Origin: Cymodocea nodosa
Taxonomy: Eukaryota > Streptophyta > Magnoliopsida > Alismatales > Cymodoceaceae
Reading direction: 5' to 3'
DNA length: 64,000 nt
NCBI GenBank assembly: GCA_036874045.1
Contig: CM072340.1
Span: 7,951,001-8,015,000 of the forward strand
In this document: piece after piece, positions 1-64,000 of the stretch
How positions within the stretch are numbered: the first letter of the stretch is position 1
Layout: the number at the start of each line of letters is the position of its first letter
Position numbers and translations under genes: made by a program
Notes under the pieces: model-generated
What the model saw: only the letters and a program-made list of their open reading frames with translations
Databases searched by the model: none
Told to the model about the DNA's origin: nothing

Positions 1-20
1 TATATATATATATATATATA
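1..20. repeat. (TA)n microsatellite
   Basis: Ten perfect TA units at the window edge. The array may continue to the left of the window. Confidence 0.95.
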
Positions 21-785
21 GCACATAAACAACAAAATTAATTTTTTTAAAAATAATTTTATTTATTTTTTTAAAATATTTTTTTAATAATTATATATAT
101 ATTTTAATAATAATTATATTTTTTATTTTATTACTATTATTATTACTATGACTAGTTATCCATAATGTCATGCAAAATTGAATAAATGAGTAAACATAAT
201 TAATTCAAGCACTTAGGTCTTTAGTAATACTAGCAATTTGCAATATAATAAAAGAATTGAAAAGCAATCATTTTTAATTCCACTTAAGACCTCATTTTCC
301 TTAACTCATTAAATTACAAGATCCTACATTCATGCCACTATGATTAGTATAAAAACACAATGTATTTTATCAATAAAACATCAACTTCATCCAAAGTTTT
401 AAATATACCAAGCACACATAAGATTTCAGAAATTAAACTGTGCTACTATAAATTGAAGATTTTCTACAAAAATTTATACAACTTAGAAATTCACAAATAA
501 ATATTTGTCTAAAAGGTAATTACTTCTACTTTTTATGAAAAATTAGAGACAAAAATATCCAAAAATGAATTATTATCAAAATTGTGTGAAACTCATAATT
601 CGTAATATGCAAAACATATCATCTTAGAAAAATTCTACAGAAATGTATATAAATCCAAATACAACATATAATACCTTGTTTAAAAGATAAACTACTGTAG
701 TTTCATGAAAAAATTTCAAAAATAATTTTTATTCAAAAATGTAACTGCAGTTTCAATTAAAACAATGCATATTATAAAAAATCTA
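21..785. other. AT-rich host sequence with a degenerate ~171-bp repeat
   Basis: No gene is seen. Two diverged copies of a unit, around 455-545 and 626-722, share a TTCTACA core (462 and 633, period 171), then a run like AAAAGGTAATTACT or AAAAGATAAACTACT, and a TTTCATGAAAAA-type end. A third diverged copy lies across element A at 23665-23760 (core at 23679). This is the old sequence into which element A inserted. Confidence 0.5.
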
Positions 786-942
786 CCTAGAAATTAACCA
801 TCTGATAGACATCGGATAGCTCACCCTAACTATCTGATTTTTATGTACAATCAGAGAGTTATGGGTGTAACCCTCTGGTCAGGGGCAGAATCGGATAGTT
901 TTGGTTATAACTATCTGATTTTTATATGAGGGTCGGATATGT
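786..942. repeat. Hairpin-rich host flank of element A
   Basis: Three imperfect inverted repeats lie in a row: CGGATAG/CTATCTG at about 813-838, CAGAGAGTTA/TAACCCTCTG at about 851-878, and TCGGATAG/CTATCTGA at about 892-919. They are then cut by the left end of element A. Sequence past the right end of A (23600-23633) contains GTATAGTTATG and AACCATCCGAT, so the interrupted hairpin continues there. The motif type matches the hairpins inside the LTRs of A itself. Confidence 0.6.
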
Positions 943-1894
943 TGTTTTCTTAACGGATCGTTTAGTTAACCTTCTATGACACGATACTGAAACACTCAGC
1001 TCTAAACTCACCGATGCTAGGAGTGAAGAGTAAGAGAAGAAATAATATAGAGAAGAAACAGGATTTACATGGTTCAGCAACAGCCTACGTCCATAGAGAG
1101 TTGAGGGTTCCTTATGAGCTTTGGCACAATCAACCGCAATATTTTACAACATCATAAAGGTTTATATACTACCCAACTTAGGGTTTATAAACCTTTAATT
1201 ACATACAAGCCATTACAGTAGAGAAACAATGCTTCAGAGAAGAGGCTATTAATTTCGGAGCCTTATCTTCTTAACTCTCAGAAATCTGCAACATTTCAAA
1301 TAGTTACAGACTTAACTATCCGAAGAGAATATTCTTTCTAAATGGGCGATACAGTACTAGGTTAACTGTCCGAGAGATTCTGTATTTCGAACAGTTATAG
1401 ACTTAATTGTCTAAAAAGTCACTTACTTTTCTCTCTCTGTCCTTTCAGAAGGTTATGCTGATAACTCACTGAAAATTGCATGTCTTCTGGATAGTTATAC
1501 CTTAACTATCCGAAAACTCACTTAAGTGTCTTTTTAGGTATTTCGGAAGGGTCTACCAATAACCCTCCGAAAAACTCATGAACTTCGGATAGTTACTGCC
1601 TAACTATCCAAACATCCACTTAAGTCACTACTTTTTGGATACTTGGCTTCTTAACTATCCGAAGATCCACTTAAGTGTCCTTTAAGTCATTTCGAATAGT
1701 TACAACTTAACTCTCCGAAATCTTCTAACTTTCGGATAGTTAACTCAAAGCTTTCGACTTAACTTTTATTTCCGGATACTTAGGTCTGTAACCTATTAAA
1801 AATATATAACTGCTAGATACTTACTGCTAACAAGCTTCTGATTGAACCTAGACTACTTGTGGCATACTCCACACTTGTAATACTTGCCCTAACA
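943..1894 (-). repeat. 3' LTR of element A
   Basis: 952 bp, colinear with 22648-23599. In element orientation it runs from TGTTAGGGCAAG to the TTAAGAAAACA end. A TATA box (TATATAAA read on the minus strand, 1161-1168) separates U3 from R. U3 (about 1230-1800) is an array of imperfect hairpins built on CGGATAGTTA ... TAACTATCCG, spaced about 60-100 bp apart and often followed by CTCACTTAAGTG. Confidence 0.9.
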
Positions 1895-1912
1895 ATCTCC
1901 CACTTGGAGTTT
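1895..1912 (-). other. Polypurine tract of element A
   Basis: Read on the minus strand this is AACTCCAAGTGGGAGAT, directly against the LTR start TGTTAGG. It is the expected primer position for plus-strand DNA synthesis. Confidence 0.7.
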
Positions 1913-2011
1913 GTCACAATGATCGAAAGAAAAATCAATCTCTACACTTAGCTTACAGATTATTGCAACTGCTGCTCAAATAATCATCAACTCTTCATCT
2001 CCTTCTACTTT

Positions 2012-2636
2012 TCAATTTTTCAGGAGACCAATTAAGGCCATACAGAGCCTTAATTTCTGCAGATTCAGAACTTTGGTTAGCATATCTGCTGCATTTTCAG
2101 ATCCAGCAATCTTCTGAAGATCTAACCTGTTCTGCTCTATCTCTTCCCTTATGAAATGAAATCTCATTCTCATATGCTTGGACCTTGAATGGAACTTCGG
2201 ATTCTCAGCTAAATAAATTGCACTTTGATTGTCATAGAATAGAATGCTTCTATTCTGTTTGTGCTCTAATTTGGCTAGTACATTCTCTAGCTAGATTTTT
2301 TCTTTAGTTGCCTCTACTACTACAACATATTCAGCTTCTGTGGTCGAGAGTGCAACAATACTTTGCAACTTAGATCTCCAACTAATTGCGGTACTTCCTA
2401 TGTAGAAAACATAACCTGAAGTACTCCTTCTTTTGTCCAACTCTCTTCCTAAATCAGCAACACAGTAGCCAATCAATTCAACTAGTCCTTTCTTGAAATT
2501 CAGATCTACATCTAGGGAATATCTGAAATATCTAAGTATCCACGGTACCGTAGATCAATGCTCAACTCCTAGTTCTGCCATATATCTACTGACCACTCCC
2601 ACTGCATGAGATATATCAGGTCTTGTGCATATCGTG
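2012..2636 (-). pseudogene. Element A pol, RNase H (C-terminal part)
   Basis: This is the C-terminal end of the copia polyprotein, which degrades the RNA strand of the RNA/DNA hybrid. Reading left from the insertion point at 2636, the protein resumes with CTRPDISHAVGVVSRYMAEL, then RRSTSGYVFYIG and the ALSTTEAEYV motif (2291-2476). After a TAG at 2291-2293, most simply an old TGG, it continues as LENVLAKLEHKQN, DNQSAIYLAENP and SENAADMLTK to a TGA at 2012-2014. A further in-frame stop and shift lie near 2555. The RT part of the same gene is at 19327-20555, on the far side of the nested block, and the reading frame matches across it. Confidence 0.85.
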
Positions 2637-4331
2637 CGTAGGACTGTATGGCTACACAAGAGGGGGGTGAATTGTGTATTTTTAATATTTTCTGAAATAT
2701 AATTGAAACTTTAAATCTCAAAAACAAGTCGAGACAGTGTTTTCATAAAATCATTTTTATTCAAGGTTTCAATTATAATATACAATTCAATTCTTCGTAG
2801 AAATTATAGATGCAATTATATCTCGATACCATGTATCATCTAAACAATTTCATAACTACAAACAGAGAAAACTAATTTGCGGAATTTAAAATATTTCTCC
2901 CTGTTTGAGATCTTTCTTCTTCTTCTTTCTTCTTCAGCAATTCTTCAGTGACAAATATTTTGTCTTTTTATGCTTCACCGAATTTACTTTTTTTTGATAT
3001 TTCAACTCTTCAGCGACATAAATCTGACCTTTTCTGCTTCACTGAATTTTCTTCCACTAGAGAGATTTTGCCCGAAGAGGTGTTTTTGATCCCTGAAAAA
3101 GATTTTTCTTTTGGTGTGCTCGGATGGTTTGATCCTTGAAAAAATTTTTCTTTTTGTGTGCAAGGATGGTTTGATCCTTGAAAAGATTTTTCTTTTTGTG
3201 TGCAAGGATGGTTTAATCAACGACAACTCTATGTCTTTTATACTATATCTTCATTTCATGCATATCTTCCACGTTTAATCACTACCAGTTTTCCACTTCT
3301 CCATGTCTTTTCTTTTTCCTTCATCGAAACACACACGTTCCAACCCACGTTTATATTTCCAATTTCCTTTAATCATCAGTCTTGGATCTCTGAAAAATTT
3401 CCTGTAAAATAAGCTTTCTCGTCCAAAAGTTTTTCATCAGTATAATAAGAAGTCGTTACTTTAATGTTAACTAAATGAGTACCACAAGTATATATATATA
3501 ACTTAATGTTTCTAACTTAACGAGTTCACCATGTGCCATTTCACGTGACAAGTACTGTAGCTAACTCAACAAACTAAGTCCGTGGTATTATGCTATCTCA
3601 ACGAACCAACTTAACCTTTCTTTCGGAAGGTTAAATGATAACTCACCGAAAACAGTTTAAGTTTCGGATAGTTATGGATGTAAGTCACCGAAAAACTCTA
3701 ACTCACCGATTCAGTAATAAACAAATGTTTTTATAATAAGAATTTTACCACGTGCAAAAATAACAACTTAAGTTTATAACGCTAACCTAACGCGTTGCCT
3801 TAGTGTTCAATATAGCAACTCAACGTGTTTAGTTATGTTAACTTAATGAGTTAAACATGTGCACCTCACGTGATATAATACAACATTCGTAATTTATAAT
3901 TTCACCACGTGTATAACACTAACTTAACGAGCTCGTCTCTTCTTTTACTCACTAACTTAACGAGTTATCACGTGACCTATTTTAACCTTTAAGCCTCTAA
4001 CTTAACGAGTTCTCACGTGACCTCTATACAAACAAAACTCTAACTTAACGAGTTGTCTAAACATGCACTGTTCATGATACAGTAGATATAACTTTAAAAC
4101 ATATCATGCTTTTCAATAAAACCACACATTAACTTAACGTTTAGCTAAATGAGAAATTAATGGAACGAAACGAATAGTTATTAACTTCAGATCTAATACA
4201 GACAAATATTTATATCAGTAAGCTTTTTTTGTATTAATTGATGATTTTAATTTCTTTTCACAAGCAATAGTAATTGAGCAAATATGATTATTTTCATTCA
4301 GCACACATCATTAAAACAAAAATACTCAACA
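2637..4331 (-). repeat. 3' LTR of the Sirevirus-like block
   Basis: 1695 bp. The plus-strand left end reads CGTAGGACTGTATGG, a mutated TGTAGGATCGTATGG, and the right end is ACTCAACA. It has (element orientation) a U3 full of AACTTAACGAGTT repeats and CACGTG boxes, a TATAAAAGG box at about 3237-3245, and a poly(A) signal AATAAAAATG near the far end. The 2948-3412 stretches open to translation are not genes. A ~45-bp unit with TTTTTCTTTTTGTGTGCAAG is repeated at 3100-3215. Confidence 0.9.
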
Positions 4332-4827
4332 ATCTCCCCCTTTTTGATGATGACAAAACCATATTAAATCAATTATGAAATATGTTTAATTCAACAAAGC
4401 ACCTTCGTTGGGTTAACTTTTAATTCAACAAACTTGTTTATTGACTTAAGTTCACTTAAGCTTATTTCTATTGTTTGTGTAAATTTTACCTCTCAGAACT
4501 AAAACTCTCACATGTCAATAATTATATAAGTATCAGTTTTCTAATTATCATCTGTCAAATTACAATAACCATTTAATAGCATCTCCTTTTATAATATATA
4601 TATGCAATTAAGATCATAATCATCTTTTTATAATATTTCTCCCCCTTTTTTGTCATTAATCAAAAAGATAATTACAGAGAATATATATACATATATAAGA
4701 GAATTACAACAACAATTTCTGTAAACAAGAATAATAATTGAACACATTTACAGAAAAATGTATTGTTCAATGAATCAAACAAATAATACAAACATTACAT
4801 TTTGTATTCAGAAACAAACAAAAATAG
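4332..4827 (-). other. 3' untranslated region with two polypurine tracts
   Basis: Read on the minus strand, CAAAAAGGGGGAGA at about 4333-4346 abuts the LTR, and a second tract, CAAAAAAGGGGGAGA, lies about 300 bp away at 4638-4652. Duplicated polypurine tracts are a known hallmark of the Sirevirus genus. There is no open frame here. Confidence 0.7.
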
Positions 4828-7088
4828 TTATCGACCCCTCCTAAGTATATCACTTATAGCATTACATATTTTATCTCCTAGATGCCTAATATCATTTCTG
4901 ATGTCGTTAATCACTGCATCTAAGTCAGGAGGTAGTTGGGTTTGCTGTTCTGCTTGAACTGAATAACTTTGTTGTTGTTGTATATGGTCTATATCAAGTT
5001 GTTGTTGTTGTTGTCGTTGAGGTTTATGCATGGCCTGTAATTTTTGCAAATCTTTGACACTAAATGCTCTCATGCCTTTAGTTTCAAAGGGCCAGTCAGA
5101 TAAAGTCAATTGGCTTGCAAGGATTCTACATACAGCATCACCATAAAATAACTTTGAACTCATATGCTGTAGTTGAGACATAAATACATCAAACCAATTT
5201 ATTTGAATTCTATTCAGCAGGCCATAAGTTGCATATAAATAGCTCTACTGACTTCCAAATTGTGTCCAACTCTCTGAAATAAATTTGCATGCAATATATT
5301 TGCAATAAACCTTGCCTTTGCATTCAGATTTTCCATTAATCTCATTTCAAAATATACATCTAGAATTTTTGATAAAGACTGAATGTTCCATTCCAGTTGT
5401 CTTATCATGTCAAATCTGTTGGTAACAACACCTTCATTCTTTAATCCTAAAACTTCAAAAATTAACTCAGGAGACAATAGAAACTCCTGTTCATTTATTT
5501 GCATTTTCAAAAAAATTCCATTCTTGACCAGATTGCTATAAAAAGTTGCAATAAGCTCTATGTATTGCTTCCATTTCGTTCCTACTAGTAAGAATTTAAT
5601 GATGCCTTGAAACTCAAACAGATCTCTTATTTCCATCAAATTTCTGAATTTAATTGGACGAGCATGCAAAATCTGACATGTAATCAGATTATTGTATTTC
5701 TACAATGCTTCTTTAGATCTAAAATGAATTGCATTACCTTGAATTTGTAATATTGTACACAAAGAAGGTGATACCTAAAGCCGTGATTCAGAGTTTAATT
5801 CATCTTCAGAAACCTCTTCTTCAAAATGAATGTCATGTTGTTCCTCTTCCAAAATATTATCTTGAAGCTGCTCAGGTAAGCTTGATTCTTCAGCTTCAAC
5901 AATGTTAGGAACATTGTCAATATGCTCAACATTCATCTTTTCAGTCTCTATAGAATGTTCAGAGTTCAATTTTTCCACAAATTCTACAACTAGTGTATCT
6001 GTCTGTAATTGTTCATTTTGTTCAATAGATAATTTCATTGATTCATGCTGTGAATTCTCAAACTCTGCTTCTATAGATTCTGTAGAAGGCTGGTTAACTT
6101 TTAGCTCTTCTAGAGTCTTAACATTTTCAATATCTACTACTCCAAACAATTCAGCCTGTGAACTAGTTAATGCTTCAACATTGTCAATTATATCTGCAAT
6201 AACTTGTTCAATGTTAGGTGCCTAATGCTCTGATTTATCAATATCTGCATCATCAGGACTTGTACTAATAGAAAAACTTGAGCTCATATTTGACTTGTAT
6301 TTCTTCTCAAGCTTTCTAGCAAGGAAAAATAAAGTCTCATTATCTTCATCAGTTTCAGTATGCTCAGAACTGATGAGTTTATCAGATGCACAATAAGGTA
6401 CAATGTCTAGACATACATTGTCCTTTGGAAATAAATTTTCATCTGATTTTCCTTTTTCAATAGACTTTGTTTCCTTAGACATAATTTTTCTGACTTTCCT
6501 TCTTCTATAACATTTCTGTTTCTCCTTTTCAAGTATTGCTATTTTCTTTTCAAATTGCTCCATAAAAGTTTTCTGCTTTAATTATTCTAAGGCACTTTCT
6601 ATTGCAACGGCCTTTCGAAGACTGTCAACTTTTGTTTTGTCTACAGTAATATCTGATTCTACTTATTTTGAATATAAAGGAGTAGGGATAGCTGATTCAT
6701 GCTCTTCCTCAAATGCATGTAGTCTTGTACCGTTTATAGGAGTTTGAGGAGTTCTATTTGATGAACCTACACCTTTTTCCAAATATTTTGCATACTGTTC
6801 CAAAAATGCAATCTCAGCACATTTCATTCTGTATTCTCTATCAAATTTACTACGAATACCCATGTATATAATATTTGCATCAGTATGTTGAAGTTCTTGT
6901 CTAACTTCATTTAGTATACCTTCAGGAAAGAAGTAATCATTATAAATTTCAGCTAACCTTCTATCCACTCGAAGTATTTTCTTGAACCAAGTACGTGGAA
7001 CTTCATCATTCTCTATTTCTTTTCCTTTTGCATCTCTTCTGCTTTTGCCTTTTCCTTTGCCACGACCTTTGTAGAACTTGGAGACCAT
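4828..7088 (-). pseudogene. aORF of the Sirevirus-like block (plant-transposon-protein-like domain)
   Basis: Accessory ORF downstream of pol; function unknown. It begins MVSKFYKGRGKGKGKS with a basic head (7088) and ends LRRGR at a TAA (4828-4830). The middle is acidic and low-complexity (5775-6560). The C-terminal half has RDLFEFQG, FEVLGLKNEGV, RFIANILHANLFQRVGHN, LLNRIQINWFDVF and SKLFYGDAVCRIL, which I recognise as the 'putative plant transposon protein' type of domain (PF20167 from memory). A CAA repeat gives a polyglutamine stretch near the C-terminus. Breaks: TAG at 6222-6224 and 5775-5777, where copy E has CAG; TAG near 5700; shifts near 6600 and 5210. No signal peptide or membrane segment is visible, so I do not call it an envelope. 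Confidence 0.75.
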
Positions 7089-8673
7089 CGTCGTAGGTTG
7101 TAACAGCAACAAGCGGGAAAGATTTTCTTGACAAAGTTTACAAATAACCTAAGTGCCCGTGTAATAAGTGTTTAAATAGGGATTTTAGGCGTATAATTCA
7201 ACGTGAAGGGAAGTTGGGTTTAGAAATTAAATAAATATTGAATAAAGTTTATTCAATCAAAGTACCCAAAATATTCAAGTATAACTCATTGAGTTAACTA
7301 ACCTAACGAGTAAAACGCTGTCTAGAGGCATTTTTACACGTTACCTTATCTAACATAACGTCTAATTAGTACACTTAAACAATTTTCGGATGCTTCCAAC
7401 TGAAACGTTCCGAAAACAACATACATGCTAAACTTAACATTATCTTGAGAACATTATAAACTATTTGAACATTTTGTCTTTTGAATCTGAAATAGTTTAT
7501 TCGTCTTTTTAAATTAGTTCATCAAGATTTTAAGAGGACATTAATTCAGATTAACTAAGATTTGTATTCTAAATTATATTAATCTGTTTTCGACATTGTT
7601 AATGCTCCCCCTACAAATATACTTCAAATATATTCAATCAACATACAAAATATACTTGTAGTGACAATGATGTTAAGTATAACTATACTTTTAAATTTTC
7701 TTTTCAGAAACTTCCGTTATCCTAAGATCATCAAAAATGATTTCCAGAATCAATTCATACTGTATATGAATCAAAACACAACTTTGAACTCAATGTGATT
7801 AATTCAAGGAGAATAAAAGAATGTATCTCAAATAAATGTTTTCAAAAGTACTAATGTTGATTCAATAAATCAGTAGTCATATTGGTAGAAACTATATGCG
7901 ATTTAAAGATATCTGTAATTAATGAAACAACTTTTTCTTTTCAAAACAGTAAATATTGATAATTTTCTTTAAAAGTTAGTTTGGAAAGCTTGAATCATAC
8001 AAGAGCTTTCTAATGTACCCGTGTAATGAGCTTTCAGTCAACAATCCCAGATCTAATCAGGACCTTAGGTTGCCAGATTTAAAGAATCCTTTTTCAGGAC
8101 AACAATCCTTACATACCTATCTGCTCAAGTATAAAAGGCTCGTGATCAAATTGATCAATAAACTCTCAAAGATTTTCACTTTGTAAGCACTTTTCATTTT
8201 AAGCAAAGTATATATGTATTCCATTAATACAGATGCAATAAAAACACAAATCTCATACAATTTTTACTTCTATGATTGTACTGAGAATATGAATCAATTT
8301 CAATAAGCTTATACTTTTGATTAACAGTTTAAGATGAGTGACATAACTTATTCTACAAGTTTAATCAATTAAGTCTAATTTATGCATGATCATATGCATT
8401 TTCCTTGATTCAAAGAAAACATTTAATCAAAATTTCAGAATGTCAGAAGTATTTAATGTTTTTCATTTACATTTCCACTTAAAATCGTAAAAACCATTAA
8501 AATTGATAAACTACTTAAAATCAATAAGATACTACTATGATTTTACAATAAATACATAGTATCTTAAGCAGTAGTTTAAATATTACTTTAGATATTTATA
8601 ATAAGTATATAATATCTATGAGGTGAACAACATCATCAATAATATTTATCTTTTTATGTGGAGTTTAAGCATT
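7089..8673 (-). other. Inter-cistron non-coding region between pol and aORF
   Basis: About 1.6 kb without a gene. A TATA-like box (TATTTAAACACTT read on the minus strand) lies at about 7161-7177, roughly 80 bp before the aORF ATG. A polypurine-like GTAGGGGGAGC lies at 7605-7615. The stretch 7590-8640 is homologous to the non-coding region of the gypsy unit (27067-28200 and 43990-45010). It includes the conserved block around 7985-8180 with AAGCTTGAATCATACAAG. Confidence 0.7.
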
Positions 8674-9734
8674 TTACACATCACATAGCCTACAAATACC
8701 TAAATTTAATCTAATGTTGCAGAATGTATTTTCGTCTAGAGGTTTTGTAAATATATCAGCTAATTGATTTTTACTAGACACAAATTCTAATTTAATTTTT
8801 CCTTTAATTACGTTATCTCTTAGAAAATGATGTCTAAGCTCTATATGCTTTGCTCTTGAATGTAATACAGGATTTTTTTGAAAGATTTATTGTAGAGCTA
8901 CTATCACAATAAATCTCAGTTGTATCATAAGATAATCCAAAATCTTCTAAAGTTTGCCTTATCCACAGAATCTGAGTGCAACACAGTGCAGCAACAACAT
9001 ATTCAGCTTCTGTAGTAGAAAGTGCTACACAGTTTTGCCTTTTACTAAACCATGACACCAAATTATTTCCCAATAATTGACATGTGCCACTAGTACTGTT
9101 TCTATCAGATTTAGATCCTGCATAATCAGCATCAGTATATCCTATAAGATCTATTGAACTATCCTTAGAATAATACAGTCCGAAATTTTTAGTTCATTGT
9201 ATATATCTAAATATTCTTTTAACTGCTATTAAGTGTGATTCTTTAGGATTAGATTGAAATTTAGCACAAACACACACAGCAAACATAATATCAGGTCTAC
9301 TAGCAGTCAAATAAAGTAAAGAACCAATCATACTTCTATATTTTCTTTGATCTATAGATTTTCCTATGTCATCAATATCTAACTTTAAAGTAGTACTCAT
9401 AGGAGTTCCTCGAATCCTTGTATCATTAAAATTAAATTTCTTAAGCATTTCATCTGCATATTTTTCCTGATTTAAAAATATACCTTTATCCATTTATGAC
9501 ACTCAGCAAATTAAAACCTAGGTTTTCTACAAATAGTACATTCGAAGTAACACAAGTAGGAGTTATTTGAACATTGCCCATACCTATGATTTTATCTTTG
9601 CTTTTGTTTCCAAATGTTACACTTCATTTCACAGTATTTGTAAAATTTTGTAATAGACTTTTTTATCCGGTCATGTGACTTAACGCTCCACTGTCCAAGA
9701 TCCATTTTGATGTTGTTTCCTCCTGCAACACAAA
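8674..9734 (-). pseudogene. Internally deleted pol of the Sirevirus-like block (protease start joined to RT end and RNase H)
   Basis: Reading leftwards from the gag stop: an aspartic protease start with KWILDSGALSHMTG (intact DSG), a TAA two residues later, and a frame to ENLGFNLLSVI. It then jumps at about 9494 to MDKGIFLNQEKYADEMLKK of the RT. Compared with copy E this removes about 2.0 kb (E 49409-51436), taking integrase and most of RT, including YVDD. The joint shares only two or three bases, so end joining is likely. RNase H follows with YTDADYAGSKSD, ALSTTEAEYV and CDSSSTINLSK, broken near 8880 and 9190, ending LGICRLCDV at a TAA (8674-8676). Confidence 0.85.
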
Positions 9735-11993
9735 TTAAGAAAAACTTTTTCTTGGTACCCAATGTTGTTGAGGACCAAGTTCATTAAACACATATTTCTT
9801 CTTTTTGTTCAAAAATAGTTTAACGTTATCATTTATATTCTTATTAGTTGTAAGTACTATTGATTTACCATTAGCTTCATACTCACATATAGCATTATTG
9901 CTTTTGCAATCATTCTTTTTGTTTTCAGATGTAGTATAATCAAGACCAAACATATTTTTATTAGATGTTAATTTATTTTGGTCATGCTTATACATTTCTG
10001 TAAGTTTATACCAAGATTTTGTACTTGTATTAACACTTTCCGTACATACAAAATCTTTTTCTACACAAGAATTTTTTGTTTTATCACATGCAGAATGAGT
10101 AATTGTTCTAATACCAGTGTATTGAATTACATGCTCAGGTTTTTGAATTTTCAGTTTACTACAATTGTCTGAAATTTTAGAAACATTAGAAACTGAATTT
10201 CCAGAACAAGAAACAAGATTTTTAGAAACATTTATAGTCATGTTAAAAGTACAATTTGACAAATCACATTGATTTATATTATTACTGCATGATTCATCCC
10301 TTGAAGTACCTACTTCTACATATTTATTACCTTGTTTCATAATAAAAGGAATTTTAGTCTTAGATTTACTTGAACTACAACTAATAAATCCTTTATTGGC
10401 TTGAGATTCAGGATATTCAGGATAATCAAATCCTAAGCCAAATTTATAAGACACCGCAGGGGTACTAGTTAGTTTGTCTAACTTAGTTTGACTTAAATTC
10501 CATTTCTCAATGGTAGAATTTAAATCTTGCTCTCTCAGTTTTAATTTTTCTATTTCTAATTCAAGTTCATTTATATTATTTCTCAACATTTCATTTTTAG
10601 ATTCTATCTTTAACTTTTCAGCATTTATATTCTGTATTTGTTCATGCAAGATACATTCATTAAATCTAAATTTTTGCAAATCTCTAACATGATTTTCATT
10701 ATCACATTTAAACTTTTCTAAAGTAGTAGACAGGAAAAAATTTTCTTCTTCCATAATGGATGAAGATTTTCTAATATTCTTATTTTCCAGTTTACGTACT
10801 TTAAGTTTTTGTAATAATGCATGATAAGCACATAATAATTCATCAAAGTTGAAATCTGAATGACTTTCAGGATCAGATATTACCTCAAACTCATCCGCCA
10901 TGAAGCACACATGAGCAACATCTTCTAACTCTCGTTCTCTTTCTGAATGTGAAGATTTTGATGCTGATTCCTTAGATTCAGACTCTTCAGACGTGTCATC
11001 CCAAGTGACCTTCAAAGCCTTTTTCTTGTAAAACTTTTTCTGAGTTTTCTGAGCCGTCTTCTTCTAATTTGTCCTACTTTGCTTTTCATTTTTCCTCATA
11101 AGACAATCTGGAGAAAGATGTCTAGGTTTCTTACAGTTGTAACATACATACTTTCTGGATGAAGAATTCTTATCATTCAATGATTTTGACGTTGAGGCTT
11201 TATCATTTTTGTTCCTTTGCTATTTCCTAGCTTTCCATGCTTTCTTGAATTTCCTAGTGAGTAAAATCAAATCATCGTCAAAATCAGTAGATATATCAGA
11301 ATCTGAATTAATTTCGAAGGCTATTTCTTTCTTCATTTTTAGTTTGTTGTGATTCAGTGATTCATTTAATTGAACTTCATAAGCTGTTAAATTTCGTATA
11401 AGTTCATTCATAGTATAAACATTTAAATCTCGTGATTCCTCAATTGATGTTACTTTCTGAGACCATTTAGAACTTAGGGATCTGAGAATTTTCCTCACCA
11501 AATCCTTCTGTTTAAAATTCTTTCCTAAACATTTTAAAGAGTTTATGATATCAAGAAATTTGGAAAACATCTCAGAAATATTTTCGTCTTCATGCATCTT
11601 AAAGAGTTCATACTTATGAATCAACATGTTTATTTTGGTCTCTTTAACTTGAGAAGTGCCTTCATGTGAAACTTCTAATGCATGCCACACCACATAAGCA
11701 GATTTATATGCCGACACTTTACTGAACTGTTCATAACTCAATGCACAAAATAAAATATTTAAGCCCTTAGCATTTAGAGTTTCATTTTCTTTTTCAGTAA
11801 TTGTCCAAGTATTATAAGGAGTAGTTAACAGAGTATATGGTTTAGAAATCATGAACCACAATTTATGATCTATACTTTGTAGAAAAACAGTCATCCTATA
11901 TTTCCAATATTCAAAATGTATTCCATCAAATAAAGGAGGACGATTAAGATTTTGGCCTTCATATAAATAAAAATTACCATTTCCAGTAGCCAT
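9735..11993 (-). pseudogene. gag: gag of the Sirevirus-like block (inner unit)
   Basis: Capsid/nucleocapsid precursor of a Ty1/copia Sirevirus-like element. It starts MATGNGNFYLYEGQNLNRPP (11993) and ends RKSFS at a TAA (9735-9737). Residues 1-220 are a UBN2/copia-gag domain (YWKYRM, YEVQLNES). A zinc knuckle CYNCKKPRHLSPDC follows, then an acidic SEESESKES stretch, a coiled-coil-like stretch (LEKFKCDNENHVRDLQKF to LNSTIEKWNLSQTKL), and an Asn/Ser-rich tail. This long gag with coiled coil is typical of Sireviruses. Only two breaks: TAG at 11220-11222 and at 11064-11066, each CAG in sister copies. Frame and length otherwise match copy E (752 aa). Confidence 0.9.
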
Positions 11994-12179
11994 GTTACCT
12001 TAGATTTTTCAACCTATTTGATTTTAAACAGTCTAAAAACTTTAAAACAACTTGAGCCTTAAATCAAGAAAGTTAAACGTATGCTCAGATATTAATTTCT
12101 GTTTAAAAACAAGGAAGGTAGAATAAGCAATGATATTAAATAAGTTGGTATCGATTTTATATCAAAGATTATTAACATA

Positions 12180-12191
12180 GCTCTGATACCA
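12180..12191 (-). other. Primer binding site next to the middle LTR
   Basis: GCTCTGATACCA on the plus strand, i.e. TGGTATCAGAGC in element orientation. It is complementary to the 3' end of initiator Met tRNA and lies two bases from the LTR end. Confidence 0.9.
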
Positions 12192-12193
12192 CT

Positions 12194-13756
12194 TGTAGGA
12201 TCTTATGGCTATACAAGAGGGGGGTGAATTTTGTATTTTTAATATTTTCTGAAATATAATTGAAACTTTAAAACTCAAAAACAAGTCCAGACATTGTTTT
12301 CATAAAATCATTTTTATTCAAGGTTTCAATTACAATATAGAATTCAATTCTCCTCAGAAATTGTAGATGCAATTATATTTTGATACCATGTATCATCTAA
12401 ACAATTTCATAACTACAAACAAAGAAAACTAATTTGCGGAATTTAAAACTTTTCTCCTTGTTTGAGATCTTTCTTCTTCTTCTTTTTCTTCTTCAGCAAT
12501 TCTTCAGTGACGAATATCTTGTCTTTTCATGCTTCACCAAATTTGCTTTCTTCTGATACTTCAAATCTTCAGTGACGAAAATCTTACCTTTTTATGCTTC
12601 ACTGAACTTTCTTCCACTTGAGAGATTTTTCCCGAATAGGTGTTTTTGATCCTTGAAAAAGATTTTTCTTTTGGTGTGCAGGAATGGTTTAATCCTTGAA
12701 AAGATTTTTCATTTTGTGTGTAAGGATAAATTGATCAATGAGAATTCTATGCCTTTTATATTGTATCTTCATTTCATGCATATCCTCCACGTTTAATCAC
12801 TACCAGTTTTCCACTTCTCCACGTCTTTTCTTTTTCCTTCATCAAAATACACACGTTCCAACCCACGTTTATATTTCCAATTTCCTTTAATCATCAGTCT
12901 TGGATTTCTGAAAAATTTCCTGCAAAATAAACTTTCTCGCCCAAAAGCTTTTTATCAGTGTAATAAGAAGTCGTTACTTTAATGTTAACTAAACAAGTAA
13001 CACAAGTATATATATATAACTTAACGTTCTAACTTAACAAGTTCACCATGTGCCATTTCACGTGACAAGTACTATAGTTAACTCAACGAACTAAGTCCAT
13101 GGTGTTATGCTATCTCAACGAACCATCTCCGTTGTGTAATGATAACTTAACGAACCAGTAATAAACAAATGTTTTTATAATAAGAATTTTACCACGTGCA
13201 AAAATAACAACTTAAGTTTATAACGCTAACCTAACACGTTGCCTTAGTGTTCAATATAGCAACTCAACGCGTTTAGTTATGTTAACTTAACGAGTTAAAC
13301 ATGTGCACCTCACGTGATACAATACAACATTCATAACTTATAATTTCACCACATGTATAACACTAACTTAACGAGTTCGTTTCTTCTTTTACTCACATGA
13401 CCTATTTTAACCTTTAAGCCTCTAACTTAACGAGTTCTCACGTGACCTCTATACAAACAAAACTCTAACTTAACGAGTTGTCTAAACGTGCACTGTTCAT
13501 GATACAGAAGATATAACATTAAAACATATCATGCTTTTCAATAAAAACACACGTTAACTTAACGTTTAGCTAAATGAGAAATTAATGCAACAAAATGACT
13601 AGTTATTAACTTCAGATCCAATACAGACAAGTATTTATATCAATAAGCTTTTTCTGTATTAATTGATGATTTTAATTTCTTTTCACAAGCAATAGTAATT
13701 GAGCAAATATGATTATTTTCATTCAGCACACATCATCAAAACAAAAATACTCAACA
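12194..13756 (-). repeat. Middle LTR of the Sirevirus-like block
   Basis: 1563 bp, TGTAGGATCTTATGG ... ACTCAACA. It is shorter than the outer LTRs because it lacks the ~130-bp hairpin segment with CTTTCTTTCGGAAGG and one copy of the repeat near the TATA box. Its right end abuts integrase sequence (13757) with no primer site or polypurine tract, so the two units share this LTR or it belongs to an element inserted in the integrase. Confidence 0.9.
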
Positions 13757-15172
13757 ATTAGTTTGATCATTTGAGTTCATATTTTTGATTTTCTTAGATA
13801 AATCATCAATCTCTCTATTGATCTCTAACTCATTTGGAAAATTGATCATATCATCATTATCAGCTTTAGATTGAGATTCTCTAAGAGAATTTTCATTGAA
13901 ACTTACATGGAGGGTTTCTTCAATAGTCCTAGAAGTCTTGTTATATACTCTGTAAGCTTTACTTCTAGTAGAGTAACCTACAAAAATTCCTTCATCCGAT
14001 TTGGCTTGAAATTTATCCCTTTTATTCTTAGTATTAAGAATAAAACACTTGCAGCCAAATGGTTTCATATAGGAAATTTTTGGAACCTTATTAAATATAA
14101 TTTCAAAAGGAGTTTTATTAACATGAGGTCTTAAAGAACTTCTGTTAATAACATAACAAGTTTTATTTACTGCTTCAGCCCAAAGATTTTGAGGTAACTT
14201 ATGTTCATTCAACATAGTTCTAGCCATTTCTTGAAGTGATCTATTCTTTCTCTCAACAACACCATTTTGACACGGTGCTCTTGGAAAAGAAAATCTGTGA
14301 TAAATGCCATGCTCATTACAATAGTTATCCATTTGATCATTATCAAATTCAGTTCCATGATCACTCCTAAGTTTTTGAATAGAGACACTCTACTCATTTT
14401 GAACAAAATTGCAAAACATTTTAAATTTTTCCAAAACTTCTGTCTTAGATGCTAGAAAATATACCCAAGTGTATCTAAAGAAGTCATCTACTAAAACAAA
14501 TACATACCGTTTACCACCAAGACTCATGATTCTTGTTGGTCCAAATAGATCCATATGTATAAGTTCTAAGACTCTCTTGCTTGAAATATCAGTTTTGGAT
14601 TTAAAAGAGTTTTTGTGAAGTTCACCTAACTCACATGCATCACACATAAAGTTCTTTGAGTATTTAATCTTTGGTAAACCTCTCACTAAGTGTTTTCTAG
14701 ATAGTTTATGTAATAGTTTCATATTTATATGCCCAATCCTTCTATGCCATAGATATGCATCACTAGTTTCAGCTAGCAAATATGAATTTAAATCAACTGC
14801 ACCAGAAGGTAAAGATAAAATACATACAAAACCTTTTCTTTTGGTAATAAACTTAATTTCATCTGTATTTTTATCAATTATTTTGCATACATTATCTTCA
14901 AACACTACATAACATCCATTTTCAGTTAGTTTTATGACACTCAGCAAATTAAATCCTAGGTTTTCTACATATAGTACATTCGAAATAACACAAGTAGGAG
15001 TTATTTGAACATTGCCCATACCTATGATATTATCTTTGCTTTTGTTTCCAAATGTTACACTTCCTTTCATGGTATTTGTAAAATTTTGTAATAGACTTTT
15101 CTGTCCGGTCATGTGACTTCACGCTCCACTATCCAAGATCCATTTTGATGTTGTTTTATCCTACAACACAAA
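13757..15172 (-). pseudogene. pol: Protease and integrase of the outer Sirevirus-like unit
   Basis: The protease begins KWILDSGA, then a TGA (TCA in E), then SHMTGQKSLLQNF. Integrase has the zinc-binding HHCC (WHRRIGH ... CDACELG) and the DDE core: D in HMDLFGP, D in RSDHGTEF, E in NGVVERKN. A C-terminal SKAYRVYNKTSRTIEETLHVSF segment follows. The main break is TAG at 14390-14392, where copy E has CAG. The gene ends abruptly at NDQTN against the middle LTR at 13756; RT, RNase H and aORF of this unit are missing. Integrase would insert the cDNA into the genome, but this copy cannot be complete. Confidence 0.9.
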
Positions 15173-17431
15173 TTAAGAAAAACTTTTTCTTGGTACCTAA
15201 TGTTGTTGAGGACCAAGTTCATTAAACACATATTTCTTCTTTTTGTTTAAAAATAGTTTAACATTATCATTTATATTCTTATTAGTTGTAAGTACTATTG
15301 ATTTATCATTAGCTTCATACTCACATATAGCATTATTGCTTTTACAATCATTCTTTTTGTTTTCAGATGTAGTATAATCAAGACCAAACATATTTTTATC
15401 AGATGTTAATTTATTTTGGTCATGCTTATACATTTCAGTAAGTTCATACCAAGATTTTGTACTTGTATTAACATTTTCCGTACATAAAAAATCTTTTTCT
15501 ACACAAGAATTTTTTGTTTTATCACATGTAGAATGAGTAATTGTTCTAATACCAGTGTATTAAATTACATGCTCAGGTTTCTGAATTTTTGGTTTACCGC
15601 AATTGTCTGAAATTTTAGAAACATTAGAAACTGAATTTCTAGAACAAGAAACAAGATTTTTAGAAACATTTATAGTCATGTTAGAAGTACAATTTGACAA
15701 ATCACATTGATTTATATTATTATTGCATGATTCATCCTTTGAAGTACCTACTTCTACATATTTATTACCTTGTTTCATAATAAAAGGAATTTTAGTCTTA
15801 GATTTACTTGAACTGCAACTAATAAATCCTTTATTGGCTTGAGATTCAGGATATTCAGGATAATTAAATCCTAAGCCAAATTTATAAGACACCGCAGGGG
15901 TACTAGTTAGTTTGTCTAACTTAGTTTGACTTAAATTCCATTTCTCAATGGTAGAATTTAAATCTCTCTCTCTCAGTTTTAATTTATCTATCTCTAATTC
16001 AAGTTTATTTATATTGTTTCTCAACATTTCATTTTCAGATTCTATCTTTAATTTTTTAGCATTTATATTCTGTATTTGTTCATGCAAGATACATTCATTA
16101 AATCTAAATTTTTGCAAATCTCTAGCATGATTTTCATTATCACATTTAAACTTTTCTAATGTAGTAGACAGGAAACAATTTTCTTTTTCCATAATGGATG
16201 AAGATTTTCTAATATTCTTATTTTCCAGTTTACATACTTTAAGTTTTTGTAATAATGCATGATAAGCACATAATAATTCATCAAAGTTGAAATCTAAATG
16301 ACTTTCAGGATCAGATATTACCTCAGACTCATCTGCCATGAAGCACACATGAGCAACGTCTTCTAACTCTTGTTCTCCTTCTGAATGTGAAGATTTTGAT
16401 GCTGATTCCTTAGATTCAGACTCTTCAAACGTGTCATCCCAAGTGACCTTCAAAGCCTTTTTCTTGTAAAACTTTTTCTGAGTTTTCTGAGCCATCTTCT
16501 TCTGATTTGTCCTACTTTGCTTTTCATTTTTCCTCATAGGACAATCTGGAGAAAGATGTCTAAGTTTCTTACAGTTGTAACATACATACTTTCTGGATGA
16601 AGAATTCTTATCATTCAGTGATTTTGACGTTGAGGGTTTATCATTTTTTTTCCTTTGCTGTTTCTTAGCTTTCAATGCTTTCTTGAATTTCCTAGTCAGC
16701 AAAATCAAATCCTCGTCAGAATCAGTAGATATATCAGAATCTGAATTAATTTCGAAGGCTATTTCTTTCTTCAATTTTAGTTTGTCGTGACTCATTGATT
16801 AATTTAATTGAACTTCATAAGCTGTTAAATTTCTTATAAGTTCATTCATAGTATAAACATTTAAATCTTGTGATTCCTCAATTGATGTTACTTTCTGAGA
16901 CCATTTAGAACTTAGGGATCTGAGAATTTTCCTCACCAAATCCTTTTGTTCAAAATTCTTTCCTAAACATTTTAAAGAGTTTATGATATCAAGAAATCTG
17001 GAAAACATCTTAGAAATATTTTCGTCTTTATGCATCTTAAAGAGTTCATACTTATGAATCAACATGTTTATTTTGGTCTCTTTAACTTGAGAAGTACCTT
17101 CATGTGAAACTTCTAATGCATACCACACCTCATAAGCAAATTTATATGCCGACACTTTACTGAACTATTCATAACTCAATGCACAAAATAAAATATTTAA
17201 GCCCTTAGCATTCAGAGTTTCATTTTCTTTTTCAGTAATTATCCAAGTATTATAAGGAGTAGTTAACAGAGTATATGGTTTAGAAATCATGAACCACAAC
17301 TTATGATCTATACTTTGAAGAAAAACAGTCATCCTATATTTCCAATATTCAAAATGTATTCCATCAAATAAAGGAGGATGATTAAGATTTTGACCTTCAT
17401 ATAAAGAAAAATTACCAATTCCAATAGCCAT
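15173..17431 (-). pseudogene. gag: gag of the outer Sirevirus-like unit
   Basis: Colinear with 9735-11993 and with gag of E. It starts MAIGIGNFSLYEGQNLNHPP (17431) and ends at the same TAA (15173-15175). The zinc knuckle CYNCKKLRHLSPDC is intact. The coiled-coil part and the Asn-rich tail are present. Breaks are mostly point changes: TAG at 17165-17167 (CAG in the sister copies), TAA at 16799-16801 (GAA), TAA at 15560-15562 (CAA), TAG at 15197-15199 (TGG). Confidence 0.9.
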
Positions 17432-17618
17432 CTTAAATTAGATTTTTCAACCTATTTAATTTTAAACAGTCTAAAAGCTTTAAAACAACTTGAGCCTTAA
17501 ATCAAGAAAGTTAAACGTATGCTCAGATATTAATTTCTATTTAAAAACAAGGAATGGTAGAATAAGCAATGATATTAATTAAGTTGGTATAGATTTTATA
17601 TCAAAGATTATTAACAAA

Positions 17619-17630
17619 ACTCTGATACCA
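17619..17630 (-). other. Primer binding site of the outer Sirevirus-like unit
   Basis: ACTCTGATACCA on the plus strand, one base off the iMet-tRNA complement, two bases from the LTR. Confidence 0.85.
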
Positions 17631-17632
17631 CT

Positions 17633-19326
17633 TGTAGGATCGTATGACTACACAATAGGGGGGTGAATTGTGTATTTTTAATATTTTTTGAAATATAATT
17701 GAAACTTTAAATCTCAAAAACAAGTCGAGACAATGTTTTGATAAAATCATTTTTATTCAAGGTTTCAATTACAATATACAATTCAATTCTCCTTAGAAAT
17801 TGTAGATGCAATTATATCTCGATACCATGTATCATCTAAACAATTTTATAACTACAAACAAAGAAAACTAATTTGCGGAATTTAAAATATTTCTCCCTGT
17901 TTGAGATCTTTCTTCTTCTTCTTTCTTCTTCAGCAATTCTTTAGTGACGAATATTTTGTCTTTCTATGCTTCACCGAATTTGCTTTCTTCTGATACTTCA
18001 ACTTTTCAGTGACATAAATCTCACCTTTTCTGCTTCACTGAATTTTCTTCCACTTAAGAGATTTTGCCCGAAGAGGTGTTTTGATCTCTGAAAAAGATTT
18101 TTCTTTTGGTGTGCTCGGATAGTTTGATCCTTGAAAAGATTTTTCTTTTTGTGTGCAAGGATGGTTTGATCCTTGAAAAGATTTTTCTTTTTGTGTGCAA
18201 GGATGCTTTAATCAACAAGAACTCTATGCCTTTTATACTGTATCTTCATTTCATGCATATCCTCCACATTTAATCACTACCAGTTTTCAACTTCTCCACG
18301 TCTTTTCTTTTTCCTTCATCGAAACACACACGTTCCAACCCACGTTTATATTTCGAATTTCCTTTAATCATCAGTCTTGGATCTTTGAAAAATTTCTTGC
18401 AAAATAAACTTTCTCGTCCAAAAGTTTTTCATCAATGTAATAAGAAGTCGTTACTTTAATGTTAACTAAACGAGTAACACAAGTATATATATATAACTTA
18501 ACGTTTCTAACTTAACAAGTTCACCATGTGCCATGTCATGTGACAAGTACTATAGCTAACTCAACGAACTAAGTCCGTGGTGTTATGCTATCTCAACGAA
18601 CCAGCTTAACCTTTCTTTCGGAAGGTTAAACGATAACTCACCGAAAACAGTCTAAGTTTCGGATAGTTACGGATGTAAGTCACCGAAAAACTCTAACTCA
18701 CCGATTCAGTAATAAACAAATATTTTTATAATAAGAATTTTACCACGTGCAAAAATAACAACTTAAGTTTATAACGCTAACCTAACGCGTTGCCTTAGTG
18801 TTCAATATAGCAACTCAACGCGTTTAGTTATGTTAACTTAACGAGTTAAACATGTGCACCTCACGTGATACAATACAACATTCGTAACTTATAATTTCAC
18901 CACGTGTATAACACTAACTTAACGAGTTCGTCTATTCTTTTACTCACTAACTTAACGAGTTATCACGTGACCTATTTTAACCTTTAAGCCTCTAACTTAA
19001 AGAGTTCTCACGTGACCTCTATACAAACAAAACTCTAACTTAACGAGTTGTCTAAACGTGCATTGTTCATGATACAGAAGATATAACTTTAAAACATATC
19101 ATGCTTTTCAATAAAACCACACGTTAACTTAACATTTAGCTAAATGAGAAATTAATGCAACAAAATGACTAGTTATTAACTTCAGATCCAATACAAACAG
19201 GTATTTATATCAGTAAGCTTTTTCTGTATTAATTGATGATTTTAATTTCTTTTCACAAGCAATAGTAATTGAGCAAATATGATTATTTTCATTCAGCACA
19301 CATCATCAAAACAAAAATACTCAACA
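17633..19326 (-). repeat. 5' LTR of the Sirevirus-like block
   Basis: 1694 bp, TGTAGGATCGTATGA ... ACTCAACA. It matches 2637-4331 in length and in the ~130-bp hairpin segment (18602-18715). U3 holds five CACGTG boxes at 18744, 18862, 18901, 18964 and 19009, interleaved with TAACTTAACGAGTTA units. The right side is A's pol with TCATG as target duplicate. Confidence 0.9.
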
Positions 19327-20555
19327 TCATGGCATACATTAAACTTCCCAGTACTGAAGCATATGGTATTCTAGAAATTCTTATCCTTTCTTCTTCAGTC
19401 TTAGCTAACTGATCTTTAGACAACTTGAAGTGGGGTCCGAGAGGTAGTTCAGTCTTCCTCTCATTTGAGACATTAAATCTCTCTCCTCAGTACATTTTTT
19501 AGATACTTCTTCTGATTTAATCTCAAAGTGTCTGCCACTCTATCTCGGATAATTCTCATACCCAAGATTTGCTTGGCTTCTCTCATATCCTTCATGTTAA
19601 ATTCTTTTGATAGTTGTCTCTTTAATTGCTTAATCTGTTCCATACTAGAACAAGCAATTAACATATCATCTACATAAATCAGTAGAATAATGAAGCAATC
19701 ATCTAGTAGTTTTATGTAGCAGCAATAGTCTGTATCACATCTTTTGAAGCCTAGGGTACAAATAAAGGTATCAAATCTCTTGTACCATTGTTGTGGTGCT
19801 TGCTTCAAACCATATAGACTTTTTAGTAATCTACAAATTGTCTTTCCTTCTTGCTAGTAACTGCAAATCCTTCTAGCTGCATCATGTAAAGTTCTTCCTA
19901 CAAGTCACCATGTAGGAATGCTGTCTTTACATCCATTTACTGCAAGAGCAAATTTCATGCAACAACAATGCTTAAGACTATTCTAATAGTATTCATCTTC
20001 ACAACAAGAGAGAATACTTCTGTATAGTCTATTTCTTGAATTTATTGAAAACCCTTGACAAGTCTGGCTTTATATTTCTTGCTGTCATCTGGTTGTTCTT
20101 TTATCCTGAACACCCACTTGTTTCTTAGGATTTTCTTACCTTCTGGTAGGGAAGTTAGCTCCCAAGTATTATTCTTCTCTAGGGATCTCATTTCTTCTTT
20201 CATTGCTAACTCACATTTATGTGCATCACTTGCACAGATTGCTTCCTGATATGTTTCAGGTTCACCATCATCCGTCAATAACAAATAATTGAATGATGGT
20301 ACATATGTTTTTGGTTGTCTGGAGACCCTTCTAGACCTTCTAAGTTGTCCAATGACAACTTTATCTTCTTGATCATCTAGATGTTCTTGATGTTCAGCCT
20401 CTAGAAGCTGAATTTCTTCTACGGGTTCCTTCTGAGGTTGTTCAACATCATTATCTAGATTGATCTCAATAGTACTTCTAGACTGAAGCTCTGACTGTTG
20501 TTCTTTTGCACTTTCTCTGTGCTTAAACATCTTGGATTCAATGAATATGACATCT
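19327..20555 (-). pseudogene. pol: Element A pol, reverse transcriptase part
   Basis: Copia-type RT, which makes cDNA from element RNA. From right to left: a Gln/Glu-rich linker with RRSRRVSRQPKTYVPSFNYL, then NNTWELTSLPEGKKILRNKW and KYKARLVKGFQ, then MDVKTAFLHGDL, then KQAPQQWYKRFDTF. The active site YVDD is at 19665-19676, followed by FNMKDMREAKQILGMRI and YASVLGSLMYAM at the insertion point. Frame breaks occur near 20042 (TAA), at several points in 19810-20040 (multiple TAG), and at 19473 (stop and shift). Protein continues past the nested block at 2636. Confidence 0.9.
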
Positions 20556-21462
20556 TTTGCATGGATTATTTTCTTGGTTTCTTCTACCTAGAATCTGTAA
20601 CCAAAATAATCCTTACCATAGCCAGTGAAATAACATATCTGTGATTTTGAATCCAACTTGTCTCTTTTGTCACTATTCGAGTATACAAATGACTTGGATC
20701 CAAAGACTTTCAAGTGAGCATAGTTGACCTCTTTCCCTGTCCACAACTCTTCAGGGTTCTTAAGCCCCATTAGGATGGATGGTCCTCTATTTATTAGATA
20801 GGCGGTTGTATTAACAGCTTTTGCCTAGAATGTTTTGGGAAACCTGCATGCAATCTCATGCATCTTGCCCGTTCATTCAGGGTCCTGTTCATCCTTTCAG
20901 CAACTCCATTTTGTTGTGGAGTTCTAGCTAAAGTCATCTACCTTCTAATTCCTTGCTCCTCACAGTAAACTTTAAATTCATGGCTATCATATTCTCCTCC
21001 ATTATCTAACCTGATGAATTTGATTTTTCTTCCACTCTGATTTTCCACTTCTACCTTCCATTTCTTGAAGACTTGAAAAACTTCAGACTTCTATTTCAGA
21101 AAATAAACCCATATCTTCCTTGTACTGTCATCAATGAAGGTGACATAATAGAGAGGACCTCCTAAAGAACTAATAGGAGTAGGCCCCCACACATCCGTGT
21201 GAACAAGCTCCAATTTCTGTGACTTAGGATTATGAGGATTCCTAGCAAAGCTGACTTTCTTCTGCTTTCCCTCAATGTAGTCCTCACATATCCCTTAATT
21301 GGCATTCTTCAGCTTAGGGATTTTCCCTTCTGCCACTAAAACTTTTAGTCCATTCTCACAGAGGTGTCCCAATCTTTTATGCCATAAGTTAGTGTCTTCA
21401 GTATCACTAACTGCTGCAATGGAGTCATCTTGATCCGATGTTAAATATAATGTGTCTGTCCT
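20556..21462 (-). pseudogene. pol: Element A pol, integrase part
   Basis: Copia integrase. From right to left: LWHKRLGHLCENGLKVL (zinc-binding histidines); GICEDY, in which the second cysteine of the HHCC finger reads Y; HTDVWGPTPISSLGG (first D); RLDNGGEYDSHEF (second D); TPQQNGVAERMNRTL (E); then LKVFGSKSFVYSNSDKRDKLD. At least five in-frame stops, mostly TAG, break it (for example 20588-20590 and near 20825). Confidence 0.85.
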
Positions 21463-22610
21463 CTATCCTGAGGCAATAATCCTTGCACCTTTGGTTACCT
21501 TCCATTTGCCTACACCAAAGGCAATCTGATAACCATCATTGTCCAAGGAACTTATGGAAATTAATTGCTTTGCAAGATTTAGAACATATCTAACTTCTTG
21601 CAATTTCCATATCCCTTGCTTTGTTTTAATGTATACCTCTCCAATTCCCAACACATCCAGACTTGTGTTGTTAGCTAGATACACCTTTTTCATAGGAGTT
21701 GCACGATAATTGTGCAACAAATCCTTCCTGTAGGTAGTGTGGAAAGAAGCTCCTAAGTCTAGTACCCATGAGTCAATTGAACTGTCAACACAGTATACCA
21801 GGGCATCATCTGAATAGTAGGAGACAGCATTTGCAACTGCTCCTTCTGATTCCTTCCCTCTACTATCTTTCTTGGGAGCCTTACACTGTGACTTGAAGTG
21901 CTCCCATTGATTACAGTTCCAGCATTTGATATCTACTCTCATTTACTGGTATCTCTAGACTTTGACCTTCCTTTGGATTTAAATTGTTTTGATTTACTTC
22001 TCCCTCTACTTTCAACACTAAGGGCAAAAGTTGAAGCTGACAATTCACTTTTCCTGCGAATGTCCTCACTCAAAATTAAATCCCGGATGTCATTCATCTT
22101 GAGCTTCTCATGACCTAGTGAACTACTTACACTAGTCACAACAGTAGACCAACTTTCTAGTAATGAGGATAATAAAATCAAGGCCCTGACTTCATCATCA
22201 AATACTATATCTACTAAGTGTAGTTGATTTAGAATAGTATTTAGCTCATTAATGTAGTTAGTTACATTTCCACATTCATGCATTTTCAGATTAAATAATC
22301 TACGCATGAGAAATACCTTGTTGACGGCTGAAGGCTTCTCATACATATTAGACAAAGCTTTCATCAAGTCAGCTGTTGTTTTCTCCTTCGCAGCATTTGA
22401 ACGAATGTTTCTTGCTAGTGACAACCTAACGAGACCTAAAGCTTTTCTATCCAATAACTCCCACTCTTCTTGATCCATCTTCTTTGGTTTTCTTCCGGAC
22501 AATGGTTGATGAAGATCCTTTTGATACAAACAGTCTTCGATCTGAAACCTCTAGTATCTGAAATCTTTTCCATCAAACTTCTCGATCCTGAGCTTTCTAT
22601 CATCTGCCAT
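21463..22610 (-). pseudogene. gag: Element A gag and protease
   Basis: Gag starts MADDRKLRIEKFDGKDFRY (22610), followed by a TAG at the usual W and RFQIEDCLYQKDLHQPLSG. The UBN2 gag core has VFLMRRLFNLKMHECGNV and YINELNTILNQL. A basic KSRGRSKSK-type stretch follows. The zinc knuckle CWNCNQWEHFKSQC is reached after a TGA/frameshift at 21939-21942. The protease motif reads WVLDLGASFHTT: the active-site DSG is DLG, so the catalytic loop is altered. Protease continues to a TAG near 21463. Similarity is to the TNT1/Tork lineage. Confidence 0.9.
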
Positions 22611-22633
22611 TCTGTTAAACTGAAGAACCTTTG

Positions 22634-22645
22634 GCTCTGATACTA
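22634..22645 (-). other. Primer binding site of element A
   Basis: GCTCTGATACTA on the plus strand, one base from the iMet-tRNA complement, two bases from the LTR. Confidence 0.85.
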
Positions 22646-22647
22646 GT

Positions 22648-23599
22648 TGTTTTGTTAACGGATCGTTCAGTTAACCTTCTATGACACGATACTGAAACAC
22701 TCAACTCTAAACTCACCGATGCTAGGAGTGAAGAGTAAGAGAAGAAATAATACAGAGAAGAAATAGGATTTACGTGGTTCAGCAACAGCCTACATCCTTG
22801 GAGAGTTGAGGGTTCCTTATGAGCTTCGGCACAATCAATCGCAATGTTTTACAACATCATAAAGGTTTATATACTACCAAACTTAAAGTTTATAAACCTT
22901 TAATTACATACAAGCCATTACAGTAGAGAAACAATGCTTTAGAGAAGAGGCTATTAATTTCGAAGCCTTATCTTCTTAACTCTCCAAAATCTACAACATT
23001 TCGGATAATTACAGACTTAACTATCTGAAGAGAATATTCTTTCTGAACGGGCGGTACAGTACCAGGTTAATTGTCTAAGAGATTCTGTATTTCAGATAGT
23101 TATAGACTTAACTGTCCGAAAAGTCACTTACTCTTCTCTCTTTGTCCTTTCAAAAGGTTATGTTGATAACTCACCAAAAATTGCATGTCTTTCGGATAGT
23201 TATACCTTAACTATCCGAAAACTCACTTAAGTGTCTTTTTAGGCATTTTGGAAGGGTCTGCCAATAATCCTCTGAAAAACTCATGAACTTCGGATAGTTA
23301 CTGCCTAACTATCCGAAGATCCACTTAAGTCACTGCTTTCTGGATACTTGCCTTCTTAACTATCTGAAGATCCACTTAAGTGTCCTTTAAGTCATTTCAG
23401 ATAGTTACAACTTAACTTACTGAAATCTTCTGACTTTCGGATAGTTAACTCAAAGCCTTTGACTTAACTTTTATTTTCGGATACTTAGGTCTATAACCTA
23501 TCGAAAATATATAACTGCCGGATACTTACTGCTAACAAGCTTCCGATTGAACCTGGACTACTTGTGGCATACTCCACATTTGTAATACTTGCCCTAACA
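22648..23599 (-). repeat. 5' LTR of element A
   Basis: 952 bp, TGTTTTGTTAACGG ... CCCTAACA, the same length as 943-1894. About eight hairpins of the TTTCGGATAGTTA ... TAACTATCCGAAA type lie between 22990 and 23520. Confidence 0.9.
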
Positions 23600-23811
23600 G
23601 TATAGTTATGCCATTAACCATCCGATCTTCATAATATTGATTAAATCTAATATGTCAATTTTAAAAAATCACATAGAATTCTACATTACTCCAAATGAAA
23701 CATGTAAATACTTGTTGGAAAGGTAATTTCATTTAGTTTCTGGAAAAAATCACTAAATTAGATTTTATATACTTTCATAATATCATATTTTCAAAATTCA
23801 TTAATAGAAAC
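23600..23811. other. Host sequence right of element A
   Basis: Continues the interrupted hairpin flank and contains the third diverged copy of the ~171-bp repeat (23665-23760). No gene. Confidence 0.5.
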
Positions 23812-24264
23812 CTATCTAGAATTCTGTAAAACAATTTTAGTGAATCTTGAAAACATTTCAGTAATACTTTCTTTTTCAAGCATTTTAAATAATTCATATT
23901 TTCTTACCAAAATGTTGATTTTGGTATCTTTTACTTGGCTGGTTCCTTTATATGTAATTTGAAGGGTCTTCCAAGCCTCATGAGAAGATTTACATGTAGA
24001 TATTTTATTATACTGTTCACTAGTTAGTGCATAGTAAATTGAATTTAGCCCATGAGCATCCATCTGGATGATTCTTTCATCCTCCTCAAACTAGTCACTT
24101 TCATGACTGATTGGAAGTGGTGTACCATGTACAACTATTCTCTAGAGTTTTACATCTGTACTCTTGAGAAAACACTCCATTTTATTTTTCCAATAGCTAT
24201 AGTTGCTACCATCAAAGAGGGGAGGTCGATGGATATTCTGTTCCTCTGTAGTGTGAAAAGCCAT
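23812..24264 (-). pseudogene. gag: Element D gag, N-terminal fragment
   Basis: Copia gag beginning MAFHTTEEQNIHRPPLFDGS (24264), then NYSYWKNKMECFLKSTD, a stop near 24140, and MDAHGLNSIYYALTSEQYNK to KESITEMFSRFTKIV. It resembles the Sirevirus-like gag of this window (GTSQVK-TKIN, KYELFKM), but clearly belongs to a different family. It is truncated at about 23812, where host repeat sequence begins. The rest of D's interior is absent. Confidence 0.85.
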
Positions 24265-24302
24265 GATCTCAGATGGTTAAATCTATTAATGAGATCAACC
24301 TT

Positions 24303-24314
24303 GCTCTGATACCA
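24303..24314 (-). other. Primer binding site of element D
   Basis: GCTCTGATACCA, a perfect complement of the iMet-tRNA end, two bases before the LTR. Confidence 0.9.
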
Positions 24315-24316
24315 AT

Positions 24317-25172
24317 TGTTAGGACTTAATGGCTTACTAGAGGGGGGGTGAATGGTAATATTTTTGTTTCTTAACAGTGAATGACTAATAAACAGTTTAA
24401 TTTAACAAGCACACAATGAAAGAAACTAATGCATATAGAGATTTTAGGTGGTTCACCACTAACGGCTAGTCCACCCCCAAGGGATACTTGGGCTTCACTA
24501 ATATTTCAAGACTTACAAACACTTACTTTAAGGTCAAAGCAAGAACCAACCAATCGAGTTGAGCTTTCTAGTTGTAGCTCCAACCAACCTATCTCTGAAG
24601 TTTTTAGTTGGTGCACTTCAGTAAACCACTTGCTTGAAGAAATCAGAGTTTATTCTGTGGAGAGCTTCTAGACTTGAGTTTGCATTTGCTGAAGATTTGA
24701 TCTTGATGACTTTCTACTGTATGCGTTAAGCTTGGTGTATAGATTCGTATATGCAAAAGCTATTTATCTTTCTTGTCTGCTTATTATATTTATACCATAA
24801 GCATAACAATCATATTCACCTCTAATAGATGTATTTTGCTGTACCTACTGAATTTGTAGAACCAAATATGGTAAGTTACTGTTTAGGAAGGTGTTTCAAG
24901 ATAACCTTCTGATTTCCTTTAACTTTCAGATGGTTAGCTGTGTAACACTCTGAAGAATGCTTGTAACTTACTAATAATCCACTTAAGTCCTTTTGCCACG
25001 TGAGATTTTAAGTTGTACACATGAGGTGTTGTATTGTTGTGAAAAGTTAAATCATAAACTTGTTTATATAGCAGTGCTAGAAAACTTGTTTAATTTGTTT
25101 TTATGCTTATATAAATAATTACTTTTAGAAGTAAACAAACAACTTTTCACACAAATTAGATATTAAATCCCA
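24317..25172 (-). repeat. 5' LTR of element D (right boundary uncertain)
   Basis: It starts TGTTAGGACTTAATGG beside the primer site, with the AGAGGGGGGGTGAATGG block also seen in the Sirevirus-like LTRs. It carries CTTTCAGATGGTTA-type motifs and ends before the TGTATTTTTAACTGC start of the gypsy LTR. No second copy exists in the window, so the far end is only estimated. The 24429-24671 stretch that can be translated lies inside it and is not a gene. Confidence 0.65.
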
Positions 25173-25174
25173 TT

Positions 25175-27049
25175 TGTATTTTTAACTGCAAGTGCACAAT
25201 GTATATTGTATTTGTGTGCAAGTACAGGTCAATCCCATAGAGATTGAGTAAGAATTGTGTACTGTTTCAATTTTTATATTGGAGTTTATATGTATTCAGT
25301 TAAGCACTCCATTGAGTTACAATTAACTCAATGGACTTAGTTCGTGGAGTTATGGCTAACTCAACAAACTAAACTCGTGGACTTAAGTTAACTCCACGAG
25401 CCTACCTTTCCCGTTAAATACTACTATTTACAGAGGAATTTGGCCAACTATTGGGCTGTTCCATAGAATGTAAATAACATCAATTCAGCTCTTTAATATT
25501 AGTTAATATTAGATTTATCATTAAGCAACACTAACATTCAGATATTTCAAACAGTAACCATTAAAATTTTTAAGTATCTGGAATGAATCAATTATAGTAA
25601 ACAATAAAATTATTTTCTATTTTCTAAATCAAACAAACATAAAAACATCTATAATACTGATAATGATAACATTAATCATGATACAAAACAAACAATATGA
25701 CACTTTAATACTAAATGTAAACATAGATAATTTGTGATTTTTGGTATTTTGTTTTGATATGTTCTTGAAGATGAGTGAAAGGTGAAATGTAAAAATCTCT
25801 ATCGACAATAAAAACTTCCGTCACTACATGCGACATGATTACACCACTGAAAACTTAATCACTTGCAATCTTGCCTCCTTTCCCTATAGAATTGCAAACC
25901 AAGAATTGTAAGATGATCTCCTCTTCAGCATACTAGCATCAACCCAAAACCAAGGCTAGAAGTTTTACGATCTCCTAAGATATGAGTCGGTGCTTGGTGA
26001 AAATGGCTTCCCTTCTCGCAATGCGATCACTCATTACAATGGTTGTTAGTCACCGTGTTTGGCTTAGAATCGACCCAACATCAGTAAAGTATCCTCACAG
26101 ACCTCCGATGGTTGGTGATTTGGTGGTGGTGTGGAGCTTCAGGGAACTTTCGATGCTTCCTACAGTTAGCGCAGTTCTCCACTCTGCACACACACTTTTC
26201 TTCATCTTTCTCCTCTTCTTTTATATTTCTTTCTATAGTAACTGCTTCTACTTAGATGATCAGTTGGATTTCCTTCATTCATATCAACGATGGTGATTTC
26301 TTCTTCATTCCATAAGTGAATTCCTGCGTGATACGTGCAATCGTGGTTTTCCTTCGAATTTCCTATTTCTACAACTACTATAGTGGCATATTAAAAAATA
26401 AATGGTCCTTGGAGTTACAGATAACTCAACGGACTTACTTCATTGATTTAACTATAAAACACATGCAATAAAGAAATAACTTATAAGCTACTAACACAAC
26501 GCATTACCTTAGTGTGTATTCAAGTAACTCAACGCATGTAGTTATGCTAACTTAATGAGTTATACATGTGCAGCTCACGTGACATAATAAAGTATTTAAA
26601 TTCAACACGTGCATAATTATAACTTAACGAGTTCAGATATTTCAGATACTTACAAACCTTAACTATCCGATGCTCAGATGCATTTCGAATAGTTAACAGA
26701 TAACTTACCAAAAATTCACTTAAGTCATGCATTACGATTTCAACATGTGTACTCTAAGAAATAATAAAATATTCTTTTAGCCTTTAAAGCATAACTATCC
26801 GGTACATGAAATATAACTCTCCAAAATAATAGAAAATTCGGATACTTAGGAATTAAAAAGCTACAACTTACCGATAGTTCAGAAATGTACTTAATTAACG
26901 TTAATTTCCTGAATTTATGCAGATTCTTTCATTAAAGCATATAACAGTGTAATTATAACATAATGGCTTAATTCTCATATGATAAACTAAATATTATGCA
27001 ATTAACCATCATTTAACCGTTAATATTATGCACTTTTTCATTCTAAAAA
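25175..27049 (-). repeat. LTR of gypsy unit G (left arm)
   Basis: About 1.87 kb with TG at 25175 and, on the other side, a polypurine tract at 27050. The right end reads CTAAAAA where the right arm implies CTAAACA. A TATA box (TATAAAAG read on the minus strand, about 26219-26226) divides it. The R/U5 side (25175-26190) is less AT-rich; its 25982-26296 reading frame is not a gene. U3 (26400-27049) holds GGAGTTACAGATAACTC-like and GGATAGTTA-type hairpins. 26490-26636 is homologous to U3 of the Sirevirus-like LTR. No intact second LTR of this family is in the window, so the ends are inferred. Confidence 0.65.
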
Positions 27050-29036
27050 CTTCCCCCATACTTAAATTTTACTAGTCCCTTAGTAAACTAAGATCTAACT
27101 AGTTGGTCTTTCTAATGTGCTAGAATTAATTCTTCATTTTGTATCTTCAAAATACATAAATTAGATTACTATATAGATATTCTATATTTTTCAGTAATCT
27201 ATTTAACATTGTTTTCTCTTCTTCATCCTGCAAATATATTTAAAACATATGTAAATTACATACAAAATATATTAGCATCATATATGTTCTAATTATATTA
27301 TCATCTTTTCTTTTTTTCAACATCTGTTATCTTGAGTTTTCTAATATGACTTCCAGAATAAATTTCAACTACATACGAATCAAAACACAATCTAATTCAA
27401 TATGATTAAAACAAGTAGAATAATGAATTGTATCTAAAATAAATAACTTCAAAAGTCTACTCTAGATTCATACTTCAATAATCTTAGATAACAGAAAATA
27501 TACTCGATTCAAAAGATATCTGTATTTCACAAAACACTTTTATCTTTTCAGAACAATATATGCATATTCGTACTTTAAAAATTAATTTGAAAAGCTTGAA
27601 TCATACAAGAGCTTTCTAATGTACCCATGTATTGAGCTTTCAGTCAACAATCCCATATCTTATCAGGATCTTAGGTTGCCAAATTTAAAGAGTCCTTTTT
27701 CAGGTCAACAATCCTTACATACCTATCTACTCAAGTACATAAGGCTTGTGATCAAACAAGTCAATAAACTCTCAAAGTTTTTCTCTTTTTTTTTTCTTTT
27801 CAACATAGTATATATGTAGTTCATTAATATAGATGTAATAAAACACAAATCTCATATAATCTTGCTTCTATTATTTACTGAAAATGTGAATCTATATCAA
27901 TAAGCTCATACTTTTTCTATAATTTAATAAGATTTACACATAAATCATTCTACAAGTTTAATCAATCAAATTAAATGTATCCTTGATCATATGTATTTCA
28001 TTTAATCCAAAAATCAACATTTCAGCTTTTTCAGGATTTCAGATCATTCACTGAGTTTCATTTTGATTTCTTTTTAAAATCATGAAATTGTTAAACTCAT
28101 AAAATTCAACAAAAACATAAGATACTATATCTAGATTTGTATTAATAGTAAAATTTTGTAGCATCTTATATAAGATTCTAAATATAACATTCAAGTAGTT
28201 ACAACTCTTAAAAATTTGACAGTCTCAATTATCGGCTAGTTACAAGAAATTTTGATTAGTTACAGCAAATTCATAAAAAAATTTCAATTTCCATAGAACT
28301 TTGCAACACCATTCTAATTCCTCTAATTAACAAAATTACTTGGCTTTTAATCTAATTACCTCCCCCCCATACCTACATTTTGCATTGTCCTCAATGTAAA
28401 AGATTTTACAGTAAATATTGTAATTGTTAGCAGGTATGAATATTGTTTCGTTGACTTAGCACCTAACTCAACGAACTTAATTCATTGAGTTAATGAATAA
28501 CTCCACGAACTGAGTTTAAATGTAAATTCAGGATAAGTAATCAATTACATACCTTGTTCTTTTGTATCTACTTCAACATCTTCTGACTTTTGATTCCGAA
28601 AAACTTTTCATTCATAAATAAAAGCAGAATATATAGCAAAATAACAAAACATACTTTGTTAATTTAGTGTCTTGTGTGGAACATAAGCTCATATGCCTTT
28701 GGTGGCTCACAAGCAAGCTAGTTGGTTTCCTAGAATAGATACCAACAAACTGGATTGATATTTTATTTGTTTTTCTTTTCTAAAAATAAATGCAGAGTGC
28801 ACACAACATTAAAAGTAGAAAATCACAATTTAAGAACATGATTGAAAAGTAGTGACAAATGAAATAAGTGTGTTAGTCCAAGCAAACTTTTTAGGCATAA
28901 TTATTCTTGCTATTAATTCTGTTTTAATGCAGTTTGCTTTCTTTTTTAACTTGTAAACTTGCAGTATGTTATCAATACTAAATATAAGTGTATTTCCATT
29001 AATGAATTGAAATGTAGAAAGGGATTCTTTTCTGTT
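27050..29036 (-). other. Non-coding 3' region of gypsy unit G, left arm
   Basis: The polypurine tract AAGTATGGGGGAAG (minus strand) lies at 27051-27064. A second polypurine-like AGGTATGGGGGGGAGG, after the AATGCAAAATGTAGG context common at gypsy 3' ends, lies at about 28359-28376. 27300-28200 is homologous to 7600-8640 of the copia block. An inverted-repeat cluster (CGTTGACTTAG, TAACTCAACGAA) is at 28446-28515. No gene. Confidence 0.65.
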
Positions 29037-29968
29037 TCAAGATAATGTAGTTGTTTCTATTTCTACATCTATTTCAATACATTCCTCTTCCCACTTCCAT
29101 TCATTTAAGTCTTTCATAATCCATATTTGAAATTTCATCATTTCATCCCACCGTCTTATCAGATATAAAGTAGGATCATCATATTCATTATACCACATTC
29201 CTAATTGAATTTTATCATATTCTACAAACGGTGGTTTAGCTATATCACTAGGTATACATAATATTTCTATAAAGTCATCATCATAATCATCTATGCTTAC
29301 TATGTATAAATCAGATCTAAATGCAATTGATATAGTTGACACTAAATATATATATCCATCAAGTATAACATGCATGTTGTTAATTAATGTTTTCTATCCT
29401 AGATATATCATAGTATTTTCATTCCAAGATCTATTTAGAAAGTTATACACACTTAGGCATAAATCCTCATCCTAATTTCTAGTTGGTCTCCAATAATACA
29501 ATTTTTCAGGAATTGTCGAATTTTTATTAGAAAATGTTAATGCTGACCCACAATTTTTAGTTGGTACATCAAATCTATTAAGCCTTCCTATATTCCATTC
29601 TTCTCCAGTGATAGGATTTCTAATCAAAATATCGGGTAATAGAATTGCATACCTTGGTTTGGTTCTATACATAATTAATCCTTCATCTATCCCCATAATA
29701 TGATCTATTCCTTCTAATGTATTGGGTGGAATTCTTGCAGTTTCTTCCATATTCGATATTCATAGCTTATTGAACTACGATTAAATGACTTCCATAAAAA
29801 TCCATATCTAATATTAGTCATTTTTGTAGCCTGTAGTCCATGAAAATATTTTTCTCTAACACAGTTTTTAATTTCTTTTGATGCACAACACGATCTACAC
29901 AAATCTTTAGTTGATAAGTTACTCAGTACTTCCCTTAGTGCATCCTATGGTAATTTCATCAATTCCAT
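29037..29968 (-). pseudogene. F-box protein gene carried by gypsy unit G, left arm
   Basis: F-box proteins are substrate receptors of SCF ubiquitin ligases. This copy starts MELMKLP (29968), has a TAG two residues into the box, then DALREVLSNLSTKDLCRSCC and ASKEIKNCVREKYFHGL. A C-terminal substrate-type region follows with LLPDILIRNPITGEEWNIG, LDGYIYLVSTISIAFRSDLY, DDDFIEILCIPSDIA and WIMKDLNEWKWEEE, the layout of plant F-box-associated domains. Breaks: a frameshift near 29750, TAG at 29472-29474 (present in the right arm too), a TAG-type break near 29390, and a TGA at 29037-29039. It lies 219 bp downstream of the gag stop on the same strand. Confidence 0.8.
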
Positions 29969-30187
29969 TTGTTGTGATTCTGTATAACATAAACAAAAAT
30001 TTAACAAAGATAAAATTAACATAGCTACTTACTTACCCTTGTGGAGTTAGGTCATAACTCAACGGACTAAGTTTGTTGAGTTAAGTAATAACTCTACGAT
30101 ATTACTAACTATAATTAAACTTACATTTTTTTCTTTTTATATTTTTCTACTTACTATATTATACATAGTTACTTTAGTTATACTACT
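29969..30187 (-). promoter_or_regulatory. Inverted-repeat cluster upstream of the F-box gene, left arm
   Basis: TAACTCAACGGAC and GTTGAGTTAAGTAATAACTC at 30048-30100. A conserved GTTTATGTTATACAG, a possible 3' splice site, lies about 13 bases before the F-box ATG. Confidence 0.45.
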
Positions 30188-31536
30188 TCATTCAGCTTCC
30201 CTCCCATAGGAGGTATCAATTTCATTAACAATTCTATTGATAGGGTTAGGTACTACTTGCATTGGTAGTCCTCCAGTAGATCTAACTTCTATTGATTTCT
30301 TCTGTCTAAGGGATATATTTCTATTCATATTTTGATTTTGAATGGTAGCATTTTCAAATACATGATCTAGACGATTGTTTAATTGTTGAATTATCTTCTC
30401 TAACTTCTCTATTCTAGATCCTTGTTCAATTAATGCTTCATAACTTATATTTTTGTTGTTTATATTTTCTCCTCCTTGGAAATTGTTATTTCTCCAAGAT
30501 AGGTTTGGGTGATTTCTCCAATTACGATTATAAGAATTTCCAAAGTTATCCTTCTGGTTTCTAGCATAAATAATATCTAAATCATTAATGTTTGCATTCT
30601 TTTCTGCTAGTCTTTGATTTAATGATAACTCTTCTATTTTCTTTGTTAATTTAGTTAATTTAACTTTAAGCATAGTGCTTGAATCTATTTCATGCATTCC
30701 CCTTGGCAATATTCTTTTATTTGTAATAGCTTCAACCGAGTTTTCCCATTGTGCATTTCTTTTTGCAAAGTTTTCTAAGTATGCCCATGCTTCTTCACTA
30801 CATAGTTTTAAAAATCCATTCTAACAAGTAGATTCTAATAAAGATTTAGTTGAAACATTTATGCCTTCATAAATTATACCTATTAATTGTGATTTACTCG
30901 TTGCATGATGTGGACATTGAGTTAGTAAATCTTTAAATCTTTCAAAATATTTCCAGAATGATTCTTCCTATTTTTGGCTACACATTAATATTTCCTTTTT
31001 CTTTTTAATCGTTTGATGTGTTGGATAATATTTTTCCAAACAAATAAAGCAAAATTTAGTCCTTGCAGAAATTGAATTAGGCAACAAAGTATATAACCAT
31101 CTCCTAGATGTGTCTTTCAAAGTAAAAGGGATATATCTAAGTTTAATAGCATCAATACTCATGTTCGGCAATTTCATCATTTGACAAACTTCGTTAAATT
31201 CCCTAAGGAAATAATAGACATCTTCTCTTTCTAATCCATGAAAGTATGGCAATTGACTAATATAATTAGATTTCAGTTCAAACCTATCTCCCTCAAAGTT
31301 TGGCAATTGAATACATGAAGGTTCATCAACTAGTTCAGGATATAGAATTTTCCCTAATGATTTTTCTAGTGGAGTAGTCATATCTTCGTTCTCCTTCAAA
31401 GAAAGGTTAACTACACCCCTAAGGATTTCGTTAAAGTCCAATTCAGAAAATATTTCAGTATGCCTCTATGTTGAATAATTCTATGTAAGTGTTCTTACTA
31501 ATCGTTTAGTGCTGGGAGAATGAATCTATGTGCTCA
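30188..31536 (-). pseudogene. gag: Gypsy gag, left arm
   Basis: Capsid-type protein of a Ty3/gypsy element. It starts at an ATG at 31536 followed at once by a TAG, then SPSTKRLVRT and TEIFSELDFNEILRGVVNLS. The Retrotrans_gag core follows: CIQLPNFEGDRFELKSNYI, DAIKLRYIPFTLKDTSRRWL, LEKYYPTHQTIKKKKEILM. Beyond a break at 30968 (TAG) it continues FWKYFERFKDLLTQCPHH to EEAWAYLENFAKR and a tail with ARNQKDNFGNSYNRNW and a short coiled coil (RIEKLEKIIQQLNNRLDHVF). It ends TSYGREAE at a TGA (30188-30190) conserved in the right arm. I see no CCHC knuckle. No protease or RT follows. Confidence 0.85.
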
Positions 31537-32528
31537 TAAACTCTTAACATAAAGTAAAATTGCAAAAGATTAATTACATACTAGTCTGATGCTTTGTTTT
31601 CAGTAAATAGTTGTTGACGGATGAAGTTGAATCAATTGCTTCTCCTTCTAGTTCCCCAATGAATTTTCTTTCTTTCCTCAAGTGTTGGTAGCTCCTAAAT
31701 AACATTCTATTCTATATTTATAATGCACATCCATAAGGCAAATGAATCTCGTTGCAAGAACGTGTCTCGTAACGTGTAGTATGGTTCCTATTTTCATGGA
31801 TGCGTGTTTCACTTCTAATTTCAAATTTCAGTAACCGCTAAACCCCCGAAGTTTCGTTTGTGGCTAAAAGAATAACCGTTCAGCTTAATCCATGAACTAA
31901 CCTCGTTGAGTTACAGTTAACTCAACAGACTAGCTTCGGTTACTGTTTCTAACTCAATGAACTAATCTCGTTGAGTTATAGCTAACTCAACGGACTAGTT
32001 TCGTCGCCTACTTGCTAACTCCACAGACTAACCTCGTTGAGTTATAGATAACTCAATGGAGTGACCTTATATTTTATTATTGACCTCATGGAGTTAAGGT
32101 TAACTCAACAAACTTACTTCGTTGAGTTAACACTTAGCAAATTTTTCTAAAACTTACTCATTGTATTAACTTCTATATTTTTTTTTCTCTGCATTTTGTC
32201 AACTTAATTAAAGTTAAATACATGTCATTAATACAGCGTTCTAATTTAAACTCATTTAAATCTAAATAATATATGCATATTTAACTTATAGTTCATTTCC
32301 TATTATGCAAAATTTACATTTTACTTTTCAGTATGCAGATATATTCAAGCATTAACCAATTATCGTGCATTTAATCATGTCTTTAATAAAATTGTAAAAC
32401 TTTTAAATAGTCTTGCACATCTTTAAATAGTTATATAATATTTAATTCAATACAATTCTCAATTATATCATTCATTCACAAACACGAATTCAAAAACATC
32501 TAAAATTCAAACATTCATATATATAAAT
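31537..32528 (-). promoter_or_regulatory. Promoter-like spacer before gypsy gag, left arm
   Basis: A TATA box (TATAAATA read on the minus strand, 31715-31722) lies 179 bp before the gag ATG. Upstream of it (31887-32130) is a cluster of at least five inverted repeats of the CGTTGAGTTA ... TAACTCAACGGA type. The rest (32140-32528) is AT-rich with no gene. Confidence 0.55.
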
Positions 32529-34147
32529 TGTTGAGTATTTTTGTTTTGATGATGTGTGCTGAATGAAAATAATCATATTTGCTCAATTACTATTGCTTGT
32601 GAAAAGAAATTAAAATCATCAATTAATACAGAAAAAGCTTACTGATATAAATACTTGTCTGTATTGGATCTGAAGTTAATAACTAGTCGTTTCATTGCAT
32701 TAATTTCTCATTTAGCTAAACGTTAAGTTAACGTGTGCTTTTATTGAAAAGCATGATATGTTTTAATGTTATATCTTCTGTATCATGAACAGTGCACGTT
32801 TAGACAACTCGTTAAGTTAGAGTTTTGTTTGTATAGAGGTCACGTGAGAACTCGTTAAGTTAGAGACTTAAAGGTTAAAATAGGTCACGTGATAACTCAT
32901 TAAGTTAGTGAGTAAAAGAAGAGACGAACTCGTTAAGTTAGTGTTATACACGTGGTGAAATTATAAGTTACGAATGTTGTATTGTATCACGTGAGGTGCA
33001 CATGTTTAACTCGTTAAGTTAACATAACTAAACGCGTTGAGTTGCTATATTGAACACTAAGGCAACACGTTAGGTTAGTGTTATAAACTTAAGTTGTTAT
33101 TTTTTGCACGTGGTAAAATTCTTATTATAAAAGCATTTGTGTATTACTGGTTCGTTGAGATATCATAACACAACGGAAATGGTTCGTTGAGTTATCATAA
33201 CACAACGGAGATGGTTCGTTGAGATAGCATAACACCACGGACTTAGCTCGTTGAGTTAGCTACAGTACTTGTCACATGAAATGGCACATGAGGAACTCGT
33301 TAAGTTAGAAACGTTAAGTTATATATATACTTGTGTTACTCGTTTAGTTAACATTAAAGTAACGACTTCTTATTACACTGATGAAAAACTTTTGGATGAG
33401 AAAGTTTATTTTGCAGGAAATTTTTCAGAGATCCAAGACTGATGATTAAAGGAAATTTGAAATATAAACGTGGGTTAGAACGTGTGTGTTTCGATGAAGG
33501 AAAAAGAAAAGACGTGGAGAAGTGGAAAACTGGTAGTGGTTAAACGTGAAGGATATGCATGAAATGAAGATACAGTATAAAAGGCATAGAATTCTCGTTG
33601 ATCAATTTATCCTTACACACAAAAAGAAAAATCTTTTCAAGGATCAAAACATCCCTGCACACCAAAAGAAAAATCTTTTTCAAGGATCAAAAACACCTTC
33701 TTGGGGAAAATCTCTCAAGTGGAAGAAAGTTCAGTGAAGCATAAAAAGGTAAGACTTTCGTCACTGAAGATTTGAAGTATCAGAAGAAAGCAAATTCGAT
33801 GAAGCATGAAAAGACAAGATATTTGTCACTGAAGAATTGCTGAAGAAGAAAAAGAGGAAGAAGAAAGATCTCAAACAAGGAGAAAAGTTTTAAATTCCGT
33901 AAATTAGTTTTCTCTATTTGTAGTTATGAAATTGTTTAGATGATACATGGTATCGAAATATAATTGCATCTACAATTTCTGAGGAGAATTGAATTCTATA
34001 TTGTAATTGAAACCTTGAATAAAAATGATTTTATGAAAACAATGTCTCGATTTGATTTTGAGTCTTAAAGTTTCAATTATATTTCAGAAAATATTAAAAA
34101 TACACAATTCACCCCCCTCTTGTGTGGCCATACGATCCTACATAAAT
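32524..34147 (+). mobile_element. Solo LTR of the Sirevirus-like family with TAAAT target duplication
   Basis: 32529-34142 (1614 bp) runs TGTTGAGTATTTTT ... CGATCCTACA in plus orientation and is flanked by TAAAT at 32524-32528 and 34143-34147. It lies in the spacer after the left-arm aORF. The right arm has the uninterrupted spacer (about 39650-39700), so the insertion came after the arms formed. It has TATAAAAGG at about 33577-33585. The perfect duplication and lack of interior show LTR-LTR recombination of a full element. Confidence 0.95.
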
Positions 34148-34209
34148 AGTTTACATTGACATACAGTCAGATATATTTCAATACAAGTATCGGTAGATGA
34201 ACAATACAT

Positions 34210-35850
34210 TTAGTCATTTTTCCTAAGTTCATCTACTTCCTTCTAGAGCTTTTCTAATTGTTGTTCTAATTGATTTATCTATTCAACAACTTCTATAATG
34301 TCTCGAGAAGGTCCAGATATCTCAGCAACTGCAGCATTGTAATTTCTATATTCCTTCACTGAAATGGCTCTAGATCTTATCCTTTTGAATGTCCATTTCG
34401 TGAAGTCAATACTATCCACCATTAGTAGTGGAATCAAATCTCCATAAAATAGTTTCTTCTTTGTTGCTCTCAACTTGGAGATAAAAATTTTGTACCAATT
34501 AATTTGAATTCTGTTCACAACTACATATGTGGCCCATTTAACAAACTGACTTAGTTCAACATCATGGCCTTGTCGTTGGTAGACATTTTTAACTAAAATG
34601 TTTACCACCATGTGTGCTTTTCCATTTAAATACTTTAGTCTGTTCAATAATGGCACACTAGGGTTGATGGCCAAACATTGCTTAATTGCTTATTCTGTCC
34701 ATTCAATTGCAGTTGTATTTTTCAGGATTTCAATACCATCATTTTTCAATCCAAAAATGTTGTGAAGAAGCTCTAGCGTTATCTATACATCAGCTTGCTC
34801 CACGTTAGAAATTAAATGTCCTTCTTCCTCTCTCAAGTTTACATAAAAACAGGGCACTAGATTTTCATATACAACATGCCCTTTCTATTGAGAAATAAAT
34901 TGTAATAGACCCTAGAACTCAAATAATTCTTTAATTTCCTACATACCGTCCTAATTTACTGGTCTACTATATATAATATCATACACCTTTATCTCTTGAT
35001 ATTTGTTATATGCTTCCTAACTCCAAAAGTGAACTTCATTTAGAATAGTAGCTTCAACTAAGTCAGGAATCTGAATTTATTGCTCCAAAGGGGTTTGTTC
35101 TTGAATTTCTTCTTCAATATGCTGAACTTGAATTTGTTGGAAATGATCCAGAGATTCTTGCATTCTTATTTCTACTTTTGTCTATGGTGGAGAGCCGGCA
35201 AAACTCTCTACTCTTCTTTCTTGAATTCTTTCAAAAATTTGCTGAAGTGTCTCTCCCTCTTTAGTGGAATCTGTCGAGATATTTCCTTCTTGTTCCTGGT
35301 GCTTTTGTTCAGCTTCTTGTTTAGTTTCTTCTCTTTCTTCTTCCTCCTGACTACCAATCTGCATTGTCATTGTTCTTTCTGATTTTATGGTAGATTGGGA
35401 TGGAGTCACGGGCAAATCAGCTTCTACCCTAATTTCAGTTTCTTACGTTTGTACAGGCTGCAGACTAATTTCAACCTGTTTTCCTTCTTCTCTTTGCTCT
35501 TGCTACTGCTACTCCTACTCCTCATATTCGAATAGCAAGCTAACAAAAATGGGCTCTTTAGACCCTACTAATATTTTAAGCTTAAGTTTAATCTCTATAG
35601 GAGCTTCAAGCACTATCTATTTTCCTTTCCTTCTTCTCAATAGCTGTACTTGGTCTTCCTCTTCCTCCTTTGAGATTAAATCTACAAAAATAGGCTCTAT
35701 AGGCCCTTGAGCCACTGGTACTGGCTCTTCTTGTTTTACTCGTTCTATAATTACTAGTCTCGAAGGATTAGCTTCAGTTTCTTTTGCAGCCATTGATCTA
35801 GCTACTTCCTGATGTTTTATCTTGTATGCCATTCTTCTAATTCTAGTAGG
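34210..35850 (-). pseudogene. aORF of gypsy unit G, left arm
   Basis: Homologue of the right-arm aORF (37980-39605) and, more distantly, of the copia aORF. It has an acidic/Gln-rich N-terminal part with [20 protein letters not shown] and a [12 protein letters not shown] segment that is partly repeated. The domain part has IKELFEF (then TAG) GLLQFISQ, LKYLNGKAHMVVNILVKNVYQ, RQGHDVELSQFVKWATYVV, VNRIQINWYKIFISKLRA and KKLFYGDLIPLLM, and it ends at a TAA (34210-34212). Stops are nearly all TAG, several shared with the right arm. Its 5' end is fused in frame to integrase at about 35850. Function unknown. Confidence 0.75.
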
Positions 35851-36266
35851 ATTTACTACTTTTTCTAAGATTAACTTAATTTGTTTGTTTGCACTTTCTA
35901 CTTGTCCACTTGTTTGCGAATGATATGATGTTGTAATTTTATAATTTACTCCATATTTCTTCATTAAGGCTTCAAAACTTCTATTACAGAAATGAGTTCC
36001 TCTATCACTAATAATAGCTTTAGGTATTCTAAATCTAGCAATTATATTAGTTCTTATAAAATGTATTACCACTTTGTTGTCATTAGTTTTTGTAGGAATA
36101 ACTTTTATCCATTTAGATACATAATCCACCCCCAACAATATATAATTAAATTGATTAGACATAGGAAATGGACCCATAAAATCTATTCCCCACACATCAA
36201 AGATTTCAACCTCAACAATAGGATTTAGAGGCATCATATTCCTCTTTCATATTCTTCCTATCTTTT
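35851..36266 (-). pseudogene. pol: Gypsy integrase core, left arm, fused to the aORF
   Basis: The catalytic core is present: D in [12 protein letters not shown] in [11 protein letters not shown] in [10 protein letters not shown]. After [11 protein letters not shown] it runs directly in frame into aORF sequence ([17 protein letters not shown]), so a deletion of about 1.3 kb relative to the right arm removed the integrase C-terminus and the aORF leader. The zinc finger part is missing: sequence upstream of [10 protein letters not shown] ends at the centre of the inverted repeat. Confidence 0.85.
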
Positions 36267-36296
36267 AGTGATATGATGAACCATTCTAGAGCAATA
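36241..36296. other. Centre of the large inverted repeat
   Basis: 56 bp separate the mirror-image MMPL(N/S)[12 protein letters not shown] coding starts. 36241-36266 is still integrase of the left arm (AGGAAGAATATGAAAGAGG read on the minus strand, matching 63548-63572). About 36267-36296 is unique. Confidence 0.75.
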
Positions 36297-37253
36297 TGAT
36301 GCCTCTTAGTCCTATTGTTGAAGTTGAAATCTTTGATGTGTGGGGAATAGATTTTATGGGTCTATTTCCTATATCTAATCAATTTAATTATATATTATTG
36401 GGGGTGGATTATGTATCTAAATGGATAGAAGCTATTCCTACAAAAACTAATGACAACAAAGTGGTAATACAGTTTATAAGAACTAATATAATTGCTAGAT
36501 TTGGAATACCTAAAGCTATTATTAGTGATAGAGGAACTCATTTCTGTAATAGAAGTTTTAAAGCCTTAATGAAGAAATATGGAGTAAAACACAAAATTGC
36601 AACATCATATCACCCACAAACAAGTGGACAAGTAGAAAGTGCAAACAAACAAATTAAGTTAATTTTAGAAAAAGTAGTAAATCCTACAAGAAAAGATTAG
36701 GCTAATAGATTAATAGATGCACTTTAAGCTTATAGAACTGCTTATACAACAAGCTTAAGTATGTCACCTTTTAGGCTAGTATATGGAAAAAGCTATCATT
36801 TACCTGCTGAAATTGAACATAAATCTTATTGGGCATTAAAAACTCTAAACACTAATTTAAATCAAGCTGCTGAAAACAAGAAAATGCAATTAATTGAATT
36901 AGAATAATTTAGGAATGAAGCTTATTCAAAAACTGTAAGAGAAAAAGAGAAAATGAAGTTCTGGCATGACAAGAAAATTATTCCAAAAACTTTGAAATCA
37001 GACAAGAAATATATCTTTACATGACTAGACTCTATAACCATTTAGGAAAATTAAGATCTAGATCGGTAGAACCTTATATAATTCGAAATATTTATTCTTA
37101 TGAGCTATTGAAATTGAAAATCCTAAAAATCAAAACATATTTAAAGTAAATGGACAAAGACTTAAACCTATTCTGAAAATTCCAACAAGTTCCTTTGGAA
37201 CTACAGAAGAAGTAAGAGTAGAGGACTACTCGAACTTTACTTAGTAAGAAATT
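36297..37253 (+). pseudogene. pol: Gypsy integrase, right arm
   Basis: Ty3/gypsy integrase from [17 protein letters not shown] to the C-terminus. The DDE residues are visible: D in [12 protein letters not shown] in [11 protein letters not shown] in GQVESANKQ. Downstream are AYRTAYTTSLSMTPF, LVYGKSYHLPAEIEHKSYWAL and EKEKMKFWHDKKI. The zinc-binding N-terminus is missing because the arm starts here. Stops: TAG at 36698-36700 (TGG in copy J), TAA near 36726 (TGG), TAA near 36905 (GAA), and later shifts. Confidence 0.85.
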
Positions 37254-37979
37254 TTCTAAGTATATACTAAAAAAAAAAAAAAAAAAAAAACTTAGTAGAA
37301 GTTAGTCACGGTTCAACTGAAAGAAATTATCGGTTTGACTGAAACATATATTAAAAGAAAAAAAATTGTTGCGGTTCAACCGACAAGATCCATTGGTCAA
37401 ATCAGAACATAAAAATATAAAAAAATCTATGCATTATATTAAGTAAAAATGTTGATGTTACCGAAGATAGTGTTGGTTTTATCAGAAAAAGAAGAAGAAG
37501 AAGAAGATATTTAATTTCGATTCGATCAAGGAATATAATGGTTTGACCAAAATTCTAAAATGTTGAATTAATTAAGAGTTGGTTAGACCAAAATTTCTTC
37601 GATCTTGATCGAGGTAAATTATTATTATAAGTATTTTTATTAGTTATAAATTTACAGAAAGTCTATTGAGTTATGCTTAACTCAACGAACTTACTCCATT
37701 AAGTCTAGGATAAGTCAACGAGCTTACTCCGTTGAGTTAACTATAACTCAACGAAGTATTGTAGTTAAGACCACGAACTTAGTCTGTAGAGTTAACCCTA
37801 ATTCCACGAAGCAGTAAGAGAGAGAGCAAGAGTTTGCATGGGAGAATGACCCGATTACCCGTTTAAAACTTAGGGCTTATTTATACTAAAACTTAGATTT
37901 GAGGGCATTATCTGTAGAATCATTTAGAACTTAGAATAGTAGAGATCAGAGCGATTTCATTTCGTTCCATTACTCCACA
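37254..37979 (+). promoter_or_regulatory. Spacer between integrase and aORF with poly(A), GGTTCAACCG motifs and promoter-like end
   Basis: Contains a 22-base A run (about 37270-37290); an array of short motifs such as CGGTTCAAC, CGGTTTGAC and GGTTTGACC (37304-37600); a GAA microsatellite (37485-37507); an inverted-repeat cluster TTAACTCAACGA / CGTTGAGTTA (37658-37808); and a TATA-like TATTTATA (37878-37885) about 95 bp before the aORF ATG. No gene. Confidence 0.5.
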
Positions 37980-39605
37980 ATGACAAAGATGACACCAGAA
38001 TTCTAGGAGGACGTAGTTGACATGATAGAATTTCTCAAAGAATCGGAAGAATGGCACATAAGGTAGAAGATCAGAAATATAACAGGAGAAAAAGAACTAC
38101 AAAAGGTAGAATCTGACCTTTTCTACTAGAGAAAGATTTTAGTAGATTTAATCTCAGAAGAAGAAGAGAAAGATTAGGCACAGTTAATTAGAAGAAGGAA
38201 AGGAAAAGAGATAATGCGTAAACATCAAGAAGAGATTAAACCTGAGCCAAAAATATCAATAGGGCCTATAGAGCCAATTTTTGTAGACCTGCTATTTGAA
38301 TCTGAGGATGAGCAGCAACAGCAGCAGCAAGAGCAAAGAGAAGAAGAAAAATAGGCTGAAACTAATCTGCAGCCTATACAAACAGAAAGAACAGAAATTA
38401 GGGTAGAAGCTGATTTGCCCATGACTCCATCCCAATCTACCACTAAATCAGAAAGAACAATGCAGATTGGTAGTCAGGAGGAAAAAGACGAAGAAGAAAC
38501 TGAACAAGAAGCAGAATAAGAGTATATTGAACAAACAGGAAATATCTCGACAGATTCCACTAAGGAGTATGAGACTCTTCAACAAATTTTAGAAGGAATT
38601 CAAGAGAGAGTGGAGAGTTCTACCAGCTCTCCACCACAGACAGAAGCAGAAGCAAAAAGGCTGGAATCTCCGGGTCATTTTCAACAAAGTCAAGTTCAGC
38701 ACATAGAAGAGGAAATTCAAGAACAAACCCCTCTAGAGCAACAAATGCAAATTCCTGATCCATCTGAAGCTACCATTCTAAATGAAGTACACTTTTGGAG
38801 TCAGGAAGCGTATAATAAATATCAAGAGATGAAGGGGTATAATATTATTTACAGTAGACAAGTAAACTAGGATGATATGCAAGAAATTAAAGACTTATTT
38901 GAATTCTAGGGTCTATTGCAATTTATTTCTCAATAGAGAGGGCATGCAGTGTATGAAAATCTAGTGCCCTGCTTTTATACCAATTTGAGAGAAGGAGAAA
39001 GTGGATTATTTTCCAACATGGAGCAAGTTGATGTACAGATAACACTAGAGCTTCTCAATAATACTTTCAGGCTGAGAAATGAAGGAATAGAAATTCTAGA
39101 AAGCACAACTGTAGTGGAATGGGTTGAACAGGAAATTAAACAATGCATAGCCATCGACCCTAGTGTGTCATTACTGAACAAATTGAAGTACTTAAATGGA
39201 AAGGCACACGTGGTTCCAACCATACTGGTAAAAGCTATTTATCAAAGACAAGACCACGACATTGAACTTAGTCAATTTGTCAAGTGGGCCACATATGTAG
39301 TTGTGAATAAGATTCAAGTTAATTAGTCTTCAGTTTTTATCTCCAAATGGAGAGTAGTAAAGAAGAAATTATTTTATGGAGATCTGATTCCACTACTGAT
39401 GGTGGATAGTATTGATTTCACGAAATGGACATCCAAAAGGATAAGATCAAGAGCTATTTCAATGAAAGAATATAGAAATTATGCTGCTGCTGAGATATTT
39501 ATACCTTCTAGAGGCATTACAGGAGCTGTAGAGAGGATAAATCAATTAGAGCAATAATTAGAAAAACTTCAGAAGGAAGTAGATGAACTTAGGAAAAAGG
39601 ACTAA
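37980..39605 (+). pseudogene. aORF of gypsy unit G, right arm
   Basis: 541 codons from ATG (37980) to TAA (39603) in one frame with no indel, but with eleven internal stops, nine TAG and two TAA. N-terminal half: acidic and Gln-rich ([28 protein letters not shown]). C-terminal half: NEVHFWSQEAYNKYQEMKG, EIKDLFEF, LRNEGIEI, LKYLNGKAHVVPTILVKAIY, FVKWATYVVVNKIQVN, KKLFYGDLIPLLMVDS, SRAISMKEYRNY, and a short coiled-coil end (INQLEQ, LEKLQKEVDELRKK). Block order matches the aORF of the copia elements (NSIHFRSEEALQKYY, DLFEFQG, NRIQINWF, SKLFYGD). It resembles the plant-transposon-protein domain; activity unknown. No membrane segment seen. Confidence 0.75.
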
Positions 39606-40614
39606 TTGTATTGTTCGTCTACTTATACTTGTATTAAAAATATTTGGCTGATTGTAAATGTAAATTATTCATATTAATGAATGTTTGAATTTCAGATGTT
39701 TTTTTGTTTTTACATTCGTGTTTGAGAATGTTTGAACAGCAAGATGATTCTGAATTAATGTTTGTTAATGAATGATATACATATTTAAAGCATTACAAGA
39801 CTGTTTAAAAGATTTACAAATTTTATGAATGACATGGTTAAATGCACGATAATTGGTTAATGCTTGAATATATCTACATGCTTGAATATATCTGCAAAGT
39901 AAAATGTAAATTCTACATAACAGGAAATGAACTGTAAGTTAAATATGCATATAATGTTCAAATTTAAAGGAGTTTTAATTAGAAACTGCATTATGACATG
40001 TAGCTAACTTTAATTAAGTTGACAATGTAGGAGAGAGAAATGTATAGAAGTTAAAATGGAGAGTGAGTATTAGAAAAATTTTGCTAAGTGTTAACTCAAC
40101 GAACTTAGTCTGTTGAGTTACACTTAACTCCACAAGGTCAATATTAATATATAGGTCACTCCGTTGAGTTATCTGTAACTCAACGAAGTTAGTCCATGGA
40201 GTTAGAAATAGTAACCTAAGCTAGTCCATTGAGTTAAAAGTAACTCAACGAGGTTAGTTCGTAGATTAAGTTGAATGATTATTCTTTTAGCCATGAACGA
40301 AACTTCATGGGATTAGCGGTTACTGAAATTTGAAATTAGAGGTGAACAAGTAACCATAAAAATAGGAACCACGCTGCACGTTACAAGACACGTTCTTGCA
40401 ACGAGATTCATTTGCTTTATGGACGTGCATTATAAATATAGAACAAAATGTTATTTACGAGTTACCAGCACTTGAGGAAAGAAAAACATTTCATTGGGGA
40501 ACTAGAGGAGAAGCAGTTGATTCAACTTCATCCGTCAACAACCATTTACTAAAAACAAAGTATCAGACTGGTATGTAATTAATCTTCTGCTATTTTACTT
40601 TATGTTAAGAATTT
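39606..40614 (+). promoter_or_regulatory. Promoter-like spacer before gypsy gag, right arm
   Basis: AT-rich with no gene to 40080. Then inverted repeats (GTTAACTCAACGAAC, CGTTGAGTTATCTGTAACTC, GTTAGTCCATGGAGTTA) to 40270, and a TATAAATA box at 40431-40438, 177 bp before the gag ATG. Cluster, box and distance are conserved in the left arm. Confidence 0.55.
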
Positions 40615-41954
40615 ATGAGTACATGTATTCGTTCTCCTAGCACTAAACGATTAGTAAGAACACCTACATATGATTATTCAACACAGAGGCATACTGAAAT
40701 ATTTTCTGAATTGAATTTTAACGAAATCCTTAGGGGTGTAGCTAACCTTTCTTTAAAAGAGAACGAAAATATGGCTGCTCCAGTAGAAAAACCATAGGGG
40801 AAATTTTGTATCCTGAATTAGTTGATAAACCTTCATGTATTCGATTGCCAAACTTTGAGGGAGATAGGTTTGAACTGAAATCTAATTATATTAGTCAATT
40901 GCCACACTTTCCTAGATTAGAAAGAGAAGATGCCTATTATTTCCTTAGAGAATTTAATGAAGTTTGTTAGATGATGAAAATGTCGAACATGAGTATGGAT
41001 GCTATTAAACTTAGATATATCCCTTTTGCTTTAAAAGACAAAGCTAAGAGATGGTTATATACTCTATCGCCCGATTCAATTTCTGCATGGACTAAATTTT
41101 ACTCTGTTTTTCTGAAAAAATATTATCCAACACATCAAATGATTAGAAAGAAAAAAGAAATATTAATGTGTAGCCAAAAATAGAGAGAATCATTTTGGAA
41201 ATATTTTGAAAGATTTACTGACTCAATGTCTATATCATGCAATGAGTAAAGCACAACTAATAGGTATAATTTATGAAGGCATAGATGTTTCAACGAAATC
41301 TTTATTAGAATCTACTTGTTAGAATGGATTTTTAAAACTATGTAGTGAAGAAGCATGGGCATATTTAGAAAACTTTGCAAAAAGAACTACACAGTGGGAA
41401 AATTCGGCTGAAGCTATTACAGATAAAAGAAATTACCAAGGGGAATGCATGAAATAGATTCAAGCACTATGCTTGAACTTAAATTAAATGAATTAACAAA
41501 GAAAATAGAAGAGTTATCATTAAATCAAAAACTAGCAAAAAAGAATGCAAGCATTCATGATTTAGATACTATTTATGCTAGATACTAGAAAGATAACTTT
41601 GGAAATTCTTATAATCCTAATTGGAGAAATCACCCAAATCTATCTTGAAGAAACAACAATTTCCAAGGAGGAGAAAATATAAATGAAAAAAATATAAGTT
41701 ATGAAGCATTAATTGAACAAGGATCTAGAATAGAGAAGTTAGAAAAGATAATTCAACAATTAAACAATCGTCTAGATCTAGTATTTGGAAATGCTGCCAT
41801 TCAAAATCAAATTTTGAATAGAAATATACCCCTTAGATAGAAGGAATCAATGGAAAGTAGACTTATGGGAGGATTGCCAATGCAAGCAATACCTAACCCT
41901 GTCAACAAAACTATTAATGAAATTGATACCTCCTATGGGAGGGAAGCTGAATGA
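40615..41954 (+). pseudogene. gag: Gypsy gag, right arm
   Basis: It starts MSTCIRSPSTKRLVRTPTYD (40615) and is colinear with 30188-31536. A one-base loss gives a TAG at 40795-40797. Further stops: TAG near 40968 (CAA in the left arm), TAG at 41586-41588 and near 41839 (both CAG in the left arm), TGA near 41647 (TGG). The core DAIKLRYIPFALKDKAKRWL and KKYYPTHQMIRKKKEILM is kept, as is the SYGREAE end at the conserved TGA. It sits between the aORF and the F-box gene, with no protease or RT beside it. Confidence 0.85.
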
Positions 41955-42176
41955 AGCATTATAACTAAAGTAACTATGTATAATATAGTAAGTAGAAAAA
42001 AATATAAAAAGAAAAAAATGTAAGTTTAATTGTAGTTAGTAATATCGTAGAGTTATTACTTAACTCAACGAACTTAGGCCGTTGAGTTATGACCTAACTC
42101 CATGAGGGTAAATAAGTAGCTATGATTGATTTTATCTCTATTAAATTTTTGTTTATGTTATACAGAATCACAACAA
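41955..42176 (+). promoter_or_regulatory. Inverted-repeat cluster upstream of the F-box gene, right arm
   Basis: GAGTTATTACTTAACTC and CGTTGAGTTATGACCTAACTC-like repeats at 42047-42111. A conserved TTTATGTTATACAG just before the ATG could be a 3' splice acceptor. Confidence 0.45.
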
Positions 42177-43292
42177 ATGAAATTGATGAAATTACCACTA
42201 GATGCACTAAGGGAAGTATTGAGTAACCTGTTAGCTAAAGATTTGTGCAAATTATGTTGTGTATCAAAGGAAATTAAAGATTGTGTCAAAGAAAAATATT
42301 TTCATGGACTACAAGCTACAAAAATGACTAAGATTAGAGATAGATTTTTAGGGAAGTCATTTAATCGTAGTTCAATCAGCTTTGAATATTTAAATATGGA
42401 AGAAAATGTTGGAATTCCACCCCATACATTAGAAGAAATAGATCATATTATGAGGATAGATGAAGGATTAATTATTTACAGAATAAAACCAAGGCATGCA
42501 ATTCTGTTACCCGATATTTTGATTAGAAATCCTATCACTAGTGAAGAATGGAATAAAGGAAGGCCTAATAGATTTGAAGTGCCAACTGAAAATTGTGGGT
42601 CAACATTAACATTTTCTGATAAAAATTTAACCATTCCTGAAAAATTGTATTACTAGAGACCAACTGGAAATTAGGATGAAGATTTCTGCCTAAGTGTGTA
42701 TAATTTTCTAAATAGATCTTGGACTGAAAATATTATGATATATCTAGGACAGAAAGCATTAATTAACAACATTCATGTCCTACTTGATGGATATATATAT
42801 CTAGTCTCAGATATATCAATTACATTTAGATCTGATTTATACATAGTAAGCATAGATAGTTATGATGATGACTTTATAGAAATATTACCTATACCTAGTT
42901 AGATAGCTAAACCACCATCTATAGAACATGATAAAATTCAATTAGGAATGTGGTATAATGAATATGATGATCCTACTTTATGTCTGATAAGATGGTGGGA
43001 TGAATTGATGAAATTTCAAATATGGATTATAAAAGACCTAAATGAATGGAAGTGAGAAGAGGAATATATAGAAATATATGTAGAAGTAGAAACAACTACA
43101 TTATCTACATTTCAATTCATTAATGGAAATACATTGATATTTATTATTGATAACATACTGCAAGTTTACAAATTAAAAAAGAAAGCAGACTGTATTAAAA
43201 TAGAATTAATAGCAAGAAGTATTATGCCTAAAAAGTTTGCTTGGACTGACACGTTTATTCTATTTGTCACTACTTTTCAATCATGTTCTTAA
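42177..43292 (+). pseudogene. F-box protein gene carried by gypsy unit G, right arm
   Basis: A single 371-codon frame from ATG (42177) to TAA (43290) with no indel, broken only by TAG at 42654, 42672 and 42900 and TGA at 43053. The F-box is at residues ~3-40: LMKLPLDALREVLSNLLAKD then LCKLCCVSKEIKDC. C-terminal region: HAILLPDILIRNPITSEEW, NIHVLLDGYIYLVSDISI, DLYIVSIDSYDDDFIEILPI, IQLGMWYNEYDDPTLCLIRW, WIIKDLNEWK, the spacing of a plant F-box-associated substrate-binding region. Known role of the family: SCF ubiquitin ligase receptor. At 42654 and 43053 the left arm still has TGG. Present at the same place in both arms, so it was part of the unit before the arms formed. Confidence 0.85.
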
Positions 43293-45154
43293 AGTGTGAT
43301 TCTATGCTTTTATTGTTGTGTGTAATCTACATTTAATTTTTAGAAAAAAGAAACTTTAGTTATGTTTTATTTTATTTACTAGAAAAAAAAACACAAAATA
43401 TCAATCTAGTTTGTTGGTATCTATTCTAGGAAACCAACTAGCTTGCTTGTGAGCCACCAAAGGCATAGGAGCCTGGGTTCCACACAACACACTGAATTAA
43501 CAATATCTGTTTTGTTGTTAAGTGTTATTTTGTTATATATTTTGCTTTTATGTGTGAATGAAAAGTTTTTCAGATTCAAAAGTCAGAAAATATGGAGAGA
43601 GATACAAAAGAACAAGGTATATACTTGATTACTTATCCTGAATTTACATTTCAACTCAATTCATGGAGTTATTCATTAACTCAACGAATTAAGTTCGTTG
43701 AATTAGGTGCTAAGTCAATGAAATAATATTCATGCCTACTACCATTTACTATATTTACTGTAAAATCTTTTACATTGAGGACAATGCAAAATGCAGGTAT
43801 AGGGGGGAGGTAATTAGGTTAGCAGCCAAGTAATTTTGTTAATTAGAGGAATTAGAATGGTGCTACAAATTCCTATGGAAATTGAAATTTTTTTTTATGA
43901 ATTTGCTATAACTTACTGAAAGTTCTTGTAACTATCTGATAATTGAAACTGTCAAAAAAAAATTTTAGCACTATAACTGCTTGAATGTTATATTTGGAAT
44001 CTTATATAATATGCTACAAATTTTACCATTAATACAGATCTGATATAGTATCTTATGTTTTTGCTGAATTTTATGAGTTTAACAATTTCACAATTTTAAA
44101 GAAGAAATGAGATGTTTAACTGAAACTTGGTAAGTGATCTAAATTCTTGAAAGAGCTGAAATGTTGATTTTCAGATTAAATGAAATACATATGATCGATG
44201 ATACATTTAATTTGATTGATTAAACTTGTAGAATGATTTATGTGTAGATCTTATTAAACTACAGAAAAAGTATGAGCTTATTGATATGGATTCATATTTT
44301 CGGTAAATAATAGAAGCAAGACCATACGAGATTTATGTTTTATTGCATTTATATTAATGAAATACATATATATACTATGTTGAAAAGAAAAAAAAAGAGG
44401 AAAAAAAGAGAAAAACTTTGAGAGTTTATTGACTTGTTTGATCACGAGCCTTTTGTACTTGAGCAGATAGGTATGTAAAGATTGTTGACCTAAAAAAGGA
44501 CTCTTTAAATCTGGCAACCTAAGATCTTGATCAAATATAAGATTATTGACTGAAAGCTCGATACATGGGTACATTAGAAAGCTTTTCTATGATTCAAGAT
44601 TTTTAAATTAACTTTTAAAGTACAAACATACATATATTGTTCTGAAAAGATAGAAGTGTTTTGTGAAATATAGATATCTTTTGAATCGAGTATATTTTTT
44701 GTTATCTAGGATTACTAAAGTATGAATCTAGTATAGGCTTTTGAAGTTGTTTATTTGAGATTCAATTCATTATTCTACTTGTTTTAATCATATTAAGTTA
44801 GATTGTGTTTTGATTTGTATGTAGTTGAAATTTATTCTAGAAATCATATTTGAACAATTCAGGATAATAGACGGTTGAGAGAAAAAAATGTTAATATAAT
44901 TACCACCTATATGATGCTAATATATTTTGTATATGATTTACATATGTCTTAGAAATATATTTGCAGGATTAAGAGGAGAAAACAATGTTAAACAGATTAC
45001 TAGAAAATACAGAATATCTTTACATTAATCTAATCTATGTATTCTAAATATACAAAAAGAAGAATTAATTCTAGCACTGTAGAAAGACCAACTAGTTAGA
45101 TCTTAGTAGTTTGCTAAGGGACTAGCAAAATTTAAGTATGGGGGAAGTGTTTAG
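43293..45154 (+). other. Non-coding 3' region of gypsy unit G, right arm
   Basis: Inverted-repeat cluster at 43661-43728. Polypurine-like AGGTATAGGGGGGAGG at about 43796-43810, after TTGAGGACAATGCAAAATGC, a context usual at gypsy 3' ends. 43990-45010 is homologous to 52300-53400 of element E. Polypurine tract AAGTATGGGGGAAG at 45134-45147, then TGTTTAG of the LTR. No gene; a minus-strand translatable stretch at 44278-44574 is not one. Confidence 0.65.
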
Positions 45155-46710
45155 TGTTGAGTATTTTGTTTTGATGATGTGTGCTGAATGAAAACAATCA
45201 TATTTGCTCAATTACTATTGCTTGTGAAAAGAAATTAAAATCATCAATTAATACAGAAAAAGCTTACTGACATAAATACTTGTCTGTATTGGATCTGAAG
45301 TTAATAACTAGTCATTTCGTTGCATTAATTTCTCATTTAACTAAACGTTAAGTTAACGTGTGTTTTTATTGAAAAGCATGATATGTTTTAAAGTTATATC
45401 TTCTGTATCATGAATAGTGCACGTTTAGATAACTCGGTAAGTTAGAGTTTTGTTTGTATAGAGGTCATGTGAGAACTCGTTAAGTTAGTGAGTAAAAGAA
45501 GAGACGAACATGTTAAGTTAGTGTTATACACGTGGTGAAATTATAAGTTACAAATGTTGTATTGTATCACGTGAGGTGCACATGTTTAACTCGGTAAGTT
45601 AGCATATCTAAACGCGTTGAGTTGCTACATTGAATACTAAGGCAACGCGTTAGGTTAGCGTTATAAACTTAAGTTGTTATTTTTGCACATGGTAAAATTC
45701 TTATTATAAAAACATTTGTTTATTGCTGAATCAGTGAGTTAAAGCTTTTCGGAGACTTACAACCATAACTATCCAAAACTTAAACTATTTTTGGTGAGTT
45801 ATCGTTTAACCTTTCGAAAGAAAGGTTAAGCTGGTTCGTTGAGTTAGCGTAACACCACAGACTCAGTTCATTGAGTTAGCTATAGTCCTTGTCACGTGAA
45901 ATGGCACATTAGGAACTCGTTAAGTTAGAAACGTTAAGTTATATATACTTGTGTTACTCATTTAGTTAACATTAAAGTAACGACTTCTTATTACACTTGA
46001 TGGAAAAAAATTTTGGACGAGAAAGTTTATTTTACAAGAAATTTTTCAGAGATCCAGGATTGATGATTAAAGAAAAGACGTGAAGAAGTGGAAAACTGGT
46101 AGTGGTTAAACGTGGAGGATATGCATGAAATGAAGATATAGTATAAAAGGCATAGAGTTCTCGTTGATCAAACAATCATTGCACACAAAAAGAAAAATCT
46201 TTTCAAGGATCCAACTATCCCTACACACAAAAAGAAAAAATATTTTTTAGGAATCAAAAACACCTCTTCGGGGAAAATCTCTCAAGTGGAAGAAAATTCA
46301 GTGAAGCAAAAAAAGGTATTATTTATGTCACTAAAGATTTAAAGTATCAGAAGAAAGCAAATTCGGTGAAGTAGAGAAAGACAAGATATTCGTCACTGAA
46401 GAATTGTTGAAGAAGAAAAAGAAGAAGAAGAAGAAAGATCTCGAATAAGGAGAAATGTTTTAAATTCCGCAAATTAGTTTTCTCTATTTGTAGTTATGAA
46501 ATTGTTTAGAAGATACATGGTATCGAGTTATAATGCATCTACAATTTCTGAGGAGAATTGAATTGTATATTGTAATTGAAACCTTGAATAAAAATGATTT
46601 TATGAAAACAATGTCTCGACTTGTTTTTGAGTTTTAAAGTTTCAATTATATTTCAGAAAATATTGAAAAACACAATTCACCCCCCTCTTGTGTAGCCATA
46701 CGATCCTACA
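45155..46710 (+). repeat. 5' LTR of element E
   Basis: 1556 bp, TGTTGAGTATTTTG ... CGATCCTACA. TATAAAAGG at 46142-46150, poly(A) signal AATAAA at 46587-46592. U3 has CACGTG boxes (for example 45529 and 45569) alternating with AACTCGTTAAGTTA units, plus the CTTTCGAAAGAAAGG hairpin. It lacks a ~60-bp U3 unit present in other copies. Confidence 0.9.
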
Positions 46711-46712
46711 AG

Positions 46713-46724
46713 TGGTATCAGAGT
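46713..46724 (+). other. Primer binding site of element E
   Basis: TGGTATCAGAGT, an iMet-tRNA complement with one change, two bases after the LTR. Confidence 0.9.
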
Positions 46725-46910
46725 TTTGTTAATAATCTTTGATATAAAATCGATACCAACTTATTAAATTTCATTGCTTATTCTACCTTCCTTGTTTTTA
46801 AACAGAAATTAATATCTGAACATACATTTAACTTTCTTGATTTAAGGCTCAAGTTGTTTTAAAGTTTTTAGACTGTTTAAAATAAAATAGGTTGAAAAAT
46901 CTAAGGTAAG

Positions 46911-49169
46911 ATGGCTACTGGAAATGGTAATTTTTCTTTATCTGAAGGCCAAAATCTTAATCGTCCTCCTTTATTTGATGGAATACATTTTGAATATTGG
47001 AAATATAGGATGACTATTTTTCTTCAAAGTATAGATCATAAGTTGTGGTTCATGATTTCTAAACCATATACTCCGTTAACTACTCCTTATAATACTTGGA
47101 CAATTACTGAAAAAGAAAATGAAACTCTGAATGCTAAGGGCTTAAATATTTTATTTTGTGCATTGAGTTATGAACAGTTTAGTAAAGTGTCGGCATATAA
47201 ATCTGCTTATGAGGTGTGGCATGCATTAGAAGTTTCACATGAAGGTACTTCTCAAGTTAAAGAGACTAAAATAAACATGTTGATTCATAAGTATGAACTC
47301 TTTAAGATGCATGAGGACGAAAGTATTTCTAAGATGTTTTCTAGATTTCTTGATATCATAAACTCTTTGAAATGCTTAGGGAAAAATTTTGAACAGAAGG
47401 ATTTGGTAAGAGAAATTCTCAGATCCCCAAGTTCTAAATGGTCTCAGAAAGTAACATCAATTGAGGAATCACGAGATTTAAATGTTTGTACTATGAATGA
47501 ACTTATAGGAAACTTAACAGCTTATGAAGTTCAATTAAATGAATCATTGAGTCACAACAAACTAAAAATGAAGAAAGAAATAGCCTTCGAAATTAATTCA
47601 GATTCTGATATATCTACTGATTCTGAGGAGAATTTGATTTTGCTGACTAGGAAATTCAAGAAAGCATGGAAAGCTAGGAAACAGCAAAAGAACAAAAATG
47701 ATAAACCTTCAATGTCAAAATCACTGAATGACAAAAATTCTTCATCCAGAAAGTATTTATGTTACAACTATAAGAAACTTGGACATCTTTCTCCAGACTG
47801 TCCTATGAGGAAAAATGAAAAGCAAAGTACGAGAAATCAGAAGAAGACGGCTTAGAAAACTCAAAAAAAGTTTTACAAGAAAAAGGCTTTGAAGGTCACT
47901 TGGGATGACACGTCTGAAGAGTCTAAATCTGAGGAATAAGCATCAAAATCTTCATATTCAGAAGGAGAACAAGAGTTAGAAGGCATTGCTCATGTGTGCT
48001 TCATGGCAGATGAGTCTGAGGTAATATCTGATCTTGAAAGTCATTCAGATTTCAACTTTGATGAATTATTATGTGCTTATCATGCATTATTACAAAAACT
48101 AAAAGTATGTAAACTAGAAAATAAGAATATTAGAAAATCTTCATCCATTATGGAAGAAGAAAATTGTTTCCTGTCTACTACTTTAGAAAAGTTTAAATGT
48201 GATAATGACAATTATGCTAGAGATTTGCAAAAATTTAGATTTAATGAATGTATCTTGCATGAACAAATACAGAATATAAATGCTGAAAAATTAAAGATAG
48301 AATTTGAAAATGAAATGATGAGAAACTATATAAATGAACTTGAATTAGAGATAGGTAAATTAAAACTAAGAGAGCTAGATTTAAATTGTACCATTGAGAA
48401 ATGGAATTTAAGTCAAACTAAGTTGGACAAACTAAGTAGTACTCTTGCAGTGTCTTATAAATTTGGCTTAGGATTTGATTATCCTGAATATCCAGAATCT
48501 CAAGCCAATAAAGGATTTATTAGTTGCAATTCAAGTAAATCTAAGACTAAAATTCCTTTTATTATGAAACAAGGTAATAAATATGTAGAAGTAGGTACTT
48601 CAAGGGATGAATCATGCAGTAATAATATAAATCAATGTGATTTGTCAAATTGTACTTCTAACATGACTATAAATGTCTCTAAAAATCTTGTTTCTTGTTC
48701 TGGAAATTCAGTTTCTAATGTTTCTAAAATTTCAAACAATTGTAGTAAACTGAAAATACAGAAACCTAAGCATGTAATTCAATACACTGGTATTAGACCA
48801 ATTACTCATTCTGCATGTGATAAATCTGAAAATTTGTGTGCAGAAAAAGATTTTGTATGCACAGAAAATTCAAATACAAGTACAAAATCTTGGTATGAAC
48901 TTACTGAAATGTATGAGCATGACCAAAATAAATTAACATCTAATAAAAATCAGTTTGGTCTTGGTTATACTACATTTGAAAATAAAAAGAATGATTATAA
49001 GAGCAATAATGCTATATGTGAGTATGAAGCTAATGATAAATCAATAGTACTTACAACTAATAAGAATTTAAATGATAATGTTAAACTATTTTTAAACAAA
49101 AAGAAGAAATATGCATTTAATGAACTTGGTCCTCAACAACATTGGGTACTAAGAAAAAGTTTTTCTTAA
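46911..49169 (+). pseudogene. gag: gag of element E
   Basis: 752 codons in one frame from MATGNGNFSLSEGQNLNRPP to RKSFS and TAA (49167), with only two internal stops: TAG at 47853-47855 (CAG in the inner unit) and TAA at 47937-47939 (TCA). Domains: copia gag/UBN2 (residues 1-220), basic stretch, zinc knuckle at 284-297 reading CYNYKKLGHLSPDC with the second Cys replaced by Tyr, acidic stretch, coiled-coil-like region (~residues 405-510), Asn/Ser-rich tail. It forms the virus-like particle in living relatives. The following pol is in the same frame, after the TAA. Confidence 0.9.
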
Positions 49170-52100
49170 TTTGTGTTGCAGGAGGAAACAACATCAAAAT
49201 GGATCATGGATAGTGGAGCGTCAAGTCACATGACCGAACAGAAAAGTCTGCTACAAAATTTTACAAATACCATGAAAGGCAGTATAACATTTGGAAACAA
49301 AAGCAAAGATAAAATCATAGGTATGGGCAATGTTCAAATAACTCCAACTTGTGTTATTTCGAATGTACTATATGTAGAAAACCTAGGATTTAATTTGCTA
49401 AGTGTCATAAAACTAACTGAAAATGGATATTATGTAGTGTTTGAAGATAATGTATGCAAAATAATTGATAAAAATACAAATGAAATTAAGATTATTGCTA
49501 AAAGAAAAAGTTCTGTATGTATTTTATCTTTACCTTCTAGTGTAGTTGATTTAAATTCATGTTTGCTAGTTGAAACTAGTGATGCATATCTGTGGCATAG
49601 AAGGATTGGACATATAAATATGAAACTATTACATAAACTATCAAAAAAAAACATTTAGTGAGAGGTTTACCAAAGATTAAATACTCAAAGGATTTTATGT
49701 GTGATGCATGTGAGTTAGGTAAACTTCATAAAAACTCTTTTAAATCCAAAACTGATATTTCAAGCAAGAGAGTCTTAGAACTTATACATATGGATCTATT
49801 TGGACCAACAAGAATCATGAGTCTTGGTGGTAAACAGTATGTATTTGTTTTAGTAGATGACTTCTCTAGATACACTTGGGTATATTTTCTAGCATCTAAG
49901 ACAGAAGTTTTTGAAAAGTTTAAAAAGTTTTGCAATTTTGTTCAAAATGAACAGAGTGTCTCTATTCAAAAACTTAGGAGTGATCATGGAACTAAATTTG
50001 ATAATGATCAAATGGATAATTATTATAATGAGCATGGCATTGATCAAAGATTTTCTTTTTCAAGAGCACCGTGTCAAAATGGTGTTGTTGAGAGAAAGAA
50101 TAGATCACTTCAAGAAATGGCCAGAACTATGTTGAATGAACATAAGTTACCTCAAAATCTTTGGGCTGAAGTAGTAAATACAGCTTGTTATGTTATTAAC
50201 AGAAGTCATTTAAGACCTCATGTTAATAAAACTCCTTTTGAAATTATGTTTAATAGGGTTCCAAAAATTTCCTATATGAAACCATTTGGCTGCAAGTGTT
50301 TTATTCTTAATACTAAGGATAAAAGGGATAAATTTCAAGCCAAATCGGATGAAGGAATTTTTGTAGGTCACTCTACTAGAAGTAAAGCCTATAGAGTATA
50401 TAACAAGACTTCTAGGACTATTGAAGAAACCCTCCATGTAAGCTTCAATGAAAATTCTTTTAGAGAATCTCAATCTAAAGCTGATAATGATGATTTGATC
50501 AATCTTCCAAAAGAGTTAGAGATCAATAGAGAGATTGATGATTTATCTGAGAAAATAAAAATTATGAACTTAAATGATCAAACTAATGATGAAAGTGATG
50601 TACCTTCAGATGTTGATGAGAATATTAAGGAAAATCAGGGAAATTGGCGTTATTCTTCATCACATCCCATTACCCAAGTCATTGGTAATATTAATGAGGG
50701 AGTTAAAACTAGAGCTTTAGTAAATTAAAATAGTATGTGTATGTTTGTTTCTATGGTGGAACAAAGAAATACACAAGAAGCATTATCTGATGAAAATTGG
50801 ATAGTGGTAATGCAAGAAGAACTAAATCAATTCATCAGAAATGATGTATGAGAATTAGTCTCTCCACCAGAAAATCAGTCCATAATAAGTACAAAGTGGA
50901 TCTTTAGAAACAAAACTAATGAAATTGGTCAAGTTATAAGGAATAAAGCTAGATTAGTTGCACAAGGATATACATAGGAAGAAGGATTAGATTATGATGA
51001 ATATTATTGGCCTATGCTTTTTATATGGATTTTAAATTATATCAAATGGATGTAAAGAGTGCATTTCTAAATGGTTTAATTAATGAAGAAGTCTATGTAA
51101 AACAACCACCTGGATTTGAAGATATTAAAAATCCTGACTTTGTGTATAAATTGAAGAAAGCCTTATATGGTTTGAAGCAAGCACCTAGATCATGGTATGA
51201 AAGATTGTCTACTTTTTTAATAGAAAAAGGCTATATCATGGGAAAAGTGGATCATACTCTATTTATTAAGAGAGATGGTAAAGATCAGATTGTTGTTCAA
51301 ATATACGTGGATGATATAATCTTTGGAGCAACCTCTAATAATTTGATAAAAATATTCTCTAAAGAGATGACTAATCAGTTTGAAATGAGTATGATAGGAG
51401 AACTTTCATATTTTCAAGGACTTCAAATTAAGCAAATGGATAAAGGTATATTTTTAAATCAGGAAAAATATGTAGATGAAATGCTTAAGAAATTTAATTT
51501 TAATGATACAAGGATTCGAGGAACTCCTATGAGTAATTCTTTAAAGTTAGATATTGATGACATAGGAAAATCCATAGATCAAAAAAAATACAGAAGTATG
51601 ATTGGTTCTTTACTTTATTTGATTGCTAGTAGACCTGATATTATGTTTGCTGTGTGTGTCTATGCTAGATTCCAATCTAATCCTAAAGAATCACACTTAA
51701 ATGCAATTAAAAGAATATTTAGTTATATACAAGGAACTAAAAATTTCAGACTGTATTATTCTAAGGATAGTTTAATAGATCTTATAGGATATACTAATGC
51801 TGATTATGTAGGATCTAAATCTGATAGAAAGAGTACCAGTGGCACATGTGAATTATTGGGAAATAATTTGGTGTCATGGTTTAGTAAAAAGCAAAACTGT
51901 GTAGCACTTTCTACTACAGAAGCTGAATATGTTGCTGTTGTACTGTGTTGCACTCAGATTCTGTGGATAAGGCAAACTTTAGAAGATTTTGGATTATCTT
52001 ATGATACAACTGAGATTTATTGTGACAATAATTCTGCAATAAATCTTTCCAAAAATCTTGTATTACATTCTAGAGCAAAGCATATAGAGGTTAGACATCA

Positions 52101-52254
52101 TTTTCTAAGAGATAACGTAATTAAAGGAAAAATTGAATTAGAATTTGTGTCTAGTAAAAATCAATTTGCTGATATATTTACAAAACCTCTAAACGAAAAT
52201 ACATTCTGCAACATTAGATTAAATTTAGGTATTTGTAGGCTATGTGATGTGTAA
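49170..52254 (+). pseudogene. pol: pol of element E (protease, integrase, RT, RNase H)
   Basis: Protease: KWIMDSGASSHMTEQ with intact DSG. Integrase: WHRRIGH ... CDACELG finger, D in HMDLFGP, D in RSDHGTKFD, E in NGVVERKN. RT: YQMDVKSAFLNG, LYGLKQAPRSWYERL, and YVDD at 51304-51315. RNase H: YTNADYVGSKSD (first D of the usual DAD is N), ALSTTEAEYV, CDNNSAINLSK, ending ICRLCDV at TAA 52252. Breaks: an extra A in an A-run near 49645, TAA at 50726, TGA near 50850 (TGG), TAG near 50977, and a short deletion near 51003 at the start of the RT core. Lineage call from the RT and gag type: Sirevirus-like. Confidence 0.92.
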
Positions 52255-53853
52255 AATGCTTAAACTCCACATAAAAAAAAGAAGATAAATATTATTGATG
52301 ATGTTGTTCACCTCATAGATATTATATACTTATCATAAATATCTAAAGTAATATCTAAACTGCTGCTTAAGATACTGTGTATTTATTTTAAAATCATAGT
52401 AGTATCTTAAGGATTTTAAGTAGTTTATCAATTTTAATGGTTTTTACGATTTTAAGTGGAAGTGTAAATGAAAAACATTAAATACTTTTGAAATTCTGAA
52501 ATTTTGATTAAATGTTTTCTTTGAATCAAGGAAAATGCTTATGATCATGTATAAATTTGACTTAATTGATTAAACTTGTAGAATAAGTTATATGTAACTC
52601 ATCTTAAACTATTAATCAAAAGTATAAGCTTATTGAAACTGATTCATATTCTCAGTACAATCATAGAAGTAAAAATTGTATGAGATTTGTGTTTTATTGC
52701 ATCTGTATTAATGGAATACATATATACTATGCTTAAAATGAAAAGTACTTACAAAGTGAAAATCTTTGAGAGTTTATTGATCGGTTTGATCACGAGCCTT
52801 TTGTACTTGAGCAGATAGGTATGTAAGGATTATTGTCCTCAAAAAGGATTCTTTAAATCTGGCAACCTAAGGTCTAGATCAGATCTAAGATTGTTGACTG
52901 AAAGCTCATTACACAGGTACATTAGAAAGCTCTTGTATGATTCAAGCTTTTCAAACTAACTTTTAAAGAAAATTATCAATATTTACTATTTCGAAAAAAA
53001 AAAAAAATTGTTGTTTCATTAATTACAGATATCTTTGAATCACATATAGTTTTTACCAATATGACTACTGATTTATTGAATCAACATTAGTACTTTTGAA
53101 AATGTTTATTTGAGATACATTCTTTTATTCTCCTTGAATTAATCACATTGAGTTCAAAGTTGTGTTTTGATTCATATACAGTAGGAATTGATTCTGGAAA
53201 TCATTTTTGATGATATCAGAATAACGGAAGTCTCTAAAAAGAAAATTTAAAAGTATAGTTATACTTAACATCTATTGTCACTACAAGTATATTTTGTATT
53301 TTGATTGAATATATTTGAAGTATATTTGTAGGGGGAGGATTAACAATGTCGAAAACAGATTAATATAATTCAGAATACAAATCTTGGTTAATCTGAATTA
53401 ATGTCCTCTTAAAATCTTGATGAAATAATTTACAAAGACAAACAAACTATTTTAGATTCAAAGGACAAAAATGTTCGCATAATTTAAAATGTTCTTAGGA
53501 TAATGTTAAGTTTAGCATGTGTGTTGCTTTCGGAACGTTTCAGTTGGAAGCATTCGAAACTTGTTTAAGTGTACTAACTAGACGTTATGTTAGATAAGGT
53601 AACGTGTAAAACTGCCTCTAGATAGCGTTTTACTTGTTAGGTTAGTTAACTCAACGAGTTATACTTAAATATTTCGGGTACCTTGATTGAATAACCTTTA
53701 TTCAATATTTATTTAATATCTAAACCCGACTTCTCTTCACGTTGAATTATTCGCCTAAAACCCTATTTAAACACTTATTACATGGGCACTTAGGTTATTT
53801 GTAAACTTTGTCAAGAAAATATTTCCCGCTTGTTACTGTTACAACCTACGATG
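52255..53853 (+). promoter_or_regulatory. Non-coding region between pol and aORF of element E
   Basis: 1.6 kb. 52300-53400 is homologous to the gypsy UTR (43990-45010). Polypurine-like GTAGGGGGAGGA at 53328-53339. Then a promoter-like part: CGGAACGTTTC and GGAAGCATTCGAAAC motifs, GTTAGTTAACTCAACGAG at 53641-53658, and TATTTAAACACTT at about 53764-53776, some 80 bp before the aORF ATG. No gene. Confidence 0.6.
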
Positions 53854-56124
53854 ATGGTCTCCAAGTTCTACAAAGGTCGTGGTAGAGGAAAAGGCAAAAG
53901 CATAGGAGATGCAATAGGAAAAGAAATAGAGAATAATGAAGTCCCACGCACTTGGTTCAAGAAAATATTTCGAGTGGGCAAAAGGTTAGCAGAAATTTAT
54001 AGTGAATATTTCTTTCCTGAAGGCATACTGAATGAAGTTAGACAAGAACTCCAAAATACTGATGCAAATATTACATACATGGGTATTCTTAGTAAATTTG
54101 ATAGAGAATACAGAATGAAATGTGCTGAGATTGCATTTCTCAAGCAGTATGCAAATTATTTGGAAAAAGATGTAAGTTCTTCAACTAGAACTCCTCAAAT
54201 ACCAATAAACGGTACTACACTACATGCATTTGAGGAAGAGCATGAATCAGCTATCCCTACCCTTTTATATTCAAAACAAGTACAATCAAATATTGTTGTA
54301 GACAAAACAAAAGTTGACAGTCTACGAAAGGTCGTTGCAATAGAAAGTTCCTTGGAAGAATTAAAGTAGAAAACTTTTATGCAGCAAGTTGAAAAGAAAA
54401 CAGTAATACTTGAAGAGAAGAAACAGAAATGTTATAGAAGAAGAAAAGTCAGAAAAATTATGTCTAAGGAAACAAAGTCTATTGAAAAAGGAAAATCAGA
54501 TGAAAATTTATTTCCAAAGGACAATGTATGTCTAGACATTGTACCTTATTATGCATTTGATAAACTCATCAGTTCCGAACACACTGAAACTGATGAAGAT
54601 AATGAGACTTTATTTTCCCTTGCTAGAAAGCTTGAAAAGAAATACATGTCAAATATGAGCTCAAGTTTTTCTATTAGTACAAGTCCTGATGATACAGAAA
54701 TTAACTAATCCGAGCATCAGGCACCTGACATTGAACAAGTTATTGCAGATATAATTGACAATGTTGAGGTAGTAACTAGTTCACAGGCTGAATTGTCTAG
54801 AGTAGCAGATATTGAAAATGTTAAGACTCCAAAAGAGCTAAAAGTTAACCAACCTTCTTCAGAATCTATAGGAGTAGAGTCTGAGAATTCACAACATGAC
54901 TCAATGGAAATATCTATTGAACAAAATGAACAATTACAGATAGATACACCGGTTGTAGAATTTGTGGAAAAATTGAACTCTAAAGATTCTATAGAGACTG
55001 AACAGATGAATGTTGAGCATATTGAAGATGTTCCTAACACTATTGAAGTTGAAGAATCAAGCTTACTTGAGCAACTTCAAGATAATATTTTGGAAGAAGA
55101 ACAACATGGCATTCATTTTGAAGAAGAGGTTCCTAAAGATGAATTAAACTCTGAATCACGGCTTCAGGTATCACCTTCTTTGTGTACAGTATTACGAATT
55201 CAAGGTAATTCAATTCATTTTAGATCTGAAGAAGCATTGCAGAAATACTATAATCTGATTACATGTCAGATTCTGCATGCTCGTCCAATAAAGTTCAGAA
55301 ATTTGATGGTAATAAGAGATCTATTTGAGTTTCAAGGCCTCATTCAATTCTTGCCAATAGGAACGAAATGGAAGCAATACACAGAGCTTATTGCAACTTT
55401 TTATAGCAATCTAGTCAAGAATGGAAATTTTTTGAAAACTCAAATAAATCAACAAGAGTTTATATTGTCTCTTGTGTTAATTTTTGAAGTTTTAGGATTA
55501 AAGGTTGAAGGTGTTGTTCTTACGATCAGATTTGACATGATTAGACAACTGGAATGGAACATTCAATCTTTATCAAAAATTCCAGATGTATATTCTGAAA
55601 TGAGATTAATGGAAAATCTAAATGTAGAGGCAAGGTTTATTGCAAATATATTACATGCAAATTTATTTCAGAGAGTTGGACACAATTTGAAAGTCAGTAG
55701 AAGTTGTTTATATGCAACTTATGGCCTGCTGAATAGAATTCAAATCAATTGGTTTGATGTTTTTACTTCTCAACTACAGCATATGAGTTCAAAGTTATTT
55801 TATGGTGATGCTGTATGTAGAATCCTTGCAAGCCAATTGAATTTATCCGACTGGCCCTCTGAAACTAAAGGCATGAGAGCATTTAGTGTTAAAGATTTGC
55901 AAAAATTCTAGGCCATGCATAAACCTCAATGACAACAACAACAACAACCAGATTATCTAGACCATATACAACAACAACAACAAAGTTATTCAATTCAAGT
56001 AGAACAGCAAACCCAACTACCTCCTAACTTAGATGTAGTGCTTAATGACATCAAAAATGATATTAGGCATCTAAGAGATAAAATATGTAATGCTATAAAT
56101 TATATACTTAGTAGGGGTCGATAA
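53854..56124 (+). pseudogene. aORF of element E
   Basis: 756 codons from MVSKFYKGRGRGKGKS to LSRGR and TAA (56122), one frame throughout. Internal stops: TAG 54367-54369 (CAG in the block copy), TAA 54706-54708 (shared with F), TAG 55909-55911 (CAG in F), TGA 55930-55932 (CGA in F). Basic N-terminus, acidic Glu/Ser-rich middle (residues ~290-440), then the domain with RDLFEFQGLIQFLP, WKQYTELIATFYSNLVKNG, FEVLGLKVEGV, FIANILHANLFQRVGHN, LLNRIQINWFDVF, KLFYGDAVCRILASQL, and a Gln-rich stretch before a short C-terminal helix. This matches the 'putative plant transposon protein' pattern. No signal peptide or membrane helix. Function unknown. Confidence 0.8.
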
Positions 56125-56605
56125 CTATTTTTGTTTGTTTCTGAATACAAAATGTATTGTTTGTATTACTTGTTTGATTCATTGAACAATACATTTTTCT
56201 GTAAATGTGTTCAATTATTATTCTTGTTTATAGAAAGAGTTGTTGTAAATATATCTCGTATATATATTCTTTGTAATTATCTTTTTGATTAATGACAAAA
56301 AGGGAGAGAAATATTATAAAAAGATGATTATGATCTTAATTGCATATATTATAAAGGGAGATGATATTTAAATGGTTTCTAACAGATGATAATGAGAAAA
56401 CTGATACATATATAATTATTGGCATCTGAGAGTTTTAGTTCTAAGAGGTAAAATTTACACAAACAATAGAAATAAGCTTAAGTGAACCTAAGTCAATAAA
56501 CAAGTTTGTTGAATTAAGAGTTAACCCAACAAAGGTGCTTTGTTGAGTTAAACATATTTCATAATTGATTTAATATGGTTTTGTCATCATCAAAAATGGG
56601 GAGAT
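56125..56605 (+). other. 3' untranslated region of element E with polypurine tracts
   Basis: GACAAAAAGGGAGAG at about 56294-56308 and CAAAAATGGGGAGAT at 56591-56605, directly before the LTR. The pair mirrors 4333-4346 and 4638-4652. Confidence 0.7.
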
Positions 56606-58310
56606 TGTTGAGTATTTTGTTTTGATGATGTGTGCTCAATGAAAATAATCATATTTGCTCAATTACTATTGCTTGTGAAAAGAAATTAAAATCATCAATT
56701 AAAACAGAAAAAGCTTACTAGCATAAATACTTGTCTGTATTGCATCTAAAGTTAATAACTAGTCGTTTCGTTGCATTAATTTCTCATTTAACTAAACGTT
56801 AAGTTAACGTGTGCTTTTATTGAAAAGCATGATATGTTTTAAAGTTATATCTTCTGTATCATGAACAATACACGTTTAGATAACTTGTTAAGTTAGAGTT
56901 TTGTTTGTATAGAGGTCACGTGATAACTCGTTAAGTTAGAGGCTTAAAGGTTAAATAGGTCACGTGATAACTCGTTAAGTTAGTGAGTAAAAGAAGAGAC
57001 GAACTCGTTAAGTTAGTGTTATACATGTGGTGAAATTATAAGTTACAAATGTTGTATTGTATCACGTGAGGTGCACATGTTTAACTCGTTAAGTTAACGT
57101 AACTAAATGCGTTGAGTTGCTATATTGAACACTAAGGCAACGCGTTAGGTTAGCGTTATAAACTTAAGTTGTTACTTTTGCACGTGATGAAATTCTTATT
57201 ATAAAAACATTTTTTTATTACTGAATCGGTGAGTTAAAGTTTTTTCGAAGACTTACAGTCACAACTATCTGAAAGGTAACTTAAGTTATGTTTTCAAGTC
57301 TTGACACGTGTCTCACTAGTTTTATGGTATAAAGAGTTTTTCAGTGGCTTACAACCGTAACTATCTGAAACTTAAACTATTTTCGGTGAGTTATCGTTTA
57401 ACCTTTCGAAAGAAAGGCTAAGCTGGTTCGTTGAGTTAGCGTGACACCATGGATTTAGTTCGTTGAGTTAGCTACAGTACTTGTCACGTGAAATGGCACA
57501 TGAGGAACTCGTTAAGTTAGAAACGTTAAGTTATATTTATATACTTGTGTTACTCGTTTAGTTAACATTAAAGTAACGACTTCTTATTACGCTTGATGAA
57601 AGATTTTGGACGAGAAAGTTTATTTTGCAGAAAATTTTTCAGAGGTCCAAGACTGATGATTAAAGAAAATTTGAAATATAAACGTGGGTCAGAACGTGTG
57701 TTTCGATGAAGGAAAAAGAAAAGACGTGGAGAAGTGGAAAACTGGTAGTGATTAAACGCGAAGGATATGCATGAAATGAAGATACAGTATAAAAGGCATA
57801 GAATTCTTGGTGATCAAACTATCCCTGCACACCAAAAGAAAAATCTTTTTTAGGGATCAAAAACACCTCTTCAAGGAAAATCTCTTAAGTGGAAGAAAAT
57901 TCAGTGAAGAAGAAAAAGGTATTATTTATGTCATTGAATATTTAAAGTATCAAAAGAAAGCAAATTCGATGAAGCAGAGAAAGACAAGATATTCATCAAT
58001 GAAGAATTGCTGAAGAAGAAGAAGAAGAAGAAAGATCTCAAACAGGGAGAAATGTTTTAAATTTTGTAAATTAGTTTTCTCTATTTGTAGTTATGAAATT
58101 GTTTAGATGATACATGGTATCGAGATATAATTGCATCTACAATTTCTAAGGAGAATTGAATTGCATATTATAATTGAAACCTTGAATAAAAATGATTTTA
58201 TGAAAACAATGTCTCGATTTATTTTTTGAGTTTTAAAGTTTCAATTATATTTTAGAAAATATTAAAAATACACAATTGACCCCCCTCTTGTGTAGCCATA
58301 TGATCCTACA
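56606..58310 (+). repeat. 3' LTR of element E
   Basis: 1705 bp, TGTTGAGTATTTTG ... TGATCCTACA. It carries a ~95-bp extra unit (about 57255-57365) containing a second TTACAACCGTAACTATCTGAA hairpin-type copy. It is followed at once by RNase H sequence of copy F. Confidence 0.9.
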
Positions 58311-58561
58311 ATACAACTGAGATTTATTGTGATAGTAGTTCTACAATAAATCTTTCCAAAAATCTTGTATTACATTTAAGAGCAAAGCATATAGAGGTTA
58401 GACATCATTTTCTAAGAGATAACGTAATTAAAGGAAAAATTAAATTAGAATTTGTGTCTAGTAAAAATCAATTAGCTGATATATTTACAAAACCTCTAGA
58501 TGAAAATACATTCTACAACATTAGATTAAATTTGGGTATTTGTAGGCTATGTGATGTGTAA
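58311..58561 (+). pseudogene. RNase H C-terminal fragment of copy F
   Basis: Starts inside the gene at TTEIYCDSSSTINLSKNLVL, runs in one frame to LEFVSSKNQLADIFTKPLDE and LGICRLCDV, and ends at TAA 58559-58561. It matches 52005-52254 of E. Everything upstream of this point in F is missing, replaced by the 3' LTR of E. Confidence 0.9.
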
Positions 58562-60159
58562 AATTCTTAAACTCCATATAAAAAAAAGAAGATAAATATT
58601 ATTAATGATGTTGTTCACCTCATAGATATTATATACTTATCATAAATATTTAAAGTAATATCTAAACTGGTGCTTAAGATACTATGTATTTATTGTAAAA
58701 TCATAGTAGTATCTTATTGATTTTAAGTAGTTTATCAATTTTAATGATTTTTACGATTAAGTGGAAGTGTAAATGAAAAACATTAAATACTTCTAACATT
58801 CTGAAATTTTGATTAAATGTTTTTCTTTGAATCAAGGAAAATGCATATGATCATGCATAAATTTGACTTAATTGATTAAACATGTAGAATAAGTTATATG
58901 TAACTCATCTTAAACTGCTAATCAAAAGTATAAGCTTATTGAAACTGATTCATATTCTCAGTACAATCATAGAAGTAAAAATTGTATGAGATTTATATTT
59001 TATTGCATCTGTATTAATGGAATACATATATATTGTGCTTAAAATAAAAAGTGCTTACAAAGTGAAAATCCTTGAGAGTTTATTGATCAGTTTGATCACG
59101 AGTCTTTTGTACTTGAGCAGATAGGTATGTAAGGATTGTTGTCCTGAAAAAGGATTCTTTAAATCTGGCAACCTATGGTCCTGATCAGATCTAGGATTGT
59201 TGACTGAAAGCTCATTACACGGGTACATTAGAAAGCTCTTGTATGATTCAAGCTTTTCAAACTAACTTTTAAAGAAAATTATCAATATTTACTATTTTGA
59301 AAAGAAAAAAAAAAATTGTTTCATTAATTACAGATATCTTTGAATCACATATAGTTTCTACAAATATGACTACTGATTTATTAAATCAACATTAATACTT
59401 TTGAAAACATTTATTTGAGATACATTCTTTTATTCTCCTTGAATTAATCATATTGAGTTCAAAGTTGTGTGTTGATTCATATACAGTGGGAATTGATTCT
59501 GGAAATCATTTTTGATGAAGTCAGAATAACGAAAGTTTCTGAAAAGAAAATTTAAAAGTACATTTATACTTAACATCTATTGTCACTAGAAGTATATTTT
59601 GTATTTTGATTGAATATTTTTGAAGTATATTTGTAGGGAGAGGATTAACAATGTCAAAAACAGATTAATATAATTCAGAATACAAATCTTGGTTAATTTG
59701 AATTAATGTCCTCTAAAAATCTTGATGAAATAATTTAAAAAGACAAACAAACTATTTTAGATTCCAAGGACAAAAATGTTCGAATAGTTTACAATGTTCT
59801 CAAGATAATGTTAAGTTTAGCATGTGTGTTGTTTTTAGAACGTTTTAGTTGGAAGCATCCAAAAATTGTTTTAAGTGTACTAACTAGATGTTATATTAGA
59901 TAAGGTAACGTGTAAAACTACCTCTAAACAACGTTTTACTCGTTAGGTTAGTTAACTCAACTAGTTCTACTTGAATATTTCAGGTACCTTGATTGAATAA
60001 ACTTTATTCAATATTTATTTAATATCTAAACCCGACTTCTCTTCACATTGAGTTATTCGCCTAAAACCCTATTTAAACACTTACTACATGGGCACTTAGG
60101 TTATTTGTAAACTTTGTCAAGATAATCTTTCCCGCTTGTTACTATTACAACCTGCGACG
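58562..60159 (+). promoter_or_regulatory. Non-coding region between pol and aORF of copy F
   Basis: Colinear with 52255-53853, including the AAGCTTTTCAAACTAAC block near 59250, a GTAGGGAGAGGA polypurine-like tract near 59633 and the TATTTAAACACTT box at about 60070. No gene. Confidence 0.7.
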
Positions 60160-61885
60160 ATGGTCTCCAAGTTCTACAAAGGTCGTGGCAGAGGAAAAGG
60201 CAAAAGAAGAGGAGAAACATAAATGTTATAGAAGAAGAAAAGTCAGAAAAATTATGTCTAAGGAAACAAAGTCTATTGAAAAAGGAAAATCAGATGAAAA
60301 TTTATTTCCAAAGGACAATGTATGTCTAGACATTGTACCTTATTATGCATCTGATAAACTCATCAGTTCCGAACACACTAAAACTGATGAAGATAATGAG
60401 ACTTTATTTTCCCTTGCTAGAAAGCTTGAAAAGAAATACAAGTCAAATATGAGCTCAAGTTTTTCTATTAGTACAAGTCCTGATGATACAGAAATTAACT
60501 AATCTGAGCATCAAGCACCTGACATTGAACAAGTTATTGCAGATATAATTGATAATGTTGAGGTAGTAACTAGTTCACAGGCTGAATTGTCTAGAGTAGC
60601 AGATATTGAAAATATTAAGACTCCAAAAGAGCTAAAAGTTAACCAACCTTCTTCAGAATCTATAGGAGTAGAGTCTGAGAATTCACAACATGACTCAATG
60701 GAAATATCTATTGAACAAATTGAACAATTACAGATAGATACACCGGCTGTAGAATTTGTGGAAAAATTGAACTCTAAAGATTCTATAGAGACTGAACAGA
60801 TGAATGTTGAGCATATTGAAGATGTTCCTAACACTATTGAAGCTGAAGAATCAAGCTTACCTGAGCAGCTTCAAGATAATATTTTGGAAGAGGAACAACA
60901 TGACATTCATTTTGAAGAAGAGGTTCCTGAAGATGAATTAAACTCTGAATCACGGCTTCAGGTATCACCTTCTTTGTGTACAGCATTACAAATTCAAGGT
61001 AATTCAATTCATTTTAGATTTGAAGAAGCATTGTAGAAATACAATAATCTGATTACATGTCAGATTCTGCTTGCTCGTCCAATAAAGTTCAGAAATTTGA
61101 TGAAAATAAGAGATCTATTTGAGTTTCAAGGCCTCATTCAATTCTTGCCAGTAGGAACGAAATGGAAGCAATACACAGAGCTTATTGCAGCTTTTTATAG
61201 CAATCTGGTCAAGAATGGAATTTTTTTGAAAATGCAAATAAATCAACAGGAGTTTATATTGTCTCCTGAGTTAATTTTTGAAGTTTTAGGATTAAAGAAT
61301 GAAGGTGTTGTTGTTACGAACAGATTTGACATGATTAGACAACTAGAATGGAACATTCAGTCTTTATCAAAAATTTCAGATGTATATTTTGAAATGAGAT
61401 TAATGGAAAATCTAAATGCAGAGGTAAGGTTTATTGCAAATATATTGCATGCAAATTTATTTCAGAGAGTTGGACACAATATGGAAGTCAGTAGAAGTTG
61501 TTTATATGCAACTTATAGCTTGCTAAATAGAATTCAAATAAATTGGTTTGATGTTTTCACTTCTCAACTACAGCATATGAGTTCAAAGTTATTTTATGGT
61601 GATGCTGTATGTAGAATCCTTGCAAGCCAATTGACTTTATCCGACTGGCCCTTTGAAACTAAAGGCATGAGAGCATTTAGTGTCAAACATTTGCAAAAAT
61701 TCCAGGCCATGCATAAACCTCAACGACAACAACAACAACAACCAAGTTATTCAGTTCAAGCAGAACAGCAAACCCAGCTACCTCCTGACTTAGATGCAGT
61801 GCTTAACGACATCAGAAATGATATTAGGCATCTAGGAGATAAAATATGTAATGCTATAAGTGATATACTTAGGAGGGGTCGATAA
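60160..61885 (+). pseudogene. aORF of copy F, internally deleted
   Basis: The start MVSKFYKGRGRGKGK (60160) is kept. About 510 bp are then lost relative to E (E ~53905-54415), so the original frame stops after 20 codons (TAA), while the downstream coding frame continues from about 60210. Stops: TAA 60500-60502 (shared with E) and TAG 61034-61036 (CAG in E). The C-terminal domain is open from 61097 to TAA 61883 (262 aa) with GLIQFLPVGTKWKQYTELI, FEVLGLKNEGV, LHANLFQRVGHN, LLNRIQINWFDVF and a QRQQQQQ run. This is the best preserved copy of the domain in the window. Confidence 0.8.
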
Positions 61886-61957
61886 CTGTTTTTGTTTGTT
61901 TCTGAATACAAAATGTAATGTTTGTATTACTTATTTGATTCATTGAACAATACATCT
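61886..61957 (+). other. End of copy F at an inverted junction
   Basis: F's 3' UTR follows E's (56125-56195) up to TGAACAATACAT, then changes to minus-strand gag at 61958. The two parents share CAT at the joint. Confidence 0.8.
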
Positions 61958-62351
61958 TAAAGAGTTCATACTTATGAATCAACATGTTTATTTTAGTCTC
62001 TTTAACATGAGAAGTACCTTCATGTGAAACTTCTAATGCATGCCACACCTCATAAGCATATTTATATGCCGACACTTTACTGAACTGTTCATAACTCAAT
62101 GCACAAAATAAAATATTTAAGCCCTTAGCATTCACAGTTTCATTTTCCTTTTTAGTAATTGTCCAAGTATTATAAGGAGTAGTTAACGGAGTATATGGTT
62201 TAGAAATCATGAACCACAACTTATGATCTATACTTTGAAGAAAAATAGTCATCCTATATTTCCAATATTCAAAATGTATTCCATCAAATAAAGGAGGACG
62301 ATTAAGATTTTGGCCTTCATATAAAGAAAAATTACCATTACTAGTAGCCAT
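61958..62351 (-). pseudogene. gag: gag 5' fragment of Sirevirus-like copy H
   Basis: N-terminal ~130 codons, MATSNGNFSLYEGQNLNRPP (62351) to INMLIHKYELFKM, after which the frame runs into foreign sequence from copy F. No stop occurs before the joint. It is oriented against E and F. Confidence 0.9.
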
Positions 62352-62537
62352 CTTACCTTAGATTTTTCAACCTATTTGATTTTAAACAGTCTAAAAACTT
62401 TAAAACAACTTGAGCCTTAAATCAAGAAAGTTAAATGTATGCTCAGATATTAATTTCTATTTAAAAACAAGGAATGTAGAATAAGCAATGATATTTAATA
62501 AGTTGGTATCGATTTTATATCAAAGATTATTAACAAA

Positions 62538-62708
62538 GCTCTGATACCACTTGTAGGATCGTATGGCTACACAAAAGAAGGGTGAATTGTGTTTTTCAAT
62601 ATTTTCTGAAATATAATTGAAACTTTAAAACTGAAAAAACAAGTCGAGACATTGTTTTCATAAAATCATTTTTATTCAAGGTTTCATTTACAATATACAA
62701 TTCAATTC
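62538..62708 (-). repeat. Primer site and truncated 5' LTR of copy H
   Basis: GCTCTGATACCA at 62538-62549, then the LTR from TGTAGGATCGTATGG (62552), cut after about 157 bp at CAATTCAATTC (62708), where unrelated sequence leads into gypsy pol. Confidence 0.85.
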
Positions 62709-62792
62709 AAATTGGAATTAATATCTAACTTGTATTAAAGGTTGTTTGTTTACTTCTATATAAAAAAAAGAATAGCCATAAAGATAAATTAA
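62709..62792. other. Short unassigned joint
   Basis: AT-rich, 84 bp, between the cut LTR of H and the 3' end of gypsy copy J. Nothing recognised. Confidence 0.4.
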
Positions 62793-64000
62793 CTAAGTAA
62801 AAACAGAAGTTAACAAATCCAAGTTTTTCTGGTGCATTGCTAGAGATCCAAACAAGTTTTCTAGTGTCGTGCTAGCCAAGCAAACAAGTTTTATGTTTTC
62901 TCTTACAGTCTTCGAATAAGCTTCATTTTTAAATTCTTCTAATTCAATTAATTGCATTTTCCTATTTTCTGCAGCTTGATTTAAATTACTGTTCAGAGTT
63001 TTTAATGCCCAATAAGCTTTATGTTCTATTTCAACTGGTAAATGACAACTTTTTCCATATACTAGACTAAAAGGTGTCATACCTAAACTTGTTTTATAAG
63101 CAGTTCTATAAGCCCAAAGTGCATCTATCAATTTATTAGCCCAATCTGTTCTAGTAGGATTTACTACTTTTTCTAAGATTAACTTAATTTGTTTGTTTGC
63201 ACTTTTCACTTGTCCACTTGTTTGCGGATGATATGATGTTGCAATTTTGTGGTTTACTCCATATTTCTTCATTAAGGCTTCAAAACTTCTATTACAGAAA
63301 TGAGTTCCTCTATCACTGATAATAGCTTTAGGTATTCCAAATCTGGCAAATATATTGGTTCTTTTGAATTGTATTACCACTTTGTTGTCATTAGTTTTTA
63401 TAGGAATAGCTTCTATCCATTTAGATACATAATCCACCCCCAACAATATGTAATTAAATTGATTAGACATAGGAAATGGACCCATAAAATCTATTCCCCA
63501 CACATCAAAGATTTCAACCTCAACAATAGGATTAAGAGGCATCATATTCCTCTTTGATATTCTTCCTATTTGTTGACATCTTAAACAATTTAAGCAATAT
63601 TTATGAGCATCTTTGAATAGTGTTGGCCAATAAAATCCACATTGCAGAATTTTTACAGTAGTTTTCCTTGAACCAAAATGCCCTCCACAAGCTTGGTCAT
63701 GACAGAAAGACAAAATGCTCGGATATTCAATTTCTGGAACACACCTCCTTAAAACCAGATCAAGACATTTCTTAAATAAGTATGGGTCTTCCCAATAGTA
63801 ATATTTTTCTCTTGAGAAAAACAATTTCTTATCCTGTCTATTCCAATCCTTAGGTGTTAAACTAGTAACTAAGTAATTAACTATGTCTACATACCAAGGT
63901 ATTGTTTTGATGGTCATTAATTGTTCATCAAGAAAATTATCCTTAATTTCAATATTTGATTTTTCTATTTGTAATCTTGATAAATGATCTGCTACTACAT
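62793..64000 (-). pseudogene. pol: Gypsy copy J: RNase H/integrase linker and integrase, open to the window edge
   Basis: Read leftwards from the edge the frame is open: VADHLSRLQIEKSNIEIKD (RNase H to integrase linker typical of Ty3/gypsy), then the H2C2 zinc finger FCHDQACGGHFGSRKTTVKI ... YCLNCLRCQ, then the core with D in [11 protein letters not shown] and D in [10 protein letters not shown]. The catalytic Glu is Lys: SGQVKSANKQ (codon 63204-63206; GAA in both G arms). The C-terminal part DWANKLIDALWAYRTAY to ENRKMQLIELEEFKNEAY is intact. After TVRENIK (~62900) the frame continues in unrelated sequence that includes a repeated CAAACAAGTTTT motif, and it ends at 62793. It is not interrupted by stops, unlike the G arms, but the E-to-K change should abolish strand transfer. 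Confidence 0.9.

What the first reader, a model, noticed from the sequence alone, without database searches (positions are those of the whole stretch)
42177..43292. F-box protein gene embedded in a Ty3/gypsy unit, present in both arms
A 371-codon F-box plus F-box-associated reading frame lies about 220 bp after gypsy gag and before the polypurine tract and LTR, at the same place in both inverted arms (29037-29968 and 42177-43292). It was therefore part of the mobile unit before the arms formed. The right copy has four nonsense changes and no indel. Capture of an SCF ubiquitin-ligase receptor by an LTR retrotransposon could interfere with host protein turnover; that is inference.
Basis: partly seen in the sequence, partly recalled or inferred. 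Interest (0 to 1): 0.85.

Follow-up and report, generated by a model that had tools for sequence, protein, structure and literature searches.

The report
Jumping gene carrying its own F-box
A large, many-copy plant retrotransposon carries its own gene for an F-box protein, the kind of part that tells a cell which proteins to destroy; the gene sits in the same place in the copies tested and looks as though selection kept it working while the element was spreading.

Summary
The F-box frame at 42177-43292 is one copy of a gene that belongs to a dispersed Ty3/gypsy-type element in this 374.6-Mb plant genome. 15 of 15 gag places chosen without regard to the F-box have it at the same offset. The two arms are different copies (separate clades), not one local duplication. 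The family frame is 379 codons; all 41 aligned copies carry internal stops, but longer open frames exist elsewhere. Variants shared between copies are depleted in amino-acid changes (omega 0.60; 0.40 without C>T/G>A; 0.19 in the F-box domain). Private variants (0.95), shifted frames and nine noncoding controls look neutral. The gene was therefore under purifying selection in the active lineage, about as strongly as gag, and decayed after insertion. The element is about 17 kb and oddly ordered: 5'LTR-protease-RT-RNaseH-integrase-extra ORF-gag-F-box-PPT-3'LTR, so gag lies behind integrase. Likely role (inferred): an SCF substrate receptor directed at a host protein, perhaps a silencing factor. 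No host donor gene was identified; target and expression are unknown. This is a new variant of the known 'gypsy with extra ORF' kind.

The parts
42177..43292 (+). F-box + F-box-associated gene, right-arm copy (4 nonsense codons, 24-bp in-frame deletion against the 1140-bp family length)
28830..29968 (-). F-box gene, left-arm copy (1139 bp; 1-bp deletion; nonsense at codons 8, 166, 192, 311)
40746..41954 (+). gag of the right arm (interrupted; start uncertain); the homologous frame in copy L017 matches Pfam Retrotrans_gag
30188..31465 (-). gag of the left arm (interrupted)
36288..36945 (+). integrase part of the right arm (rve), upstream of gag
35840..36261 (-). integrase part of the left arm (rve)
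36262..36287 (.). junction of the two head-to-head arms; breakpoints 16 bp apart in integrase (L029 8026 and 8042)
37980..39557 (+). extra ORF region between integrase and gag (charged; sub-threshold Transposase_32 similarity)
40092..40250 (+). cluster of CGTTGAGTTA inverted motifs upstream of gag
40431..40438 (+). TATAAATA, strongly conserved in 16 copies: candidate internal promoter of gag/F-box (inference)
42046..42089 (+). CGTTGAGTTA motifs between gag and F-box
45140..45147 (+). polypurine tract of the right arm; its LTR starts at 45148 and is cut by a copia LTR at 45155
27050..27058 (-). polypurine tract of the left arm (by eye)
25108..27049 (-). 3' LTR of the left-arm element (distal end approximate)

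Best explanation
The F-box frame is a regular gene of a ~17-kb, high-copy Ty3/gypsy-type retrotransposon, not a host gene that an element happened to land beside. SHOWN: it is present at a fixed place (just behind gag, before the 3' polypurine tract and LTR) in the copies tested; its family frame is 379 codons; older, shared variation is depleted in amino-acid changes while variation private to single copies is neutral. INFERRED: while the element was active, it made an SCF substrate receptor: the N-terminal F-box docks on the host SKP1 and the C-terminal F-box-associated domain binds a target, which is ubiquitinated and removed to the element's benefit. The likeliest class of target is a host factor that limits retrotransposition (RNA silencing or DNA-methylation machinery), less likely the element's own Gag or Pol. 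gag and the F-box gene probably share a transcription unit of their own behind pol (conserved TATAAATA and motif cluster upstream of gag). Confidence refers to 'integral, selected element gene'; the SCF step I put at about 0.6 and a silencing-related target at about 0.25.
For: 40 scored matches of 87-100% over many contigs, out of 4597 first-look candidates. 15 of 15 gag places chosen without regard to the F-box carry it at the same offset. The left-arm element's sequence continues around the F-box in 20 of 20 fetched loci, in 10 of them without a break from gag start into the 3' LTR. One place followed from 5' LTR (L029, from about 2200) to 3' LTR (L017, to about 9540). Of 14 places with the element's 5' coding region, 7 show the element's 3' half in the right orientation about 10.4 kb on (L051, L054, L056, L059, L061, L063, L064), one of them the F-box itself. 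Selection, with a 12-class neutral spectrum from noncoding DNA of the same family: private variants omega 0.95 (p=0.62), shared 0.60 (p=1.9e-5), shared without C>T/G>A 0.40 (p=4.6e-7); frame shifted by 1: 0.92 and 1.03; by 2: 1.19 and 1.73; with 22 instead of 41 rows 0.51 and 0.34. By segment (shared, without C>T/G>A): F-box domain 0.19, codons 46-200 0.38, codons 201-379 0.52. gag behaves alike (0.50; 0.28). Nine noncoding frame controls: shared omega 0.66-1.13 (all), 0.63-1.86 (without C>T/G>A), lowest p 0.064. Domains: PF00646 7.6e-11 (over cut-off) and TIGR01640 F_box_assoc_1 9.4e-8 (below cut-off) in copy L037; TIGR01640 over its cut-off at C1:16441993, next to the verified gag/F-box place L071.
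Against: All 41 aligned copies carry at least one nonsense codon (mean 3.4), so most F-box copies are dead now. Plain pairwise pN/pS does not separate the F-box (0.44) from its shifted frames (0.46, 0.60) or noncoding DNA (0.45-0.65), nor gag (0.49) from its shifted frames (0.40, 0.65); only the F-box domain stands out (0.195), so the selection case rests on the private/shared contrast. One shifted gag frame reached 0.70 (p=0.034) with C>T/G>A. One search stopped with an error after the F-box and gag rows; one search supplied the missing controls. A stop at codon 160 is in 27 of 41 copies, so either source elements already carried it or this codon is a mutation hot spot. C-terminal domain scores are mostly below curated cut-offs. 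7 of 14 sampled 5' places did not show the element's 3' half at the expected distance. The AlphaFold model is unusable (pLDDT 37). No transcript, protein or SKP1-binding data.
Confidence: 0.85

Rival explanations
1. The F-box gene is a passive passenger: transduced once by a successful source element and copied along without benefit.
For: All 41 aligned copies carry internal stops; 27 of 41 share the stop at codon 160; the trees are star-like, so one burst could have spread a neutral passenger.
Against: Shared variants are constrained in frame (omega 0.40-0.60) and private ones are not; shifted frames and noncoding controls look neutral; gag shows the same pattern. F-box and FBA profile signals persist although no single-sequence relative is found.
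Confidence: 0.1
2. The F-box product acts on the element's own proteins (for example limits Gag or Pol dosage), not on a host target.
For: It is paired with gag in 15 of 15 sampled places and may share gag's transcription unit.
Against: No data on any target; plant viruses that use F-box proteins aim them at host silencing (PMC6784205 abstract; PMC6593998 title and start of abstract).
Confidence: 0.2
3. An element inserted beside a host F-box gene, and both arms come from one local duplication.
For: The two copies lie in a local inverted arrangement with breakpoints 16 bp apart.
Against: Dispersed copies with the same context; the arms fall in different clades.
Confidence: 0.01
4. The gag + F-box half is a separate non-autonomous (gag-only) element that nests again and again in, or fused once with, a pol-bearing element.
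For: gag behind integrase is not the usual order; gag has its own upstream TATA-like box and motif cluster.
Against: The post-integrase region lies directly upstream of the gag half in 13 of 20 fetched loci and in L029/L017; the region upstream of gag is not detectably LTR-derived (71 of 500 shuffles reach its alignment score). A single old fusion remains possible and does not change the main claim.
Confidence: 0.2

Closest known systems
[quoted passage not shown] survey PMC6317226, passages)
   Same: Sense-strand extra gene between integrase and 3' LTR, present across a family; extra ORFs and long noncoding regions as in most OTA elements.
   Different: Extra domains named in what I saw are env-like, plant mobile domain, Transposase_28, Athila ORF-1; 'F-box' occurs 0 times in PMC7264820. 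Here gag, too, lies behind integrase, whereas PMC6317226 gives GAG-PROT-RT-RH-INT as the gypsy order and says elements with unexpected order were removed as likely wrong predictions.
Phalaenopsis Ty3/gypsy elements with an AlkB m6A-demethylase ORF (PMC9289625, passages)
   Same: Giant gypsy element with a cellular-type enzyme ORF kept through several rounds of copying.
   Different: Domain is 2-ODD/AlkB; its screen of 121 angiosperm genomes found 15 unusual domains; 'F-box' occurs 0 times in its main text (supplements not seen).
Viral F-box silencing suppressors (crinivirus p22, PMC6784205, abstract; polerovirus P0, PMC6593998, listing)
   Same: Mobile or viral genome codes for an F-box protein expected to enter host SCF.
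   Different: No homology was tested or claimed; the element's protein has a plant-type F-box-associated C-terminus; no suppressor activity shown.
[quoted passage not shown]
   Same: Host-type coding sequence inside an LTR element.
   Different: [quoted passage not shown] here the gene is fixed in a high-copy family. 'F-box' occurs 0 times in the main text of PMC3726574.

Membership tests
Ty3/gypsy LTR retrotransposon | pol order RT, RNase H, integrase (integrase behind RT) | tested here: met
   L029/L031: RVT_1 and RT_RNaseH, then integrase by DNA match; rve over cut-off in the window's integrase frames, H2C2 + rve in a third copy at 62793-63917; protease only below cut-off
Ty3/gypsy LTR retrotransposon | paired LTRs, PPT, PBS | tested here: met
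   one LTR pair, about 9.4% diverged, PPT before the 3' LTR; PBS only by eye at L029 about 4240-4270 and not matched to a tRNA; no clear target-site duplication
Ty3/gypsy LTR retrotransposon | gag upstream of pol (the usual order, PMC6317226; usual rather than defining) | tested here: not met
   no gag domain in three frames between 5' LTR and protease of L029, the one copy tested; Retrotrans_gag lies downstream of integrase. I therefore call it gypsy-type by its pol and state the departure
Athila lineage of OTA gypsy elements | placement in an RT/integrase tree; no extra RNase H | not tested
   resemblance recalled only; no reference tree was built
F-box protein | F-box domain over curated cut-off | tested here: met
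   PF00646 34.5 and 41.9 bits against cut-off 20.5
F-box protein of the plant F-box-associated (FBA) type | F_box_assoc_1 / FBA domain over curated cut-off | tested here: inconclusive
   right arm FBA_1 16.8 bits (cut-off 21.1); L037 TIGR01640 31.7 (cut-off 37.9); 38 of 145 matches in the genome are marked over the cut-off (5 of them only with neighbours in the frame), one at a verified element place
SCF substrate receptor | binds SKP1; causes turnover of a target | not testable with these tools
   no assay; strongest constraint lies in the F-box domain
gene with a traceable host donor | closer host gene outside elements | tested here: inconclusive
   no relative at E<=10 among 1070 candidates of the protein collection; host F-box genes could not be told from element copies

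The most novel reading that the evidence does not exclude
A retrotransposon lineage that reordered its genome, with pol first and then a separate unit of gag plus an F-box gene driven by an internal promoter that shares a motif array with the LTRs, and that uses the F-box protein as an SCF receptor to destroy a host anti-transposon factor: a transposon counterpart of viral F-box silencing suppressors, and perhaps the reason for its large copy number.
Probability: 0.2. Interest if true: 0.92.

Novelty: new variant of a known kind. Interest (0 to 1): 0.74.

Why it matters
Extra genes in plant retrotransposons are known, but their functions are mostly guesses. An F-box gene gives a directly testable one: does the product enter the plant's SCF ligase, and what does it remove? 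A high-copy family that carries an F-box gene would also inflate F-box gene counts in genome annotations. The gag-behind-integrase order, if it holds, breaks a rule that at least one large element survey used as a filter (PMC6317226).

Tried and rejected
Rejected: local duplication of the arms. Rejected: pairwise pN/pS as proof of selection; noncoding controls score alike, so I used the private/shared contrast with shifted-frame and noncoding controls. Rejected: open frames as evidence of selection; with 3.4 stops per copy on average some copies of a large family stay open by chance, and the five checked were chosen because they were open. Unproved: upstream-of-gag region as a fossil LTR. Led nowhere: solved-structure searches (0 matches), AlphaFold (pLDDT 36.9, not used for a fold search), homologues of the F-box (none). 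Host donor gene: not resolved. Species: not determined. Earlier selection runs used weaker controls; with C>T/G>A included, two noncoding frames also looked significant there (p=0.0009 and 0.0047), which is why I do not rely on them.

Full report
1. What is there. The window lies in a 374.6-Mb, 28-contig genome (G000:C12:7951001-8015000), by its elements a plant. It is full of nested LTR elements: copia elements towards both ends and, in the middle, two head-to-head pieces of a gypsy-type element. The F-box frame at 42177-43292 codes for 371 residues with four internal stops and matches Pfam F-box at 1.7e-8, above its cut-off, and FBA_1 at 0.0066, below its cut-off. The left copy runs 28830-29968 on the other strand.

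2. It is a dispersed repeat with a fixed context. The right-arm F-box DNA has 40 scored matches at 87-100%, 39 of them over at least 1112 of 1116 bases, spread over many contigs, out of 4597 first-look candidates (the candidate number is unscored and only indicates a large family; gag gives 4224 and the 5' coding region 4927). I fetched 10 kb around 20 of the 39 other places. All 20 match the left arm's element around the F-box; in 10 of 20 one uninterrupted match runs from the start of gag into the 3' LTR (L009, L012, L013, L017, L021, L022, L024, L026, L027, L028); the others are truncated or interrupted. The converse sample: I took 15 of the 39 non-window places found with gag alone, a list that shares no place but the window's with the F-box list, and read 300 bp where the F-box should start: 15 of 15 have it, within about 60 bp of the expected position. 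Of 14 places with the element's 5' coding region (of 40 listed), sampled about 10.4 kb downstream, 7 hit the element's 3' half in the right orientation (L051, L054, L056, L059, L061, L063, L064), one of them in the F-box (L064); the other 7 show other repeats, the wrong orientation or nothing. With 41 aligned copies, these 15, L064 and five more, 62 F-box places are directly verified.

3. The arms are independent copies. A tree of 4.4 kb from 21 of 22 sequences (L010 was too short) puts the right arm with L011, L013, L015, L016 (100/100) and the left arm in a clade of nine in the other half of the tree (100/99); the F-box tree of 41 copies agrees (right arm in a clade of 13, 98/98, without the left arm). 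The trees are star-like, with median end branches of 0.043-0.048 and very short inner branches: a burst of copying. One LTR pair is about 9.4% diverged (K2P 0.108 over a stretch that includes some flank; 178 transitions, 28 transversions). With a rate of 1.3e-8 per site per year (recalled) both give roughly four million years.

4. Anatomy of the element. One place could be followed from 5' LTR (L029, from about 2200) to 3' LTR (L017, to about 9540), about 17 kb. Order: 5' LTR, a charged frame without known domain, protease-like (below cut-off), RT, RNase H, integrase, a charged extra ORF region with sub-threshold Transposase_32 similarity, a noncoding stretch, gag, F-box, about 1.8 kb noncoding with polypurine tract, 3' LTR. 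No gag domain was found between 5' LTR and protease in any of three frames of L029, the one copy tested, while Retrotrans_gag is found downstream of integrase (L017 1.1e-6, over its cut-off). Integrase-gag-F-box in one direction is seen in both window arms, L029/L017 and L031/L022. The survey PMC6317226 (passages seen) gives GAG-PROT-RT-RH-INT as the gypsy order and states that elements with unexpected order were removed as likely mispredictions, so such an element would have been filtered out there. I searched for print on this order with two queries: one search found no paper; one search listed two, of which I read passages of one (PMC1142308, gag-pol in the usual order) and not the other (PMC5718144). 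The library holds open-licence papers only.

5. Regulation (inference). A ten-base motif, CGTTGAGTTA, with at most one mismatch occurs 129 times in the window against 3.0 expected. In the element it lies in clusters in the LTR, between integrase and the extra ORF, upstream of gag, between gag and F-box, and behind the F-box; the copia LTRs carry it too. Upstream of gag a TATAAATA is strongly conserved in 16 copies, about 190 bp after the motif cluster in the three copies compared, and in L029 the LTR has a TATAAAA at a similar distance from its cluster (other LTRs there differ by some tens of bases). The rest of the two regions is not alike. A separate transcript for gag and F-box is therefore plausible, not shown. 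A splice-acceptor-like stretch precedes the F-box ATG (by eye).

6. Was the F-box gene under selection? All 41 aligned copies carry at least one nonsense codon before the end (mean 3.4) and on average 0.6 frame-shifting gaps. Simple pairwise pN/pS (0.44) is no lower than in a shifted frame (0.46) or in noncoding DNA (0.45-0.65), apart from the F-box domain (0.195, interval 0.11-0.34); gag fares no better (0.49 against 0.40 and 0.65). The informative contrast is between variants private to one copy (mostly after insertion) and variants shared by several (mostly in the active lineage). With a neutral 12-class spectrum from noncoding DNA of the loci fetched, private variants give omega 0.95 (p=0.62), shared ones 0.60 (p=1.9e-5), and 0.40 (p=4.6e-7) without C>T/G>A, which dominate recurrent change. 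Shifted frames: 0.92 and 1.19 (1.03 and 1.73 without C>T/G>A). With the 22 rows that also gave the spectrum: 0.51 and 0.34. gag: private 1.08, shared 0.50, 0.28 without C>T/G>A; one shifted gag frame reaches 0.70 (p=0.034) with C>T/G>A and 1.10 without. By segment, shared without C>T/G>A: F-box domain 0.19, codons 46-200 0.38, 201-379 0.52. Nine noncoding frame controls: shared omega 0.66-1.13 (all changes), 0.63-1.86 (without C>T/G>A), lowest p 0.064; for private variants one noncoding frame deviates, with an excess of N (p=0.0056). The test treats variants as independent. Shared variants include recurrent neutral mutations, which should make it conservative (inference).

7. Open frames and relatives. 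In a genome-wide F-box profile search 150 of 4219 candidates were scored; 11 of the 150 lie in open frames of 365 residues or more; I read 300 bp of five of these and all five are copies of this element's F-box (88.6-94.3%). So open copies exist; that is expected by chance in so large a family and proves no present function. The protein collection holds plants (the RT/RNase H frame finds Tanacetum, Prunus, Malus and others; identity 53-68% among the best 120), yet the F-box finds no relative at E<=0.001 (query with X at stops) or E<=10, within a search that needs shared five-residue words. Only profiles see it: PF00646 7.6e-11 and TIGR01640 9.4e-8 in copy L037. The acquisition is thus old, or the donor was already divergent (inference). 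Host F-box genes could not be separated from element copies.

8. How it probably works. From established knowledge of F-box proteins: the F-box binds SKP1 and the C-terminal part selects a substrate. That the F-box domain is the most constrained part fits this. An element gains if the substrate limits its copying; plant viruses use F-box proteins against silencing (PMC6784205, abstract; PMC6593998 and, for a host F-box protein that regulates AGO1, PMC2914764, seen in the listing). This last step is analogy, not test.

9. Known or new. [quoted passage not shown] PMC6317226 passages), and a cellular enzyme kept in a giant gypsy element is known (PMC9289625 passages). 'F-box' does not occur in the main texts of PMC7264820, PMC9289625 or PMC3726574. 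Searches listed no paper whose listing describes an F-box gene as part of an LTR element family; the listings were capped (12 of 23 and 10 of 17 shown), and of the listed papers I opened only PMC9289625 and PMC8764390 for this question. PMC8764390 reports single LTR-associated F-box retrogenes in Thlaspi (passages), a different thing. I file this as a new variant of a known kind.

Noticed in passing
window 25300-26630, 28449-28507, 30055-32129, 37678-37753, 40092-40250, 42046-42089, 43677-43705; copia LTRs at 3.5-4.1, 13.0-13.6, 18.5-19.0, 32.7-33.4, 45.3-45.9, 56.8-57.6 kb: CGTTGAGTTA (up to one mismatch) 129 times against 3.0 expected, in LTRs of gypsy and copia elements and before the gypsy element's inner genes: perhaps a host transcription-factor site (MYB-like, recalled) that several element families exploit.
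   Followed up: partly
27227-27998, 44183-44853 versus 7610-8401, 52533-53204, 58815-59529: About 700 bp just before the gypsy element's 3' polypurine tract is 78-80% alike to a stretch downstream of RT in the window's copia elements: shared 3' sequence between two superfamilies.
   Followed up: no
36262-36287: Head-to-head junction of two different element copies, broken within 16 bp of each other in integrase; origin unexplained.
   Followed up: partly
45148-45155: A copia LTR begins 7 bp into the right arm's gypsy 3' LTR.
   Followed up: no
42654-42656 (codon 160 of the family frame): A stop at this codon in 27 of 41 copies: shared by descent or a deamination hot spot.
   Followed up: partly
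L019 and L020 (C7:12000973 and C7:9393686): Two F-box copies on one contig are almost identical: probably a recent segmental duplication, not a fresh insertion.
   Followed up: no
L030 6675-10000: A polypurine-tract region and LTR followed within about 100 bp by the post-integrase region of the element: a deletion or tandem derivative without pol.
   Followed up: no
53830-55911 and 60185-61885: Long open frames without convincing Pfam match (five scanned; one weak Transposase_32 hit, 0.045) downstream of RT in the copia elements: extra ORFs of the copia family.
   Followed up: no
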